From Cohaesibacter haloalkalitolerans (GTDB lineage Bacteria; Pseudomonadota; Alphaproteobacteria; Rhizobiales; Cohaesibacteraceae): a stretch of DNA of 64,000 nt. The first letter of the stretch is position 1, and every line of letters begins with the position of its first letter. The position numbers were made by a program, and so were the translations under genes. Location of the stretch: assembly GCF_003574655.1 (NCBI RefSeq), contig NZ_QNUM01000001.1, positions 620,001-684,000 on the forward strand, written 5' to 3'. This document shows, piece by piece, positions 1-64,000 of the stretch. Below the pieces are notes generated by a model that searched no databases, was not told the DNA's origin, and was given only the letters and a program-made list of their open reading frames with translations.

Positions 1-285
1 GAAGCACTGGCGCGAGCTGATGCGGCCTATGTCGGCATGATCGGTTCGAAGAGCAAGCGGGCCACCTTCAGCCATTGGCTGAAGCGCGAGGCACCGGATC
101 AGGCTGAGGCGCTTCTGCCTTCGCTGGTCTGCCCAATCGGTCGGCATGACCATGTGCGCGACAAGCGACCTGAGGTGATTGCCGCGATGGTGGCGGCCGA
201 GCTGCTGGGCGTTCTGTTGCGGGATCTGCCATCTGGGCAGTCTGGCCCCGATGCGCATGCCGGGCAGGCTGACCGGATATTCTGA
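1..285 (+). CDS. xdhC: XdhC-type xanthine dehydrogenase accessory protein, C-terminal end (5' truncated)
   Basis: The reading frame is open from base 1, so the gene begins outside the window and only about the last 94 codons are visible. The segment has the XdhC/CoxI C-terminal signature: YVGMIGSKSKR, then CPIG, then a helix ending in AAELLGVLL. XdhC proteins bind molybdenum cofactor, support its sulfuration and hand it to xanthine dehydrogenase, which makes urate. That fits the urate-degradation genes that follow. The structural xdhA/xdhB genes are presumably upstream, outside the window. It converges on the purine permease, with a terminator between. Confidence 0.88.
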   Translation, partial: EALARADAAYVGMIGSKSKRATFSHWLKREAPDQAEALLPSLVCPIGRHDHVRDKRPEVIAAMVAAELLGVLLRDLPSGQSGPDAHAGQADRIF

Positions 286-329
286 AACAGCCTGTCCTCA
301 AACCATCCATCCAATGAATTCAGGCAAGG

Positions 330-365
330 AAAAAGCCCGGCAGGTGGTGCCGGGCTTTTGTTTTC
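330..365. terminator. Bidirectional intrinsic terminator between xdhC and the permease gene
   Basis: A GC-rich stem lies between the two convergent stops. The arm aaaagcccggca (331-342) pairs with tgccgggctttt (348-359) across a 5-base loop. It has A-rich and T-rich flanks, so it can work on both strands. Confidence 0.88.
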
Positions 366-382
366 AATGGTCAGACGCTGGA

Positions 383-1813
383 TCACTCGCCGGGCTGGAC
401 TTCCGGGTTATGACCGGCCATGCCGCCGGACACTTCCTCGGTGGCTTCTGCTGCCAGTTCTTCTGGCAGGACCAGGTTGAGAACCACGGCGATCAGAGCA
501 GAAGGCAACAGGCCGGATGTCAGAAGGACCTTGAGCGTGCCCGGAACATACTGCAGGGCGCTTGGCTCCAGCTGCAGGCCCAGACCGACCGACAGGGAGA
601 TGGCGAAGATCACCATGTTGCGACGGTTCCAGTTGACGTCGGACAGCATGGAGATGCCGGAAGCGACGACCATGCCGAACATGACCACCACGCCACCACC
701 AAGAACTTCGATCGGGATGGTGCGGATGAGGCTGCCCACCTTCGGGACGAGGCCACAGATGATCAGGAAGATGGCACCAAAGGTGACCACATGGCGGCTC
801 ATGACGCCGGTGATGGCAACCAGGCCCACGTTCTGGGAGAAGGAAGTGTTTGGCAAGGCACCGAAGACACCGGCAATGGCCGTGCCCAGTCCGTCTGCAT
901 AGGTGGCGCCTGCGATTTCCTTGTCGGTTGCCTCGCGACCTGCACCGCCCTTGGTGATGCCGGAAACGTCGCCAACGGTTTCAATGGCGGAGACGACGGC
1001 CATCAGGCAGAAGCCGATGATCGCGGCAAAGGACATTTCAAAGCCGAATTTGAATGGCATTGGCAGGGCAAAGGCCGCAGCGTTGTTCCATGAACCGGCG
1101 ATGGAGGCAACCGGCAGCTTGCCAATGACAATGGCGAAGATGTAACCGGCGATGAGGCCAAGCAGCACGGCGGAAATGGCCCACATGCCACGGGCATAGA
1201 ATTTGAGGCCAAGGGTGACAAGGATCACCACAGCTGCGCAGGCCCAGCTGGTGAGCGTGCCGAATTCAGGCTTGCCAACCATGTGGGCACCGCCTGCCGA
1301 ATACTGGATGCCGACCTTGATCAGCGCCAGACCGATCATCATCACCACAAGGCCGGTGACGAGCGGCGGCAGGGCAAAGCGGATCTTGCCGATGAACAGG
1401 CCAAGGAAGGCGTGGAACAGACCACCGATGAAAATCCCGGTGTAGAGAGCGGCCATGCCGTCAACACCCTTGCCGGCAACCAGCGGGATCATGACAGGCA
1501 GGAAGGCGAAGCTGGTGCCCTGAACCACAGGCAGGGCGGCGCCAACCGGGCCGAGCGTGATGGTCTGGAGCAGGGTTGCCACACCGGCAATCAGCATGGC
1601 CATCTGGATCATGTAGAGCAGCTCAGGGAAATCCGGGCTGTTGGAGCCAAAGCCGAAGCCTGCTGCGCCAGCGACGATGATGGCAGGTGTCACGTTGGCA
1701 ATGAACATGGCCAGCACGTGCTGGATGCCCAGTGGAATGGCCTTGAGTAGTGGTGGCGTGTAGTTTGGATCACGGAGCTGCTCCGGAGTGCCGATAGAAT
1801 TGTTCTTCATCAT
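383..1813 (-). CDS. NCS2/NAT-family purine (urate/xanthine) permease
   Basis: A hydrophobic 476-residue protein with about a dozen membrane segments in the inner membrane. The NAT family hallmarks are present: the QH pair in TM1 (residues 31-32, followed by VLAMFIANVTP) and the signature QNVGLVAITG in the C-terminal half. NCS2 permeases import nucleobases by proton symport; uracil, xanthine and urate members look alike. The surrounding urate genes point to xanthine or urate. A TTG start at 1825 would add four residues, but the ATG at 1813 has GAGGGG just upstream and is preferred. The gene lies 47 bases after allA and is probably last in the puuE-allA-permease operon. Confidence 0.9.
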   Translation of the reverse strand: MMKNNSIGTPEQLRDPNYTPPLLKAIPLGIQHVLAMFIANVTPAIIVAGAAGFGFGSNSPDFPELLYMIQMAMLIAGVATLLQTITLGPVGAALPVVQGTSFAFLPVMIPLVAGKGVDGMAALYTGIFIGGLFHAFLGLFIGKIRFALPPLVTGLVVMMIGLALIKVGIQYSAGGAHMVGKPEFGTLTSWACAAVVILVTLGLKFYARGMWAISAVLLGLIAGYIFAIVIGKLPVASIAGSWNNAAAFALPMPFKFGFEMSFAAIIGFCLMAVVSAIETVGDVSGITKGGAGREATDKEIAGATYADGLGTAIAGVFGALPNTSFSQNVGLVAITGVMSRHVVTFGAIFLIICGLVPKVGSLIRTIPIEVLGGGVVVMFGMVVASGISMLSDVNWNRRNMVIFAISLSVGLGLQLEPSALQYVPGTLKVLLTSGLLPSALIAVVLNLVLPEELAAEATEEVSGGMAGHNPEVQPGE

Positions 1814-1860
1814 GTTACCCCTCAACGGTTATTGTCTTTCCTCCGGTGACTTTTTGTCTT

Positions 1861-2397
1861 TTATTTTGTCTTGCGTGAGCTTTTGCTCTTGGGGTTGGCA
1901 ACAACCCAGTAGGGTTCTTCGAACCAGTATTCTTCAAGATTTTTCGCCTCGCCGATCCGGTCGACGACGGCAAACAGGCCTGGCGCGCGGAGTGGCGTCA
2001 GGACGCCGTGCCACACATTGCGGTGAAAATTGATGCCCTGCCCCGGTCTTGTCTCGAAGGCCAGTGGCCTGCCCGGCCTGCCGTCTTCGTCCGGTGCGAC
2101 GATGACCAGAAAGGCATGCATGCTCATGGGCAGGAAGGCCTGCGAGCCGAGCGGATGCCGTTCAACCATGTCGAGGCAGTAGGGCAGGGTGCGCGGCTCG
2201 GAATCAAAGATCGAGATGCCGGCCCGTCCCGGGTCGCCATCGGTTGCGAGGAAATCGAGACCTGCCAGATCATGATAGCGACCACAGAAGCCCTGGTTGA
2301 TCATCTTCGTGGGCGACCCGTTTGCTTCGAGGATGTCGCCGAAGGGGGCGAAGGCCTCAGCGGTCAGGGGTGCGATCATGATCTGTTCGTCACTCAT
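1861..2397 (-). CDS. allA: Ureidoglycolate lyase
   Basis: This 178-residue protein matches the AllA family in length and in conserved stretches: an N-terminal PLTAEAFAPFGDIL, a central HPLGSQAF, and FHRNVWHGVLTPL with the histidines of the cupin-like barrel. It splits ureidoglycolate into glyoxylate and urea in the cytoplasm, the last step of the ureide pathway. The ATG overlaps the stop of the upstream puuE-uraD gene (ATGA), so translation is coupled. The urea released is a substrate for the urease encoded about 5 kb away. The C-terminus ends in a short Lys/Ser-rich tail. Confidence 0.93.
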   Translation of the reverse strand: MSDEQIMIAPLTAEAFAPFGDILEANGSPTKMINQGFCGRYHDLAGLDFLATDGDPGRAGISIFDSEPRTLPYCLDMVERHPLGSQAFLPMSMHAFLVIVAPDEDGRPGRPLAFETRPGQGINFHRNVWHGVLTPLRAPGLFAVVDRIGEAKNLEEYWFEEPYWVVANPKSKSSRKTK

Positions 2398-3833
2398 CGA
2401 TCGTCTCCACCCAGAAGCGCGCCGACACGATGGAAGGCAATGCGCTCAACCTGGCCACAGGCGGTGGCAAATTCGGTCTCGCTGTCGTTGTCTATGCGTT
2501 GCCTGAAGGCAGCAAGGATGCCTGCCTTGTCATGATCGCGCACGGCGATGATGAACGGAAAGCCGTGCTTGTCCATGTAGGCGGTGTTTAGCGCAGTGAA
2601 TTGGGTGCGTTCTTCCTCGCTCAGGATGTCAAGACCGGCGCTTGCCTGCTCGGCGGTGGAGTCTGCGGTCAGCGCCTTGGCTGCAGCCAGCTTGCCTGCG
2701 AGATCCGGATGGGCCTTGAGGACAGAGAGTTTCTCGTCTTTCGTGGCGGACCGGAAGGCACGACAAAGGGCGTTGTGCAGACCGATCACCGTATCATGAG
2801 CCGCGCCCAGCTCCAGCGCGTGGGCACGTTCCGCAATCCACGGGCTGTGTTCGAAGACACCACCATAGAGCGTAACGAAGCGCTCGGCGCCCATCCGGCT
2901 GGGGCGCTCGAAACGGACCGCAGGATGGACCGCCTGCCAATGGCGGGCAATGTCGATGCGGCGGGCGAACCAGACGTCTCCCTTTGACTGGGCATAGTCC
3001 ATGAAGCGCTTGAGCGCCATGACGCGCCCCGGACGGCCAACAAGGCGGCAGTGCAGGCCGATGTTCATCATCTTGGCCGTGCCCGCTGCGCCTTCTTCAT
3101 AAAGGCAGTCGAAGGTATCCTTGAGATAGGCAAAATACTGGTCGCCGGAGTTGAAGCCCTGTGCGGTGGCAAAGCGCATGTCGTTGCAGTCCAGCGTGTA
3201 GGGGATCAGCAACTGGTCGCGCTCACCAGCCTCGATCCAGTAGGGCAGGTCATCGTCATAGATATCGGAGATATAGTCGAAGATGCCGAGTTCGGCGGCC
3301 AGCGCCACAGTGTTGGCCGAGCAGCGACCGGTGTACCAGCCCTTCGGCTTGGCGCCGGTGACCTCTTCATGCAGGCGAATGGCCTCGAGCATGTCAGCCT
3401 TTTCGCTTTCAGCGGTGGCGTCCTTGTATTCGATCCACTTGAGGCCGTGGCTGGCGATTTCCCAGTCTGCGGCCTGCATTGCTGCCACCTGTTCGGGGCT
3501 GCGGGCAAGGGCGCTGGCAACGCCATAGACGGTGGCCGGGATGCCCATGGAGGTGAACAGGCGATGGAGACGCCAGAAACCGGCGCGGGCGCCATATTCA
3601 TAGATGGATTCCATGTTCCAGTGGCGTTGACCGGGCCAGGGAGCAGCGCCGACGATTTCTGAAAGGAAGGCTTCCGATGCGGCATCCCCGTGCAGGATGC
3701 AGTTCTCGCCGCCCTCTTCATAATTGATCACAAACTGCACAGCGATCTTGGCTCCGCCGGGCCATTCGGCCTTTGGCGGGGTCGGTCCGTAACCGGACAT
3801 GTTTCGCAAATATCGCGTATTTTCCGTATTCAT
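2394..3833 (-). CDS. puuE: Fusion of PuuE-type allantoinase and OHCU decarboxylase (UraD)
   Basis: The 479-residue protein has two domains. Residues 1 to about 305 are the polysaccharide-deacetylase-like allantoinase PuuE (YGPTPP near the start, WEIASHG, GWYTGR, LPYW). Residues about 310-479 are 2-oxo-4-hydroxy-4-carboxy-5-ureidoimidazoline decarboxylase, with HPDLAGK, a GLDILSEEE stretch and FPFIIAVR. UraD makes S-allantoin and PuuE opens it to allantoate, so the fusion covers two consecutive steps. AAGGA stands about seven bases before the ATG. The gene is probably first in an operon with allA and the permease, diverging from hiuH. Confidence 0.94.
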   Translation of the reverse strand: MNTENTRYLRNMSGYGPTPPKAEWPGGAKIAVQFVINYEEGGENCILHGDAASEAFLSEIVGAAPWPGQRHWNMESIYEYGARAGFWRLHRLFTSMGIPATVYGVASALARSPEQVAAMQAADWEIASHGLKWIEYKDATAESEKADMLEAIRLHEEVTGAKPKGWYTGRCSANTVALAAELGIFDYISDIYDDDLPYWIEAGERDQLLIPYTLDCNDMRFATAQGFNSGDQYFAYLKDTFDCLYEEGAAGTAKMMNIGLHCRLVGRPGRVMALKRFMDYAQSKGDVWFARRIDIARHWQAVHPAVRFERPSRMGAERFVTLYGGVFEHSPWIAERAHALELGAAHDTVIGLHNALCRAFRSATKDEKLSVLKAHPDLAGKLAAAKALTADSTAEQASAGLDILSEEERTQFTALNTAYMDKHGFPFIIAVRDHDKAGILAAFRQRIDNDSETEFATACGQVERIAFHRVGALLGGDDR

Positions 3834-4016
3834 CCTGGTTCCTTGCGGCTCCCTATTCTCATTTCCTTCTATACCATTAAAATATGATCACATTTTCTTG
3901 AAATTCCGATAGCTATTTATGCATAATAAAGGAATGGCTTGAAAGCGGATGCTATTATGATGCGACTCCGAATGCAGTAGCGCAACGCGGACGCAACCTA
4001 AAGGACGGTGAATTTC
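3834..4016. promoter_or_regulatory. Divergent promoter region between puuE-uraD and hiuH
   Basis: A visibly AT-rich 183-base interval that must drive both directions. It contains a perfect 10-base palindrome, ttatgcataa (3917-3926), and two copies of cgcaac (3981-3986 and 3992-3997) one helical turn apart. No strong -35/-10 pair was picked out. The LysR protein encoded nearby is the obvious candidate regulator, by inference only. Confidence 0.45.
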
Positions 4017-4370
4017 ATGAGCGGATATCTGACAACCCACGTCTTGGACACTGCAAGGGGGTGCCCGGCGGCGGGTATGGCTATTGAGCTCTATCGTCTG
4101 GATGGAGAAACGCGGACCCTGCTCGCCACCAGCCTGACCAATGAGGATGGCCGGACCGATGGTCCCATCCTGCCCGAAGAAGACTTTGCAACAGGGACTT
4201 ACGAGCTGGTGTTTTATGCCGGTGCCTATCTCGACGAGGTTGAGGCGCTGCACAAGGAACCGCGGTTTCTCGACATCATTCCGATCCGCTTCGGCATGAA
4301 CGAGGCCGTGCATTATCATGTGCCACTGCTGCTTTCCCCCTATGGCTATTCGACCTATCGGGGCAGCTGA
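4017..4370 (+). CDS. hiuH: 5-hydroxyisourate hydrolase (transthyretin-related)
   Basis: A 117-residue transthyretin-like protein. It has the N-terminal [12 protein letters not shown] motif and the diagnostic C-terminal YRGS tetrapeptide that separates HIU hydrolase from transthyretin. It hydrolyses 5-hydroxyisourate, the product of PuuD, to OHCU, which the UraD domain then decarboxylates. The ATG at 4017 is preferred over a GTG at 4008 because AAGGA at 4001-4005 is correctly spaced only for the ATG. There is no obvious signal peptide, so it is probably cytoplasmic. Its stop is 32 bases from the convergent LysR gene. Confidence 0.95.
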
Positions 4371-4402
4371 TCGGGCTTCCTTGGGCCTCTTCAGAGCGGC
4401 TA

Positions 4403-5341
4403 TTAGCCCCTCAATTCGCCTCGTAATTCTTTGGCCTGATCGGAAAGAACGGTGCGGATGTGGCCGGAAATGAAGTCGATGAACAGGCGGATCTTGGGAT
4501 CCTGCCGTCGACGATGTGAATAAAGACAGGCCATCTGGATGGGAATCGGCGGGGTGTCGGTTAGAATCGGCACCAGTTGCCCCGTCCGCAGATAGTGCAA
4601 AACCTCGAACTCAGGCTTCAGAATGATGCCGTGGCCATGCAGCGCCCAATCGGTGAGGACGTCGCCATCGTCCGACTCAAACGGACCGGAAACGGCAAAC
4701 CGCTTGACGCCATCGGCCGTCTGTAGCGGCCACTGGAATTCCGGTGCGCCGGGATAACGCAGGTTGAGGCAGGCATGGTTGGGGCCGGACAGGTCCTCGC
4801 CGCTTTCCGGTTCGCCATGGGTCTCGATGTAGGATGGAGCGGCGCAGAGCACTCGGCGGCAGTCGGCGATCTTGCGAATACGCAGGTTGGAATCCTCCGG
4901 CACGCCGAGGAAGAAGGCGACATCAAGCCCTTCGGCGGCGACATCGATCTTGCGATCCGACAGGCGCATGCGCACGTCGATCAGCGGGAATTCCTTCTTG
5001 AAGTCCGGCACCGCAGGGGCGACCAGCCGTCGACCAATGCCGAGAGGCGCGGCCACATGGATGGAGCCGCGTGGTTTCAAGGTGACACTGGAGACAAGCG
5101 CCTCGGCCTCTTCGATGGTTTCCAGAACACGGCAGGCGCCGGGGTAGAACAGTTTGCCCTGTTCGGTCGGTGTCAGCATGCGTGTGGTGCGCTGGAACAG
5201 GCGGACGTTGAGGTGATCTTCCAGTTGCGAGATGCGGGCCGAAGCCACGGCCGGGGAAATGCGCTGATCGCGGGCGGCGGCCGACATGGACCCCAGTTCG
5301 AAGACACGGACGAAGGTTTTGATATTATCAAAATAGGACAT
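4403..5341 (-). CDS. LysR-family transcriptional regulator, probably of urate catabolism
   Basis: A 312-residue LysR-type regulator. It has an N-terminal winged helix-turn-helix (residues about 15-40, with SMSAAARDQRISPAVASARI), a linker helix, and a periplasmic-binding-protein-like effector domain ending in a short charged tail. It is transcribed divergently from puuD, the usual layout for a LysR regulator and its target. A dyad with T-N11-A geometry lies in the shared intergenic region. Control of puuD, and perhaps hiuH and puuE, by a purine intermediate is inference from position. Confidence 0.9.
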   Translation of the reverse strand: MSYFDNIKTFVRVFELGSMSAAARDQRISPAVASARISQLEDHLNVRLFQRTTRMLTPTEQGKLFYPGACRVLETIEEAEALVSSVTLKPRGSIHVAAPLGIGRRLVAPAVPDFKKEFPLIDVRMRLSDRKIDVAAEGLDVAFFLGVPEDSNLRIRKIADCRRVLCAAPSYIETHGEPESGEDLSGPNHACLNLRYPGAPEFQWPLQTADGVKRFAVSGPFESDDGDVLTDWALHGHGIILKPEFEVLHYLRTGQLVPILTDTPPIPIQMACLYSHRRRQDPKIRLFIDFISGHIRTVLSDQAKELRGELRG

Positions 5342-5409
5342 GGTATTTGTCCGTCGCTTTTTCTTGTTTTTTTTGAATCTGATCTGTCTTTTTCTTCATA
5401 CCAGAAAAT

Positions 5410-5428
5410 CACTCTCTGCAATAGAGTG
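5410..5428. promoter_or_regulatory. Candidate LysR-box dyad between the LysR gene and puuD
   Basis: The perfect inverted repeat CACTCT-N7-AGAGTG contains a T-N11-A core, the generic LysR-type recognition pattern. It lies about 70 bases from the regulator ATG and 135 bases from the puuD ATG. A further half site, cactct, occurs at 5494-5499 nearer puuD, as expected for an activation subsite. Confidence 0.55.
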
Positions 5429-5562
5429 AACAAAAGGCCCCGGGAAGCGTTTGCCGCAAGCATGCACAGAAAGCATGTGCCGCTGCGTTCCGGCACTCTA
5501 TACGGGAACGGTCAAAAGGGGTCATCTGAGGGGGAGCAAGAGTTTGAACTTGGAGTTTCGGG

Positions 5563-6810
5563 ATGCTTGATTTTGACTTGTTGCAACCGCTCATCTGGTC
5601 CTGGCTGGAATTTGCCGTGCGCTGGACCCATGTGATCACCGCGATCGCCTGGATTGGATCGAGCTTCTATTTCATTGCGCTGGATCTGGGGCTCAGGAAG
5701 GCCCCCAACCTGCCGGTCGGTGCCCATGGTGAAGAATGGCAGGTGCATGGTGGCGGTTTCTATCATATCCGCAAGTTCCTCGTGGCGCCCGAGCACATGC
5801 CCGAGCATCTGACATGGTTCAAGTGGGAGAGCTATTCGACCTGGCTGTCCGGTGCGGCGCTTCTGATGGTCACCTATTGGGCCGGTGCCAATCTGTTTCT
5901 CATCGATCCGGCCAAGATGGAGCTGGAGGTCTGGCAGGCGATCCTTGTGTCCGCCGGTTCGCTGACCATCGGCTGGCTCGTTTATGATTTCCTCTGCAAA
6001 TCAAGCCTTGATGAAAAGCCGACGCTGCTGATGGTGCTGTTGTTCGTGCTGCTGGTGGCAATGGGCTGGGGCTATAACCATGTCTTCACCGGCCGCGCCG
6101 TGCTGCTGCATCTGGGGGCCTTTACCGCAACCATCATGACGGCGAATGTCTTCTTCATCATCATTCCGAACCAGAAGATCGTGGTGGCCGATCTCAAGGC
6201 CGGGCGGACGCCAGACCCGAAATATGGCAAGATCGCCAAGCTGCGTTCGACCCACAACAACTATCTCACCTTGCCGGTGATCTTCCTGATGCTGTCCAAC
6301 CACTATCCGCTGGCCTTTGCCTCTCCCTACAACTGGGTGATTGCGGCGCTGGTGTTCCTGATGGGAGTAACGATCCGGCACTGGTTCAACAGCCGCCACG
6401 CTCGCAAGGGCAACCCCTACTGGACCATTCCGGCAACGATCCTGTTGTTCCTTGCGATTGTCTGGATCTCGCTCATTCCTGCCGACTATCTGGAGGAAAG
6501 CGACGCGGCCAGCCGCCCGCTCACCGAATATGAGATGAAATATGCCAATGCGGCGGGTTTTGAAGAGGTGACCGACATCGTCATCAGCCGCTGTTCCATG
6601 TGCCATGCGGATGAAGTGGCATGGGACGGGATCGGCACCGCGCCGCGCGGCATCCATCTAGACAATGAGGCGCGGATCATCCGGGCTGCACGCGAAATCT
6701 TTCTCAATGCCGGGGCGACCAACGCCATGCCGCCGGCCAACGTGACCTTCATGGAGCCGGAGGAACGCCGGGCCATTGTCAACTGGTACAAGGCAGCGCA
6801 GCAGGGGTGA
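5563..6810 (+). CDS. puuD: PuuD-type membrane urate oxidase with C-terminal cytochrome c domain
   Basis: A 415-residue protein. Residues 1 to about 310 form a multi-helix membrane domain typical of PuuD (early RWTHVITAIAWIGSSFYF, then WFKWESYSTWLSG). A cytochrome c domain follows with a CSMCH haem-binding motif (C344, C347, H348) and a plausible distal methionine in NAMPPANVTFM. It oxidises urate to 5-hydroxyisourate at the membrane and should pass electrons to the respiratory chain rather than make peroxide. GGAG sits about seven bases before the ATG. It replaces soluble uricase in this pathway. No maturation genes are nearby. Confidence 0.94.
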   Translation: MLDFDLLQPLIWSWLEFAVRWTHVITAIAWIGSSFYFIALDLGLRKAPNLPVGAHGEEWQVHGGGFYHIRKFLVAPEHMPEHLTWFKWESYSTWLSGAALLMVTYWAGANLFLIDPAKMELEVWQAILVSAGSLTIGWLVYDFLCKSSLDEKPTLLMVLLFVLLVAMGWGYNHVFTGRAVLLHLGAFTATIMTANVFFIIIPNQKIVVADLKAGRTPDPKYGKIAKLRSTHNNYLTLPVIFLMLSNHYPLAFASPYNWVIAALVFLMGVTIRHWFNSRHARKGNPYWTIPATILLFLAIVWISLIPADYLEESDAASRPLTEYEMKYANAAGFEEVTDIVISRCSMCHADEVAWDGIGTAPRGIHLDNEARIIRAAREIFLNAGATNAMPPANVTFMEPEERRAIVNWYKAAQQG

Positions 6811-6837
6811 TCGCCTGACTTTCAGGTTCTGTTTCAA

Positions 6838-6870
6838 ACAAAAGGCCCGCATGCTGTGCGGGCCTTTTGT
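6838..6870. terminator. Bidirectional terminator between puuD and ureG
   Basis: A perfect 14-bp stem, acaaaaggcccgca paired with tgcgggccttttgt, with a 5-base loop. It has A/T tracts on both sides and lies between the convergent puuD and ureG stops. Confidence 0.9.
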
Positions 6871-6909
6871 GTTTCTGATTGTGCGTGCACGGCAGGGTCG
6901 CCGGTCACG

Positions 6910-7542
6910 TCATTCGAAGCCGGACTTCCTGCAAAGGAAGCTGACGATCTCGTCAACGCCGACGTTGCGGGAGAGATCGGTAAAGAGATGGGCCTTGTCA
7001 CCACGCACCTTTGCCGCATCCGTTTTCATCCGCTCCAGATCCGCCCCGACATAAGGGGCCAGATCGGCCTTGTTGATCAGCAGGAGATCGGATCGCGAAA
7101 TGGCCGGGCCGCCCTTGCGCGGGATGTCGTCGCCTTGTGCGACGGAAATGACGTAGATCGTCAGGTCGGCAAGGTCTGGTGAGAAGGTGGCCGCCAGATT
7201 GTCGCCGCCGGATTCGATGAAGATGAAATCGAGATCCTTGTGGCGGGCGCAGAGCTCGTCCACAGCCGCAAGGTTGATCGAGGCATCTTCGCGAATGGCC
7301 GTATGCGGGCAACCGCCGGTTTCGACCCCGATGATGCGATCTTCCTGCAGGGCCTGTTTGCGCACCAGCGCCTCGGCGTCTTCCTTGGTGTAGATGTCAT
7401 TGGTGATGACACCGATGGAGAAGCGGTCGCGCATGGCAAGGCAGAGCTTCTCCGTCAGGGTCGTCTTGCCCGAACCGACCGGGCCGCCGATGCCGATGCG
7501 CATCGGTCCGGCGTAGCTTTCTTGCGTGCTTGGTGAAGTCAT
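6910..7542 (-). CDS. ureG: Urease accessory GTPase UreG
   Basis: A 210-residue SIMIBI-class GTPase with the P-loop GPVGSGKT (20-27), the metal-binding CPH motif (C78-P79-H80) in the [11 protein letters not shown] context, and NKAD for guanine recognition. UreG uses GTP hydrolysis to deliver nickel to the UreABC apoenzyme together with UreD, UreF and UreE. It is the last gene of the urt-ure operon; its ATG overlaps the ureF stop (ATGA). A strong terminator follows. Assignment is secure. Confidence 0.97.
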
Positions 7543-8270
7543 GAACGGAAAATCCTCGTGTGAAGGGTCTCGTGCCGCATGGCGGCGATATCGGAATGGA
7601 AGCAGCTGGTGCCCAGCGCCTCAAGGCTTGCGGTTGCCGCGTGGTCTGCCGTAGCAAGGAGCGTCGCTTCAAGGCGGGCCTGTAGCCTGAGGCCATCGGA
7701 CTGGCCGAGCGGCACAAGGCGCATGGCGACGGAAATGAGGTTTGAGGCAAAGGCGTGCAGACTTGCAGTCAGGATTGCCGTAAGGCCAATGCCGTGCACG
7801 CGGGCGGTTGCGCCCATGATGACCGGCAGGGCGACGGACTCCGGTTTCCTTTCCCCGATCAACTCGAGCAGCCGAGTTGGCCAGGCGGCGCTGGCCTTGA
7901 GGAAGGCCATGCCCTGCTGGGTGGTTTCCATGTGGCGTTCGCGGCTGGCCGAGAGGGCAAGCGCGAGATCGTTGAGGGCGTTGAGGGCGGCCATGTCGCC
8001 TGCGCCGATCCGCCAGGCGTGGGCGAGCAGAATGGCGTCGCTGCGTGCGCTGCCCATGATCAGAAGCAGTTCGATCCAGTCGCCGACGCTGTCCCTGTCA
8101 TGGCAGGTGCCGTCGCTGATGGCGGTTTCAAGGCCATGGCTGTAGCTGAAGGTGCCAAGGGGGAAGGCCGGGGAAAGCCACGTCAACAGACGGATCAGGG
8201 CAACTCCCTGAAGGGCCGCTGACGAGGGCTCTACGGTTCCATCTGGCAGGAGCGTGGGATCAGTGGTCAT
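7539..8270 (-). CDS. ureF: Urease accessory protein UreF
   Basis: A 243-residue helical UreF protein, recognisable from [21 protein letters not shown] near the N-terminus and from the all-alpha composition. It forms part of the UreDFG nickel-insertion complex. The frame stays open upstream, but that part is only the other frame of the His-rich ureE tail. The ATG at 8270, which overlaps the ureE stop by 11 bases, gives the expected family length. Its stop overlaps the ureG start. Confidence 0.94.
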
Positions 8271-8862
8271 GCGGCCCGTGATCATTGTTGTGATCGTGAT
8301 GATGGGAATGGCCATGGTCATGGTGGTGATCATGCTCGTGGTCATGGCTGTGGCCGTGATCGTGCCCATGTTTGTGGCTATGCCCGTGATCGTGCCCATG
8401 TTCGTGGGTGGGGCCACTGGCCGATTTGCTCACATAGGCGCCGCTCATGGGCGAGAAGGGAGCGGAGATGGCGGAAAGCGTGCCACCCAGACCTTCCAGC
8501 ATGTCGGCAATCACTGCATCCTTGCGGATGCGCAGGTGGTCTTCATAGATCTCGACCGGCTGATGGCGGTTGCCCAGATGCCAGGCTAGCTGCAACAGGG
8601 CCAGCGGCGTTGTTGCCCGGACCTCCAGCAGGTCTTCGGGGCGGGCCAGCACTTCGATGATGCGTCCGTCCTCCAGTTGCAGGCCGTCGCCATGATCCAT
8701 GCGCATCGCCTTGGCAAGAACCAGCATGAAGTCGAAGCCCCTGTCGCTGGTCAACTGGATCCTGCGGCGATAGCGGTCTTCCTCATCAAGGGTGATGGTG
8801 TCAAACGGCGGCTCGGACCAGCTTCCCTTTGGCAGGATGCTGGAGGCTTTTGCAATCGGCAT
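8260..8862 (-). CDS. ureE: Urease accessory nickel metallochaperone UreE with long His-rich tail
   Basis: A 200-residue UreE. It has an N-terminal peptide-binding-like domain, a C-terminal metal-binding domain (with HLGNRHQPVEI) and an unusually long tail of about 48 residues, 25 of them histidine, in His-Asp/Gly/Ser alternation. Such tails bind and store nickel. ATG codons occur at 8877 and 8862; the second is preferred because GAGGA lies eight bases before it. The gene is 84 bases after ureC, separated by a perfect inverted repeat, and overlaps ureF. Confidence 0.92.
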   Translation of the reverse strand: MPIAKASSILPKGSWSEPPFDTITLDEEDRYRRRIQLTSDRGFDFMLVLAKAMRMDHGDGLQLEDGRIIEVLARPEDLLEVRATTPLALLQLAWHLGNRHQPVEIYEDHLRIRKDAVIADMLEGLGGTLSAISAPFSPMSGAYVSKSASGPTHEHGHDHGHSHKHGHDHGHSHDHEHDHHHDHGHSHHHDHNNDHGPHDH

Positions 8863-8881
8863 GTTTTTATTCCTCATGAGA

Positions 8882-8917
8882 CATATCCCTGCAGAGACGA
8901 TGCCCTGCAGGGATATG
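8882..8917. promoter_or_regulatory. Perfect intercistronic inverted repeat between ureC and ureE
   Basis: The 13-base arms catatccctgcag (8882-8894) and ctgcagggatatg (8905-8917) are perfectly complementary around a 10-base loop, just upstream of the ureE ribosome-binding site. No T tract follows in the operon direction. It is more likely an mRNA processing or stability element than a terminator. Confidence 0.6.
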
Positions 8918-8946
8918 AAGGGGTCTGTTCGCTCCGGCTGGCCGGA

Positions 8947-10658
<1,712 letters not shown>

Positions 10659-10659
<1 letters not shown>

Positions 10660-10964
10660 CAGAGAGCCCCTCCAATTTCTGCGCGGAATCCAAAGACCTC
10701 GCGCTTGCCTTCAAGCGGGATCAGTCTGACCTTGCGGGTCTGGCCCGGCTCGAAGCGGACGGCCGTGCCCGAGGCGATGTCAAGGCGCTTGCCGCGGGCG
10801 GTAGCGCGGTCAAAGGACAGGGCCGGGTTGGTTTCAAAGAAATGATAGTGGGAGCCGACCTGCACCGGGCGGTCGCCGGTGTTGGAGACTTCCAGTTCGG
10901 TGACCTCCAGTCCGGCGTTCAGTTCGATGTCGCCAGCGGCGGTGATGATTTCACCTGGAATCAT
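10659..10964 (-). CDS. ureB: Urease beta subunit
   Basis: A 101-residue beta subunit starting MIPGEI and carrying [17 protein letters not shown] and the [10 protein letters not shown] segment typical of UreB. It packs with UreA and UreC in the trimeric urease. It is encoded separately, as usual in proteobacteria, and is translationally coupled to ureC by a one-base overlap. Confidence 0.97.
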
Positions 10965-10974
10965 GATGCCCTCC

Positions 10975-11277
10975 TCAGCGGATCGGTTCGTGGACGGTGA
11001 CCAGCTTCACCCCGTCGGGGAAGGTGGCTTCCACCTGGATGTCATGGATCATCTCGGGGATGCCTTCCATCACCTGAGCGCGGCTGATGATATGGGCCCC
11101 GGCTTCCATCAGGTCGGCAACGGTGCGACCATCGCGCGCGCCTTCGACGATGAAGTCGGTGATCAGTGCCACGGCCTCGGGATGATTGAGCTTGACGCCC
11201 CTTTCAAGGCGCCGGCGTGCCACCATGGCTGCCATGGCGATGAGAAGTTTGTCCTTCTCTCTCGGTGTCAAATTCAT
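10975..11277 (-). CDS. ureA: Urease gamma subunit
   Basis: A 100-residue gamma subunit of standard length, [12 protein letters not shown] followed by [10 protein letters not shown] and a C-terminal [14 protein letters not shown]. It is the smallest structural subunit. It lies between ureD (17 bases upstream) and ureB (10 bases downstream) in the usual ureDABC order. Confidence 0.97.
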
Positions 11278-11294
11278 GACGCTTCCTCTCTGGT

Positions 11295-12200
11295 TCAGGT
11301 CGTCCAGACACGCGGGAGAGGCTCCCCGGTCCGAAAATGTGAAATCAATGGAATGAGCGCTGCGCGCAGTGCCATGCCGTTTGTCGCCGTGAGGCGGGCA
11401 AGGATCTTGCCGTTGAAGCTGGAAAGTCCCACCGTGCAGTCGGCAAATGGCTGCATCAGGGCTCGGCCCCTGTCGACCAGCGCGTCCATCGCATCGCTGT
11501 CTTCTGGGCCGGTGTAGCAGAGTGTGGCAAGCGCCAGATGGCCGGACAGCACTGCGTCCGCCAGGCCGATCCGTGCCACGTCGCCCTCAAGGCGCTGTGC
11601 CTCGGCGTGGATCAGGCGGCCATCCCGGTGGATGTGCCAGCTGTCGCGGAAGGCAAGGCTCCTGAGCGCCTCGCCCATGGCAAGGCGACCGAGCAGCAGG
11701 CTCTCGACCGCCATGAAGCGGGCGTTGCCCGCAAGATGCACATCAAGAGAGCGGTAGAGCCCGGCACGGTCATAAAGGATTGTTTCCTGCGGCAGCCAGT
11801 CAAGGCGCGCGCCGTCTGCCACGGTGACATGATTGCTGACGCGGGCAACCCCGCTGTCCGCCTTGTAGATCTTCTCGCAGGCCTGGGTGGTGATCACCGC
11901 GTAGGTGCCGGTTGCCGCATCGGCCTGCCAGCTGACGATATCGCCACCGGTGAGCCCGCCCGAGCTGTTGATCAGAACGGCTTCAGCGGCGCTGCCGCCA
12001 TAGACCCTTGGCAGACGGATCTTGGCGCAGCCCTGCTGATAGAGGCGATCGAGGCGGGTGTTGCCCGCTCCATCCTCCTTGAAGCTGACCCGTCCGGCGC
12101 CCGTGGTTCTCTGCGCCGGAGCCCTGCCCGCTGCGCCATCGGAAGAGGTGCCGGGAAGGCCGCTGGCAGAGGCGTCAGACGGTGAGATGGTTGCGTACAT
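11295..12200 (-). CDS. ureD: Urease accessory protein UreD (UreH)
   Basis: A 301-residue UreD, recognised from [12 protein letters not shown], the [11 protein letters not shown] segment, [10 protein letters not shown] and LLGRLAMGE. UreD is the scaffold that binds apo-urease and channels nickel from UreG. The frame remains open far upstream inside urtE in another phase; the ATG at 12200 is the last plausible start and overlaps the urtE stop by 26 bases. That overlap physically joins the urea transporter and urease gene blocks into one transcription unit. The extreme N-terminus looks poorly conserved, so the exact start is less certain. Confidence 0.93.
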
Positions 12201-12918
12201 GTTCCTTGTCCAGATCTTCGGCAGGACCAGAATGCACGATCTCGCCACGGTCCATGATATGGACAACATCCGCCAGCTCACGGCAGAAATCAAGATATTG
12301 TTCGACCAATAGAATCGCCATTCCCTTTTCCTCCTTGAGGTAGGTGATGGCGCGGCCGATATCCTTGATGATCGAGGGCTGGATGCCTTCGGTCGGTTCG
12401 TCCAGCACCAGAATGTCCGGGCGGGTGACCAGCGCCCTGCCGATGGCCAGCTGTTGCTGCTGGCCGCCGGAGAGGTCACCGCCGCGACGCGAGAGCATGT
12501 CCTTGAGAATCGGGAACAGCTCGAAAATCTCTTCCTCGACAAACCGCTGCTTGCGGGGCAGGCGGGCAAAGCCGACCTCGAGATTTTCCCTGACTGTCAG
12601 CTGCGGGAAGATTTCGCGGCCCTGAGGCACATAGGCGATGCCCCGTCCTGCGCGGGCATAGGGCGGGGCCTTGGTGACATCGGCGCCGCCGAGAATGATC
12701 CTGCCCTTGCTCACCGGATGCTGGCCGACAATGGCGCGCAGCATCGAGGTCTTGCCGACGCCGTTGCGTCCCAGAACGCAGGTGATCCGGGCGCTTTCCA
12801 CATCCAGAGAGATGTTGCGCAGCGCTTGCGCTGCACCGTAATGCAGGTCGATCCCCTCGACGGAGAGGGCGAGGGGTTTGCTTTCCTGCCGGGATGACGA
12901 ATTCACCGCTGTACTCAT
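12175..12918 (-). CDS. urtE: Urea ABC transporter ATP-binding protein UrtE
   Basis: A LivF-like ATPase of about 247 residues with Walker A GRNGVGKT, the Q-loop region YVPQGREIFP, signature LSGGQ and Walker B ILVLDEP. UrtD and UrtE energise the UrtB/UrtC permease. The ATG at 12918 is preferred over 12924 because GGGAG is six bases before it. Its position immediately before ureD ties it to urea rather than branched-chain amino acids. Confidence 0.95.
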   Translation of the reverse strand: MSTAVNSSSRQESKPLALSVEGIDLHYGAAQALRNISLDVESARITCVLGRNGVGKTSMLRAIVGQHPVSKGRIILGGADVTKAPPYARAGRGIAYVPQGREIFPQLTVRENLEVGFARLPRKQRFVEEEIFELFPILKDMLSRRGGDLSGGQQQQLAIGRALVTRPDILVLDEPTEGIQPSIIKDIGRAITYLKEEKGMAILLVEQYLDFCRELADVVHIMDRGEIVHSGPAEDLDKEHVRNHLTV

Positions 12919-12920
12919 GA

Positions 12921-13682
12921 TCATCTCCCCAGATAACTTTCAATGACGTCCGGATGGGCGCTGACGTGGTCGAGCGAGCCTTCGGCCAGAACGGCGCCTT
13001 CGGCCAGCACCGTGACCTTGACACCAAGATCGCGGATGAAGCCCATGTCATGCTCGACGACGATGACCGAATGGGTCTTGGAAATCTCGCGCAGCAACTT
13101 GGCGGTTTCCACCGTTTCGGCATCGGTCATGCCCGCTACGGGTTCGTCAACGAGCAGGAGCTTGGGGTCCTGCGCCAGCAGCATGCCGATTTCGAGCCAC
13201 TGTTTCTGGCCATGGGACAGGTCCGAGGCCAGTTCGTTGGCGCGATGGGTAAGGCGGACGGTTTCAAGGATGCTGGCGATCTTGGCTGCCTCCTCTTCGC
13301 TTTCGCGATAGAACAGCGAAGCCCAGACGCCACGATTGCCCGCCAGAGCCAGCTCGAGATTCTCGCGCACGGTCTGGCTTTCGAACACGGTTGGCTTCTG
13401 GAACTTGCGCCCGATCCCGGCCTGGGCGATTTCGGTCTCGTCATGCTGGGTGAGGTCCATCTTGCCTTCAAACAGCACGTCGCCGGTGTCCGGGCGGGTC
13501 TTGCCGGTGATGATGTCCATCATTGTCGTCTTGCCGGCGCCGTTGGGGCCGATGATGGCGCGCATCTCGCCCTTCTCGATGGTCAGGGACAGCCCGTTGA
13601 TGGCCTTGAAGCCGTCAAAGGAGACCGAGACGTCATCGAGATAGAGCAGCGCCGAGGTCATCTGGTTGGTTTCTTCGGTCAT
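12921..13682 (-). CDS. urtD: Urea ABC transporter ATP-binding protein UrtD
   Basis: A 253-residue LivG-like ATPase with Walker A GPNGAGKTT, the signature variant DLSHGQKQWLEIG characteristic of UrtD, and Walker B LLLVDEPVAGM. It pairs with UrtE. Its start overlaps the urtC stop (ATGA) and its stop nearly abuts urtE, consistent with a tightly coupled operon. Confidence 0.95.
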   Translation of the reverse strand: MTEETNQMTSALLYLDDVSVSFDGFKAINGLSLTIEKGEMRAIIGPNGAGKTTMMDIITGKTRPDTGDVLFEGKMDLTQHDETEIAQAGIGRKFQKPTVFESQTVRENLELALAGNRGVWASLFYRESEEEAAKIASILETVRLTHRANELASDLSHGQKQWLEIGMLLAQDPKLLLVDEPVAGMTDAETVETAKLLREISKTHSVIVVEHDMGFIRDLGVKVTVLAEGAVLAEGSLDHVSAHPDVIESYLGR

Positions 13683-14854
13683 GACGCTTCACCCTCCTTG
13701 CGCAATTCGCTAGCATCTGCCGGGTCCTGTACCAGCGCGGTGGCCTTGCCCGATCCGAGGCTCTTCAGCTTGCCGGTGGCATCGGACAGGGTGCCAAGGA
13801 TGCCGCGCGGCATGAACAGGGTCACCGCTACGAACAGGCCACCCAGAACGAACAGCCAGTATTCGGGGAACTGGGCCGTGAACCAGCTTTTGCCGAGGTT
13901 GACCGTGATGGCGCCAACAATCGGGCCGATCAGGGTGCCGCGCCCGCCAACCGCGGTCCAGATGACCACTTCGATGGAGTTGGCCGGGGCAAATTCCCCC
14001 GGGTTGATGATGCCGACCAGCGGCACATAAAGGGCGCCCGCGATGCCAGCCATCATCGCCGACAGGGTGAAGACGAACAGCTTCACATGCTCGACGCGAT
14101 AGCCAAGGAAGCGGGCGCGGCTTTCTGCATCGCGTGTGGCCAGCAGCACCTTGCCGAACTTGGAGCGGACGATGGCCGAGCTGATGATGAGCGCCAGACA
14201 GAGGGCAAAGGCTGCGGCGGCAAACAGCCCGGCGCGGGTGGATGGTTCCTGCAGGGTGTAGCCGAGGATGTCCTTGAAGTCGGTGAGGCCGTTGTTGCCG
14301 CCAAAGCCCATGTCATTGCGGAAGAAGGCGAGCAGCAGCGCATAGGTCATGGCCTGGGTGATGATCGACAGATAGACCCCGGTGACGCGGGAGCGGAAAG
14401 CAAACCAGCCGAACACGAAGGCCAGTAGCCCCGGCACGGCGAGCACCATGAGAGCGGCGAACCAGAACTGGTCGAAGCCATACCAGTACCATGGCAGCTC
14501 CTTCCAGTTCAGGAACACCATGAAGTCCGGCAGGATCGGGTCGCCATAGACACCACGTGAGCCGATCTGGCGCATCAGATACATGCCCATGGCGTAGCCG
14601 CCAAGGGCAAAGAAGGCGCCATGACCAAGCGAAAGAATGCCGCAATAGCCCCAGACCAGATCAAGCGTCAGCGCCAGCAGGGCATAGGTGAGATATTTGC
14701 CGAACAGCGAGACGATGTAATCGGGCACGTAAAGGGCGTGTTCGGGCGTCAGAAACAGGTTGCTGAGGGGCACGAGAATGCCGATCAGGGCGATGGCCGC
14801 TGCGACCCAGGCGATGCGTCCGGCAAGGCCGCGAAACAGAAAAGCGGAGATCAT
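13679..14854 (-). CDS. urtC: Urea ABC transporter permease UrtC
   Basis: A 391-residue LivM-type inner-membrane permease with about ten hydrophobic segments. It includes WGYCGILSLGHGAFFALGGYAMG and the conserved GGRGTLIGPIVGA motif near the C-terminus. It forms the translocation channel with UrtB. Start and stop both overlap neighbours by four bases (ATGA). Confidence 0.95.
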   Translation of the reverse strand: MISAFLFRGLAGRIAWVAAAIALIGILVPLSNLFLTPEHALYVPDYIVSLFGKYLTYALLALTLDLVWGYCGILSLGHGAFFALGGYAMGMYLMRQIGSRGVYGDPILPDFMVFLNWKELPWYWYGFDQFWFAALMVLAVPGLLAFVFGWFAFRSRVTGVYLSIITQAMTYALLLAFFRNDMGFGGNNGLTDFKDILGYTLQEPSTRAGLFAAAAFALCLALIISSAIVRSKFGKVLLATRDAESRARFLGYRVEHVKLFVFTLSAMMAGIAGALYVPLVGIINPGEFAPANSIEVVIWTAVGGRGTLIGPIVGAITVNLGKSWFTAQFPEYWLFVLGGLFVAVTLFMPRGILGTLSDATGKLKSLGSGKATALVQDPADASELRKEGEAS

Positions 14855-16467
14855 TGTTCCACGGCCCTTCCCTTGAGAGCGAACAGACCGCGTGGCCGTT
14901 TCTGAATGAACAGGATGATGAAGACCAGCACGAGGATCTTGCCAAGCACGGCACCGGCGAAGGGTTCAAGGAACTTGTTGGCGACGCCGAGGGTCAAGGC
15001 CCCGATGAGCGTGCCCCAGAGGTTGCCGACCCCGCCGAAGACCACGACCATGAAGCTGTCGATAATGTAGCTCTGGCCGAGGTTGGGCGAGACGTTGCCG
15101 ATCTGGCTGAGGGCTACCCCGGCGATGCCCGCGATGCCGGAGCCGAGGGCAAAGGTGAAGGCATCGACCCACGGAGTGCGGACCCCGAGCGAAGAGGCCA
15201 TGTTGCGGTTCTGCGTTACGGCACGCATCTGCAGGCCCATCGGCGTGCGCTTGAGCAGCAGGAACAGCAGGCCGAAGACGGCAAGGGCAAAGAAGAAGAT
15301 CCAGATGCGGTTCCAGGTCAGCGACAGGCCTGCCAGATCAAGGGCGCCAGACATCCAGGACGGGTTGCTGACTTCCTTGTTGGTGGGGCCGAAAATGGTG
15401 CGGACCGCCTGCTGCAGCATCAGCGAGACGCCCCAGGTGGCAAGCAGCGTTTCCAGCGGTCGGCCATAGAGAAACCGGATGATGCCACGCTCAAGCACAA
15501 AGCCCACCGCGCCGGCAACAAGGAAGGCAATGGGAATGGCAAAAAGCAGGGAATAGTCGAACAGGCCCGGCGCAGTGGACTGGATGACCTGCTGTACGGT
15601 GAAGGTCGTGTAGGCACCGATCATCACCATTTCGCCATGGGCCATGTTGATGACGCCCATCACGCCGAAGGTGATGGCAAGGCCGATGGAGGCGAGCAGC
15701 AGCACGGAGCCAAGGGACAGGCCGTACCAGATATTCTGGACGCCTTCCCAGATGGCGAGCACGCGCTCGATGGCGACGACGGCGCGCTCGGCGGCGTCCC
15801 TGACAGCGCCTTCGCCTTTTTCAGCGGCGGCTGTGAGCATGGAGAGCACCTGACGGCCACCCTTCTCGCGCAGCACGTCGATGGCGGCCAGCTTGTCGCT
15901 TTCGGACGCGTCGGAGCTCAGGACAAGTCCGGCGCGGGCTTCTTCAAGAAAGGCGGAAACTTCCGGGTCCTGTTCCTTGGCAAGCCGGGCCTCGATGGCG
16001 GGCAGGGCGCTGGCGTCCTGAGCCTTGAAGATGGTTTCCGCCGCTTCCAGACGCTTGGCCGGGTCGGGGCTGTTGAGGGCAAACAGGCTCAGGCCGTCGC
16101 GGATCTGGCGGCGCAGGCTGTTGTTGGCCTTGATCTTGTCGAGGGTTCTCTTGTTGATGTCGGGAATGACTTCGCCGCTTACTGGATCTGTCAAGGTGAA
16201 GTTTTTGCCCGCACTTTCGGTCAGGAAGACGCGATTGTCCGCCTTGCGGACATAGAGGTTTCCATCGGCCAACTGGCTGAGGACGGGAACCACCTTCGGG
16301 TCTCCGGTTGCCAGAAGGGCATCCACTTTTTCTGCCCTGTCTTTCAGGCTGCCGTCGGCCAGAGCGTTGATCGTATCCTGCAGATCATCGGCCATGGAGG
16401 GGGGAACGGCAGCTGAGGAAAGGACGAGAGTGACAAGACAAACAAGCAGTGCGCGCAGCAATGTCAT
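14851..16467 (-). CDS. urtB: Urea ABC transporter permease UrtB, with N-terminal periplasmic extension
   Basis: A 538-residue LivH-type permease. A signal-peptide-like segment (residues 1-27, MTLLRALLVCLV) leads into about 210 residues of helical, HEAT-repeat-like sequence before the membrane domain (GLSLGSVLLLASIGLAITFGVMG and GGVGNLWGTLIGA). The extension is a known feature of UrtB and separates it from LivH. The ATG at 16467 is chosen because the signal sequence follows directly and GAGAG precedes it. It is 88 bases downstream of urtA, across a stem-loop. Confidence 0.94.
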   Translation of the reverse strand: MTLLRALLVCLVTLVLSSAAVPPSMADDLQDTINALADGSLKDRAEKVDALLATGDPKVVPVLSQLADGNLYVRKADNRVFLTESAGKNFTLTDPVSGEVIPDINKRTLDKIKANNSLRRQIRDGLSLFALNSPDPAKRLEAAETIFKAQDASALPAIEARLAKEQDPEVSAFLEEARAGLVLSSDASESDKLAAIDVLREKGGRQVLSMLTAAAEKGEGAVRDAAERAVVAIERVLAIWEGVQNIWYGLSLGSVLLLASIGLAITFGVMGVINMAHGEMVMIGAYTTFTVQQVIQSTAPGLFDYSLLFAIPIAFLVAGAVGFVLERGIIRFLYGRPLETLLATWGVSLMLQQAVRTIFGPTNKEVSNPSWMSGALDLAGLSLTWNRIWIFFFALAVFGLLFLLLKRTPMGLQMRAVTQNRNMASSLGVRTPWVDAFTFALGSGIAGIAGVALSQIGNVSPNLGQSYIIDSFMVVVFGGVGNLWGTLIGALTLGVANKFLEPFAGAVLGKILVLVFIILFIQKRPRGLFALKGRAVEQ

Positions 16468-16494
16468 GAATTTCTCTCTTGCTAGACATGTCTG

Positions 16495-16523
16495 CCCCGG
16501 TGACAGGAAGCCTGTCACCGGGG
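16495..16523 (-). promoter_or_regulatory. Perfect stem-loop between urtA and urtB
   Basis: The 13-base arms ccccggtgacagg and cctgtcaccgggg are perfectly complementary with a 3-base loop. No U tract follows in the operon direction. This is the typical place for a 3' stabilising or partial attenuation hairpin that keeps the binding-protein mRNA more abundant than the permease mRNA. Confidence 0.7.
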
Positions 16524-16555
16524 ACCGGAAGAAGGATGACGTGCGTCGGGCCCGA

Positions 16556-17845
16556 TCAGTTGCCCTTGCCGCCGCATTCCTTGGTTTCGGTATTGAAGTT
16601 GCCGCAGGAGAGCGGCGCGCGCCAATCGGAGATCAGTTTGGCGGAATCAGGCAGATAGTCGGACCATGCGTCACCCGGGACGAGGCCGGCGGTTTCGTAA
16701 ACCACGTCAAACTGGCCGTTGTCCTGAATTTCGCCGATCAGAACCGGCTTGGTGATGTGATGGTTCGGCATCATGGCGGAGTAGCCGCCGGTGAGGTTTG
16801 GAACCGAGATGCCCGGCAGGGCGTCGATGACGGCATCGGAGTCGGTGGTGCCGGCAGCCTCAACCGCTTTCACCCACATGTTGAAGCCGATGTAATGGGC
16901 TTCCATCGGGTCGTTGGTGACGCGCTTGTCATTCTTGGTGAAGGCGTGCCATGCGTCGATGAACTCGGCATTGGCGTCGGATTCAACAGACTGGAAGTAG
17001 TTCCATGCGGCCAGATGGCCTACGAGCGGCGCAGTGTCGAGACCGGCCAGTTCTTCTTCACCCACAGAGAAGGCGACGACCGGAATGTCTTCTGCCTTGA
17101 TGCCCTGGTTGGCCAGTTCCTTGTAGAAAGGCACGTTGGCGTCACCGTTGATGGTGGAGACCACGGCGGTCTTCTTGCCCGCTTCACCAAACGCCTTGAT
17201 GTCGGAAACGATGGTCTGCCAATCGGAGTGACCAAATGGGGTGTAGTTGATCATGATGTCTTCTTCGGCCACACCCTTGGCCTTCAGATAGGCTTCAAGA
17301 ATCTTGTTGGTGGTGCGCGGGTAGACATAGTCGGTGCCAGCCAGAACCCAGCGTTCGACGCCTTCCTCTGCCATCAGGTAATCGACGGCGGGAATGGCCT
17401 GCTGGTTCGGAGCGGCACCGGTATAGAAGACGTTGCGCTGGGATTCCTCTCCCTCATACTGGACAGGGTAGAAGAGGATCGAGTTGAGTTCCTCGAACAC
17501 CGGCAGCACGGACTTGCGCGAAACCGAGGTCCAGCAGCCGAACACAGCGGACACCTTGTTGACGTCGATCAGCTCGCGGGCTTTTTCGGTGAACAGCGGC
17601 CAGTCGGAGGCCGGGTCGACAACGACCGCTTCGAGCTTCTTGCCCAGAAGGCCGCCTTTCTTGTTCTGCTCGTCGATGAGCATCAGCATGGCGTCCTTGA
17701 GGGTGGTTTCGGAAATGGCCATGGTGCCGGAGAGGGAATGCAGAATGCCGACCTTGATGGTGTCTTCCGCGAAGGCCGCGGAAGCAGAGATCAATGAGGT
17801 GGTCAGAGCAAGGGCAGCAGCAATTTTTGTAATTTTGGAAGACAC
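16556..17845 (-). CDS. urtA: Urea ABC transporter periplasmic binding protein UrtA
   Basis: A 429-residue type I periplasmic binding protein with an N-terminal Sec signal peptide ending near ASAAFA-ED, followed by TIKVGILHSLSGTMAISE, the UrtA opening. FYPVQYEGEESQRNVFYTGAAPNQQ is also typical of the urea-binding subfamily. It captures urea and delivers it to UrtBC. The start is a GTG at 17845, chosen because GGAG lies ten bases upstream and the signal peptide begins right there; the longer open frame lacks coding character. It is the first gene of the operon, 37 bases downstream of a sigma-54 promoter. Confidence 0.95.
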   Translation of the reverse strand: MSSKITKIAAALALTTSLISASAAFAEDTIKVGILHSLSGTMAISETTLKDAMLMLIDEQNKKGGLLGKKLEAVVVDPASDWPLFTEKARELIDVNKVSAVFGCWTSVSRKSVLPVFEELNSILFYPVQYEGEESQRNVFYTGAAPNQQAIPAVDYLMAEEGVERWVLAGTDYVYPRTTNKILEAYLKAKGVAEEDIMINYTPFGHSDWQTIVSDIKAFGEAGKKTAVVSTINGDANVPFYKELANQGIKAEDIPVVAFSVGEEELAGLDTAPLVGHLAAWNYFQSVESDANAEFIDAWHAFTKNDKRVTNDPMEAHYIGFNMWVKAVEAAGTTDSDAVIDALPGISVPNLTGGYSAMMPNHHITKPVLIGEIQDNGQFDVVYETAGLVPGDAWSDYLPDSAKLISDWRAPLSCGNFNTETKECGGKGN

Positions 17846-17881
17846 TTTTTTATAACTCCATCTGGTGGTGATGGGGTTGAA

Positions 17882-17900
17882 TTTGCAATGCCTGTGCCAA
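17882..17900 (-). promoter_or_regulatory. Sigma-54 (RpoN) -24/-12 promoter of the urt-ure operon
   Basis: Read on the minus strand the sequence is TTGGCACAGGCATTGCA. The invariant GG and GC are separated by exactly ten bases and the TGGCAC and TTGCA elements match consensus. It ends about 37 bases before the urtA GTG, leaving a short leader. This implies activation by an NtrC-type enhancer-binding protein under nitrogen limitation. Confidence 0.88.
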
Positions 17901-18304
17901 GATGTTCGGGGTGGTTCAATTTGTCGGCAGTCTTTGTGAAGATACTGATTTCTATGACCAAAAAGATGAGCCTTGCAGCCGTGTTGCTTGCTGGTGGAGA
18001 GGGTGGATGTATAAATACTTAATATTTGGTATAGAATCTCTCTGTTGGCTGCGTGGGGTATGGGCATGTGATTAAATTTTAGGCGTTTTGTTGTTGAGGT
18101 TGGTTGTTTTCTGGCGTAGGTGCAATTTGGGGTGCTTTAAAAATGGTCGTTGCACCCTGGGTGATCTGGGTTCGCAGGCGTGTCCGGGTGGAAAAAAGGC
18201 TTGCCGCTGTTGATGGAAGTGTGGCATTGCCTAACAGTTGTGCTGCCAGAGCGAATATGAGCGACAAGAGGCCCGACCCTCAGGAGGTTCATTTTTGCCC
18301 CGGG

Positions 18305-18324
18305 GTGATCCTGAGTGATCCTGA
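18305..18324. repeat. Tandem 10-base direct repeat upstream of the first glycosyltransferase gene
   Basis: The unit gtgatcctga occurs twice head to tail, followed by a degenerate third copy (atgatattgt). The period of one helical turn suggests a protein-binding array about 45 bases before the gene start. Confidence 0.5.
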
Positions 18325-18367
18325 ATGATATTGTGCCATTTGACAGATAGATAATTGATTGCTTCCC

Positions 18368-19852
18368 ATGCAGAAAATCAAACTCCTCGTCGACCTGAAG
18401 CCTGCGCTTGATGGTTTTGCCGGAATTCCGCAAGAGACCCGACTGCTTTTCTCCAATCTCAGGAAACTCGATGAGCCGTTTCTCAGCGATGGGTTGCTTC
18501 AGCATGGCAGCGGCTATCTGACGTCGCGCCCCGGTGTCGAGCGGTTGCCAGCCAACGAGCGTGTCATTCATGACTCGCGCACGGTTGTCTCCTTCTGTCG
18601 AAACGCCGTGAAGACATATGTTCCGGGCCTGCCGAAATACATGCAGCGCTACATTGCCCTGCAGATCCTGCGCTGGCAGACCATGCGCGGTCAGGCGTGT
18701 GAGCTGGGGGTGTTTGAAACAGCTAGGTTTGATGACTTCCTGTGGCGCCATCTGTTCAGCAAGAGCCTGCCGCTGGAAGACATGGAGCGGGTTACGCGGG
18801 CGCGCTATCGCATCATCAATCACTCACGCAAGCATTTCCATAATGTCGGCTTGAAGAGCAAGAAGCGGCGATATCCCAGCGTGGTGACGGATGAGTATGA
18901 TTTCCTGATTGCCCAGACGCCATTCCCGGCCCATGTTTCGCCCAGAACCAAGCTGGTGGTGCGCTATCATGATGCCATTCCGGTGTTGATGCCGCACACG
19001 ATCAGCGATGTATCCTTTCATCAGGCCTCGCACTATCGGGCGCTTGAGACCAACGTCAGGGACGGGGCGCTGTTTGCCTGCGTTTCGGAGCAGTCGCGGC
19101 AGGATCTGCTCAAGATGTTCCCCGAGGTCGAACACCGGTCTGTCACCATTCACAACATGATCAGCGGTGATTTCTGGCCGAGTGAAGAGCCTGCCGATCG
19201 GGTTCGAGATATTCTGGCCAGTCGTCAGGCTGATCCTGAGCTTGGGCCTGCCGGCCCTGTGCGTGGGGAGCGTGGAGCTGAGGAGCGCGGGCAGGGTGGA
19301 CGCGGGCAGGGGGATGACTATCTCCTGATGATCTCGACGCTTGAGCCGCGCAAGAACCATGCGCTGCTTGTCTCTGCATGGGAACGCCTCAGACACAGGA
19401 CGAACAGAAACCTGAAGCTGGTTGTCGTTGGTGGCAAGGGCTGGAATTACGAGCCGATCCTGAACCAGATGCGCCCGTGGATCGCGCGGGGAGAGCTGTT
19501 CCATCTGCAAGGTGTTTCCAATGCCGAACTGCGTCTGCTCTACAGCCATGCCGCGGCCACGATCTGCCCCAGCTTTGCCGAGGGCTTTGACTATTCCGGC
19601 ATCGAGGCAATGCGGTGCGGTGGCGTTGTCGCTGCATCCGATATTCCGGTTCATCGCGAGGTTTTTGAAGGGGGCGCGGTTTATTTCAGCCCCTATAGCG
19701 TGGACGACGCGACCCGTGTGATCGGGGATCTTTTGGCGGATGAGGCAAAAGAACAGCGACAATCCATGCGCGAGGCGGCTCGCCATAACCTCAAGGCCTA
19801 TGAAACGGAAACGCTGCTTTCTCAATGGCAGGATTTCCTGCTGAGCCGGTGA
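18368..19852 (+). CDS. GT4-like glycosyltransferase (capsule locus, first gene)
   Basis: A 494-residue GT-B fold glycosyltransferase. The C-terminal half has the GT4 nucleotide-sugar-binding pattern: STLEPRKNH, LVVVGGKGW, then SFAEGFDYSGIEA with the two glutamates. The N-terminal half is less conserved and includes RYHDAIPVLMPH. A low-complexity Gly/Arg/Glu insert lies near residues 299-315, encoded by a duplicated 11-base DNA unit. It probably adds a sugar to the capsule chain in the cytoplasm; donor and acceptor cannot be read from sequence. No clear ribosome-binding site precedes the ATG. Confidence 0.85.
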   Translation: MQKIKLLVDLKPALDGFAGIPQETRLLFSNLRKLDEPFLSDGLLQHGSGYLTSRPGVERLPANERVIHDSRTVVSFCRNAVKTYVPGLPKYMQRYIALQILRWQTMRGQACELGVFETARFDDFLWRHLFSKSLPLEDMERVTRARYRIINHSRKHFHNVGLKSKKRRYPSVVTDEYDFLIAQTPFPAHVSPRTKLVVRYHDAIPVLMPHTISDVSFHQASHYRALETNVRDGALFACVSEQSRQDLLKMFPEVEHRSVTIHNMISGDFWPSEEPADRVRDILASRQADPELGPAGPVRGERGAEERGQGGRGQGDDYLLMISTLEPRKNHALLVSAWERLRHRTNRNLKLVVVGGKGWNYEPILNQMRPWIARGELFHLQGVSNAELRLLYSHAAATICPSFAEGFDYSGIEAMRCGGVVAASDIPVHREVFEGGAVYFSPYSVDDATRVIGDLLADEAKEQRQSMREAARHNLKAYETETLLSQWQDFLLSR

Positions 19853-20157
19853 GTTCGATCGTTGATGCAATCGGGACGGGCAAAAGCTGGCGGAATTGCA
19901 AGGCTTTCGGGGTTTCCAGATCATGAAATGGCCAGAATTTTTGTATTGCTTTTACTGTATCTGCACGATAAATGTTTGCCTCAAGCGGGGTATTGAAAGG
20001 TTTCGGGTGAGGAAGTGATGAATGTATCATGTCCCCCGAATATATTCCTCGAAAGAATTGGCATCTAAGTTTTGTGATGTCTTGCTGCGCAGCTGTTTAT
20101 CACGAAAACTGATCTCCGGATCACATTGATATTGGTACAAACACCCGGACATATTTT
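19853..20157. other. Intergenic region upstream of cysD
   Basis: A 305-base AT-rich interval without a credible gene. It presumably carries the promoter of the cysD-cysNC-cysQ block. No clear -35/-10 pair, terminator or riboswitch was recognised. Confidence 0.4.
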
Positions 20158-21069
20158 ATGAAAGAAAAATCGCTCAGAACGCATCTCAAAGCACTTGAGC
20201 ATGAGAGTATTCATATTATTCGCGAAGTTGCTTCAGAGTTTAAAAATCCTGTCATGCTCTATTCCATCGGCAAGGATAGTGCTGTGATGCTGCATCTGGC
20301 CCGCAAGGCCTTCTATCCGTCCCGGCTGCCGTTTCCGCTGATGCATGTCGACACCACATGGAAATTCCGCGAGATGATCACGTTTCGTGATCGCATGGTC
20401 AAGGAATATGATCTAGACCTCATCGTGCATACCAACGAGGAGGGTCGGGCCAACAATGTGAACCCGTTCACCCATGGCTCGTCGCTCTATACCCAGATCA
20501 TGAAGACCGATGCGCTGAAACAGGCACTGACTGCGCACAAGTTCGATGCAGCCTTCGGTGGCGCGCGACGTGACGAGGAGAAATCCCGCGCCAAGGAACG
20601 CATCTTCTCCTTCCGGACGGAAAACCACAGCTGGGACCCGAAGAACCAGCGCCCGGAACTGTGGAATATCTTCAACACGCGCATCAAACCCGGCGAGAGC
20701 ATTCGCGTCTTCCCGCTCAGCAACTGGACCGAACAGGATATCTGGCAGTATATCATGCTGGAGAACATTCCCATCGTGCCGCTGTATTTCGCCAAGGAAC
20801 GCCCGGTGGTGAAGCGGGACGGCACCTGGATCATGGTTGACGACGACCGGTTGCCGCTCAATGAGGGCGAGGTGCCGGAGATGAAGATGGTGCGCTTCCG
20901 TACCCTCGGGTGCTACCCTCTGACCGGCGCGGTCGAGAGCAGTGCGTCGACCCTGGAAGAGATTTTCGAAGAAATGCTGATCGCCCGAACCTCCGAGCGC
21001 GAAGGACGCATGATCGATCATGACGACACCGCCTCGATGGAGAAGAAGAAACGGGAGGGCTATTTCTGA
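20158..21069 (+). CDS. cysD: Sulfate adenylyltransferase small subunit
   Basis: A 303-residue CysD/NodP with the PP-loop [13 protein letters not shown] near residues 35-47, [21 protein letters not shown], and [12 protein letters not shown] near the C-terminus. With CysN it makes adenosine 5'-phosphosulfate from ATP and sulfate in the cytoplasm. It is followed by cysNC with a one-base overlap (TGATG). Embedding among sulfotransferases and glycosyltransferases rather than cysteine genes suggests it supplies PAPS for polysaccharide sulfation. Confidence 0.97.
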
Positions 21070-22964
21070 TGAGCGAACAGATGATGACAGCAAGCGGGGC
21101 CTTGGACGGAGGCAAATTTGCCCGTCAGGAAAGCCGCGATATCCTGCGTTTCCTGACCTGTGGCAGCGTGGATGATGGCAAGTCGACCCTGATCGGTCGC
21201 CTGCTCTATGACAGCAAGACGATTTTCGAAGACCAGATGCGGTCGCTGGAAGCCGTCAGCAAGAAGCACGGCACCACCGGTGACGACATCGATCTGGCCT
21301 TGCTGCTTGACGGTCTGCAGGCCGAGCAGGAGCAGGGGATCACCATCGACGTGGCCTATCGCTTCTTTGCTTCCGACAAGCGCAAGTTCGTCGTCGCCGA
21401 TACGCCGGGCCATGAGCAGTATACCCGCAACATGGCAACCGGGGCCTCCAACTGCGATCTTGCGGTTATTCTGATCGATGCGCGCAAGGGCGTGCTCACC
21501 CAGACCCGCCGCCACAGCTTCATCAACTCGCTGATCGGCGTGCGCCATGTGGTGCTGGCGATCAACAAGATGGACCTGATGGATTTCTCGCAGGAGGTCT
21601 TTGACAAGATCGTTGATGACTACAAGGCGTTTGCGCAGGGCTTCGAGTTTGAAAGCATCATGGCCGTGCCGCTGTCTGCCCGCTATGGCGACAACGTGGT
21701 GGTCAAGAGCGACAAGACACCGTGGTACGACGGGCCGAGCCTGCTGTCCTATCTGGAAGACATTGACGTGGAGAGCGCCGACCGGTCGCTGCCGTTCCGT
21801 TTTCCTGTCCAGTGGGTGAACCGTCCAAACCTCAACTTCCGCGGCTTCTCAGGTACAGTGGCATCCGGCATTGCCCATGTCGGTGATGAAGTCGTTGTGG
21901 CCAAGTCCGGCAAGACCTCGCGCATCAAGTCCATCGTGACGATGGATGGTGATCTGCCGGAAGCCGAAGCTGGCGAAGCGGTGACGATCACGCTCGAGGA
22001 TGAAATCGACATCTCCCGTGGCGATCTGCTGGCGTTGACCCAGCATCGTCCGCAGGTGACCGACCAGATTTCGGCGCACATCATCTGGATGGATAACAGC
22101 CGCATGATGGTGGGGCGTCCCTATATCATCAAGATGGGCACCCAGCAGGTTCAGGCGACGGTTACCGACCTCAAGCACAAGATCGACGTCAACGATGCCA
22201 CCCACAAGGACGCGGGCAAGACGCTGGAACTCAACGAGATCGGCTTCTGCAACCTGTCCTTTGCCCAGCCATTGGCGATGGATACCTATGAAGAGAACCG
22301 CAAGACCGGCTCCTTCATCCTGATCGACCGTTTCTCCAACCAGACCGTTGCCGCTGGGCTTGTCTGGTTTGGGCTGCGTCGCGCCGAGAATATCCATTGG
22401 CAGGCCGTTGATATCGACAAGAAGGCGCGGGCTGCACAGAAGGGCCAGACCCCGAAGGTGCTGTGGTTCACGGGTCTTTCCGGCTCCGGCAAGTCGACCA
22501 TTGCCAACCTTGTCGAGAAGAAACTGCATGGCGAGGGCCATCACACCTATCTGCTTGATGGCGACAACGTCCGCCATGGCCTCAACCGGGACCTCGGCTT
22601 CACCGATGTCGACCGGGTCGAGAATATTCGCCGTATCGGCGAGGTTGCCAAGCTGATGGTGGATGCGGGCCTCATCGTACTGACTGCCTTCATCTCCCCG
22701 TATGTCGCGGAACGCCGGATGGTGCGCGAGATGCTGGAGGACGGCGAGTTCTTCGAGGTCTATGTGGATACGCCACTGGAAGTCTGCGAAGCCCGAGACG
22801 TCAAGGGGCTCTATGCCAAGGCACGCGAAGGCAAGATCAAGAACTTCACTGGCATCGACTCGCCATATGAAGCGCCTGTTCAGCCCGAGATCTACGTCAA
22901 CACTGCAGAAATGTCCGCAGAAGCGGCCGCAGATCTGATCATCGCGGCCCTTGAGAAGGAATAG
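21069..22964 (+). CDS. cysNC: Bifunctional sulfate adenylyltransferase GTPase subunit / APS kinase
   Basis: A 631-residue NodQ-like fusion. The N-terminal elongation-factor-like GTPase has [21 protein letters not shown] and NKMDLM, followed by EF-Tu-like beta-barrel domains. From about residue 460 there is an APS kinase with P-loop GLSGSGKST (469-477), [15 protein letters not shown] and FISPY. Together with CysD it converts sulfate to PAPS, the sulfuryl donor of sulfotransferases. Both parts look complete. Confidence 0.97.
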
Positions 22965-22967
22965 AGC

Positions 22968-23765
22968 GTGACGGATCTTCTGAAAGGCATGATCGAGGCT
23001 GCGCTTTGCGCGGCCGAGACCATTCTCGATATTTATGAGACCGACTTCGATGTCGAGATCAAGGGCGATGCGTCGCCTGTGACGCAAGCGGACAAGGCTG
23101 CCGAAGCCGTAATCCTCAAGCATCTTGCGCAGATTGCGCCGGATGTTCCGGTCGTTGCGGAAGAAGCTGCCGCTGAAGGCAATATTCCTGACGTGGATGG
23201 TGATTTCTTCCTTGTCGATCCGCTGGATGGCACCAAGGAATTCATCAAGAAAAATGGCGAGTTCACGGTCAATATTGCCCTTGTGCGCAATAATGTGCCC
23301 GCTGTCGGCGTGATCTATACGCCTGCCAAGGGCTGGCTTTACGCCGGTGACGTGGATGCAGGTTGCTGGCAGGGCGATGTTGCTGACCCCCGCGTCAGCC
23401 ACGAGATCGCCAACTGGCGTGCGATTGCGGTGCGCAAGCATGTCGACGGGGGCGTGGATGTGGTCGGGTCGCGCTCGCACCACACGCCTGAAGCGGAAGA
23501 CTATCTCAAGGCCTTCACCGTCGGGGATCACAAATCGATCGGCTCGTCGCTCAAATTCTGTCTGCTGGCGGCTGGCGAGGCCGATATCTATCCCCGCTTC
23601 GGCCGGACGATGGAATGGGACACGGCGGCAGGCGATGCCATCCTGTCGGCTGCGGGCGGGACGGTTGAAACCACCGACGGCAAGCGCCTGCAATATGGCA
23701 AGGTCGTTCAGGACGACGCGCCCTTTGCCAATCCGTTCTTCATTGCCAAGGCTCAACTGGGCTGA
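22968..23765 (+). CDS. cysQ: 3'(2'),5'-bisphosphate nucleotidase CysQ
   Basis: A 265-residue inositol-monophosphatase-fold enzyme with the metal-binding DPLDGTKEF motif (about residues 84-92), VVAEE upstream, and EWDTAAGDAIL near the C-terminus. It hydrolyses PAP, the inhibitory by-product of sulfotransferases, to AMP. GTG start three bases after the cysNC stop. PAPS synthesis and PAP disposal are thus co-transcribed, which argues for high flux through sulfation. Confidence 0.94.
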   Translation: MTDLLKGMIEAALCAAETILDIYETDFDVEIKGDASPVTQADKAAEAVILKHLAQIAPDVPVVAEEAAAEGNIPDVDGDFFLVDPLDGTKEFIKKNGEFTVNIALVRNNVPAVGVIYTPAKGWLYAGDVDAGCWQGDVADPRVSHEIANWRAIAVRKHVDGGVDVVGSRSHHTPEAEDYLKAFTVGDHKSIGSSLKFCLLAAGEADIYPRFGRTMEWDTAAGDAILSAAGGTVETTDGKRLQYGKVVQDDAPFANPFFIAKAQLG

Positions 23766-23876
23766 GGCTGACGTGCTGGCTGCATGACGTGGCTAGGCTC
23801 CTTTCCTTCCTGCGAGCGTCTACGGGCTTGATGCCGAAGAGTGAAGGGTGCCTGTGTCGATAGGGTAGAGTGCGCA

Positions 23877-24992
23877 ATGGGTCATCAAATGTCACGCCTG
23901 CTGCAAGACATGACGAGCATGCTGTCGCGCCTACTGCCCTGCGTCTTGCTGAACGCTCTCCGTCTCCGGGCGCAAGGGCAGCCATTGGTTGTTGCGCTCG
24001 GATTCAGTGCGTGGAAAGAGGGATTTGTCCGCCGGTTCTTTGCGGATCGTGCCGTGCTGTTTGTGGACAGCCCTTTGGCGCTGAAACTGGTGGCCCGGCT
24101 CCTCAAGCGCTGCGATGTCGACTATGCGATCTGGTCATTCAGGGATGAAGCGCTCGGCCTCGATCTGGCTGTCTGCTCAGGACATGCGGTCTGGCATGTG
24201 GAAGACGGCTTCATCCGTTCGGTTGGGCGCGGGCTTGATCATGTGCCACCCTGGTCGCTGTGCCTTGATCGTGGTGCCTATTTTGATGCCAGCCGCTCGT
24301 CGGACCTTGAACAGATGCTCAATCGCCACAAGCCGGACGATCTTTCCGATGCCGAGCGGGCAACGGCACGGCAGTTGATGGAAACTCTCAAGACCCTGCG
24401 GATCGACAAGTATAATCTGGCCTCGACCAATCCGGCCTCAACTTCAGCGCCCGATGACCTCCTGTCCATTCCTACTGATGCCATACTGGTTCTTGGGCAG
24501 GTGGAAGACGACTTTTCCATTCTGCGCAACAGCAATGCCATTTCCACCAACGCCGGGCTTTTGCAGCGTGCCATGGACGAAAATCCCGGACGGGCGATCT
24601 TCTTCAAGCAGCACCCCGATTGTGTCGGCGCTCGAAAGAGGCCCGGTTACGTGGCGCTCGGCGGGTTTGGTGGTGTGAGGGAGATCTCGTCGTCCATGCC
24701 GGTGGCCGAGGCGATCGACGCGGTGGAGATGGTCTATACCATTTCGTCGCTGGGAGGCTTTGAAGCGCTCATGCGGGGCAAGAAGGTGGTGACTTTTGGG
24801 GCGCCCTTCTATGCTGGCTGGGGGCTGACCCGAGATCATGTCAGCTTTCCGAGGCGGCAGAACCGGTTGGCGCTGGATGACCTCTTCTACATCGCTTATG
24901 TGGCCTATCCGCACTATTTCAATCCGCATGACGGCACACGGCTGGAGGCGGGTGACGTCGTCCGGAAAATGATGGATCTTCGCGCGTCATGA
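23877..24992 (+). CDS. Single-domain KpsC-like capsule Kdo transferase homologue
   Basis: A protein of about 371 residues from the capsule-synthesis (KpsC/KpsS) family. It has VEDGFIRSVGRG (near 108), KQHPD and, near 300-320, ISSLGGFEALMRGKKVVTFG followed by APFYAGWGLT. KpsC normally has two such domains in about 675 residues; this protein has one and resembles the C-terminal half. Family members add beta-Kdo to the lipid terminus of exported capsules. One motif differs from the partner at 45644 (LCLDRGAYFDA instead of a GIYYD form), so its acceptor or linkage may differ. A GTG at 23841 is an alternative start. Confidence 0.82.
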   Translation: MGHQMSRLLQDMTSMLSRLLPCVLLNALRLRAQGQPLVVALGFSAWKEGFVRRFFADRAVLFVDSPLALKLVARLLKRCDVDYAIWSFRDEALGLDLAVCSGHAVWHVEDGFIRSVGRGLDHVPPWSLCLDRGAYFDASRSSDLEQMLNRHKPDDLSDAERATARQLMETLKTLRIDKYNLASTNPASTSAPDDLLSIPTDAILVLGQVEDDFSILRNSNAISTNAGLLQRAMDENPGRAIFFKQHPDCVGARKRPGYVALGGFGGVREISSSMPVAEAIDAVEMVYTISSLGGFEALMRGKKVVTFGAPFYAGWGLTRDHVSFPRRQNRLALDDLFYIAYVAYPHYFNPHDGTRLEAGDVVRKMMDLRAS

Positions 24993-26398
24993 GCAGGGAT
25001 ATGCAGCCAACCACCAGAGTGCTCTATGATGTGACGCGCCTCATTCAGCGGCGCCGGGCTCGTATTCCGACAGGAATTGACCGCATTGATGCCCAGTGGG
25101 CCCTTGCCACCTTCGAGGCGTTTGGTGAGCGCTGCCTGCCGGTCATGATGCACGGCAAGGCACCGCGTATCCTGCATCGGGAGCAGGCCCTTGTCCGCTC
25201 CATGCTGCAAGCGCAGATCCATTGCTGGTTCGGGGGCGGGGCGCCTGATGAAGAGGTGGCCAGAGCTCTGGACGGGGCGGGTTTGTCCGCCAATGCCGGT
25301 TATGGCTCAAGGGCGGTGGAACGGGCGCTGTTTGCCAGCCGCTCATGGCGGGATCGTTTCGTTACGGCCTATCTGCCAGCCCTTCGCTATGGGGTGCAAT
25401 CGTCCCTGTCGAACTGGCGGCAGGGTAATGAGCAGGCGCTTGAGGGCTGTGGGCGGCTGTTGTATGTCAACGCGTCCCATCAGGGGCTGATCGGTCATGC
25501 CGGTGCCCTCGATGGGCTTGCTGGCCCCCGAGCCATGCGCGTGGCTGGCTATATTCACGATCTCATTCCCATCGAGTTTCCCGAATATGCAACGGATCGG
25601 TCTCTTGTCTATCTTGAAGCCATGTTGGCCGAGCTGATGGCCAAAGACACCGACTTCAGCGCCAATTCACAAGCAACGGCGCGGCAGTTGAGCCTCTATC
25701 TTGCGCATAAACAGGTAGAGGCGGGCGTCGAGAAGGGCAATGTCGAGCCAGTTGTCGTCTATCCCGGCCTTACGGGGGCTGCCCCGCTGAAGGATGCCCG
25801 CCTGCGGCGCGCGGCGGAAAGTGAGGCGGCCGACGGGGAATGGCCCGGTGGCGATTTCGTGATCCTTGGCACCCTTGAGCCACGCAAGAATCATCAGCTT
25901 CTGCTGCATCTGTGGCGGCAATTGGCCGAAGAGGGCTTTTCGCCGATGCCCCGCCTGACGATTGTCGGGCGCAGGGGATGGGGCAATGAATCCGTCACGG
26001 CGCTGCTGGATCACAGCCCGATGCTCAAACCTTATGTGCGGGAATTCGGCAATCTCGACGATCAGGACATGTTCATTTTGATCGGCAAGGCCCGGGCGCT
26101 GCTGTTTCCCTCCTTCACCGAAGGCTTTGGACTGCCCCTGATGGAGGCCGCCGAGCTGGGCGTGCCGGTGATTGCCTCCGATCTCGATGTCTTTCACGAG
26201 ATTGTTGACGATGGCGTCCTGTTTCTCGACCCGCTTGATGGTCCGGCATGGAAGGCGGCCATCAAGAACGCCGTGCGCATGCCCGGGCGCTTGGCTGTTC
26301 CGGTGCTCAATGGCCGGATCGGCGACTGGTCTGTGCAGAGAGAGGCCTTTGCCGCCTGTCTCAAGGGATCGATTGCGCGGTTGGAGGGTGGCCAATGA
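24989..26398 (+). CDS. GT4-family glycosyltransferase (tandem copy 1)
   Basis: A 469-residue GT-B enzyme. It opens with VLYDVTRLIQRRRARIPTGIDR, has YIHDLIPIEFPEY mid-protein, LGTLEPRKNH at about 290, and the EGFGLPLMEA acid motif of GT4 enzymes. The ATG overlaps the stop of the preceding KpsC-like gene. It is clearly paralogous to the next gene, so the pair probably adds related sugars in the repeat unit. Mannose- or fucose-type GDP donors are plausible because gmd and fcl follow, but this is inference. Confidence 0.88.
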   Translation: MSRDMQPTTRVLYDVTRLIQRRRARIPTGIDRIDAQWALATFEAFGERCLPVMMHGKAPRILHREQALVRSMLQAQIHCWFGGGAPDEEVARALDGAGLSANAGYGSRAVERALFASRSWRDRFVTAYLPALRYGVQSSLSNWRQGNEQALEGCGRLLYVNASHQGLIGHAGALDGLAGPRAMRVAGYIHDLIPIEFPEYATDRSLVYLEAMLAELMAKDTDFSANSQATARQLSLYLAHKQVEAGVEKGNVEPVVVYPGLTGAAPLKDARLRRAAESEAADGEWPGGDFVILGTLEPRKNHQLLLHLWRQLAEEGFSPMPRLTIVGRRGWGNESVTALLDHSPMLKPYVREFGNLDDQDMFILIGKARALLFPSFTEGFGLPLMEAAELGVPVIASDLDVFHEIVDDGVLFLDPLDGPAWKAAIKNAVRMPGRLAVPVLNGRIGDWSVQREAFAACLKGSIARLEGGQ

Positions 26399-27600
26399 CA
26401 GATCGTTGGGACCGCTTTGTCGAAACCGATCATGTGATTTATGACTTCACGCGTCTGGTGTTGCGGCGTCACGACCGGTTTGCCACGGGCATCGACCGGA
26501 TCGATCTGGCATTCGCTGAGGATCTGGCCGCCTCGTTTGGTGACAGGCTGATCTTTGCCGTCATGGTCGGCAAGGGCGGGCTATTGCTGAGTTGCGATGA
26601 AGTGCGACCGTTGTTGCAAGAGCTGGCAAGGCGCTGGGGTGGTGTCAGGGTTGATCGGTCTGTTTCTTCTGCCCGGTCGCGTGATAACACCGGGGATCCC
26701 TTTGCGCGGCTGATCCTCCTTGAAAAGGCCCGACAGAAACTGAGTTTGGGAGCAGACAATCGCTTCATGCGGCAGCTGAAGGCCCTACTGGCAGGTCGAC
26801 CGGCCACCTATATTGTGGCCAATCATCACGGCTTTGCGCGGATTTCCGGTTTTCTGGACCGCTTGCAGACCGAGATTGATCTCAGGGTTCGTGGCTATAT
26901 TCACGACCTCATTCCGATCCGCTACCCGGAATATATCAGGCCGGGGCATATCGGTCGTCAGGAGGCCTATCTCGATGCGTTCCGGCAGGCCGGGGGGCAG
27001 CTTTTTGCCAATTCGGAAACCACGGCCAGAGACATCGCATGCTATTGCGCCGAACAGGGATGGCAATGCGGGCCGGTTGAGGTGCTGTTGCCTGCGCTCG
27101 CCATGCCGGATCTGCGTGCCGGGGAACCATGTGCCAAAGTGCGGGAGATTGTTGCCACTGGCAAACCCTATTTCGTCACGGTGGGCACAATCGAGCCACG
27201 CAAGAACCATTTGCTGTTGCTGCATATGTGGCGTCGCTGGGTACGAGAGGGCAGGGCCGACTTGCCACATTTGCACGTGGTTGGCCAGAGGGGATGGCAG
27301 AACGAGAGCGTATTCCAGCTTCTGGACCGCTGCTCTGCCATTCGCCCCCATGTGAGCGAGCATGGTGACCTTGATGACGTGGACCTGTTCCATCTTGTTT
27401 TGCATGCAAGGGCCTTGCTGTTTCCGTCGTTTGCGGAAGGTCTGGGGTTGCCGATGCTTGAGGCCGACAGGCTCGGTGTTCCTGTTATTGCATCCGATCT
27501 TGCGGTGTTTCGCGAGCTTGCGTTGGAGAGGGCAACGCTGCTGGATCCGCTGGACGTGCCGTCCTGGCAGGAGGCGTGCCTGAGGGCTATAAAGTTATGA
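26395..27600 (+). CDS. GT4-family glycosyltransferase (tandem copy 2)
   Basis: A 401-residue paralogue of the preceding protein: VIYDFTRLVLRRHDRFATGIDR, YIHDLIPIRYPEY, VGTIEPRKNH and EGLGLPMLEA align one for one. It lacks part of the variable N-terminal region. The ATG at 26395 overlaps the previous stop (ATGA), so the longer open frame upstream is not used. Cytoplasmic sugar transfer in capsule repeat assembly is inferred. Confidence 0.88.
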   Translation: MTDRWDRFVETDHVIYDFTRLVLRRHDRFATGIDRIDLAFAEDLAASFGDRLIFAVMVGKGGLLLSCDEVRPLLQELARRWGGVRVDRSVSSARSRDNTGDPFARLILLEKARQKLSLGADNRFMRQLKALLAGRPATYIVANHHGFARISGFLDRLQTEIDLRVRGYIHDLIPIRYPEYIRPGHIGRQEAYLDAFRQAGGQLFANSETTARDIACYCAEQGWQCGPVEVLLPALAMPDLRAGEPCAKVREIVATGKPYFVTVGTIEPRKNHLLLLHMWRRWVREGRADLPHLHVVGQRGWQNESVFQLLDRCSAIRPHVSEHGDLDDVDLFHLVLHARALLFPSFAEGLGLPMLEADRLGVPVIASDLAVFRELALERATLLDPLDVPSWQEACLRAIKL

Positions 27601-27766
27601 CGGCGGGATTTGTGGTCTGGACGGAATGGGCCGAAGGGCCTAAAACCCTAAAACTGATTACTCGGTCTTGACAATGCTACCTAGAACAGAAACAAGAAAA
27701 GTTCATGTCGATGGTCGAGAGAACTGTTATTGCTAAAAATACTCTATTGTTATTCTGGGAGTTCAT

Positions 27767-28888
27767 ATGACTAAAAAGGCGCTGATCACTGGCATCACAG
27801 GTCAGGATGGTTCATATCTTGCTGAGTTTCTGCTTTCCAAGGGCTACGAGGTGCATGGCATCAAGCGGAGAGCCTCGAATTTCAATACCCAACGCATCGA
27901 TCATCTGTATGAAGATCCACACAAGGCCAATGTAAACCTGCGGCTTCATTATGGCGACCTGAGCGACACTTCGAACCTGACGCGCATCATGCGTGAGATC
28001 GAGCCCGATGAAGTCTATAACCTCGGTGCCCAGAGCCATGTTGCCGTGAGCTTCGAGAGCCCGGAATATACCGCTGATGTGGACGCCATTGGTACGCTTC
28101 GCCTGCTGGAAGCCATCCGCTTTCTCGGGCTGGAAAAGAAGACCCGTTTCTATCAGGCGTCGACGTCCGAGCTTTATGGCCTCGTTCAGGAAATTCCGCA
28201 GCGCGAAACCACTCCGTTCTATCCGCGCAGCCCCTATGCCGTGGCCAAGCTCTATTCCTACTGGATCACGGTCAACTATCGTGAAGCCTATGGCATGTAT
28301 TCGTGCAATGGCATCCTGTTCAATCACGAAAGTCCACGCCGTGGTGAAACCTTCGTGACCCGCAAGATCACTCGCGGACTGGCCAATATTTCGCAAGGGC
28401 TGGACGATTGTCTCTACATGGGCAATATCGACGCCCTGCGTGACTGGGGCCATGCCAAGGATTATGTCCGCATGCAGTGGATGATGCTGCAGCAGGATGC
28501 GGCGGAAGATTTTGTCATTGCCACCGGTCAGCAGTATTCCGTGCGCGAGTTCATCAACTGGACTGCGAACGAGCTGGGTATCAGCCTGCGGTTCGAAGGT
28601 GAAGGTCTTGATGAGGTTGGTATTGTCGATGACGTCAAGTCCGGCGAACCGCTGGCGGTGAAGCCCGGCGATATCGTTGTTCGCATCGACCCTCGCTATT
28701 TCCGTCCTGCCGAGGTCGAGACCCTTCTGGGTGACCCTGCCAAGGCCAAGGAGAAGCTTGGCTGGGTGCCGCAGATCACGGCACAGGAAATGTGCGCTGA
28801 AATGGTGGCCGAGGATCTCAAGGCAGCCAAGCGTCAGGCCCTGCTGCGCGAGCACGGGCTCGAGCTTCCTGTCAGTCACGAAAACTAG
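27767..28888 (+). CDS. gmd: GDP-mannose 4,6-dehydratase
   Basis: A 373-residue extended SDR. It has the NAD-binding [10 protein letters not shown] near the N-terminus, [15 protein letters not shown], the catalytic STSELYG and YAVAKLY (YxxxK), and [16 protein letters not shown], all diagnostic of Gmd. It converts GDP-mannose to GDP-4-keto-6-deoxymannose. GGGAG stands just before the ATG. The adjacent fcl completes GDP-L-fucose synthesis. Confidence 0.97.
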
Positions 28889-28900
28889 AAGGTGGTGGCC

Positions 28901-29857
28901 ATGAGATATTATGTAGCGGGTCATCGCGGCATGGTCGGTGGGGCTATCACGCGGCAGCTTGAAGCGCGTGGCGAAGAGGTGATCACACGGACCCACGCTG
29001 ATCTGGATCTGACGGATCAGGCTGCGGTGCGCAGCTTTTTCGAAGCCGAGAAGCCCGATGTGGTGGTTCTTGCTGCTGCCAAGGTGGGCGGAATCCTTGC
29101 CAACAACACCTATCCGGCTGAGTTCATCTACCAGAATCTGATGATGGAATCCAACATCATTCATCAGGCCCATCAGGTTGGGGTGCAGAAGCTTCTGTTC
29201 CTCGGTTCTTCCTGCATCTACCCCCGCGCAGTGGCGCAGCCGATGAAGGAAGACGCCTTGCTGACCGGCATTCTTGAGCCGACCAATGAGCCCTATGCCA
29301 TTGCCAAGATCGCCGGCATCAAGCTATGCGAAAGCTATAACCGGCAGTATGGCACGGACTACCGCTCTGTCATGCCGACCAATCTCTATGGCCCGGGGGA
29401 CAATTTCCACCCACAGAACAGTCATGTGCTTCCTGCCCTGATGCGTCGTTTCCATGAAGCGGCTGCTGATGGTCTGGAAGAGGTGGTCATCTGGGGTACC
29501 GGCAAGCCGATGCGCGAGTTTCTGCATGTCGACGACATGGCTGAAGCATCGCTGTTCGTTCTGGATCTGGACAAGGACACCTATGAGGCCAATACCGAGC
29601 CGATGCTCAGTCATATCAACGTCGGCTCCGGGACGGATGTGACGATCGGTGAACTGGCGCAGTTGATTGCCAAGGCAACCGGCTTCAAGGGGCGGATCGG
29701 GTTCGATACGTCGAAGCCGGACGGTACGGCCCGCAAGCTGATGGACGTGTCGCGGCTTGCGAATATGGGCTGGACCGCCAATATCTCCCTCGAAGATGGA
29801 ATCAAGGACACCTATCAGTGGTTCCTTGACAACCATGCGGATCTTCGAACGAAATAG
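28901..29857 (+). CDS. fcl: GDP-L-fucose synthase
   Basis: A 318-residue SDR epimerase/reductase with [10 protein letters not shown], the conserved SSCIYP segment, YAIAKIAG (YxxxK) and [11 protein letters not shown]. It converts the Gmd product to GDP-L-fucose by 3,5-epimerisation and NADPH reduction. The ATG at 28901 is chosen over GTGs at 28892/28895 because AGAAGG is correctly placed for it. With gmd it indicates fucose in the exported polysaccharide. Confidence 0.96.
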
Positions 29858-29947
29858 GGCCTGTCTGGCAGAGATCGACAGCAGTTCGAATGGGGTGCGC
29901 CTGTCAGTTGTAAGCTGACAAGCTGCCGTCATTTCAAGAGTGGCCGA

Positions 29948-31099
29948 ATGGATGATTCTAAGGCGAATGGTGTCAAGAAAGAGGCGGTTGAGGGGGGCGT
30001 GCGCCTGTGTGTCCTTCCTGAAATTGATCGCCCCTGGTGGAGGGGAGCTTCCCACAGCAAGGCATTCAAGCGTTGTGTTCTGCATGTTGGCACGGAGAAG
30101 ACCGGAACATCGACCATCCAGCATTTTCTGAGTGAGAATCGCGCCTCCTTTCTCAAGGATGGGGTATTCTACCCGGCAAGCGCCGGATTGAACGGTGGGT
30201 CTCAATGGCATTTTGTTGCCTGTGCACATCCCCGGGCATGGGAACTCGATGTTGGCCGGTTCTTGAAATTCTATTCGCGGGAAGAATTTTTGGCCTTTCG
30301 CGAAGGGTTCGTGACCGATCTGGTGCGGGAGAGTTCCAAAACTGCGGCGAAAGCCGATACACTGGTGTTGTCCAGTGAGCATTTCCACAGCCGCCTGAGA
30401 GCGCCAAACCTGATCGCGAATCTGAAGAGGTTTCTTGAACCGTGGGTCGAGGAATTCGAGGTTGTCATCTATTTTCGCAGGCAGGACCGGGTCGCTGTCA
30501 GTCTCTATTCAACGACGATCAAGTCCGGCCTCAAGCATGCCTTTGCCTTTCCGAAGGTCGACCCCGCCAATCCTCCTTACTACTATGCCTATGATGAGGG
30601 GTATTCCAACTGGGCGCAGGTGTTTGGCAAGGATGCAATCCGGCCCGGGATATTCCATCCGCAGGAATGGACCGATGGAAGTATTATTTCGGATTTCTGC
30701 CATCTGGCTGGTCTGGCCGAGGAGGGTAAGGTTCGGCCTGACCACAAGGAGAATGTCTCTATGGACAGGGCCGGGTTGCAGTTTCTGCGCGAGATCAACA
30801 GGCAGATGCCGAATGTCATTGATGGCCGGAGGAATGAGGAGCGTGACGCTCTTGCAAGGCTTGTTGCCTCTTTGTGTCGGGGAAAATATATCAATGCTTC
30901 CAAGGGGCAGGCTCAGGAGTTCCTCAAGAACTTTCAGCAAGGTAATGATCGATTGAAGCTGATCGCCTTTCCTGACCGCGCAGAGCCGGTTTTCGACATG
31001 GATTTTTCGGATTATCCGGATCAGTTCGAGCCTGATGTGCCCAGATACGAAGAGGCAGTCGAGCTGGCTATCCGGCTCTGGAGGGCTGCAAAATCATGA
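29948..31099 (+). CDS. Carbohydrate sulfotransferase-like protein
   Basis: A 383-residue protein with a PAPS 5'-phosphosulfate loop, LHVGTEKTGTSTIQ (about 45-58), and a 3'-phosphate element VIYFRRQDRVAVSLYS (about 172-187) with the expected Arg and Ser. It is a stand-alone sulfotransferase, probably modifying a capsule sugar in the cytoplasm with PAPS from CysD/CysNC. The stop overlaps the start of the following glycosyltransferase (ATGA), suggesting sulfation and transfer are coupled. The acceptor is unknown. Confidence 0.82.
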   Translation: MDDSKANGVKKEAVEGGVRLCVLPEIDRPWWRGASHSKAFKRCVLHVGTEKTGTSTIQHFLSENRASFLKDGVFYPASAGLNGGSQWHFVACAHPRAWELDVGRFLKFYSREEFLAFREGFVTDLVRESSKTAAKADTLVLSSEHFHSRLRAPNLIANLKRFLEPWVEEFEVVIYFRRQDRVAVSLYSTTIKSGLKHAFAFPKVDPANPPYYYAYDEGYSNWAQVFGKDAIRPGIFHPQEWTDGSIISDFCHLAGLAEEGKVRPDHKENVSMDRAGLQFLREINRQMPNVIDGRRNEERDALARLVASLCRGKYINASKGQAQEFLKNFQQGNDRLKLIAFPDRAEPVFDMDFSDYPDQFEPDVPRYEEAVELAIRLWRAAKS

Positions 31100-31971
31100 T
31101 CCAGCGCCCTCTCGTTTCCGTGCTCATGCCTTCCTACAATCAGTGCAGTTTCATTGGAGAGTCCATTGCCAGCGTTCTGGACCAGTCCTACGGAGAAATT
31201 GAACTGGTTGTTGCTGATGGCGGGTCAACCGATGGAACGGTCGAGCTTCTGCGTAGCCTGCAGGAGAAGGACAAGCGGTTGCGCTGGCTGTCGGAGCGGG
31301 ATACCGGTCCGGCGGAGGCCCTGAACCGGGCCTTTGCCCTGACGCGTGGCACGCATATCGGCTGGCTCAATTCGGATGATCTCTATGCCGAGGGGGCCGT
31401 GGAGCGGGCGGTTGCCGGGTTCGCGGCCCATCCAGGCTGGATCATGCTCTATGGGCGTGGGGTTCATGTGGATGAACGTGGCAAGGAACTGGGCCGCTAT
31501 CCGACCGTGCCGCCAACTGTTCCGGTCGAGGAATTTCGCAAAGGGTGCTTCATCTGCCAGCCGACGGCCTTTTTCCTGCGGCCGATGTATCGGCTGCTCG
31601 GGCCATTCAACCAGTCCCTTAAGACCGCCTTTGACTACGATTACTGGCTGCGCGCCTTTCTGGCGTTTCCCGAGCGTCTCGGCTTCCTTGATGCAGTGCA
31701 GGCCAAGTCACGGCTGCATTCGGACTGCATAACGGTGCGGATGCGCAAGGTGGTTGCTGTCGAGAGCATGCGTGTGATTGCCGAGCATCTGGGATCTGCT
31801 CCAAGCCACTGGTTCACAACCTATGTTGAGGAACTGATGGCCCAATCTCCCGAGGAGCGGGGTGTCCCTGACGTCCGTCAGCACCTGCTTGATGCGCTTG
31901 AAGAGATTCGGGACTATCTTGGTGACGATGACGTCGAGAGCTTGAAGAACGCGCTTTGGGAAAATCTTTAG
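31096..31971 (+). CDS. GT2-family glycosyltransferase
   Basis: A 291-residue GT-A enzyme: LVSVLMPSYNQCSFIGESIASVLDQ at the start, VVADGGSTDGT, a DxD-like NSDDLY at about 91-96, and CQPTAFF further on. It transfers a sugar from a nucleotide donor, presumably in capsule repeat assembly. It is translationally coupled to the sulfotransferase before it and is the last plus-strand gene before two minus-strand genes. Confidence 0.9.
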   Translation: MIQRPLVSVLMPSYNQCSFIGESIASVLDQSYGEIELVVADGGSTDGTVELLRSLQEKDKRLRWLSERDTGPAEALNRAFALTRGTHIGWLNSDDLYAEGAVERAVAGFAAHPGWIMLYGRGVHVDERGKELGRYPTVPPTVPVEEFRKGCFICQPTAFFLRPMYRLLGPFNQSLKTAFDYDYWLRAFLAFPERLGFLDAVQAKSRLHSDCITVRMRKVVAVESMRVIAEHLGSAPSHWFTTYVEELMAQSPEERGVPDVRQHLLDALEEIRDYLGDDDVESLKNALWENL

Positions 31972-32045
31972 GGCAAGATACAAAGCGTGTTGCCAGTCAG
32001 CTTGCCGCTTTCTGACAACACCGTCCCCGTGTTCGTGCTAGCGGT

Positions 32046-32849
32046 CTAGCCTTTTGGCTTGGCTAATTGTTCCATGCTTTTCGCGATCAGATTGCCTAGA
32101 ACAAGCAATGCTCCCTCTTCATTGAGGTGCGCGAAGTCCTTTGGTTTGGAAAACTTGAAGCTGGATTTCGTTGCCCGGAAGCTGCTGTCAAACAGCTCGT
32201 CTGGAAGATTTAGCAACCGAACGCCACGCTTGGCCAGAGCGACGGACAGTGCTGGCAAGAAATCCCTGCAATAGTTGGCGTTTTCCGGAGTGGATCGCAG
32301 CATTTTCAGATTCTGGTCCGCCTCTTCCACTTCGCCAAATCCCTGTTCGTTCAAAAGTGGTGGTGGCATGTAGAAGACAGTGCCACCAGTTTCAATAAAG
32401 GGCTTGAGTTCGCCAAGCCAGGTGGACGCCTTGATTGAGTTGAAGCTTTCTTCAAGCATGTCCATCAGGAACGGCTGGCTGCATCGAACCGACAGAGTTG
32501 ACAGTTTCCACCATGCCGAATTCAGGATCAGACCAAGTCCCCCGCCGTAGACGATAACTGCATCGAATTTAGAGAAATCGAGGTAGTCATTGTTTTCGGA
32601 GATCTTTCTCAGCTGCGCTTGGGTGCCTTCGTACCATTGCTGGAAGGTTTCTGGTGCAATAGTGGGATGGTTGGGCCAGCGTGCTGGGGCTGGTTTGAGC
32701 TTCAGGCAGCAGTCTTCTACAAACACGAGAGACGACACCGGGCCAGGAGCAGAAAAGAAAATGAACCTGGCATCGGGCTGCATCAACTGTGGTGCAACCA
32801 TGGCGATATTTGCGACATGACTATCGCCATAAACTAGTATTTTTCTCAT
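32046..32849 (-). CDS. SGNH-hydrolase-like protein (possible polysaccharide esterase/acyltransferase)
   Basis: A 267-residue protein with an N-terminal GDSH block (G8-D9-S10-H11) and a C-terminal DxxH pair (D238, H241 in KDFAHLNEEG), as in SGNH hydrolases. A central VIVYGGGLG may be the glycine block. No signal peptide is evident. It overlaps the preceding GSCFA gene by four bases and is transcribed against the flanking capsule genes. Removal or addition of acetyl or other acyl groups on the glycan is a reasonable but unproven role. Confidence 0.68.
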   Translation of the reverse strand: MRKILVYGDSHVANIAMVAPQLMQPDARFIFFSAPGPVSSLVFVEDCCLKLKPAPARWPNHPTIAPETFQQWYEGTQAQLRKISENNDYLDFSKFDAVIVYGGGLGLILNSAWWKLSTLSVRCSQPFLMDMLEESFNSIKASTWLGELKPFIETGGTVFYMPPPLLNEQGFGEVEEADQNLKMLRSTPENANYCRDFLPALSVALAKRGVRLLNLPDELFDSSFRATKSSFKFSKPKDFAHLNEEGALLVLGNLIAKSMEQLAKPKG

Positions 32850-33952
32850 GCTTGTTCACTCTTGGCGTAGGATTCCAGGATGATTTCGTCACAGACTTCA
32901 TCTGCTTCCTTGGTGATGCTTGGTGCTTCTGCCACCTTCTTTGCTTCCTGGCTCGGAGAAGGCGCAGCAGGCGCCGGGACTGCTTCTGTCGCAGTCATCG
33001 GAAATTTGCTTCCCAGACAGGCAAAAAACTGGTCCATCACGAAGTCGACGCCATAGTGATTGACCGCCCGCAGGTTAGGCTCGAAAAAAGCGCCCTTGAA
33101 GATTGGGCTGTTGATAATTTCGTAGGATGGGAAATAGTCGAAATCATCGTAGTCGGTCACAAGCTCGTCGGCGACGGTGCGCAGGATGGATTTGGAAGCC
33201 ATCGTTGCGACTGCGACGTGCCGTTGGGAGTTGGTGGCGGCCAGCGGAACCGGAGAGACCGTGAAGATGAACTTCAGATTGCTGTTGACGCCCTTCATCA
33301 ATTCGGTGACTTCCAGCAAGCTGGTTTTGATGTCGCCGAATTTCTGGTTGATGAAAACATGTTCGTCTTCGATGAATTCTCCCGCCGCAGTGCCGGGGCA
33401 GAGAGGATATTCATGTCCATGGGTCTTGTTGTGCCAGCTTTCCGTGAGACCAAGAGTGAAAACGAAATAGCTTGACTGCTCGATGGCTCTCCGGAAACAG
33501 GCCAGCGTATGCTGCCGGGTCTTGAGCAGATCGTCCAGAGATTCAAAGCCGTTGGGTTCGATTGTCGGGCGGAACGGGTCAAAGAATCTGCCATCCGTCT
33601 GCCAGACTTCTTCTGGTGGGGTTTCGAGGCCGAGAGCCCACTTTGTCCATTGTTTGAGCAGGGATGCTGTATAAATGTTGCCGGTCCTGGCGGTGAATAC
33701 GCCGTAGTTGTATCGTTTGGCGAGGGCTTCGCTGCATCCGGCTGGCGCATGCTCGCTGATTAGCCAGTTGAACCCTCTCTTGTTCAGCGCCCTACCGATG
33801 TGCTGGGCAAAGCAGGAACCAAACGTGGCGACCTTGTCCTGAGGCTTGATGTTGAATTTAGGGTCCCAGAGATCCGAAATGTCAAACATGTGCTTTTGAG
33901 CGACTGAAAGTTTCCAGAATGCTGTCGCGGGAAGTCTCTGATAAGGATTCAT
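32846..33952 (-). CDS. GSCFA-domain protein
   Basis: A 368-residue protein with the literal GSCFA motif (residues 45-49, in VATFGSCFAQHIG) that names the family, plus TLGLTESW and TVSPVPL downstream. GSCFA proteins are SGNH-like and often lie in glycan loci, but their substrates are poorly known. The C-terminal ~50 residues are Ala/Pro/Glu-rich and probably disordered. It forms a two-gene minus-strand unit with the SGNH-like gene. Glycan acylation or deacylation is inference. Confidence 0.82.
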   Translation of the reverse strand: MNPYQRLPATAFWKLSVAQKHMFDISDLWDPKFNIKPQDKVATFGSCFAQHIGRALNKRGFNWLISEHAPAGCSEALAKRYNYGVFTARTGNIYTASLLKQWTKWALGLETPPEEVWQTDGRFFDPFRPTIEPNGFESLDDLLKTRQHTLACFRRAIEQSSYFVFTLGLTESWHNKTHGHEYPLCPGTAAGEFIEDEHVFINQKFGDIKTSLLEVTELMKGVNSNLKFIFTVSPVPLAATNSQRHVAVATMASKSILRTVADELVTDYDDFDYFPSYEIINSPIFKGAFFEPNLRAVNHYGVDFVMDQFFACLGSKFPMTATEAVPAPAAPSPSQEAKKVAEAPSITKEADEVCDEIILESYAKSEQA

Positions 33953-34254
33953 GTGTCCCTCTATGCAATGGTCAACTTTTAAAAGAAAACAAGAATGGTG
34001 GAATAGAAGCTACTTCTTGCCAATCAAATACAATTTTTTGATCTCAATTGGCCATTTTTCTCTTAAATACACAGGCTTTGCAAAAATTTCTCATGAGCCA
34101 TTAAATTGCCTGTCATGCTTGATTGTCAACTTTAAATTCCAGTGAAAGTAACTGTCTATATGGGTAATTTTACTAAGAGCGATCAGGTGTTGTGGGTGTT
34201 TGCTGATGTGGAGTTCAGTGTGTCCGTATTGTTGGGCTGTGCTCACGTCCGGTT
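33953..34254. other. AT-rich divergent intergenic region
   Basis: About 300 bases of markedly AT-rich sequence between the GSCFA gene and the KpsC-like gene. It probably contains promoters for both directions. No gene, terminator or clear operator was recognised. Confidence 0.4.
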
Positions 34255-35460
34255 GTGGTAGAGGTTGGAGATGAACCTGATCGAGTTGCCGACTATGCGG
34301 CCAATCCGTTCGGGTTTGCCATCCGGGCGGCTAGCGAAGCGGCGGGTATCGTGCTACTTACGACTGCCCGAAGTGACTATGCGGCCGATGCGACCGCAAT
34401 TTCCTATCCCGGGGCAATGTTCGGCATTAAGTCTGTTTGTGGAGGCTTGAGAGTGTTATCTGCGATTCTTGACAGCTTTCATGCGTCTCTTCATCGCGAG
34501 GAGGTTGCCTATGCATCTCCTTCACTGGAGCTGTGTCAGGATCGGACGGTCGAACGGGCTCTTGGGGCAAAGCCTGTGTTCTGCCTGCCGTTTCAGCCCA
34601 TGGTCTGCCGGTCCATGGTTGGCTGGGGGCGGAAGTCTGGCCATCTTGCTGCCCGCATGGCCAGAAGGCGGGGAACGCCTGTTCTGCTGATGGAAGATGG
34701 CTTCATGCGATCCTTCCGCCGCAATGACCCTTCACTGTCGGTTGTTCTGGATGATCTGGGCATCTATTACGATGCACATGGTCCCTCCCGTCTGGAAGGC
34801 CTCATAGCGACCCCTCTGGAAGGTAACGAGGCGGCCCGCATCGAGGGCATACTTACGCGCTGGCGTGATGCAAGATTGTCCAAATACAATGATGGCCGGG
34901 AATTCGATGGCCCTTTGCCTGATCGGTATGTTCTGGTCATCGATCAGGTGCGGCACGATGCGTCCATCGGCTATGGCATGGCGGACGGGGCTTCCTTTCA
35001 GAGGATGTTTGCCGCTGCCCGTGCCGAGAATCCCGGTCTGGACATTGTGGTCAAGATGCATCCGGATGTTTTCACGCGGTCGAGAGCCGGTCATTTTGAT
35101 GTCGAGCAGTTGCGGCAGATGCCGAATGTTCATGTGATTGCCGAGGGCTGTTTGCCTTCTCGCCTTATTGAAAAGGCAATCAGGGTTTATGCTGTTACGT
35201 CGCAGATGGGCTTCGAGGCGTTGATATGGGGAAAACCTGTCAGATGTTTCGGCATGCCCTTTTATGCGGGCTGGGGGCTGACGGACGACTTTCTTAAAGC
35301 ACCGGAGCGTCGCCAGACCGTCTCGTTTCTGCAATTGGCAATGGCTGCGCTGGTTCGCTATCCGCGCTACATCGATTTGGAAACGGGCGCAATTTGCGAG
35401 ATTGAAAGGGCTATTGACTATCTTACTGAACTCAAGCAAAAAGCTCTAATTCAGTATTAG
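34255..35460 (+). CDS. kpsC: Single-domain KpsC-like protein resembling the KpsC N-terminal half
   Basis: A 401-residue capsule-synthesis domain protein with GWGRKSGHLA, MEDGFMRSF (from residue 146), DDLGIYYDAHGPSRLE, KMHPDV and MPFYAGWGLT (near 334-343). The GRKS and DDLGIYYDA/PSRLE forms match the N-terminal domain of full-length KpsC, which adds one of two alternating beta-Kdo linkages. The matching C-half protein is encoded 10 kb downstream. The GTG start at 34255 is weakly supported and the first ~50 residues look unconserved; a later start such as the ATG at 34417 is possible. It is followed closely by the polyketide synthase. Confidence 0.82.
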   Translation: MVEVGDEPDRVADYAANPFGFAIRAASEAAGIVLLTTARSDYAADATAISYPGAMFGIKSVCGGLRVLSAILDSFHASLHREEVAYASPSLELCQDRTVERALGAKPVFCLPFQPMVCRSMVGWGRKSGHLAARMARRRGTPVLLMEDGFMRSFRRNDPSLSVVLDDLGIYYDAHGPSRLEGLIATPLEGNEAARIEGILTRWRDARLSKYNDGREFDGPLPDRYVLVIDQVRHDASIGYGMADGASFQRMFAAARAENPGLDIVVKMHPDVFTRSRAGHFDVEQLRQMPNVHVIAEGCLPSRLIEKAIRVYAVTSQMGFEALIWGKPVRCFGMPFYAGWGLTDDFLKAPERRQTVSFLQLAMAALVRYPRYIDLETGAICEIERAIDYLTELKQKALIQY

Positions 35461-35539
35461 TATCGAAGAATTTGTTTTTTTGTAATGAGCGTTTATGCTG
35501 CGAGTTTGTTTCTCCCTTTACTTGAGGGGGCAGGCCACG

Positions 35540-35560
35540 ATGACAGTGAAAGACAATTGA
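35540..35560 (+). promoter_or_regulatory. Six-codon upstream ORF with the only good RBS before the PKS gene
   Basis: ATG-ACA-GTG-AAA-GAC-AAT-TGA is preceded by a strong purine-rich site (gagggggcagg) at ideal spacing. The PKS ATG, seven bases after this TGA, has no visible site of its own. Coupled re-initiation is plausible. Confidence 0.45.
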
Positions 35561-35567
35561 AATAACG

Positions 35568-38500
35568 ATGAGTGACAACAGGGTAGAAGTTATTGGGCGG
35601 GCTTGCCGTCTTCCCGGGGCGAACAATGTATCTGAGTTCTGGGATTTGCTTGTCTCGAAAACATGCAGCATCGGAGAAATGGGGTCTGACCGCTTTTCTA
35701 CCTTCCGCTATCTGCATCCCAAATCTGGCCAGGCTGGCAAGAGCTACACGTTCCGTGCCGGTCTGCTGGACGACGTGTGGGGCTTTGATCCTGCCGTCTT
35801 TTCCCTGTCTCCACGTGAAGCGACCCAGATGGATCCGCAGCAGCGGTTGCTGCTGATGCTGGTCTGGGAGGCGCTGGAAGAAGCCGGTTTGCCGGTATCC
35901 GAAGTGGCCGGGTCCAATATCGGCGTGTTTGTCGGTAACTCCGGTAGCGATCACTCGAACCGCTTTTTCTTCGATCCGGCGAGTTCTGACAGCTTCATGA
36001 TGACCGGCAATACCTTGTCGCTGGTCTCCAATCGCATTTCCTATGTCTATGATCTGCACGGTCCGAGCTTCACCGTGGATACGGCCTGTTCGTCGTCGCT
36101 TGTGGCACTGGACCTGGCCATGAAGCGACTGCAGTCCGGCGAGATTGATACGGCCATTGTTGCCGGGGTCAACCTTCTGCTGTCGCCTTTTCCGTTCGTT
36201 GGTTTCTCTGCTGCCTCGATGCTGTCGCCGCAAGGCCTGTGTCGGCCTTTTGACGAGAATGCCAATGGCTATGTGCGGGCCGAAGGTGGCGTTGTGCTGG
36301 TGCTTCAGCGCAGTGATGTCTTTGATCCGGCTGTGCAGAAGAGCTACGGGCGCATTGTGGCTTCGGGGATCAACTCGGATGGCCGCACCTCCGGCGTGGC
36401 GCTGCCGTCCATGGAGTATCAGTCTGTCCTTTTGGAGCAGATCTATTCGGGCATGAAGCTCGATCCGAATGCTCTGGCCTTCATCGAGGCGCATGGCACC
36501 GGAACGCGGGTGGGTGATCCGGCCGAAGCCTTTGCACTTGGTCGGGTGCTGGGCCAGAAGCGCGACAAGCCGTTGCCGATCGGGTCGGTCAAATCCAATC
36601 TGGGACATATGGAGCCCGCCTCCGGTCTTGCCAGCGTGCTGAAATCGCTGCTGTCGCTGGAGCATGATCTGTTGCCCGCCAGCCTCGGGATCGAGACGCC
36701 GAACCCGGATATTCCGTTCGATGAGCTGAATCTGGCGCTCAATCGTGACAATTCCGCTCTCGAACGCGGTGACAAGATCCGCTATGCGGGCATCAACAAT
36801 TTCGGGTTTGGCGGCACCAATGCCCATGTGCTGGTTTCTGATACGGATAAGGAGCATCGTCCGGTCAAAGGCGCAGCTGGCCTTGTTTCTACGCCGCCCA
36901 TTGCCGCCAATGACGATGGAGCCGCTCAGTCGTTGTTTGTGCTGAGTGCAAAATCGGAAAATGCTCTGCAGGCTCTGGCTGCAAGGACGGCAGAGGCTAT
37001 CGTGGCCAGCGATGCGTCCCTTGATGGGTGGCGCAACGGTTTTGGCTGGCGCCGTTCCCTGCTGGACGAGCGTCTCGCCATCGTTTGTGACAGCAAGGAG
37101 GCTCTTGCCGACAGCCTTGGCCAATTTGCCCGTGGCGAAAAGAGCGTGGCTACCGTGCAGTCGACCGCTGCGCGGGCAAGCGGCAATCCGGTCTTCGTCT
37201 ATTCGGGCAACGGCTCGCAGTTCGCGGGGATGGGGCAGATCGCTTATCAGCAGAATGCGGTTTTTGCGGCTGCACTTGATGAAGTTGACGCCTTGTTCCT
37301 GCCGCTTGCGGGCTGGTCGCTGAAGGCCAAGCTTTTCGAGGAGACCCTCAAGGAGGATCTCAAGCTGACGTCCGTGGCGCAGCCGCTGCTGTTCGCGGTG
37401 CAGGTTGCCCTGACACAGTCTCTCAAGGCTGCCGGGCTTGCTGTTGGCGGGGTGATGGGACATTCGGTTGGCGAGGTTGCTGCCGGGTGGGCCTGTGGTG
37501 CCCTGACCCTCAAGCAGGCTGTCGAGGTCATCTACTGGCGCTCGCATCATCAGGAAGCTGTTGCCGGTGAGGGTCGGATGGCCGTCATCAAGCTCTCGGT
37601 TGCTGAAACCGAGGCCTTGCTGGCATCGGAAGGCTTTGACGGGGTCGAGATCTCGGCGACCAATACGGACAAGTCCCTTACCCTTTCCGGGCGGACGCAA
37701 GAGCTGGAAGCTTTCCTCAAGTTTGCGCGCAAGAAACGCCTTGCGGCCAAGATGCTGGATATCAACTATCCTTTCCATTCCACGGTGGTCGAGCCGATCC
37801 GGGACGGGTTGCTGGGTGATCTGGCGCATATCAAGCCGGCCAAAGCGGCCATTCCCTTCTATTCTGCCGTGACTGGCAGCTGCCTTGAGGGCAGTGAAAT
37901 GGGGGGCGAATACTGGTGGAACAACGTGCGGCAGCCGGTGCACTTCCTCGGCGCTGTCGAGGCTGCGTTTGCTGACGGACAGACCCAGTTCATCGAAATC
38001 GGGCCACGCCCCATCCTCAAGAGCTACATAGCCGAGATCGCGCGCGATCGCGCCCAGACGGTTGTTGCCATCGAGAGCCTGTTGCAGAAGGAAGACAAGG
38101 CCATCGATCCGGTTCTGCTGTCGGTTGGGCGGGCCATCGCCAATGGCTTGCCGTTTGATCGGGATGTGGTGTTCGGCAAGAAGCAGGCTCTGCTGGCCCC
38201 GTTGCCCGCCTATCCATGGCAGCTCAAACCGTTCAAGATTCGCCCGAGCAGCGAGGCCTTCGATATCTTCAATGATGCGGTCACGCCGCACGCCCTGCTT
38301 GGCCCGCAGATCCGCGATGAAGAGCATGTCTGGTCAACCGAGCTTGATACGGCTCTGATCCCCTATCTGGAACATCACAAGGTTGACGGCAAGGTCATTC
38401 TGCCCGGTGCCGCCTTTGCGGAAATGGCGCTTGCCGCTGCCCAGATCGGCTTCAAGTCGGATCGTGTCGAGCTGCGCGATATGGACCTGTTGCAGGCCCT

Positions 38501-41500
38501 GCCGCTCAATGCGGATCAGTCGACCTCGATCCTGACCCGTCTAGACATGACATCCGGCGTTGTCGAGATTTCGAGCCGTGCGCGCCTTGTTGATGATGAA
38601 TGGCAATTGCACGCAAGATGTCGTGTCGCCAAGATCCCCGGAGATACAGGGGACGCATATGCGGACCATGATCTCTGTGCGCCTTCGCTGTCTCTGACCA
38701 CCCCGCCAGAGGAAATCGAGGCAATCTATGCCATTTCCCGCCAGTTCGGGCTGGATTTCGGCCCGGCCTTCCAGCGCATGACCCACTGTCAGCGCCACGG
38801 TGACGATTTCATTGAAATTGTCATTGGCGAGCGCGATGGCTTTTCGAGCAAACGGGAAGAACTGGCTGCGCCCTACGCATTGCATCCGCTGGATTTCGAC
38901 GCCTGTTTCCATGGTCTGAATACCCTTTACGAGAGCCTTGAGAAGGGTTCCGAGAAGATGGCCTTCATTCCGGTGCGGTTCGGCCGATTGCGCATTCTGC
39001 GCTCCGGCGTTGCGGTTCGCTCGGCCCGTATTCATGTGATTCGGTCCAATTCGCGCGGCATCAAGGCCGACATCAACATGTTTGGCGAGGATGGGTCTCT
39101 GGTCGCGACCCTCAGGGACGGGCGCTTCCGCGCCTCAGCGCTGGTGCAGCGACAGGGGCTGGAACGGCTGGCCTACTATTATGCTTCCCTGACGGTGGCC
39201 CTGCCGGAGGGGGTGGCTTCCGGTGCGCGGCCTGACATGGCGGCGATCCTGCAATCCGTCAGCCAAGCCGCTGGTGCTGATCGTCAGGCGACGGAAGACG
39301 GCCAGTTGCTGCTGCATGCCGCCAGCCGGCAGGGGGCCTATGACGTCCTGCGCCAGTTTGCGGATGCCGATCTCGCCCTGAGCCAGTCCAGCCTGCCAAG
39401 GCTTGCCGAGCGGGAGGGCCTTTCCGGCGATGAGGCGGATGAGGATATCCGGGTCCGGTCAACCCATCGCAAAGCGATTTTTGGTGCCCTGATCGCGATC
39501 TGTGAACAGTCGGGCCTTGCCACGCCGACCGATGACGGCTGGGTGCTGGCCGGGGAAAGCGGACTGCCGGAGGTGGCGCAGGTTCTGCAGATACTGCTTG
39601 GCGAAAATCCGCGCTGGTCTGCCGATTGCGTGATGCTCAATCACGCCCTGATGCGTCTGCCGGATCTGCTGAAGACGATGGACACGAGCTTTGGCGGCGA
39701 GCCGCTGGCGCGGGATCTCTATTCCCACGACCTGTTTGAACAGCATTTGAGTTCAGCCCCTCTGGCTGAAGCCCATGTGGATCAGGTGATGGCAGCGCTT
39801 GAGCGGGTTCTGGCAGCATGGCCGGAGGGCCGCCCGCTGCGCGTGCTGGAGTTCGGTGTTGCCGGGGCACGCCTCACCAAGGCACTGCTGCCGCTGATCG
39901 AGGCCAAGAAGGGGCTTCTGGTTGCTGCCGATTCCAACAAATTGCTGATGGACCGTCTTGGTATCCTGTTTGCCAACTCGATCAATTTCGAGGCGGTTGC
40001 CCTCAAGTCCGATCTTGAGGCTCTGGAGGCATTTGCGCCGTTCGATCTGGTGGTCTCGGCCAATGGGTTGCAGATGGTGGATCAGGCCACAACCATGCTG
40101 GATGCGTTGCCTGCTCTCATGGCAGATGACAGTCTGATTCTGATGAGCCTGTCGGATGCGAATGTGTTTCAGGATGTGGTGTTCGGCCCTGCCGAGCACT
40201 GGTTTGATGGCTCTGTCGATCCGTCCTTCCCGGTTTCGAACTATGGCATGGCGGAAGACTGGCGCGGCTGGATCGAGGCTACCGGGCTTGGTCCTGTCAC
40301 ATTTGTGCCTTTCGCCGATGCTGATGGCGAGACCGACCTGTCCGGCGCCTATCTACTGACTGCGGCCAAGGCTGTCTCTGTTGTGGCTGATGCTGGAGAG
40401 GCGGGCGCCGCTGAGGTTCCCGCGCTTGATGGCGAGCACAGAAGCTGCATTCTGTTGCTGGAAAGCCGGGACAAGAGCGAAAAGGCCTTCGCGGCTGCTC
40501 TGGAAAAGGCTGTTGGGGCAACGGCCGTTGCTAGCGTCGACCTCAAGGCTGGCAAGGCACTTGCTGATGCGGCAGACGCGATCCGGGCTGCTGCTCGGGA
40601 TGGTCATCTGGACGTGGTTTGCGTGTCTGGTGCCTTTGCCGATGGCAAGGAGGCAATGGATTGCCTTGCGCCGCGGTTGCATATGCTGGCCGAGCTGGTG
40701 CGCCTGACATCCGATGTTGCCATGCGGCTGTGGGTGGTCGCTCCGGGCGGCTATCCGGTGCCGGGCGAGGCGCCGGTCAATCCGGTCCAGAGCTCTGTCT
40801 GGTCGTTTGGCCGCACCGTCAGCAACGAATATGAAAATCACGATGTGCGCATGGTGGATTTTGCTGCCGGTCTCTCGCTTGAGGATCAGGTTGCCCGCCT
40901 TGGTGCGCTGATCGACGTGCCGGGGGAAGAACGCGAAGTCCTGCTGGGTGAGGTCTCGCAGACCGTTGTCCGCATTCGCCGTGGCTGGCCAAAGCCGGTT
41001 TCGGGGCAGGGGACTGCTGATCCCGACGCTGCCTGTCAGCTCTACCATCCGCGTACCGGATCCTTTGACCGGTTGCAGTGGATCCCGACCCGGCGCAAGG
41101 CTCCGGCTGAGGGAGAGATCGAGATCGAGGTTGCTGCCGCCGGGCTGAACTTCCGCGATGTTATGTGGGCGCAGGGGTTGTTGCCTGAGGAAGCGCTGGA
41201 AGACGGCTTTGCCGGTCCGACCCTCGGCTTTGAATGTTCGGGGCGGATTGTTGCTGTTGGCAAGGGTGTGCGCGATCTCAAGGTCGGAGATCCGGTGATG
41301 ACGCTGGCTCCTGCGAGCTTTGCCTCCCATGTCACGGTGATGGACAGCGCTGTTTCGAAACTGCCCGAAAGTGTTGATCTGGTTGCTGCGGCGACCATGC
41401 CGGTTGCCTTCCTGACGAGCTATTATGCGCTGCATTATCTGGCGCGGCTTGAAGAGGGCGAATGGGTCCTCATTCATGGTGCTGCCGGTGCTGTCGGTCT

Positions 41501-43280
41501 CGCCGCCGTGCAGATTGCCAAATGGCGCGGGGCACGGATCATCGCCACTGCGGGCAATGACGAGAAGCGCGACTTCCTGCGGATGCTCGGGGCTGACCAT
41601 GTGCTGGACACCCGTTCGCTTGATTTTGTCGATCAGGTGCGGGCGATCACGCGCGATGCCGATGGACCCGATCAGGAAGGGGTTGATGTGGTGCTCAACT
41701 CGCTGTTCGGCGAGGCGATGGAGCGCAGTCTGGAACTGGTGCGGCCGTTCGGGCGATTCCTCGAATTGGGCAAGCGCGACTTCTATGGCAACACCCAGAT
41801 CGGCTTGCGGCCCTTCCGCCGCAACATCAGCTATTTCGGTATCGATGCCGACCAGTTGCTGAACAAGCAGCCAGCACGGGCCAAGCGCCTGTTCCGGGAA
41901 TTGTCGGGGCTGATTGCCGACGAGCAGTTCACCCAGCTGCCTTACCGCCTGTTCGAAAGCGCCGACATTGTCGATGCCTTCCGTCTCATGCAGCGCTCTG
42001 GCCATATTGGCAAGATCGTCGTGCGGGCGCCCGAGCCGATGGCCTCTCCGGCCAGCGAAGGCGGCTTCCGCGTTGATGGCGAAGGGCACCATGTGCTTGT
42101 TGGCGGTCTTGGCGGGTTCGGCCTTGAGGTTGCGCTCTGGCTTGCCGATCATGGTGCGCGTTCTATCGTGCTGACGAGCCGTTCGGGCAAGATGTCCGAG
42201 GATGGGCTGAAGCTGCAGAAGAAACTGGCGGTCCGGGGCTGTGCCCTTGAGGTTCGGCCATGTGACGTGGCCGACGCTGCGGCTCTTGATGCCCTGCTGG
42301 TGACGTTGCGCAAGGAGCGCCCGATCAAGGGCGTCATGCATATGGCTGCGGTGCTGGATGACGTGCTGCTGGCCAACATGAGTGATGCGCAGATCGACAA
42401 GGTGCTGACGCCGAAGGTGGTCGGGAGCAACAATCTTGATCATCTGACCCGTTCCGATGAACTGGATTACTTCTGGCTGTTCTCGTCGGTATCTGTGTTG
42501 ATGGGTAACCCGGGACAGGCGAACTATGTGGCTGCGAACAGCTACATGGATGGACTGGCACGCAAGCGGCGGCAGCAAGGCCTGCCTGCGTTGGCGGTTG
42601 GCTGGGGTGCCATCACCGATGTCGGCATTCTGGCCAGAGACAAGCAGACGGCTGAAATCCTTGCCAAGACGACGGGCGGGATCGAGTTCAAGGCACGGCA
42701 GGCGATGGATCGTCTGGTCGAGCTGCTGGACAAGATGCCTGTTGGCGAGGCTCCGGCGACGCTCACTCTGGCACCGATGAACTGGGGCTATGCTCGCGAC
42801 AATCTGGCGATCATGAAGACGCCTGCTTACGGGCTGCTGCTCAAGGAAGCAGCGCAGTCCTCACGGCGCGATCAGCAGTCGATCGATGTTGCCAGCCTGA
42901 TCGACGGGCTTGATGATGTTGCCGCTCGCGGCGAGATCGCCAAGATTCTGGCCCATGAGGTGGCGGTCATCTTCCGCATGCCGGTGGAAGAGATCAACCT
43001 CAAGCGGTCGCTGACCGACCTGGGCATGGACAGCCTGATGGGCATGGAGCTGCGGACGGCAGCCCAGCAGAAACTGGATATCGAGATTCCGATGGGTGCA
43101 ATCGCCGACGGGACGACGATTGAAGACATTGCCGCCCGCGTGCTGGAACGAATCCGGGGCGATGCCAACAGCAAATTGTCCTTTACCGAGGAAACGCTGC
43201 TGCATCAGCATATCGGCAGTGACAGCGAGGCATCCAAGGCGACGGACAAGCTGTTGGAAATGCGCAAGAGCGGCATGTGA
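35568..43280 (+). CDS. rkpA: Reducing type I polyketide/fatty-acid synthase (RkpA-like)
   Basis: A 2570-residue single-module megasynthase. Domains in order: ketosynthase (1-430; C174 in DTACSSS, H309 in HGTGT, H347 in NLGHME), acyltransferase (about 540-850; S633 in GHSVGE), dehydratase (about 900-1190; H937 in HxxxGxxxxP), a methyltransferase-like region (about 1390-1600) with a degenerate SAM motif, enoylreductase (about 1810-2140), ketoreductase (about 2160-2400; Y2320) and ACP (S2489 in LGMDSLM). A complete reducing loop implies a saturated acyl chain, made iteratively. Domain order, length and the neighbouring oxoamine synthase and SDR match the rhizobial rkpA-rkpG-rkpH capsule genes. 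There is no thioesterase, so release is probably by the next enzyme. Confidence 0.93.
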   Translation: MSDNRVEVIGRACRLPGANNVSEFWDLLVSKTCSIGEMGSDRFSTFRYLHPKSGQAGKSYTFRAGLLDDVWGFDPAVFSLSPREATQMDPQQRLLLMLVWEALEEAGLPVSEVAGSNIGVFVGNSGSDHSNRFFFDPASSDSFMMTGNTLSLVSNRISYVYDLHGPSFTVDTACSSSLVALDLAMKRLQSGEIDTAIVAGVNLLLSPFPFVGFSAASMLSPQGLCRPFDENANGYVRAEGGVVLVLQRSDVFDPAVQKSYGRIVASGINSDGRTSGVALPSMEYQSVLLEQIYSGMKLDPNALAFIEAHGTGTRVGDPAEAFALGRVLGQKRDKPLPIGSVKSNLGHMEPASGLASVLKSLLSLEHDLLPASLGIETPNPDIPFDELNLALNRDNSALERGDKIRYAGINNFGFGGTNAHVLVSDTDKEHRPVKGAAGLVSTPPIAANDDGAAQSLFVLSAKSENALQALAARTAEAIVASDASLDGWRNGFGWRRSLLDERLAIVCDSKEALADSLGQFARGEKSVATVQSTAARASGNPVFVYSGNGSQFAGMGQIAYQQNAVFAAALDEVDALFLPLAGWSLKAKLFEETLKEDLKLTSVAQPLLFAVQVALTQSLKAAGLAVGGVMGHSVGEVAAGWACGALTLKQAVEVIYWRSHHQEAVAGEGRMAVIKLSVAETEALLASEGFDGVEISATNTDKSLTLSGRTQELEAFLKFARKKRLAAKMLDINYPFHSTVVEPIRDGLLGDLAHIKPAKAAIPFYSAVTGSCLEGSEMGGEYWWNNVRQPVHFLGAVEAAFADGQTQFIEIGPRPILKSYIAEIARDRAQTVVAIESLLQKEDKAIDPVLLSVGRAIANGLPFDRDVVFGKKQALLAPLPAYPWQLKPFKIRPSSEAFDIFNDAVTPHALLGPQIRDEEHVWSTELDTALIPYLEHHKVDGKVILPGAAFAEMALAAAQIGFKSDRVELRDMDLLQALPLNADQSTSILTRLDMTSGVVEISSRARLVDDEWQLHARCRVAKIPGDTGDAYADHDLCAPSLSLTTPPEEIEAIYAISRQFGLDFGPAFQRMTHCQRHGDDFIEIVIGERDGFSSKREELAAPYALHPLDFDACFHGLNTLYESLEKGSEKMAFIPVRFGRLRILRSGVAVRSARIHVIRSNSRGIKADINMFGEDGSLVATLRDGRFRASALVQRQGLERLAYYYASLTVALPEGVASGARPDMAAILQSVSQAAGADRQATEDGQLLLHAASRQGAYDVLRQFADADLALSQSSLPRLAEREGLSGDEADEDIRVRSTHRKAIFGALIAICEQSGLATPTDDGWVLAGESGLPEVAQVLQILLGENPRWSADCVMLNHALMRLPDLLKTMDTSFGGEPLARDLYSHDLFEQHLSSAPLAEAHVDQVMAALERVLAAWPEGRPLRVLEFGVAGARLTKALLPLIEAKKGLLVAADSNKLLMDRLGILFANSINFEAVALKSDLEALEAFAPFDLVVSANGLQMVDQATTMLDALPALMADDSLILMSLSDANVFQDVVFGPAEHWFDGSVDPSFPVSNYGMAEDWRGWIEATGLGPVTFVPFADADGETDLSGAYLLTAAKAVSVVADAGEAGAAEVPALDGEHRSCILLLESRDKSEKAFAAALEKAVGATAVASVDLKAGKALADAADAIRAAARDGHLDVVCVSGAFADGKEAMDCLAPRLHMLAELVRLTSDVAMRLWVVAPGGYPVPGEAPVNPVQSSVWSFGRTVSNEYENHDVRMVDFAAGLSLEDQVARLGALIDVPGEEREVLLGEVSQTVVRIRRGWPKPVSGQGTADPDAACQLYHPRTGSFDRLQWIPTRRKAPAEGEIEIEVAAAGLNFRDVMWAQGLLPEEALEDGFAGPTLGFECSGRIVAVGKGVRDLKVGDPVMTLAPASFASHVTVMDSAVSKLPESVDLVAAATMPVAFLTSYYALHYLARLEEGEWVLIHGAAGAVGLAAVQIAKWRGARIIATAGNDEKRDFLRMLGADHVLDTRSLDFVDQVRAITRDADGPDQEGVDVVLNSLFGEAMERSLELVRPFGRFLELGKRDFYGNTQIGLRPFRRNISYFGIDADQLLNKQPARAKRLFRELSGLIADEQFTQLPYRLFESADIVDAFRLMQRSGHIGKIVVRAPEPMASPASEGGFRVDGEGHHVLVGGLGGFGLEVALWLADHGARSIVLTSRSGKMSEDGLKLQKKLAVRGCALEVRPCDVADAAALDALLVTLRKERPIKGVMHMAAVLDDVLLANMSDAQIDKVLTPKVVGSNNLDHLTRSDELDYFWLFSSVSVLMGNPGQANYVAANSYMDGLARKRRQQGLPALAVGWGAITDVGILARDKQTAEILAKTTGGIEFKARQAMDRLVELLDKMPVGEAPATLTLAPMNWGYARDNLAIMKTPAYGLLLKEAAQSSRRDQQSIDVASLIDGLDDVAARGEIAKILAHEVAVIFRMPVEEINLKRSLTDLGMDSLMGMELRTAAQQKLDIEIPMGAIADGTTIEDIAARVLERIRGDANSKLSFTEETLLHQHIGSDSEASKATDKLLEMRKSGM

Positions 43281-43460
43281 TTTCGTCTGTTGCGTCCGTT
43301 TCCTGCTGGCCGATACCGTTTCGCCATGGTTTAAAGGATCGGGCGAAGGATCATCCCCATTGATGCATGAGAGCTGCGACACGACTGTGCCGCAGTTTGC
43401 TGGCAAGGTCTGTGGATGCAACAAGGTCTTCTTCGCCGATAGAAGAGAACGGAGCAATGA

Positions 43461-44825
43461 ATGTCCAAGCAGCAATTTGACCGGGAGTCCATCCTCAACC
43501 TCTCGCGTTCCATGGCCAAGGGGGCGGTTTCCAAGCCGGCTGCAAGACGGGGTGCTCCTGCTAAGGTTGACCGGTCGAAGACCGACTTTGCGACTCTGGA
43601 TCTCTATCAACAGATTGCCATCCAGCGGGACATGGCCGAAAAGCTGCAGACACGGGATCCCTATTTCGTTCTGCACGAGACCCGTGCCGGTGCGACGACA
43701 ATCGTCGACGGCAAGGAGCTCATCAATTTTGCTTCCTATGACTATCTGGGGCTGAATGGCCTTGACGAGGTGCATCAGGCGGCCAAGGATGCCATTGACG
43801 CTTTTGGCACCTCCGTTTCCGGTTCGCGTCCGACCTCAGGTGAGCGCCCGTTTCATGGTGCGCTAGAAAAGCAACTGGCCGAGCTCTATCAAAGCGAAGC
43901 GGCGCTGGTCTTCGTTTCCGGCCATGCCACCAACGTTTCGACGATCGGTGAGCTGCTCGGGCCGACGGATCTGGTGGTGTTTGACGCCTATAGCCACAAC
44001 TCGGTGACGACGGGCTGCAAACTTTCCGGTGCGACGCGGCGATCCTTCAAGCATAATGACCTTGACGATCTGGAACGGATCTTGGCCGAGACCCGCGATG
44101 CCCATGATCGAGTAATGATCGTGGTCGAGGGGCTTTATTCCATGGATGGCGACATGCCGGATCTGGCGCGTCTCGTCGAGATCAAGGAACGGTTCGGCGT
44201 CTGGCTGATGGTCGACGAAGCCCATTCCCTGGGTGTGCTGGGCGCAACGGGCAAGGGCCTGTTCGAGCAGCAGGCTGTCGATCCTTCCAAGGTTGATATC
44301 TGGATGGGCACCATGAGCAAGACCATGAGCGGTTGCGGCGGTTATATCTGCGGCAATCAGGTGCTGATCGACATTTTGAAATTCTTTGCATCCGGCTTCA
44401 TGTATAGTGTGGGCCTGTCGGCCCCGCTCGCTGTTGCCGGGGCCAAGTCACTGGAAATCATGCAGCGCGAACCCTGGCGGGTGGAAAAGCTGCAGTCCAA
44501 TGGCCAGTTCTTTCTGAAAGCGGCGCAGGCTGCCGGGCTTGATACCGGGCATAGCGCCGGATTCTGCGTGGTGCCGGTGATCGTTGGCGACAGCTTGCGG
44601 GCCGTCAAGCTGAGCAACAACCTGATGGACAATGGCATCTATGCCTTCCCGATCACCTATCCTGCGGTGCCGATGCATGCGGCGCGCCTGCGGTTTTTCA
44701 TCAGTGCCACGCATAGTGAAGAACAACTGCAACAGGCGGTTGACATCACGGCGCGGGAGCTGAGGAAGCTGGAAGAGGCAAATTTCTCCATTGCCACGTC
44801 GCTTGGCAATCTGACTACTGACTGA
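43461..44825 (+). CDS. rkpG: PLP-dependent alpha-oxoamine synthase (RkpG-like)
   Basis: A 454-residue member of the AONS/KBL/serine-palmitoyltransferase family. It has NFASYDYLGL, GTSVSGSRPTSG, DEAHSLGVLG and the Schiff-base lysine K287 in TMSKTMSG. A ~60-residue N-terminal extension precedes the core. These enzymes condense an acyl thioester with an amino acid, releasing CO2. Next to an ACP-ending PKS it most likely captures the polyketide acyl chain and makes a long-chain amino ketone, like the first step of sphingoid-base synthesis. Biotin synthesis is unlikely: no bio genes are present. GGAG precedes the ATG. Confidence 0.9.
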   Translation: MSKQQFDRESILNLSRSMAKGAVSKPAARRGAPAKVDRSKTDFATLDLYQQIAIQRDMAEKLQTRDPYFVLHETRAGATTIVDGKELINFASYDYLGLNGLDEVHQAAKDAIDAFGTSVSGSRPTSGERPFHGALEKQLAELYQSEAALVFVSGHATNVSTIGELLGPTDLVVFDAYSHNSVTTGCKLSGATRRSFKHNDLDDLERILAETRDAHDRVMIVVEGLYSMDGDMPDLARLVEIKERFGVWLMVDEAHSLGVLGATGKGLFEQQAVDPSKVDIWMGTMSKTMSGCGGYICGNQVLIDILKFFASGFMYSVGLSAPLAVAGAKSLEIMQREPWRVEKLQSNGQFFLKAAQAAGLDTGHSAGFCVVPVIVGDSLRAVKLSNNLMDNGIYAFPITYPAVPMHAARLRFFISATHSEEQLQQAVDITARELRKLEEANFSIATSLGNLTTD

Positions 44826-44837
44826 CGGGTTTGACTG

Positions 44838-45644
44838 ATGGGCAAGGTGCCGCGCTCCATTCTGATTACCGGAGCCAGCAAGGGGCTGGGAGCTGCGCTG
44901 GCCATGGCCTGTGCTGCCGAGGATATCCGGCTGATCCTGACAGCGCGCAGCACGGTGGCTCTTGAGGCGGTCAAACGGCATTGTGAACTGGCGGGTGCGC
45001 AGGTGTCCTGCCTGCCGCTGGATCTTGCCGATGAGGACAGTGTCGAGCAGGCATTGGCCCTTGTCGAAACGGCTGGTCTGCCGGATCTGGTGATTTGCAA
45101 CGCGGGTGTCTTTTCGGGGCGTCGCCCGAGCGGTTTGCTTGAAAGCCGGCAAGAGCAGCGGGAGCAACTGGCGGTCAATCTCACCGGAACCATCCACTTT
45201 ACGGATTGTCTTGCCCAGGCGATGAAGGAACGGCGGCGGGGCCATCTGGTTCTTGTCAGTTCCCTTGCTGCCATTCAGCCGCAGCCGGACAGCCCGGTCT
45301 ACAGTGCCAGCAAGGCCGGACTTGCCGCCTGGGGGCGGGCGCTGGGAGAGGATCTTGCCGCGCATGGCGTCAAGGTCAGTGTGGTCTATCCGGGCCATAT
45401 CGAAAGCCAGCAGACCGCCGCCCAGATGGGGGTTTTGCCGGGAATCATACCCGCCAGCAAAGCGGCCTCTCTTATCCTGCGCGGCGTGGCGCGGGGGCGG
45501 GAGCGGATCATATTTCCGCGTCATCTCTTCTGGCTTATCCTCGTCAGCAACGCTCTGCCCGGCTGGTTCCGTCGCTGGGTGAACCGGCCGTTTCGCTACC
45601 ATGTTGCCGCTTCGGAGCCGCCGAGCCATGAGGAGGACGGGTAA
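44838..45644 (+). CDS. rkpH: Short-chain dehydrogenase, 3-ketosphinganine-reductase-like (RkpH-like)
   Basis: A 268-residue classical SDR: TGASKGLG (11-18), NAG, and catalytic YxxxK at Y155/K159. A hydrophobic C-terminal stretch (LFWLILVSNALPGWF, near 233-247) resembles the membrane tail of 3-ketodihydrosphingosine reductases. It probably reduces the keto group of the RkpG product with NADPH. It lies 12 bases after the oxoamine synthase and its TAA overlaps the next ATG by one base. Confidence 0.88.
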   Translation: MGKVPRSILITGASKGLGAALAMACAAEDIRLILTARSTVALEAVKRHCELAGAQVSCLPLDLADEDSVEQALALVETAGLPDLVICNAGVFSGRRPSGLLESRQEQREQLAVNLTGTIHFTDCLAQAMKERRRGHLVLVSSLAAIQPQPDSPVYSASKAGLAAWGRALGEDLAAHGVKVSVVYPGHIESQQTAAQMGVLPGIIPASKAASLILRGVARGRERIIFPRHLFWLILVSNALPGWFRRWVNRPFRYHVAASEPPSHEEDG

Positions 45645-46744
45645 TGGCTGCACACCCCGTGCAATGGCAGGACCGGCCGGCCGTGATCTATGGCGTCGGC
45701 TTCTGGAACCGTGGCTCGATCTGCGGCATGTTGGCGCACTTGCCCGGCAAGCCGCGCTTTTTCTGGTCGTTTGCACGTGCCGTTAAAGCTGCCAAGGCCA
45801 GCGGGGCCAGTCTCTTCGCCTGGACAACCCGGTTGAGTGACGAGCAACGTGCAACCTGTGAGGCGATGAGCGTTCCGATCGTCAATGTCGAGGATGGCTT
45901 CATTCGATCCGTCGGGTTGGGGGCGGCCTTTGTTCCGGCGGCCTCCCTGATCATGGACGGGACCGGGATCTATTATGACCCCTCGCGGCCCAGCGATCTG
46001 GAGCTGATGCTGGAACAGGCTGAAGTGACGGACGAGGAGCGGGCACGGGGCGCGGCCTTTCGCCAACAGGTCGTGGCACTGCGTGTGTCGAAGTATAATG
46101 TCGGGGCTCCGTCAGAGCGAGCCGGTTTTGACACCGACCGTCAGACCATTCTGGTGCCCGGTCAGGTGAGCGACGATGCTTCGATCCGGAAGAGCCGAAG
46201 CGACAGTCTTGATCTGGCGTCAGGGGAAAACCCGAATCTGTTGCTGTTAAAGCAGGTTCGCAAGGCCAATCCCGATGCTTTCATCATCTTCAAGCCCCAT
46301 CCCGATGTCGCCAATGGGCTGCGGCTGGGAGCCCTGTCCGGTGAACAGACTGCTCTTTATGCTGACGCGGTGGAGGTCGATACAGACATCATCGATCTTA
46401 TCGAGCAATGCGATAGCGTGGAGACAATAAGCTCACTCTCTGGCTTTGAGGCCCTGTTGCGTGGCAAGCGCGTTGTTGTCCATGGTCTGCCCTTTTATGC
46501 CGGGTGGGGTGTGAGTGAAGACACAACGCGTTGCCCCCGGCGCAATCGGGTGCGGACACTTGATGAACTCGTTTTTCTGGCGATGATACGCTATCCACAA
46601 TATGTGGATCCGAGTAATCTAAAGTCGTGCGAGGCTGAGTCTGCAATTTCAGGTATATATCGGTTAAGGAATAATAAAACACAATCCTGTAGGGATAGGG
46701 CTATGCTTTATTTGGCAAGGATAGCCTTTCGCCTCGGGCTTTGA
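45644..46744 (+). CDS. kpsC: Single-domain KpsC-like protein resembling the KpsC C-terminal half
   Basis: A 366-residue protein with VEDGFIRSVGLG (82-93), SLIMDGTGIYYDPSRPSDLE, FKPHPDV and ISSLSGFEALLRGKRVVVHG followed by LPFYAGWG. These forms match the C-terminal catalytic half of KpsC. With the N-half-like protein at 34255 it could reconstitute the dual-linkage Kdo transferase as two chains. Its coupling to the SDR gene suggests lipid-anchor synthesis and Kdo addition are made together. The last ~30 residues are basic and may contact the membrane. Confidence 0.86.
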   Translation: MAAHPVQWQDRPAVIYGVGFWNRGSICGMLAHLPGKPRFFWSFARAVKAAKASGASLFAWTTRLSDEQRATCEAMSVPIVNVEDGFIRSVGLGAAFVPAASLIMDGTGIYYDPSRPSDLELMLEQAEVTDEERARGAAFRQQVVALRVSKYNVGAPSERAGFDTDRQTILVPGQVSDDASIRKSRSDSLDLASGENPNLLLLKQVRKANPDAFIIFKPHPDVANGLRLGALSGEQTALYADAVEVDTDIIDLIEQCDSVETISSLSGFEALLRGKRVVVHGLPFYAGWGVSEDTTRCPRRNRVRTLDELVFLAMIRYPQYVDPSNLKSCEAESAISGIYRLRNNKTQSCRDRAMLYLARIAFRLGL

Positions 46745-47017
46745 GGAAAGGCTTGCGGGGCTGGCTTTGCCTAATAGTGTACTAATGGCGTTGAAATTTC
46801 GCTTTATGAGTGATATTGAGGTGGCTATTGATGAGAAGTAATTATTTTCGATTGTGGTGTTTGTGCAACTGTCGGCTCTAAAGTGGGCGCTCTTGGGGTT
46901 AACTGTTTGAGTTTTCTGCTGCTGTTTTTGTACTCTCAAGTCGGAGCGTGACTATAAGCTTTCGCACAGGCCTCGATTGAGATCTGGTTCACTGTCGTAC
47001 CAACGAGTAATATACCC

Positions 47018-48154
47018 ATGCTTAGATCGCTGTTTGTTTTGATCGTTTCAGCCTCTCTTGCTGGATGTGCCATCACACCCAGAGAAGGGCCTCTCTCTTC
47101 GGAGATCGAAACGCAGAGCGAGAAAAACGAGTATCTCGTTGTCGATGTCGACTCGCAGATTGTGGACGGATTGTCCCGATTCATGCCTGTCAGCCTTCAC
47201 AGCCAGTTCAAGACAACGGCCCGCCATCTGCCAGTTTCCACAGTCGGTGTGGGCGATGTGCTGTCGGTGACGGTCTTCGAGGCAGATGAGGGCGGCCTGT
47301 TTTCCAACAAGTCCGGCAAGGGTGCCGAATTCCCCAGTGTCGTCGTGAACGAAAAGGGTGAGATCTCGCTGCCTTACACCGGGTCGATCAAGGTCAAGGG
47401 CAAGACGCCGCTGCAAATTCAGGATCTCGTCATAGAAAGCCTTGAAGGCAAGGCCATTCAGCCGCAGGCTATGGTCAATGTTGTGCGCAATGAAAACAAC
47501 ATCGTGACGCTCAGTGGGGATGTTTCGAAGCCGGGTCTCTATCCTCTCCCATCGCAGGGGGTTCGCCTGCTTGACGTGGTTGCTCAGGCTGGTGGCACCA
47601 AATATCCTGCACGTGAAACCTATGTTACGCTGATGCGCGGAAGTCGTCAGGGTGTTCAGCAGCTGGAAACAGTCATCAATCAGCCTGATGAAAATATTTA
47701 TGTTGCGCGTGGCGACCGGATTTATCTGGCGCACGATCCGCAACGCTATACGGTTCTTGGCGCTGTCAAGAAACCATCTGTCTACACGTTTGATGCCTCC
47801 AGTATTTCCGTTCTGGAAGCAATCGCTGCCGCTGGTGGCCTGAATGATATTCGCGCTGATGCGACGGGCGTCTTCGTCTTCCGATATGAAGATCCCAAAG
47901 TGCTGGATTCCATGAACATTCAGTACACGCGGCAGGTTCGTGGCAAGGTTCCTACTATTTATCGTATTAACATGAAGCATGCGCGGTCGTATTTCTACGC
48001 GCAGTCCTTCCATCTTGAGGACAAGGATTCCGTCTTCGTATCGAATGCTCGTGGTGTCGAGATCGGCAAGGTGCTGCAGTTGTGGAGTTTGGCAACCTCC
48101 TCTGTACGTAGTGTAGCCAGCACCGGGAATGCGTTCGAAGGCTTGTCCAATTAA
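47018..48154 (+). CDS. Outer-membrane polysaccharide export lipoprotein (Wza/KpsD class, OPX)
   Basis: A 378-residue protein with a lipoprotein signal peptide whose lipobox is LAGC (C17). A polysaccharide-export domain follows (VGVGDVLSVTVFEAD, about 77-91), then two ligand-binding beta-grasp domains (LSGDVSKPGLYPL and VLGAVKKPSVYTF). It should be the outer-membrane channel for the capsule, working with KpsE across the periplasm. It is shorter than E. coli KpsD and closer to Wza in layout. An AT-rich 273-base gap upstream probably carries a promoter. Confidence 0.93.
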   Translation: MLRSLFVLIVSASLAGCAITPREGPLSSEIETQSEKNEYLVVDVDSQIVDGLSRFMPVSLHSQFKTTARHLPVSTVGVGDVLSVTVFEADEGGLFSNKSGKGAEFPSVVVNEKGEISLPYTGSIKVKGKTPLQIQDLVIESLEGKAIQPQAMVNVVRNENNIVTLSGDVSKPGLYPLPSQGVRLLDVVAQAGGTKYPARETYVTLMRGSRQGVQQLETVINQPDENIYVARGDRIYLAHDPQRYTVLGAVKKPSVYTFDASSISVLEAIAAAGGLNDIRADATGVFVFRYEDPKVLDSMNIQYTRQVRGKVPTIYRINMKHARSYFYAQSFHLEDKDSVFVSNARGVEIGKVLQLWSLATSSVRSVASTGNAFEGLSN

Positions 48155-48195
48155 CAGTTGTGCCCGGTGATTGAAACCGGGCGCAGATTTTCTGG

Positions 48196-49623
48196 ATGTG
48201 CGGTGTTGGTGTGACCCAGGAGTTGCAAAATTCTGATGTGCGGGACGGAAAGAGAGTCTTTCTCTTTCTTCAGGGTCATCCCTCGTTCTTTGCGCGCAAT
48301 GTCGCCAACCGTCTCGAAAAGGATGGCCACACAGCGTTACGCATCAATTTCTGTCTGGGCGACAGGATTCTGTGGTGGGGGCGCAAGGGGTTTGGTTTCC
48401 GTCTGCCTTTTTCTGCGTGGGAAGGATATCTGCGCCGCTTTATCGCAAAGCATGGCGTCACCGATATCATCTATTACGCTGACCGCAAGCCCTACCACCA
48501 GATCGCGGCAAAAGTGGCCGATGAGCTTGGTATTCCCACCTACGCCTATGAGTTCGGGTATTTGAGGCCGGACTGGATTACTCTGGAGCGCGGGGGCATG
48601 TCTGCCTTTTCGCACTTCCCGATTGATCCGGATGAGATCCGGGCCATCGCCCAGCGTTGTGATGAACCGGACCTGCAACAGAAATATCCCTACACGAAAC
48701 CAAGGGAAATCGTCTTTGAGGTGAGCTACAATCTGCTCAGCTATTTCCTCTGGTTCCTTTATCCCTTCTACAAGGCAGACCGCTATTATAATCCGCTGCT
48801 TGAGTATATTTCTGGCATCCCGGGATTGTTCTATGAAAAGCGCCGCAACGTGGCAGCCCGGCGTCTGGTGACCAAGCTTGGCCGCGAGCGGAGGCCGTTC
48901 TTTGTTTTTTCCCTTCAATTGCAGAGTGACTATCAGTTGCGCTCAAACGCGCCTTTCTCACATCAGAAGAAGGCCATCGAGAGCGCCATGGTGTCTTTTG
49001 CCCGGAATACCGGCAAGCGGACAAACCTCATTCTGAAAGCCCATCCTCTGGATAACGGCTGGGAGCGGTGGGGGAGCTTCATCCGCAAGAAGGCAAAGGA
49101 ACTAGGGGTTTCCGATCGCGTCCATTTCATTGTTGGCGGCAACCTCACGTTCATGCTGAGGCATGCAAAGGGCTGTGTGATGATCAATAGCACTGTCGGC
49201 TTGCATTCTGTGCGGTCCGGGTGTCCGGTCAAGGTTCTGGGGCATGCGATCTATGACATCAAGGGGTTGACGCATCAGGGGTCTCTCGACAGTTTCTGGA
49301 AAGAGCCTCAGGCGCCGGATCCGGAGTTCGTAAAGGACTTTGTAAAGGCGCTCGCGGGGACCATTCAGGTCAAGGGGAACTTCTTTACAGCCAAGGGCAA
49401 CAAGGCTGCAGTGCCCGCTTTTGCGCGTAATCTGGTGGAACGGAATGTCAATGGGCTTGGTGCGTTTGCTCCCGTGCCGCCAAGGCTCCTGACCCTTCGC
49501 GCTTATGAGCGGCCGCTCTATGCCCAGAAGCCTGTTGCTGTGGAGGTCGATGTCGAGGCTGTGTCTGACGTCGATGCCGATGTGGCTCCAGCGTTCAATC
49601 CTGCGGTTCTGAGCATCCGGTAA
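48196..49623 (+). CDS. kpsS: KpsS-like capsule Kdo transferase
   Basis: A 475-residue KpsS-family protein: VFLFLQGHPSFFARNVANRL near the start, YEFGYLRPDWITLE, KAHPLDNG (about 281-288) and INSTVGLHSVRSG followed by CPVKVLGHAIYD. KpsS adds the first beta-Kdo to the lipid acceptor before KpsC extends the linker. The C-terminal ~60 residues, rich in Val/Asp/Glu, are not part of the usual domain. It lies 41 bases after the export lipoprotein gene. The ribosome-binding site is weak. Confidence 0.92.
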   Translation: MCGVGVTQELQNSDVRDGKRVFLFLQGHPSFFARNVANRLEKDGHTALRINFCLGDRILWWGRKGFGFRLPFSAWEGYLRRFIAKHGVTDIIYYADRKPYHQIAAKVADELGIPTYAYEFGYLRPDWITLERGGMSAFSHFPIDPDEIRAIAQRCDEPDLQQKYPYTKPREIVFEVSYNLLSYFLWFLYPFYKADRYYNPLLEYISGIPGLFYEKRRNVAARRLVTKLGRERRPFFVFSLQLQSDYQLRSNAPFSHQKKAIESAMVSFARNTGKRTNLILKAHPLDNGWERWGSFIRKKAKELGVSDRVHFIVGGNLTFMLRHAKGCVMINSTVGLHSVRSGCPVKVLGHAIYDIKGLTHQGSLDSFWKEPQAPDPEFVKDFVKALAGTIQVKGNFFTAKGNKAAVPAFARNLVERNVNGLGAFAPVPPRLLTLRAYERPLYAQKPVAVEVDVEAVSDVDADVAPAFNPAVLSIR

Positions 49624-50066
49624 TTTCCGTGTTTCCTATTTGGGGATAATTGGCCAAATGGGCAACGGGAGCCTTTTGGTGCAAGGCGGCGCTGTTCCGT
49701 GCGGGCATCTTGTCAATCTGTGCCTTGGGTCCTTTGCAGAGCGCTCCTTGTGAACGCAAGTATTTTTTCCCGTTCTCTCGTGAAAACAAGTGTCAGAACT
49801 GGCTTTGCCCAGGAAAGCCCCCATCTTGTGCGGGCGAGAGGCAAAATGGCGCAGGCAGATTTCGGTTTTTCAAAGATTGGTTAAACACATAGTCAAATCA
49901 AACTTCTAAGAAAGAAAACTCTCGAATTTTTATGCAATTTTTTTTCGGGGTGTGTTACATGTTCTTCAATCATCTGAAGCCGTGTATTTCATGCTCTAAT
50001 TGATATTTTTGCTTGGCAATGCAGTTTTTCGGAAAAGCTTATAGTCGGGTCTATGGAGATGAGTAA
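49624..50066. other. Intergenic region upstream of the coiled-coil sulfotransferase-like gene
   Basis: 443 bases. The second half (about 49880-50060) is strongly AT-rich and likely promoter-bearing. An 80-codon open frame in the first half has no recognisable features and is not called. No terminator is obvious after kpsS. Confidence 0.4.
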
Positions 50067-51662
50067 ATGTCGATAGTTTTGTCCTGCGGACATCGGAATT
50101 CAGGGTATGACTTTGCCCACAGAGTCTTGCTGGCAAGCGGCCTTGGTGCTGCTCATCCCACACCAGTTCAGCATCTTTCCCCCGAAGCCATGTCGCAGGC
50201 GATGTTTGATGCCTACAAGATCTCGCCGGATGATCCCGATCAATTTGGACAGATTCGCCCCGGAAAGTTCTGGGAGACCATGGTCAATGACTTCATGTCG
50301 GCCAACATGACCATGACTGACTGGGGATGGGCTGATGCTAAGGGCGTCCAGTTGCTCGATTACTGGAAGCAATTCGACAACCTCTTCAAATTCGTGCTGG
50401 TGTACTCTTCTCCTGCCTATGCACTGGCGAGCCTTCTGGTGGAAAACCGCCCTGATCCAGAGCTTGTCAGCAAGACAATGAGCCTGTGGCTTGTGGAAAA
50501 CAGCCGGATGCTCAATTTCTATTTTGCAAACAAGGATCGGGCCATTCTGGTCAATGTTGCATCCTTCGCTTCGGATGCTGGCAGTCTGGTTGCGCTCGCC
50601 AAGGAGAAATTGGGTCTTGAGCTTGCTGCTCCCACGGGGGAGGCGCTGGCCTTGGCCCATGACAGTCTTCTTGACTTGATGGCAAGCCCGCTCGTTGCTG
50701 ACTATGCCGCCTGTCAGGAGCTGTTTCAGGAAATGGAAAGTGCCGCTGATCTGCCGTCCGCCGATGGTTCGTCTGACGGCAGTTCTCTGAGCTGTCTGGC
50801 GTGGGAGAGCTACCGCGCGGCGTGTAAACAGATCGAGATTCGGTCGTCCGAGTTGGCGCAACTTGCCGAGAAGAGCAAGCTTCTGTCTCGACAGCTTGAA
50901 GATCAGCGCACTGTGCTGGGGCAGAAGGATCAGGAGAGCGCGCTGCTCTCTCTGCAACTGGAGCAGAGTTACGAAGATCAGGCCAGCGCAGGGGCTGCCC
51001 GTTCGGCGACTGCCGAAAGTGAGCAGCTGAAGGATCTCGCACGTGAAAATGAGCTGTTGCAGCTGCAATTGCTGCAGTTACAGGAAGAGCTCGAGTATTA
51101 TTTCAAGAAAAGCCAGAGCGCACCAGCCAAGGCTCAGGCCAAACAGCCAGCTCAGTCAAAAGCAGAGGCGGGGGGCAAGTCGAATAACGGGAAAGAGACC
51201 AAACCCAAGCCTGGTGTCAAGGTTGATCTCAAGCAGTTCATCGATGGATCCAACTGGTGGAATGCCGAAGCGGATGGGCGCTGGGCCGGGCCTGCCACGA
51301 AAAGCCTGTTGCGGCTTCCTGCCCTGTCACAGGGCAGCTATCGCATGGAGATTGATATCGTGGACGCCATGGATATCGAAATTCTGCGTGGCATGAAGAT
51401 TGCGCTTGATGGTAAGCCGATTGCCTGGAAGAGCGACGCTGCGCTGCTCGGTCCGTGGGCTTCCTTTGCCAAGGCCTTCAAGAAAAAATTGCGCTATCCG
51501 CTGACACTTTCGGCTCTTGTTCGGATTGGAAAAGATCAGGACGGGAAGGACTTGCAGTTGACGCTGACATTCCCGAAAACCCTTTCGCCTGCGGCAAAGG
51601 GCCTGGACGATATGCGTGATTTGGCTGTTCGCGTACGGCAAGTTAAGCTGTCAGCACTGTAA
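50067..51662 (+). CDS. Sulfotransferase-fold protein with long coiled coil and C-terminal extra domain
   Basis: A 531-residue protein in three parts. Residues 1-220 resemble a bacterial sulfotransferase fold: SCGHRNSGYDF in the place of the PAPS loop, DWGWADAKG at about 85-93, and the FVLVYSSPAYALASLL strand-helix. Residues about 250-350 are a Gln/Glu/Leu-rich coiled coil. After a low-complexity Ala/Lys/Gln linker, residues about 390-531 form a small beta-rich domain. The loop lacks the usual Thr/Ser after Gly, so PAPS binding may be impaired; it could be a scaffold rather than an enzyme. GGAG precedes the ATG. Confidence 0.7.
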   Translation: MSIVLSCGHRNSGYDFAHRVLLASGLGAAHPTPVQHLSPEAMSQAMFDAYKISPDDPDQFGQIRPGKFWETMVNDFMSANMTMTDWGWADAKGVQLLDYWKQFDNLFKFVLVYSSPAYALASLLVENRPDPELVSKTMSLWLVENSRMLNFYFANKDRAILVNVASFASDAGSLVALAKEKLGLELAAPTGEALALAHDSLLDLMASPLVADYAACQELFQEMESAADLPSADGSSDGSSLSCLAWESYRAACKQIEIRSSELAQLAEKSKLLSRQLEDQRTVLGQKDQESALLSLQLEQSYEDQASAGAARSATAESEQLKDLARENELLQLQLLQLQEELEYYFKKSQSAPAKAQAKQPAQSKAEAGGKSNNGKETKPKPGVKVDLKQFIDGSNWWNAEADGRWAGPATKSLLRLPALSQGSYRMEIDIVDAMDIEILRGMKIALDGKPIAWKSDAALLGPWASFAKAFKKKLRYPLTLSALVRIGKDQDGKDLQLTLTFPKTLSPAAKGLDDMRDLAVRVRQVKLSAL

Positions 51663-51691
51663 TTTCCGTTTCAAAAATTAGGCTAGATGAA

Positions 51692-53521
51692 ATGACGCAA
51701 TCTGAAACTGTTTCTGCGGGGCTGGATGGAATAACCGGTTCTGCCCGTGCGGGCTGTTCGCCGCTTGATCTGATTCAGAAAGTCTTTCCCATTCGCTCTC
51801 TCCTACATGTCGGGACAGGTTTGAAGCGTGCATTTGACGTTTATCGTGATCTGGCTGTGCCGTCGGTTGTTTTTGTGGAAACTGGTGGCGCGGACCTTGG
51901 TCGGCTGAGCAATGCTCTGGGGGATCGGGCTGGCTACAGCCTTCATCAAGCCTGGCTGACTGACATAGCCGGTGATGCTGTTTGCTATAGTGCCAGCAAC
52001 ATCAAGGAAAGCGGCTTGATCAAGCCTGAAAGCCTAGCTTCCCTTTGGCAGAATCTGAAGACCAGATCGGAAATGCCGGTTGAGACCGTCACGCTTGATC
52101 AATTCGTGGATGCTTCCGTTGCACCGGAAGCTGCCAGTGTGATGAACTGGATCGTCATTGATCAGCTGCAGGCCGGGGCGGTTGCCAAGGGTGGCCGCTC
52201 GTTGATTGCCCGATGTGACGTGGTAGTCGCGAGGCTTGTCCTGGTCGATAACTTACTGCCTGAGGCAAGCGGATTTTCCAAGACGGAATTCGATGCCCTT
52301 ATGGCGGACTTTGGTCTGGCACATGTTGTAACCGAGCCGGAAGTCAATCCCGCAGTTGCTCGGTGTTTCTACGTGCGCGACTGGAAGCAGCAGTTGCAGT
52401 CGGAGCTTGGGGCGTTCAAGGCTCAGGCGAAAGACCGGCAGGTGGCATTGGAAGGTGAACTTTCGAACCTGCGTGAGGCTCTGCGAGCCGCGGCTGCTCG
52501 GAGTGCTGAAGAGATCAGTCGCCTTGTTTCTGAAAGAGATGAGAAGGCCGCGCTCGCAACGAAGCGGGCCGAACATGTTCAGCATTTGACCAGGGCGCGT
52601 GATGAGCAGACGGCTTTGGTGAAAACGAATGAGAACGAGGTCAAGCGATTGACCCGCGTGCTCAATATGAAGCCGCCAATGTTCAACTTCAAAGGCATTC
52701 GTCGCCTGGAGCGTCTGGCGGATACCAGTAAAAGCCCAAAGGTTTATGTGGAAGTCAAGTCGTTGCCGCGGTCCGGGCTGCACTATCTGCGCAACAGTCT
52801 GGAGCATATTCTTGGCCCTTCTTTCAGCTTTTGTGAGTGGTATCACGAGCCTGGATGTTGCCGGAATATGCCATGTGATCTGACCGGCATCATGGAAAAT
52901 GATGATCGTCCTCATCTGCGGCTGATCAAGTCGCATGACTTCGATCTTCTTGATCCTCCCTATTCTGTCAATGGGTCTTCGATCCGGCGCCTTATTCTTG
53001 TCCGAGAGCCACTCTATATTCTGACGTCATGGTGGGGGCTGGAAGTCATTCAGGCCAATGCTCAGATGTTGGCAAAGAACAATATCAACGTGACCAAGAT
53101 TTTCTTTATGCATGAAAAGGCGGTTGTGGCTGATGCCTTTGCCCTGATCGAACGTGAGGGTGTGCTGCCCAAAGAGGAGGGACTGGAAGCATGGCTCAAG
53201 GAAAAGCAGAGTTACATTGCTGGTTTTGTTGACAAGTGGTGCAATCCCAAGGAGCCTCTTGGGGATGTTGTCTCTTATGGTGATGGCAAACAGCATGTGT
53301 TGCGATTGCTGGAACCGTTTGTTGAGACGATGAGCGAGCAGTCGCGCCATATGCTGGATGAGTTCAAGGAAGGAAGCCTCGATGCCTTCCGCCCCAGAAA
53401 GAGCGCCTTCGATGGGCCGACGGAGTGTGTGTCCCGGTTTTTGCACGACCATGCCAAGGCGTTCGAGGCGGCGGCCGCAGAGCTTGGCGGTACGCCCGGT
53501 GGAACGGATGGAGTGAAATAG
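51692..53521 (+). CDS. Methyltransferase-like / coiled-coil / sulfotransferase fusion protein
   Basis: A 609-residue multidomain protein. Residues about 25-230 look like a degenerate FkbM-type methyltransferase fold (SLLHVGTGLKRAFDVYRDL, VVFVETGGADLGRL). Residues about 233-330 form a coiled coil. Residues about 345-600 are a sulfotransferase with a PAPS loop SLPRSGLHYLRN (355-366) and a 3'-phosphate strand RRLILVREPLYILTSWW (about 432-448). It shares the coiled-coil architecture with its upstream neighbour, 29 bases away, so the two may associate. Sulfation of the capsule is the likely role; the N-terminal part may bind glycan rather than methylate. Confidence 0.72.
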   Translation: MTQSETVSAGLDGITGSARAGCSPLDLIQKVFPIRSLLHVGTGLKRAFDVYRDLAVPSVVFVETGGADLGRLSNALGDRAGYSLHQAWLTDIAGDAVCYSASNIKESGLIKPESLASLWQNLKTRSEMPVETVTLDQFVDASVAPEAASVMNWIVIDQLQAGAVAKGGRSLIARCDVVVARLVLVDNLLPEASGFSKTEFDALMADFGLAHVVTEPEVNPAVARCFYVRDWKQQLQSELGAFKAQAKDRQVALEGELSNLREALRAAAARSAEEISRLVSERDEKAALATKRAEHVQHLTRARDEQTALVKTNENEVKRLTRVLNMKPPMFNFKGIRRLERLADTSKSPKVYVEVKSLPRSGLHYLRNSLEHILGPSFSFCEWYHEPGCCRNMPCDLTGIMENDDRPHLRLIKSHDFDLLDPPYSVNGSSIRRLILVREPLYILTSWWGLEVIQANAQMLAKNNINVTKIFFMHEKAVVADAFALIEREGVLPKEEGLEAWLKEKQSYIAGFVDKWCNPKEPLGDVVSYGDGKQHVLRLLEPFVETMSEQSRHMLDEFKEGSLDAFRPRKSAFDGPTECVSRFLHDHAKAFEAAAAELGGTPGGTDGVK

Positions 53522-53950
53522 TCTGATTGTAGGGTGCAAGCTTTGGTGATGGCAATCAGAAGGTCATGCGGGTATGATACGTGGAGAGATAATGTAGTTT
53601 CTTCTTGCAAATCGTGTTGTGGTGGGGAAAATTGAGTACATATATAGTAGTTGAGTAATTCGGGATGGGTCTGTAGGTTTATTAACTGGCTTTTGTTTTT
53701 CTTTCAATTTTTGGTTGTATTTTGTATTTTGCTTCTTTTGGTTGTTCTTTCTGCTTGTGTTGAAAGGCAAGTTCAAAAGAAACGTCCTTTTTGAATTTAT
53801 TGCCCTTGCCGGTTGTTTTTCGTCGAAACGCTGCTCCGGGCTTGTGATGTTCTTGCGCATGTATTTGTTGCAGGCTGTTCGTTGAGTGCTATTTATTTTT
53901 TAGTAATGGATGACCTTGCATCAAATAACTCTTTGTTAGAGAGATGGAAA
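53522..53950. other. Strand-asymmetric AT-rich intergenic region
   Basis: About 430 bases, strongly AT-rich. A stretch at about 53685-53765 is very rich in T and G and poor in A and C on the plus strand. The frame of the downstream gene remains open into this region (an ATG at 53906, a TTG at 53813) but without a ribosome-binding site. No separate gene is called. Confidence 0.45.
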
Positions 53951-56818
53951 ATGGAATATACCATTAGTAATAGCGACAAGTTAATTCGTGATGTATTCGA
54001 GATTTATAAATCAAAATCCTGGAACAAGCTTACGGAGTTGTGGGATGTGCAGGGTAAGGAAAAATTGCTTCCTTACACCGTGTTCAAGGCCTTCTATTCT
54101 TCATTTGATCGATGCAAGAATGAAGAGTTGAAGCCGCAGGTCTTCAAAACGAAGAAAAAGCTCCTGTCCATTGTTACGATCAACTACAACAATGAAGGCG
54201 GGTTGCGTGAAACCGTGGAATCTGTTTTGGCGCAGACAGATCGTGCGTCCATCCAGTATATTGTCGTGGATGGTGCGTCTACTGACAAATCACTCGATTA
54301 TCTCCGGCAAGTCGCTTCCAAAATCGATGTTCCCGTTTTTGGGTCGGACAAGGGCATTTATGATGCCATGAACCGGGGACTGGAGTTTGTAAACTCCGAA
54401 TACACGCTCTTTCTCAATTCCGGGGACTGCCTGTCCGCTCCTGACGTTGTCGCCAAGATCAAGGCCTTTCTGAACGCGCAAAAGGAACGCCCGGTAGCCG
54501 CCTATGGTCCGACGCTTACGTCGGGGGGAAGTCAGTGGCCATGCAAACCGCAATCCGAGCTCTGGAAGGGGATGATCTGTAGCCATCAATCCATTCTGAT
54601 CGATACGGATTTTCTGTCATCCATCGGCTTCAGTCTGCGCTACAAGATTGTTTCCGATTTTGAGGTCATCTACCGGACCTATCTGACAGGGCGCCCCTTG
54701 GCTGAGATGCCATTCAGTGTTTCGAAGATTGAGGACGTGGGCGTTTCTTCGGATTTTGTTGCCAGAACGCTTGAGCGCTGGCAGGTTGTTCGCTCCTACA
54801 AGAACAGGGCGGTCACGCCCGAGCAGATCGATGCCTTTTATCAGGGGATGTTGAACGGCGAAGGGAGCAAGGGGGCTGCTCCCAAGGTCGTGGCCTCGTC
54901 GCCAGCTGTTCCCTCAGACGTCGAGAAGCGCATCGTGTTTCTTATCTCCATGCCGCGTTCCGGTTCGACCATGCTGCAGAAGATTCTCGATCGTAGTTCG
55001 GCAATCGGAACTGTTGGTGAGCCGTGGGTGATGCTCCCGCTGATGTCGATGTATGATCCGGAGCTGGTGGAGGCCAAATATGGTCAGCTGCTCAACATCG
55101 AGGCCGCAGGTGAATTTGTCCGGGCCGTTGGCGACAAGGACCTGATCCTGAAGGCCCAGCGCCAGTATGCGGATCAGATTTACAGCGCCATTCTTGGTAA
55201 GTTGGGCACAGAACGCTTTCTGGACAAGACACCGCGCTATGTTCATATCGTGGACAAACTGGCAGATCTCTACCCGAATGCCAAGTTCGTCGTGTTGTTG
55301 CGCAATCCGGGCGCGATCATCAGTTCCTATGCCCACACGTGGGCTGGCGGCAACTTCCATACCGTCAAGAAGACGCCAGAGTATATGTATGATTTCACGC
55401 ACGGCTTTCCGAAGTTGGCCGAGTTCGCGACCAGCGGTCGCAGCAACATGCATGTGGTGAAGTATGAGGAGCTGGTTGCCAATCCGGAAGACGAGGCGCA
55501 GCGTTTGTTTGACTATCTGGAGCTGCCTTTCTCCGGCGATCTGGTCAATTATGGGTCGGGCAAACCGCAGGAGACCGACAAATATGCGTTTGGTGATCCG
55601 GGAACGGTCTATCAGAAGTCCAAGCCGGATGCCTCGCACAGCGCTCGCTGGCTGAAGGACAACGAGAATGTAACCACCATCAATTTTTTCCAGGATATTG
55701 TTCGCTCGCTCGACGATGAAGCTGTGACAGCGATGGGTTATTCGAAAGCCACGATTCTCGACCAGCTCAAGACAGCGGGTGCCAAACCCATTGATGTGCC
55801 TGCACTTGTTAAGAAATATGGGGCGTGGAAAGCTGGTGGCAGCAAGAAGATCCCAGCCTATGGCAAGAGTCTTGGTGTCCTCATTACGTGCTTCAACAAC
55901 CAGAACTCGATCACCCATGCCTTGCAGTCGGTCATCAGTCAGTCCAAAAAGCCGGATCTGGTTGTTGTGGCTGACGACTGTTCTGAAGATGGCTCGGTTG
56001 GTGTGATCAAGGAATTTATTGCCAAGAACAAAGCGTTCAATATACGGCTGATCGCCAGACCGAAGAATGTCGGGGTTGCTGCAAATCGTGATCTCGCGAT
56101 CAAGTCAATGGATGTCGACTTTGTCTCGACCATCGACGGAGACGACCTGTTCTATCCGGGCAAGCTGGAAGCCGAATGGCGGACGCTGAAGGGCAATGAG
56201 GCTCATGTTGCGTTCAGCGATATTCTGATGGTGACTGGCAAGGATGCGGAACATCTTCTGAAGACAGATGCTTACAACAAGAAGCCCAAAAACGAGATTA
56301 CGCGTTATATGCTGACGCGGGTCAATCCCGTTCCGCGTGATATGATGTTCTCCAAGGCTCTGTATCTGAAGGCTGAAGGCTTTGATCATGGTGTGTCGAT
56401 CTATGAAGACTGGGCTCTAAAGCAGAGGCTTATTGCTGCCGCTGATGAAAATGGCTGGCTTCATTCAGGGGCGATCGGCACAATCTATGATCGTAGGGCA
56501 CCGGGGTTATCCGGTAAGCCTCCTATTTATCATGCCTTTGGAGAAATGATCATTCTGGGACGGAATATCGAATATTATCGCCATGACAACAGTCTTGTGG
56601 TTGCTGCGATCTATTCCATCATGCGTCACCTTAAGGGGCCCATGAAGGAAAGAACTGAGAATTTCCTCAAACACTATCCAGTGGAAGGGGAAGTGCCAGA
56701 GTTTATGGCAGATTCACTTTTGACTTTGTGGAGGGAGCGTCGCTTGTGTAAGTCAACAGAAGCAAAGGCTAAAGCTATTTGGCAATTCTTTAGCCCACCT
56801 CTTGAGGTAAAGAAGTAA
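53951..56818 (+). CDS. Three-domain GT2 / sulfotransferase / GT2 fusion enzyme
   Basis: A protein of about 955 residues. Residues about 70-270 are a GT2 glycosyltransferase (SIVTINYNNEGG, VVDGASTDKS, GSDKGIYDAMN, FLNSGD). Residues about 330-600 are a sulfotransferase with PAPS loop SMPRSGSTMLQ (333-343), VGEPW, and a 3'-phosphate strand FVVLLRNPGAIISSY (446-460). Residues about 640-860 are a second GT2 (GVLITCFNNQNS, VVADDCSEDGS, TIDGDD). All three sites look intact. It probably adds two sugars and a sulfate to one growing chain. The ATG at 53951 has a weak GAGAG site; 53906 is an alternative. Confidence 0.88.
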   Translation: MEYTISNSDKLIRDVFEIYKSKSWNKLTELWDVQGKEKLLPYTVFKAFYSSFDRCKNEELKPQVFKTKKKLLSIVTINYNNEGGLRETVESVLAQTDRASIQYIVVDGASTDKSLDYLRQVASKIDVPVFGSDKGIYDAMNRGLEFVNSEYTLFLNSGDCLSAPDVVAKIKAFLNAQKERPVAAYGPTLTSGGSQWPCKPQSELWKGMICSHQSILIDTDFLSSIGFSLRYKIVSDFEVIYRTYLTGRPLAEMPFSVSKIEDVGVSSDFVARTLERWQVVRSYKNRAVTPEQIDAFYQGMLNGEGSKGAAPKVVASSPAVPSDVEKRIVFLISMPRSGSTMLQKILDRSSAIGTVGEPWVMLPLMSMYDPELVEAKYGQLLNIEAAGEFVRAVGDKDLILKAQRQYADQIYSAILGKLGTERFLDKTPRYVHIVDKLADLYPNAKFVVLLRNPGAIISSYAHTWAGGNFHTVKKTPEYMYDFTHGFPKLAEFATSGRSNMHVVKYEELVANPEDEAQRLFDYLELPFSGDLVNYGSGKPQETDKYAFGDPGTVYQKSKPDASHSARWLKDNENVTTINFFQDIVRSLDDEAVTAMGYSKATILDQLKTAGAKPIDVPALVKKYGAWKAGGSKKIPAYGKSLGVLITCFNNQNSITHALQSVISQSKKPDLVVVADDCSEDGSVGVIKEFIAKNKAFNIRLIARPKNVGVAANRDLAIKSMDVDFVSTIDGDDLFYPGKLEAEWRTLKGNEAHVAFSDILMVTGKDAEHLLKTDAYNKKPKNEITRYMLTRVNPVPRDMMFSKALYLKAEGFDHGVSIYEDWALKQRLIAAADENGWLHSGAIGTIYDRRAPGLSGKPPIYHAFGEMIILGRNIEYYRHDNSLVVAAIYSIMRHLKGPMKERTENFLKHYPVEGEVPEFMADSLLTLWRERRLCKSTEAKAKAIWQFFSPPLEVKK

Positions 56819-56832
56819 TCGTCTGAGCGAAT

Positions 56833-57702
56833 ATGGGAATTTTGCAGATGAAACTCTTCCTATGTACACCCGTGAGGAATGCCGTGACTACGATCGATAG
56901 AACAATCGAGAGTGTCGTTGCGCAAAAAGGGGACTGCCAGATTTTCTATCACGTCAAGGATGCCTTGTCCGATGATGGAACAACCGAACGGCTCAAGGAA
57001 TGGGCCGAACGTCTGTCCGGGCACCCCACTGTTGCCTTCAGCTACAGCAGCAGCAAGGACAAGGGCATGTATGATGCCATTGCCGAGAGCTTTGACCTGC
57101 CTCAGGCCAGAGCTGCGGATTGGCTCTCCTGGATCAATGCCGACGACTATCTGATCGACAATGCGGTTGCATTCATTGGCGAGATTGATGGCATCAATCA
57201 GATCGATATCAGTTGGGTGGGTGGCAAAGCGACCATGCGTACCAAGGAGGGTAAAATCATTTCTTCCAAGCGACCGCTCACCTCCGCAGTAATCAAGCTT
57301 GGCCTGGCTGATGGAAAGCACATGGATTTTGTGCAGCAGGAAGGCACCTTCTTCAAACGCAAGGCGTGGGACGCCTGTGTTGACGTTGAAAAATTCAGGG
57401 CGTTTCGTTTGGCTGGTGACTGGTATCTCTGGTCTCAGCTTGCCCAGAAGCACGAGGTCTATTTCTGCTCAGAGCCGCTCGCTGTTTTCTGCCAGGCCGA
57501 AAGCCAGTTGTCTTCGGATCTTGATGCCTACCGCGATGAAATGGAGGGTGTCATTCCGAACGTGTCGCGGCGGCAAAGCATTAACGGCAATGCTGGCTAC
57601 AACAGCCTAGTCAATTTTCTCTATCCCACGGATCAGGGCATCTATCTCAGGAAAACTGTCATCAACGGCTATTACGATCACCGAAAGCAGAAGAGCATCT
57701 AG
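56833..57702 (+). CDS. GT2-family glycosyltransferase
   Basis: A 289-residue GT-A enzyme: LFLCTPVRNAVTTIDRTIESV, KDALSDDGT, SSSKDKGMYDAIAE and the DxD-like INADDY. The KGMYDAI and WINADD forms resemble WcaA/WcaE-type capsule glycosyltransferases. It follows the fusion gene by 14 bases and should act in the same assembly. The donor is unknown. An in-frame ATG at 56848 is an alternative start. Confidence 0.88.
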   Translation: MGILQMKLFLCTPVRNAVTTIDRTIESVVAQKGDCQIFYHVKDALSDDGTTERLKEWAERLSGHPTVAFSYSSSKDKGMYDAIAESFDLPQARAADWLSWINADDYLIDNAVAFIGEIDGINQIDISWVGGKATMRTKEGKIISSKRPLTSAVIKLGLADGKHMDFVQQEGTFFKRKAWDACVDVEKFRAFRLAGDWYLWSQLAQKHEVYFCSEPLAVFCQAESQLSSDLDAYRDEMEGVIPNVSRRQSINGNAGYNSLVNFLYPTDQGIYLRKTVINGYYDHRKQKSI

Positions 57703-58107
57703 GCGCTCTTCTTGTAGAGGTCAGGCTTTATGCTGTTCCTGCCAGAGGCCCGTGTGCCGGGGAAAGACGTCGGATTGGTCAAGTCGGACGTCTCGGTAAA
57801 GGGGTGCCATAAAACGGCTGCAATTGCTGTCCACTCTTCGAAGCTTAGTTTTGTCCAGATTTTATGGTAAATTCCTTCGTGTGTTTTTCACGAAAGCAGG
57901 TTAAAAGCACTAAGTTTCCTGTTTCAAAAATGGAATGGAATCGAATCAAGGATGTTTCGCTGCTTATGCCTGATCACGCTATGAGTGGCAGCGTGTGCCA
58001 TATGGTGCTGATCGGATTTCAAGGGCCCAGTAGTCCATCCGACATCCGAAGTCGCAGGCCCTAGCACGGGTGTCTGCATTATTGAATTGGAAGGTTTGCG
58101 TTGTTCA
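57703..58107. other. Intergenic region upstream of kpsMTE
   Basis: 405 bases without a credible gene. It holds two GACGTC palindromes 21 bases apart (57766-57771, 57787-57792) and a small hairpin (ttcgtg/cacgaa, 57876-57894), followed by an AT-rich stretch. It likely contains the promoter of the exporter operon. Confidence 0.4.
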
Positions 58108-58935
58108 ATGCTTGGTGTTTCGCGATTTATCAAAGTAACTGACATCAACGCAGCGCAGCTACGGAGCGGGGCTTATCGACAACGATCAGCCATCTGGGCT
58201 CTGGTTTTCAAAGAGTTCAAAATCAGACTTGGTAAGAGTCGCATCGGTTTTTTCTGGACCATGGTTGAGCCGATCATCGGCATGATCATGTTTGGTCTGA
58301 TCCGACTGTCAATCGGGCAGAGTGAAGTTCATCATGTGCCGGTAATGCTATTCATTGGTACCGGGTTCATCGTGTTCAATGCTTTCCGGTCCGGCATGAA
58401 CTTTATTCCCAACGCGATCATCGCCAATCAGGGCCTGCTCAATTACCCCCAGGTCAAGCCGATCGATACCATTCTGGCGCGCTTCATCCTTTCCATCTGG
58501 CTTCACCTTCTGGCCAGTTCCTTCATGCTGTTGCTGCTCTGGTGGGTTACTGGGGACCATCCATCCTTCGTCGACCCTTTGCTGTGCATCCAGACGCTTG
58601 TGCTTGCCACCCTGTTGGGGCTCGGTGTTGCCTTTTTGATCGCCATCTATGGTACGCAACACGAGAGCGTCTTCAAGCTGATTGGCATCATTGGTATGCC
58701 TATGATGATCCTGTCAGGTGTCATGATATCGATGAATGAGCTGTCGGCTTCAGCGAGACAGTATCTTGCCTGGAATCCGATCATCCATCTCGTTGAGGGC
58801 TTTCGTCACGGTGCCTTTGGTACGCGTCTGTTTCCCGAGTATGATCTGGGGTATCCGACCCTGGTGACAGTTCTGCTTTTGGGACTTGGCTATGCCCTTT
58901 ACTACAACTACCGTTTCAAACTGCTAATGAAATGA
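58108..58935 (+). CDS. kpsM: Capsule ABC transporter permease KpsM
   Basis: A 275-residue ABC-2 type permease with about six membrane segments. An N-terminal cytoplasmic helix (ALVFKEFKIRLGKSRIGFFWTMVEP) typical of KpsM/Wzm is present, with WNPIIHLVEGFRHGAF near the C-terminus. It moves the lipid-linked capsule across the inner membrane. A TTG at 58087 would add seven residues; the ATG is preferred. The stop overlaps kpsT (ATGA). Confidence 0.94.
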   Translation: MLGVSRFIKVTDINAAQLRSGAYRQRSAIWALVFKEFKIRLGKSRIGFFWTMVEPIIGMIMFGLIRLSIGQSEVHHVPVMLFIGTGFIVFNAFRSGMNFIPNAIIANQGLLNYPQVKPIDTILARFILSIWLHLLASSFMLLLLWWVTGDHPSFVDPLLCIQTLVLATLLGLGVAFLIAIYGTQHESVFKLIGIIGMPMMILSGVMISMNELSASARQYLAWNPIIHLVEGFRHGAFGTRLFPEYDLGYPTLVTVLLLGLGYALYYNYRFKLLMK

Positions 58936-59594
58936 TCCAGCTAGAGAATGTTTCCAAATACTATGCGACGCCGGGCGGGCGCCATTATGTGCTGAAGGAC
59001 GTTTCTTTCACGGTTCCTGATCATGCGCAGCTTGGCGTTCTGGGCCCCAATGGTGCTGGCAAGTCCACGCTGATGCGCCTGTTCTCCGGGGTTGATGTGC
59101 CAAACAAGGGACGGATCATCCGAACCGGCAGCATATCATGGCCCATGGGGTTGGCATCTTCGATGCAGAATGCCCTGACTGGTAAGGAAAACGCCCGGTT
59201 TGCCTGTCAGATTCAAGGTATTTCGCACAAGCAGGTCGGGGAAGTTGTCGAGGGGATACGGGACTTTGCTGAAATCGGCAAGTATTTTGATATGCCGGTT
59301 CGGACCTATTCATCTGGTATGAGGGCCCGCCTCAACTTTGCCATTGCCATGGCGTTCGACTTCAATTGCTATATCATTGACGAATTGACGGCCGTAGGTG
59401 ACCAGAATTTCAAGAACAAGAGTAGGGCCACATTCGAGAAGAAGCGCCAGAATGCCAGCTTCATCAAGGTTTCCCATAGTCTTGAGGAACTGAGGGCGGA
59501 ATGCAACATGGGCCTCGTTTTGAACAAGGGGTCCGCGACGATCTATGACAGTTTTGCTGAGGCCGAGGAAGTCTATTTGCAAAACATCAAGTGA
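58932..59594 (+). CDS. kpsT: Capsule ABC transporter ATP-binding protein KpsT
   Basis: A 220-residue ATPase with Walker A GPNGAGKST (38-46), the capsule-type signature YSSGMRARLNFA in place of LSGGQ, and Walker B YIIDE. It lacks the long C-terminal carbohydrate-binding domain of Wzt, so it is the generic KpsT type that recognises the conserved Kdo-lipid terminus. That fits the KpsS and KpsC genes here. Confidence 0.95.
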   Translation: MIQLENVSKYYATPGGRHYVLKDVSFTVPDHAQLGVLGPNGAGKSTLMRLFSGVDVPNKGRIIRTGSISWPMGLASSMQNALTGKENARFACQIQGISHKQVGEVVEGIRDFAEIGKYFDMPVRTYSSGMRARLNFAIAMAFDFNCYIIDELTAVGDQNFKNKSRATFEKKRQNASFIKVSHSLEELRAECNMGLVLNKGSATIYDSFAEAEEVYLQNIK

Positions 59595-59729
59595 CGTTCA
59601 AGACGATATTGTTCAATAATTGTCTAGCTCAGTAGAATACACGGCCATCTGGAAGAGTTTGTGCCCGAGTTCTCGTTATAACACCAACGAACACACTGTT
59701 CCCAAGCGTGGAGCCAAAGTGAAATAGCC

Positions 59730-60821
59730 ATGGCCAAAATTCAACTGTCCCTGTCAAGATTATTGCTGATTGTTCTGCTCATCATCCCGGTTATCCTTGT
59801 CATCATCTACGCCGTGTTGGTGGCTACTGACCGTTTCGAGAGCGGTGCTTCGGTCTATATTACCGAAGAGCAGGGGGCGTCGAGTGCGCTGGACTTGTCC
59901 TCTCTTGGCTTTACGACCACGAGCAATTCGCGTGAAATCATGGTGCTCAAGGCCTTCATCGACTCTCAGGGCATGATGATGCGGCTGGACAAGGACTTAC
60001 ATCTTCTTGATCATTTCTCAAGCTCCGGGGCTGACATATTCTCTCGTCTTGAGACGGGGGCTCCCATCGAGATTGCCTATGAATATTACAAGAAACGGAT
60101 CAAGACCAACTTCGATGATCAGGCCCAGCTGCTCGAAATCTCGGTTCAGACTTTTGACAATGAGTTTTCCAAGAAGGTTCTTGATCGGATCCTTGCGCAT
60201 TCGCAGGACTTCATCGATCAGTTGAACGAGCAAATCAAGTCATCGCAGCTCCTCTTCTTTCAGGCGGAGGTGAAGACTTCCGAGAATGAGTTGATCGAGG
60301 CACGAAACCGCCTTACTGAGTTTCAGCGCGAGAATGCCATTTTCTCCACGGATCTGGCAACAAAGACCATTGGTGGCACGATTTCCGGCTTGGAACAGCA
60401 ATTGGCCGCTCGGCAGGCCGATTTGAGTTCCCGCCTCGGGGTGCTGGACGAGAGTTCGCCAACGGTCAAGCGCATCCGGGCGGAGATCGAAGCCCTGAAA
60501 GACCAGATCAACAAGGAGAACGCCAGGCTGGCGTCCGACAAGGGCAACTCACTGAGCGAGTTGGACAGTAAGTTTCGCGAAATCGAATTGCTGATTGAAT
60601 ACAAGACCTTGCGCTACAAGGCCAACTTGCAGGCCTATGAGCAGGCCCAGCTGGATACGGCGCGCCGATTGCGGTTCCTGACCATTGTTGCCGAGCCGAC
60701 CGTGGCGGAAAGCGCTCTCTATCCTGATCGCATATACATGGTGATAACGGGGTCTATTCTGGCGTTTGTCTTCTACTTCCTGGTCACGATTTCCATCGCC
60801 ATCATTCGCGAGCACTCATAG
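59730..60821 (+). CDS. kpsE: Capsule export inner-membrane polysaccharide co-polymerase KpsE
   Basis: A 363-residue PCP-3 family protein. It has a membrane segment at about 9-31, a large periplasmic region with coiled coil (about 180-310: ENELIEARNRLTEFQREN and repeated Leu/Glu heptads), and a second membrane segment near the C-terminus (about 337-357). YPDRIYMVITGSILAF matches KpsE-type ends. It should bridge KpsMT to the outer-membrane lipoprotein. It follows kpsT by 135 bases and is the last capsule gene before a terminator. Confidence 0.93.
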   Translation: MAKIQLSLSRLLLIVLLIIPVILVIIYAVLVATDRFESGASVYITEEQGASSALDLSSLGFTTTSNSREIMVLKAFIDSQGMMMRLDKDLHLLDHFSSSGADIFSRLETGAPIEIAYEYYKKRIKTNFDDQAQLLEISVQTFDNEFSKKVLDRILAHSQDFIDQLNEQIKSSQLLFFQAEVKTSENELIEARNRLTEFQRENAIFSTDLATKTIGGTISGLEQQLAARQADLSSRLGVLDESSPTVKRIRAEIEALKDQINKENARLASDKGNSLSELDSKFREIELLIEYKTLRYKANLQAYEQAQLDTARRLRFLTIVAEPTVAESALYPDRIYMVITGSILAFVFYFLVTISIAIIREHS

Positions 60822-60871
60822 CTCCGGAAAGGCTGGCGGTTCTGCTGCCAACAGGAGATCTCATCACACAT

Positions 60872-60910
60872 AAAAAGCCGCCATCAGTTGAACGCTGATG
60901 GCGGCTTTTT
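60872..60910. terminator. Strong bidirectional terminator between kpsE and the DadA-like gene
   Basis: A perfect 16-bp stem, aaaaagccgccatcag paired with ctgatggcggcttttt, around a 7-base loop. It lies between convergent stops and marks the end of the capsule locus. Confidence 0.93.
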
Positions 60911-60955
60911 GTTGTTCTGGGGGCGTCGTGCTGCCTCGTCTGACCTTCTGCCTTG

Positions 60956-62203
60956 TTACCGGATGGAGATCACGGCGCGATTGTCCGGCGACAGGGCGTC
61001 GGAGAGGGCGCTGGTCTTGCCTTCCATGACATCGATAAGCAGCTTTGCCGTGGTCGGGCCTTGGGTGAAGCCCTGATGGCCATGACCGAAGTGGAACCAC
61101 AGCCCCTTGTGCTTCTGGGCCGCACCCACAACCGGCAGCATGTCCGGCATGCAAGGACGGTTGCCAAACCATGGCTCGGCTTCGACCATTTCGCCGACAT
61201 CCATCAACTCGCGGGCACTCTTGAGGCCGTGCATGAGCTGTTTGGGGTTGGCCGGATCCTTGCGGCTGACCAGTTCGGCACCAGTGGCAATGCGCATGCC
61301 CTTTTCCATCGGGGCAAAGACGCAGCCGTTGGCGTAGTCCTGGATCGGGCGGGACAGCGGCTTGTCCATCTTGAAATGGGCATGGTAGCCGCGTTTGTAG
61401 ACCATCTTGACCTTGTAGCCGAACGGAGCGAGCAGATCCGGTGCCCATGGGCCCAGAGCCACGACGACTTCATTTGCGGAAATCGCGCCATCATCGCCTT
61501 TCACTTCCCAGCCTGTTGCTGTCTGCTTGAGGCTCATGGCGTCGCCCTTGACGAAGGAGCCTCCGCGCTTGATGAACAGGTCTGCATAGGCCGAGGTGAG
61601 GCCTCCCGGGCTTGAGCAGGCCCAGGTATCTGTCCAGTGAATGGCGCCGGATACATCGACTTTGAGGGCCGGTTCGAGGGCGCGCAGTTCCTTGCCGTCC
61701 ACCATGCGCAGCGGCACGTCATACATCGAGGCGATGCGCTCTGCGTCACGGGACTGTTCGTCAAAGGAGCGTTTGTTGCGGCACAGCTTGAAAAAGCCCT
61801 TGCGCTCAATGAGGTGTTCAGCGCCGGAGGCTTCGATAAGTGGCTGATGATCGTCCGTGCATTTGACTGTCATCTGCTCAAAGATCTTGGAGATGCGCCG
61901 ATGCGGCGTTTCTCCGGAATAGAGGAAGTAGGTCCACAGGGACGGCATGATGTTAGGCATGTCCTTCCAGTGGTAGACGATGTCGTTGGTGCGGCCGATA
62001 CCGTATAGGAACAGCGTCACCAGATTGTGGGGGATGTGGTATGGTTCGGCGGCTTCGCGCTGGATAAGGCCAGCGTTGCCATAGCTTGTTTCAAGGCCCG
62101 GATTGGAACGGTCCAAAAGGGTGACAGTGTGTCCGCGCTCTTGCAGGGCGAGGGCCGTACTGACGCCAACCATACCGGCGCCAAGAACGATTATCTCAGA
62201 CAT
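60956..62203 (-). CDS. DadA-type FAD-dependent D-amino-acid dehydrogenase/oxidoreductase
   Basis: A 415-residue DAO-family flavoprotein with the FAD-binding GAGMVGVSTALALQERGHTVTLLDR at the N-terminus. C-terminal elements typical of DadA (MPDMLPVVGA, FGHGHQGFTQGPTTAKLL) are also present. Members oxidise D-amino or other secondary amines and pass electrons to the quinone pool. It sits 27 bases downstream of ridA, which removes reactive imine products of such enzymes. The exact substrate is not evident; the neighbouring amidase hints at an amide or modified amino acid. Confidence 0.85.
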   Translation of the reverse strand: MSEIIVLGAGMVGVSTALALQERGHTVTLLDRSNPGLETSYGNAGLIQREAAEPYHIPHNLVTLFLYGIGRTNDIVYHWKDMPNIMPSLWTYFLYSGETPHRRISKIFEQMTVKCTDDHQPLIEASGAEHLIERKGFFKLCRNKRSFDEQSRDAERIASMYDVPLRMVDGKELRALEPALKVDVSGAIHWTDTWACSSPGGLTSAYADLFIKRGGSFVKGDAMSLKQTATGWEVKGDDGAISANEVVVALGPWAPDLLAPFGYKVKMVYKRGYHAHFKMDKPLSRPIQDYANGCVFAPMEKGMRIATGAELVSRKDPANPKQLMHGLKSARELMDVGEMVEAEPWFGNRPCMPDMLPVVGAAQKHKGLWFHFGHGHQGFTQGPTTAKLLIDVMEGKTSALSDALSPDNRAVISIR

Positions 62204-62230
62204 TTTCTTGTTCTTTCAAAGTGTGAAGCC

Positions 62231-62566
62231 TCAGGCTTCGGCAATGACTGTAATTTCCACTTTCGCGTCGATCATCAAGGTGCAGCCGATTGTGGTGCGG
62301 ACCGGCAGGGGATCGGAGAAATAGCTCGCATAGACAGCGTTGAAGGCAGCAAAGTCTGCCGGGTCTGTCAGATAGCATGTGCAGGAGACGACATTGGACA
62401 GGGAGAGGCCTTCGCCCTCCAGTGTCTTCTTGATGCCCTCGAGACAGTTTTTGGTTTGAGCTTCGATCCCTTCCGGTACGCTGCCGTCTGCGTTGAAGCC
62501 GATTTCACCGGAGAGGTAAACGGTTGAGCCGGAACGGCGGACTTTGGAAAATGGGAGGTTTGCCAT
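62231..62566 (-). CDS. ridA: RidA-family enamine/imine deaminase
   Basis: A 111-residue RidA/YjgF/UK114 protein: VYLSGEIGFNADGSVPEGIEAQTKNCLEGIKKTLE and the C-terminal PVRTTIGC segment with the conserved Arg. It forms trimers and hydrolyses reactive enamines and imines, for example 2-iminoacids made by amino-acid oxidases. Co-transcription with the DadA-like gene supports that role. Confidence 0.9.
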   Translation of the reverse strand: MANLPFSKVRRSGSTVYLSGEIGFNADGSVPEGIEAQTKNCLEGIKKTLEGEGLSLSNVVSCTCYLTDPADFAAFNAVYASYFSDPLPVRTTIGCTLMIDAKVEITVIAEA

Positions 62567-62617
62567 CTTAGTTCCTTGAAGGGTTATTGAGTTTGGAGGA
62601 TTCAGGAGGAGTCGGTA

Positions 62618-64000
62618 TCATTCGAAATTCAGGAACCCTTCGGCCTGGCTGATCGGGTCAGCCGCCTTGAGCAATGCAAGATCCGGGCCTGTTGGCGCCA
62701 GACCGTCGATGGAAGCGATAATGGCCTCCAGTTCTGCGGCCACGGCAAGGACGCCGAGGTCATCATGGCGGCGCCCGACAATCTGCAGGCCGAACGGCAT
62801 GTTGTTGGCATCGCGGCCACAGGGGATGGTGATGGACGGATGACCGGGGATGGTGGAGGCATAGGCCATGGCCAGCCAATGATAATAGCTCTTGGTCGGT
62901 TTGCCGTCGATTTCTGCCGGGAACAGTTCGCGCCACGGACGCGGGCTGATGGTGACGGCAGGCGAAATCAGATAGTCGTGATGCTCGAAGAAGGCCTGCC
63001 AGTCACGATAGTAGCGGCTCTGGGCAAACATCGCCTGCGCCACATCTTCGGCGGAATAGCTGCGACCTTCCTTGACGTTCTCGGTAACGTTTGGCCCGAC
63101 CAGATGGGGCTTTGTGTCTACCAAAGTTGCATGAATGCCTAAAAACTGAACACCGCGCAGCACAGAGAATATGCGGTCGGCATCGGTGCATTTGGGGCTC
63201 TTTGCATCAACCTGCCCGAAGAAGGGGGCAAGCTGCGGCATGATCGCGCGGAAATGGTCGCGGATGATGCTTTCGGTCGGGGCGAAGTCATAGTCTTCGG
63301 TCATGGCAATGCGCAGCGAGGAAAGGTCAACTCTCGGCAGATTGGCAAAGGAGGCCGGGTTCCATGGGGTCTTGCCATCGGTGATGATGGTGTAGGGGTC
63401 CTTGCGGTCCGGACGGGCCAGAACCGAGAGCATCAGTGCTGTGTCAGCGACGCTGCGCCCCATCGGGCCGGAGGTCGGCATCGGGATAAGGGCGGCCGCA
63501 CGGGTATCACCCGGCACAACGCCCGGGCTGGGGCGATAGCCGACGATGCCACAAAAGGCCGCCGGGTTGCGCAGGGAACCGCCGGTGTCCGATCCGGTTG
63601 CCAAAGGCGCGTAGCCGCAGGCCAGACTGACCGCCGAGCCGCCCGAAGACCCGGCGCAGGTACGGGTCAAGTCATGGGGATTGGCGGTGACACCATAGAC
63701 CCGGTTGCGGGTATTGCCTCCGGCGCTCCACTCGGGATTGTTGGTCTTGCCCACCGGCATGGCGCCAGCCTTGCGCATGGCTGCGACAATGGCGTCATCA
63801 CGGGTGGCGATATTGTCCTTGAAGGCTTCGGAGCCGAAGGTCGTGGGCAGGCCCTTGACGTCGATCATGTCTTTGACGCCGAACGGCAGGCCGTGCAACG
63901 GGCCGAGCGCCTCGCCGTCCATGACAGCCTGTTCTGCGGCCTTGGCTTCCTCAAGCAGCGCATCAAAGCGGCGGGCGACGAGGGCGTTGACAGCATGGTC
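62618..64000 (-). CDS. Amidase-signature-family amidase (5' end outside window)
   Basis: The frame is open to the window edge, so the N-terminus is missing; about 460 residues are visible. The Ser-cisSer-Lys triad is readable: Lys in PFGVKDM, cis-Ser in CAGSSGGSA, nucleophile Ser in GSDTGGSLRNPA. An internal ATG at 63922 is not the true start, because the preceding 26 codons continue the family alignment (EEAKAAEQAV before GPLHGLPFG). It hydrolyses an amide bond; the substrate is unknown. It is first in the visible amidase-ridA-dadA unit. Confidence 0.92.
   Translation of the reverse strand, partial: DHAVNALVARRFDALLEEAKAAEQAVMDGEALGPLHGLPFGVKDMIDVKGLPTTFGSEAFKDNIATRDDAIVAAMRKAGAMPVGKTNNPEWSAGGNTRNRVYGVTANPHDLTRTCAGSSGGSAVSLACGYAPLATGSDTGGSLRNPAAFCGIVGYRPSPGVVPGDTRAAALIPMPTSGPMGRSVADTALMLSVLARPDRKDPYTIITDGKTPWNPASFANLPRVDLSSLRIAMTEDYDFAPTESIIRDHFRAIMPQLAPFFGQVDAKSPKCTDADRIFSVLRGVQFLGIHATLVDTKPHLVGPNVTENVKEGRSYSAEDVAQAMFAQSRYYRDWQAFFEHHDYLISPAVTISPRPWRELFPAEIDGKPTKSYYHWLAMAYASTIPGHPSITIPCGRDANNMPFGLQIVGRRHDDLGVLAVAAELEAIIASIDGLAPTGPDLALLKAADPISQAEGFLNFE

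Follow-up and report, generated by a model that had tools for sequence, protein, structure and literature searches.

The stretch of Cohaesibacter haloalkalitolerans DNA analysed here (the window, 64,000 nucleotides) raises the question of what is made by a gene that joins two glycosyltransferases and a sulfotransferase in one chain. A single uninterrupted frame of 955 codons, from ATG 53951 to the stop at 56818 on the + strand, was found to encode GT2 – Sulfotransfer_3 – GT2. The mechanical open reading frame begins upstream at TTG 53813, a start that was disfavoured. ATG 53951 was preferred because nucleotide homology to another genome of the same genus (G012) begins exactly there; AGAGAG is found a few bases 5′ of this codon. 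A frameshift or assembly artefact was ruled out because the same chain occurs in three genomes. The gene is laid out as follows:

53951..56818, + strand: fused GT2-sulfotransferase-GT2 gene, 955 aa (ORF, Pfam, homology)
53951..54148, + strand: N-terminal extension, aa 1-66, without a Pfam match, GC 0.389
54161..54751, + strand: N-terminal GT2, aa 71-267, with NSGD motif, D236 and signature LWKGMICSHQ
54908..55840, + strand: sulfotransferase domain as modelled, aa 320-630, with Sulfotransfer_3 at aa 329-528 (Pfam, predicted model)
54953..54970, + strand: PRSGST loop, aa 335-340 (motif conservation, TPST1 alignment)
55223..55240, + strand: DKTPRY, aa 425-430, aligned to NKDP of TPST1
55301..55327, + strand: R451...S459 segment (motif conservation, TPST1 alignment)
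55868..56440, + strand: C-terminal GT2, aa 640-830 (Pfam, NCBIfam)
56135..56146, + strand: DGDD, aa 729-732, a putative metal-binding motif of the C-terminal GT2
56402..56413, + strand: YEDW of the C-terminal GT2, aa 818-821, putative catalytic base

The original prediction had placed two complete GT2 domains around a sulfotransferase on one chain, and this was upheld. PF00535 (Glycos_transf_2) matched the protein twice (4.2e-40; 137.8 bits for the whole protein against a cut-off of 23.3), PF13469 (Sulfotransfer_3) matched aa 329-528 (1.3e-31; 111 bits against a cut-off of 27) and the catalytic motifs were kept in all three domains. PF00685 also matched (1.2e-11), and NCBIfam matches put the first GT2 region at aa 71-267 and the second at about aa 640-830. 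Both GT2 domains hold a putative acidic metal-binding motif and a putative catalytic base. D159 was present in 30/30 rows of the N-terminal GT2 alignment and D236 in 29/30; D729, D731, D732, E819 and D820 were each present in 8/8 rows of the C-terminal one. The full-length AlphaFold2 model, built from a two-row alignment (window and L031), was of low confidence (pLDDT 33.3, pTM 0.23).

By its predicted model and conserved residues, the middle domain is a PAP-binding sulfotransferase fold with PAPS-binding loops. The model of this domain (pLDDT 79.3, pTM 0.80) aligned with PAP-bound TPST1 at Z 20.3 (3.5 Å over 247 residues) and so did not lack PAPS-binding geometry. R336, E357, K426, R451 and S459 matched identical residue types in the TPST1 alignment, in agreement with the earlier claim that the PAPS loops are intact; all five were invariant across ten sequences, and K426 and S459 varied in a wider nine-row set. 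We take PRSGST (aa 335-340) to be the 5′-phosphosulfate loop and R451...S459 to be the 3′-phosphate-binding segment. That the domain is catalytically dead, serving as a mere spacer or docking module, is scarcely credible: no point in its favour was found, and it is opposed both by the five invariant residues and by a dN/dS that was the lowest of the three domains (0.039, against 0.076 for the N-terminal and 0.080 for the C-terminal GT2; window/G012 pair, our own Nei-Gojobori script). All three domains were under purifying selection.

The best NCBIfam models were WcaE (TIGR04009) for the N-terminal GT2 (5.3e-31; 107.8 bits, curated cut-off 369.2), NoeE (NF052394) for the middle domain (6.1e-31; 107.5 bits, cut-off 500) and TuaG (NF047683) for the C-terminal GT2 (4.2e-25; 88.8 bits, cut-off 400). 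All three cut-offs were missed by far, so no donor, acceptor or sulfation site was assigned from them. The nearest named families of the first two domains, WcaE and NoeE, are both tied to fucose: excerpts of the literature describe NoeE as sulfating C3 of a fucose (PMC5080398) and the use of WcaE homology to predict a fucosyltransferase (PMC13317340).

The fusion gene lies among the following genes:

20158-21069, + strand: CysD-like, PAPS_reduct domain (domain match; functional name putative)
21069-22964, + strand: CysNC-like, GTP_EFTU and APS_kinase (domain match; functional name putative)
22968-23765, + strand: CysQ-like, Inositol_P (domain match; functional name putative)
27767-28888 and 28892-29857, + strand: putative gmd and fcl, GDP-L-fucose synthesis (named by family and pathway)
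34255..46744, + strand: block of KpsC-like, 2570-aa PKS-like ORF, AONS-like, SDR-like and KpsC-like genes
47018..49623, + strand: Poly_export/SLBB exporter (KpsD-like) and KpsS-like protein (Pfam, NCBIfam)
51692..53521, + strand: 609-aa neighbour protein (Sulfotransfer_1, E 0.28)
56833..57702, + strand: separate GT2 directly downstream of the fusion (24.1 bits, cut-off 23.3)
58087..60821, + strand: KpsM-like, ABC ATPase and KpsE-like export genes (NCBIfam best matches, all below cut-off)

The CysD-, CysNC- and CysQ-like genes form a sulfate-activation stretch (20158..23765, + strand). Pfam Capsule_synth matched both KpsC-like proteins of the block at 34255..46744 (+ strand), which resembles rkp or wcb lipid-carrier genes; its PKS, AONS and SDR labels are putative, read off the sequence. 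The export genes were named "Kps-like" from best match and place: KpsM reached 95.6 bits against a curated cut-off of 300 and BexC/CtrB/KpsE 246.9 against 437.5, and the ABC ATPase, for which no KpsT model stood among the best 25 of 179 NCBIfam matches, was taken for KpsT from its place. Capsule_synth (KpsC/KpsS) and Poly_export genes, by which an ABC-dependent capsule locus was recognised, exceeded their Pfam cut-offs. Gene content marks the locus as a capsule cluster that uses ABC export and brings along genes for PAPS and GDP-fucose, and the fusion protein probably contributes to making a sulfated coat. The C-terminal part of the 51692..53521 protein may, on a weak match, be a second, divergent sulfotransferase; a search of this protein by sequence against solved structures, up to E 1, returned no sulfotransferase.

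Domains and locus together suggest that the gene product is one cytoplasmic, three-headed capsule enzyme that would add a sugar, sulfate and add another, a reading to which we give about an even chance of being right. The WcaE-like GT2 would add a sugar, perhaps L-fucose from GDP-fucose, and the NoeE-like domain would O-sulfate the residue so added, with PAPS made by CysD/CysNC and the CysQ-like protein disposing of PAP. A further sugar would be attached by the C-terminal GT2. Joining the domains would tie the three steps to one another in a constant ratio as a single glycan grows; the remaining transferases of the locus would complete this glycan, and the Kps proteins would export it. The original prediction took the fusion to imply sulfation during elongation, between the two sugar transfers, and hence a fixed pattern. 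A strict order of addition, sulfation and addition would fit the proposal; domain order along a chain does not reveal reaction order, and similar enzymes are also encoded by adjacent separate genes. If the three sites do share one glycan, the protein would be a ready-made route to bacterial polysaccharides with regular sulfation, and with it one could ask whether architecture can set a sulfation pattern.

The same layout could belong to a sulfating capsule polymerase, in which sugar transfers would alternate and the end of the nascent chain would be sulfated in each cycle, giving a pattern set by the enzyme; this we consider unlikely. The chondroitin polymerase K4CP carries two GT2 sites on one chain and is not known to have a sulfotransferase domain. 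A version modelled on it, in which the GT2 sites would take turns to build a disaccharide repeat and each newly added residue would be sulfated by the middle domain, is decidedly unlikely. Pfam placed two GT2 domains on one chain, as in the K4CP type, the locus has genes for ABC capsule export, and the top solved-structure match of the C-terminal GT2 by sequence was chondroitin synthase (3.1e-6). This likeness is, however, weak (E 3.1e-6 and 4.7e-4), and at least four further glycosyltransferase genes in the locus (two Glycos_transf_1, two GT2) suggest a longer repeat. Single-chain multi-enzyme capsule polymerases are known from portions of PMC10299916 and PMC5974469. Were the polymerase reading true, a bacterial polysaccharide would receive its sulfate in the course of synthesis, in contrast to sulfation as a step of its own, which is the usual case.

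A search for other proteins of the same domain order, advised in the original prediction, found two. The G012 ortholog (967 aa, 91% identity) was the sole full-length relative among 17 other genomes of the genus, so that the fusion gene was present in 2/18 (window included). A relative in Synechococcus sp. AG-673-B04 (873 aa, 39% over aa 72-874) had the same order, lacked the N-terminal extension (aa 1-66) and had gmd and fcl directly upstream. This relative came from a scan of named genomes with exact short peptide patterns, which is non-exhaustive. Within the genus, fcl-like genes were widespread (14/18 genomes at E<=1e-60), and 6/18, window included, had one at 78% identity or more. The G012 locus was largely colinear with that of the window, with the fusion gene in reversed orientation; an invertible cassette was rejected, as window positions 53401-53960 and 56781-58090 share no exact match in inverted orientation exceeding 10 bases.

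No further full-length relative was found in draws of 397 order, 385 class and 398 phylum genomes, nor in 300 Synechococcus-family, 224 Synechococcus-phylum and 74 G1109-family genomes; these draws overlap and include incomplete genomes, and mostly two or three first-look candidates were scored per genome. No single place covering 80% of the query was found in 72,556 plasmid or 50,697 phage records, sets that may omit records very near the window's genome, and the viral-contig scans held no full-length relative. Titles and abstract starts of the open-licence literature on such fusions or on sulfated-fucose clusters mentioned no bacterial glycosyltransferase-sulfotransferase fusion. The GT2-sulfotransferase-GT2 arrangement is rare, and its occurrence in two groups as distant as Cohaesibacter haloalkalitolerans and a Synechococcus suggests that a module for a sulfated coat has moved from one to the other.

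Unfused relatives bear on what the joining achieves. G012 also carries a GT2 gene overlapping a sulfotransferase-GT2 gene, the unfused equivalent, whose sulfotransferase is of another type. In G1450, of the Synechococcus phylum, related enzymes were encoded by three adjacent genes (GT2, sulfotransferase, GT2). The first GT2 there resembles the C-terminal GT2 of the fusion, and the last bears just a loose likeness to the N-terminal GT2; with the resemblances swapped, the gene order differs from that of the fused chain. The split pair and the three-gene version are natural unfused controls and were counted in favour of the three-headed enzyme. Both also lend weight to a reading, on balance rather unlikely, in which tethering is all that the fusion provides: the activities would be independent, the sulfotransferase would act on complete or partial glycan after both sugars are placed, and fusion would set dosage and not pattern. 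NoeE, which acts after fucosylation according to parts of PMC5080398, fits this too. Against it, the GT2-sulfotransferase-GT2 order is common to the window's genus and Synechococcus, with their N-terminal GT2s in one clade, and an order kept across both groups hints that joining gives some advantage.

The fused clade was supported at 98/90 in the N-terminal GT2 tree (30 rows) and weakly, at 71/33, in the sulfotransferase tree (14 rows). It was unsupported in the C-terminal GT2 tree (8 rows), where two changes were needed and one change was seen in 9% of bootstrap trees. From these trees, the fusion likely arose once. Of nine stretches that hold a stand-alone sulfotransferase relative and were compared with gmd and fcl, 2/9 had a clear fcl, a count that weighs against the three-headed reading: the relative in L087 (an IMG/VR contig) overlaps an fcl-like gene and that in L078 (G1109) is about 6.6 kb from gmd/fcl. 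The spread of fcl-like genes through the genus, beside a fusion gene in 2/18, weighs against it too, while gmd and fcl next to the Synechococcus fusion gene and in L087 and L078 speak for it. L077, L081, L083, L091, L116 and L117 had no fcl or weak epimerase matches (24-33% in L117, 22% in L077), and L080, also among the nine stretches, is 3.8 kb long.

Comparison of the fusion protein with known systems showed likeness part by part. NoeE (the NGR234 copy, L085) shared 30.0% identity with the middle domain over aa 328-610 and the same invariant residues. Parts of PMC5080398 describe it as a stand-alone enzyme with fucosylated Nod factors as its substrates, whereas the middle domain is part of a fusion. 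WcaE, a colanic acid glycosyltransferase with a one-domain model of 248 positions, resembles the N-terminal GT2. K4CP (2z86, 2z87) matched both GT2 parts by sequence, weakly; a portion of PMC10299916 names it as a polymerase that makes capsule in a group 2 system. Bcs3 and the TagF-like family, as far as sections of PMC10299916 and PMC5974469 describe them, also carry several capsule-building activities on one chain, the parts being sugar, phosphatase and polyol- or hexose-phosphate transfer domains. The word "sulfotransferase" is absent from the main texts of both papers, and a figure legend in PMC5974469 assigns modifications to separate enzymes. The original prediction held that bacterial sulfation normally uses separate enzymes, which accords with excerpts of the literature on the Cobetia marina sulfated CPS and synechan (xss) clusters. 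Both have sulfotransferase genes within a capsule or EPS cluster, as here, and that of Cobetia marina shares PAPS genes and Kps export with the window's locus; their sulfotransferases and glycosyltransferases are described in those excerpts as distinct genes, unlike the fusion.

The gene at 53951-56818, on the forward strand, was found to be a stop-free frame of 955 residues. Pfam placed a Sulfotransfer_3 domain flanked by two Glycos_transf_2 stretches in its product, over the curated cut-offs, and NCBIfam gave the following stretches:

residues 71-267, N-terminal GT2 domain
residues 327-526, sulfotransferase domain
residues about 640-830, C-terminal GT2 domain

These matches within one frame bear out the GT2-sulfotransferase-GT2 architecture of the original prediction. 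The mechanical ORF begins at TTG 53813. Nucleotide homology with G012, a genome of the same genus that encodes a 91% ortholog, starts precisely at ATG 53951, and both fusion proteins open with MEYTIS; the 955 amino acid form is therefore the likely product. A membrane segment was not suggested, as the maximum 19-residue Kyte-Doolittle mean was only 0.98, and we infer from the sequence that the protein sits in the cytoplasm.

Alignment of ten sulfotransferase relatives, including the Nod-factor fucose sulfotransferase NoeE, showed R336, G338, T340, E357, D425, K426, T427, P428, Y430, R451 and S459 to be invariant. A wider nine-row set that took in remoter TPR-type sulfotransferases kept R336, E357 and R451 invariant, and K426 and S459 varied. 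The ten-sequence profile matched the solved structures of the CurM sulfotransferase (4gbm, 2.8e-30), the olefin synthase sulfotransferase (4gox, 7.7e-29) and tyrosylprotein sulfotransferases (TPSTs; best 2.2e-18). In its alignment with TPST1 the R, E, K, R and S residues of the domain lined up, at positions which we take to serve PAPS binding or catalysis. The predicted model of the domain, made from nine sequences (mean pLDDT 79.3, pTM 0.80), matched the PAP complexes of TPST2 and TPST1 in Foldseek (4.9e-8), and the VIA comparison with the PAP complex of TPST1 gave a Z of 20.3 and 3.5 A over 247 residues. The PAPS loops, predicted to be intact, are thus upheld by residues that are invariant in ten relatives and aligned with TPST1. 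The acidic motifs were kept in both GT2 domains.

Between the window and G012, dN/dS, calculated for this pair with our own Nei-Gojobori script, was 0.112 over the whole fusion gene, 0.076 in the N-terminal GT2, 0.039 in the sulfotransferase and 0.080 in the C-terminal GT2. The first linker (residues 286-325; 0.114) and the tail (871-955; 0.271) were looser than the domains. As dS was uneven along the gene (0.27 in the sulfotransferase, 0.92 in the C-terminal GT2, against stretch L007 of G012), domain-wise recombination inside it is suggested.

The fused gene was present in 2 of 18 genomes of the genus, the window's and G012, and these two were also the only matches at 1e-30 in an order-level draw of 397 genomes. 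The class draw gave matches in 4/385 genomes, namely the window's and three with a stand-alone C-type GT2. In the phylum draw, searched with a seven-row profile, 44 of 398 genomes matched at 1e-25, and more than one domain was spanned only in the window's genome. A pattern scan of named genomes revealed one relative, an 873 aa protein of Synechococcus sp. AG-673-B04 with the same three domains and 39% identity over residues 72-874. Any match was seen in 2 of 300 genomes of the Synechococcus family and 20 of 224 of its phylum, in each case at full length only in AG-673-B04. The 74 genomes of another family having stand-alone sulfotransferase relatives gave four matches, with no full-length fusion, and no plasmid or phage record searched holds most of the fusion.

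Relatives also occur split over two or three genes:

L030:8351-11120 (G012), split module, a GT2 gene overlapping a sulfotransferase-GT2 gene
L116:8680-11652 (G1450, a genome of the Synechococcus phylum), three-gene GT2, sulfotransferase, GT2 version

The G012 module lies about 10 kb from the fusion; the end of its WcaE-like GT2 gene overlaps the start of the second gene, which encodes 678 aa. The signature LWxGMICSHQ is shared by this lone GT2 and the three fused proteins (4/4) and was found in 0/26 other N-terminal GT2 rows, many of them BLAST match segments. The sulfotransferase of the split module belongs to another branch (identity at most 17%). The region of the module holds ORFs that, by eye, resemble transposases. 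The G1450 genes are successive and co-directional, encoding 304, 337 and 300 aa. The first resembles the C-terminal GT2 (29% over 235 residues, 3.9e-25) and the second the sulfotransferase (34% over 293). The third matches the N-terminal GT2 over 88 residues only (1.1e-15) and is closer to the window GT2 at 31096 (5.4e-24), making it less than a strict counterpart.

Among the five phylum-draw genomes with a stand-alone sulfotransferase, this gene was overlapped by a GT2 gene in two (L081, L083) and had one a gene beyond it in two (L077, L078); none was seen beside it in L080, a short contig. Because such clusters commonly hold GT2 genes, this adjacency is modest evidence of a link, and the fused gene is stronger. 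Separately, a frame in a Synechococcus-family genome (G1002, L039:6762-8834) seems to join a GT2 like that at window 56833 with an N-type (WcaE-like) GT2, with gmd and fcl on the same stretch. On an IMG/VR contig (L092:4188-6334), the gene after one for a TPR-sulfotransferase matches CysNC over its APS-kinase part (51%).

The best named relatives were the colanic acid glycosyltransferase WcaE for the N-terminal GT2 and NoeE for the sulfotransferase, both fucose-linked. Passages of PMC5080398 describe NoeE sulfation at C3 of 2-O-methylfucose, later than fucosylation; part of PMC13317340 predicts a fucosyltransferase from WcaE homology, and an excerpt of PMC12075129 lists wcaE among the genes starting colanic acid and puts the addition of fucose at the second and third steps. 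The window locus contains GDP-fucose genes, as does the stretch immediately ahead of the Synechococcus fusion. The fusion protein misses the NCBIfam cut-offs of WcaE and NoeE, so a fucose reading is hypothetical, and we place it at slightly under an even chance because a recount of neighbours found a clear fcl in 2/9 stretches with a stand-alone sulfotransferase relative (L078, L087; the nine include L080, too short to judge). The stretches L077, L081, L083, L091, L116 and L117, compared with gmd and fcl, were without a clear fcl. On L087, an IMG/VR contig, the sulfotransferase relative overlaps an fcl-like gene (4938-6823).

The fusion shares its strand with CysD-, CysNC- and CysQ-like genes for providing PAPS and clearing PAP, two Glycos_transf_1 genes, gmd, fcl, one GT2, and a KpsC-like gene ahead of a long PKS-like ORF that is followed by AONS-like and SDR-like ORFs. 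The PKS-, AONS- and SDR-like labels, and the resemblance to rkp or wcb lipid genes, are our assumption. Next on the strand are KpsC-, KpsD- and KpsS-like genes and the genes at 50067 and 51692, whose proteins were without family; after the fusion come a further GT2 and KpsM-, ATPase- and KpsE-like genes. The other strand carries:

32849-33952, strand opposite to the fusion, GSCFA gene

The block from CysD to 51692 is colinear in G012 (matched genes 73-99% identical). Two window genes at 32049-33952 have no counterpart at that place, the fusion gene is reversed, and the downstream GT2, KpsM, KpsT and KpsE were absent from the compared 37 kb of G012. The 50067-51662 protein (531 aa), which fits no family clearly and shares 89% identity with its G012 copy, has a long charged middle. 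That of 51692-53521 has, by eye, a long heptad-like middle, longer in the G012 copy, and C-terminal PRSG and REP...S motifs; its C-terminal part may be another sulfotransferase, much diverged.

The fusion protein would be a three-headed capsule enzyme making one sulfated segment. Fusion alone need not mean sulfation between two sugar additions, as originally predicted, because the domains may act in a sequence other than that along the chain and because of the separately encoded relatives. What is new is the architecture, a variant of multi-domain capsule enzymes whose component families are already known. The Cobetia sulfated-capsule cluster, in the portion of PMC11766843 that covers it, holds PAPS genes, a sulfotransferase, glycosyltransferases, wcb and kps, a gene combination similar to that of the window locus.
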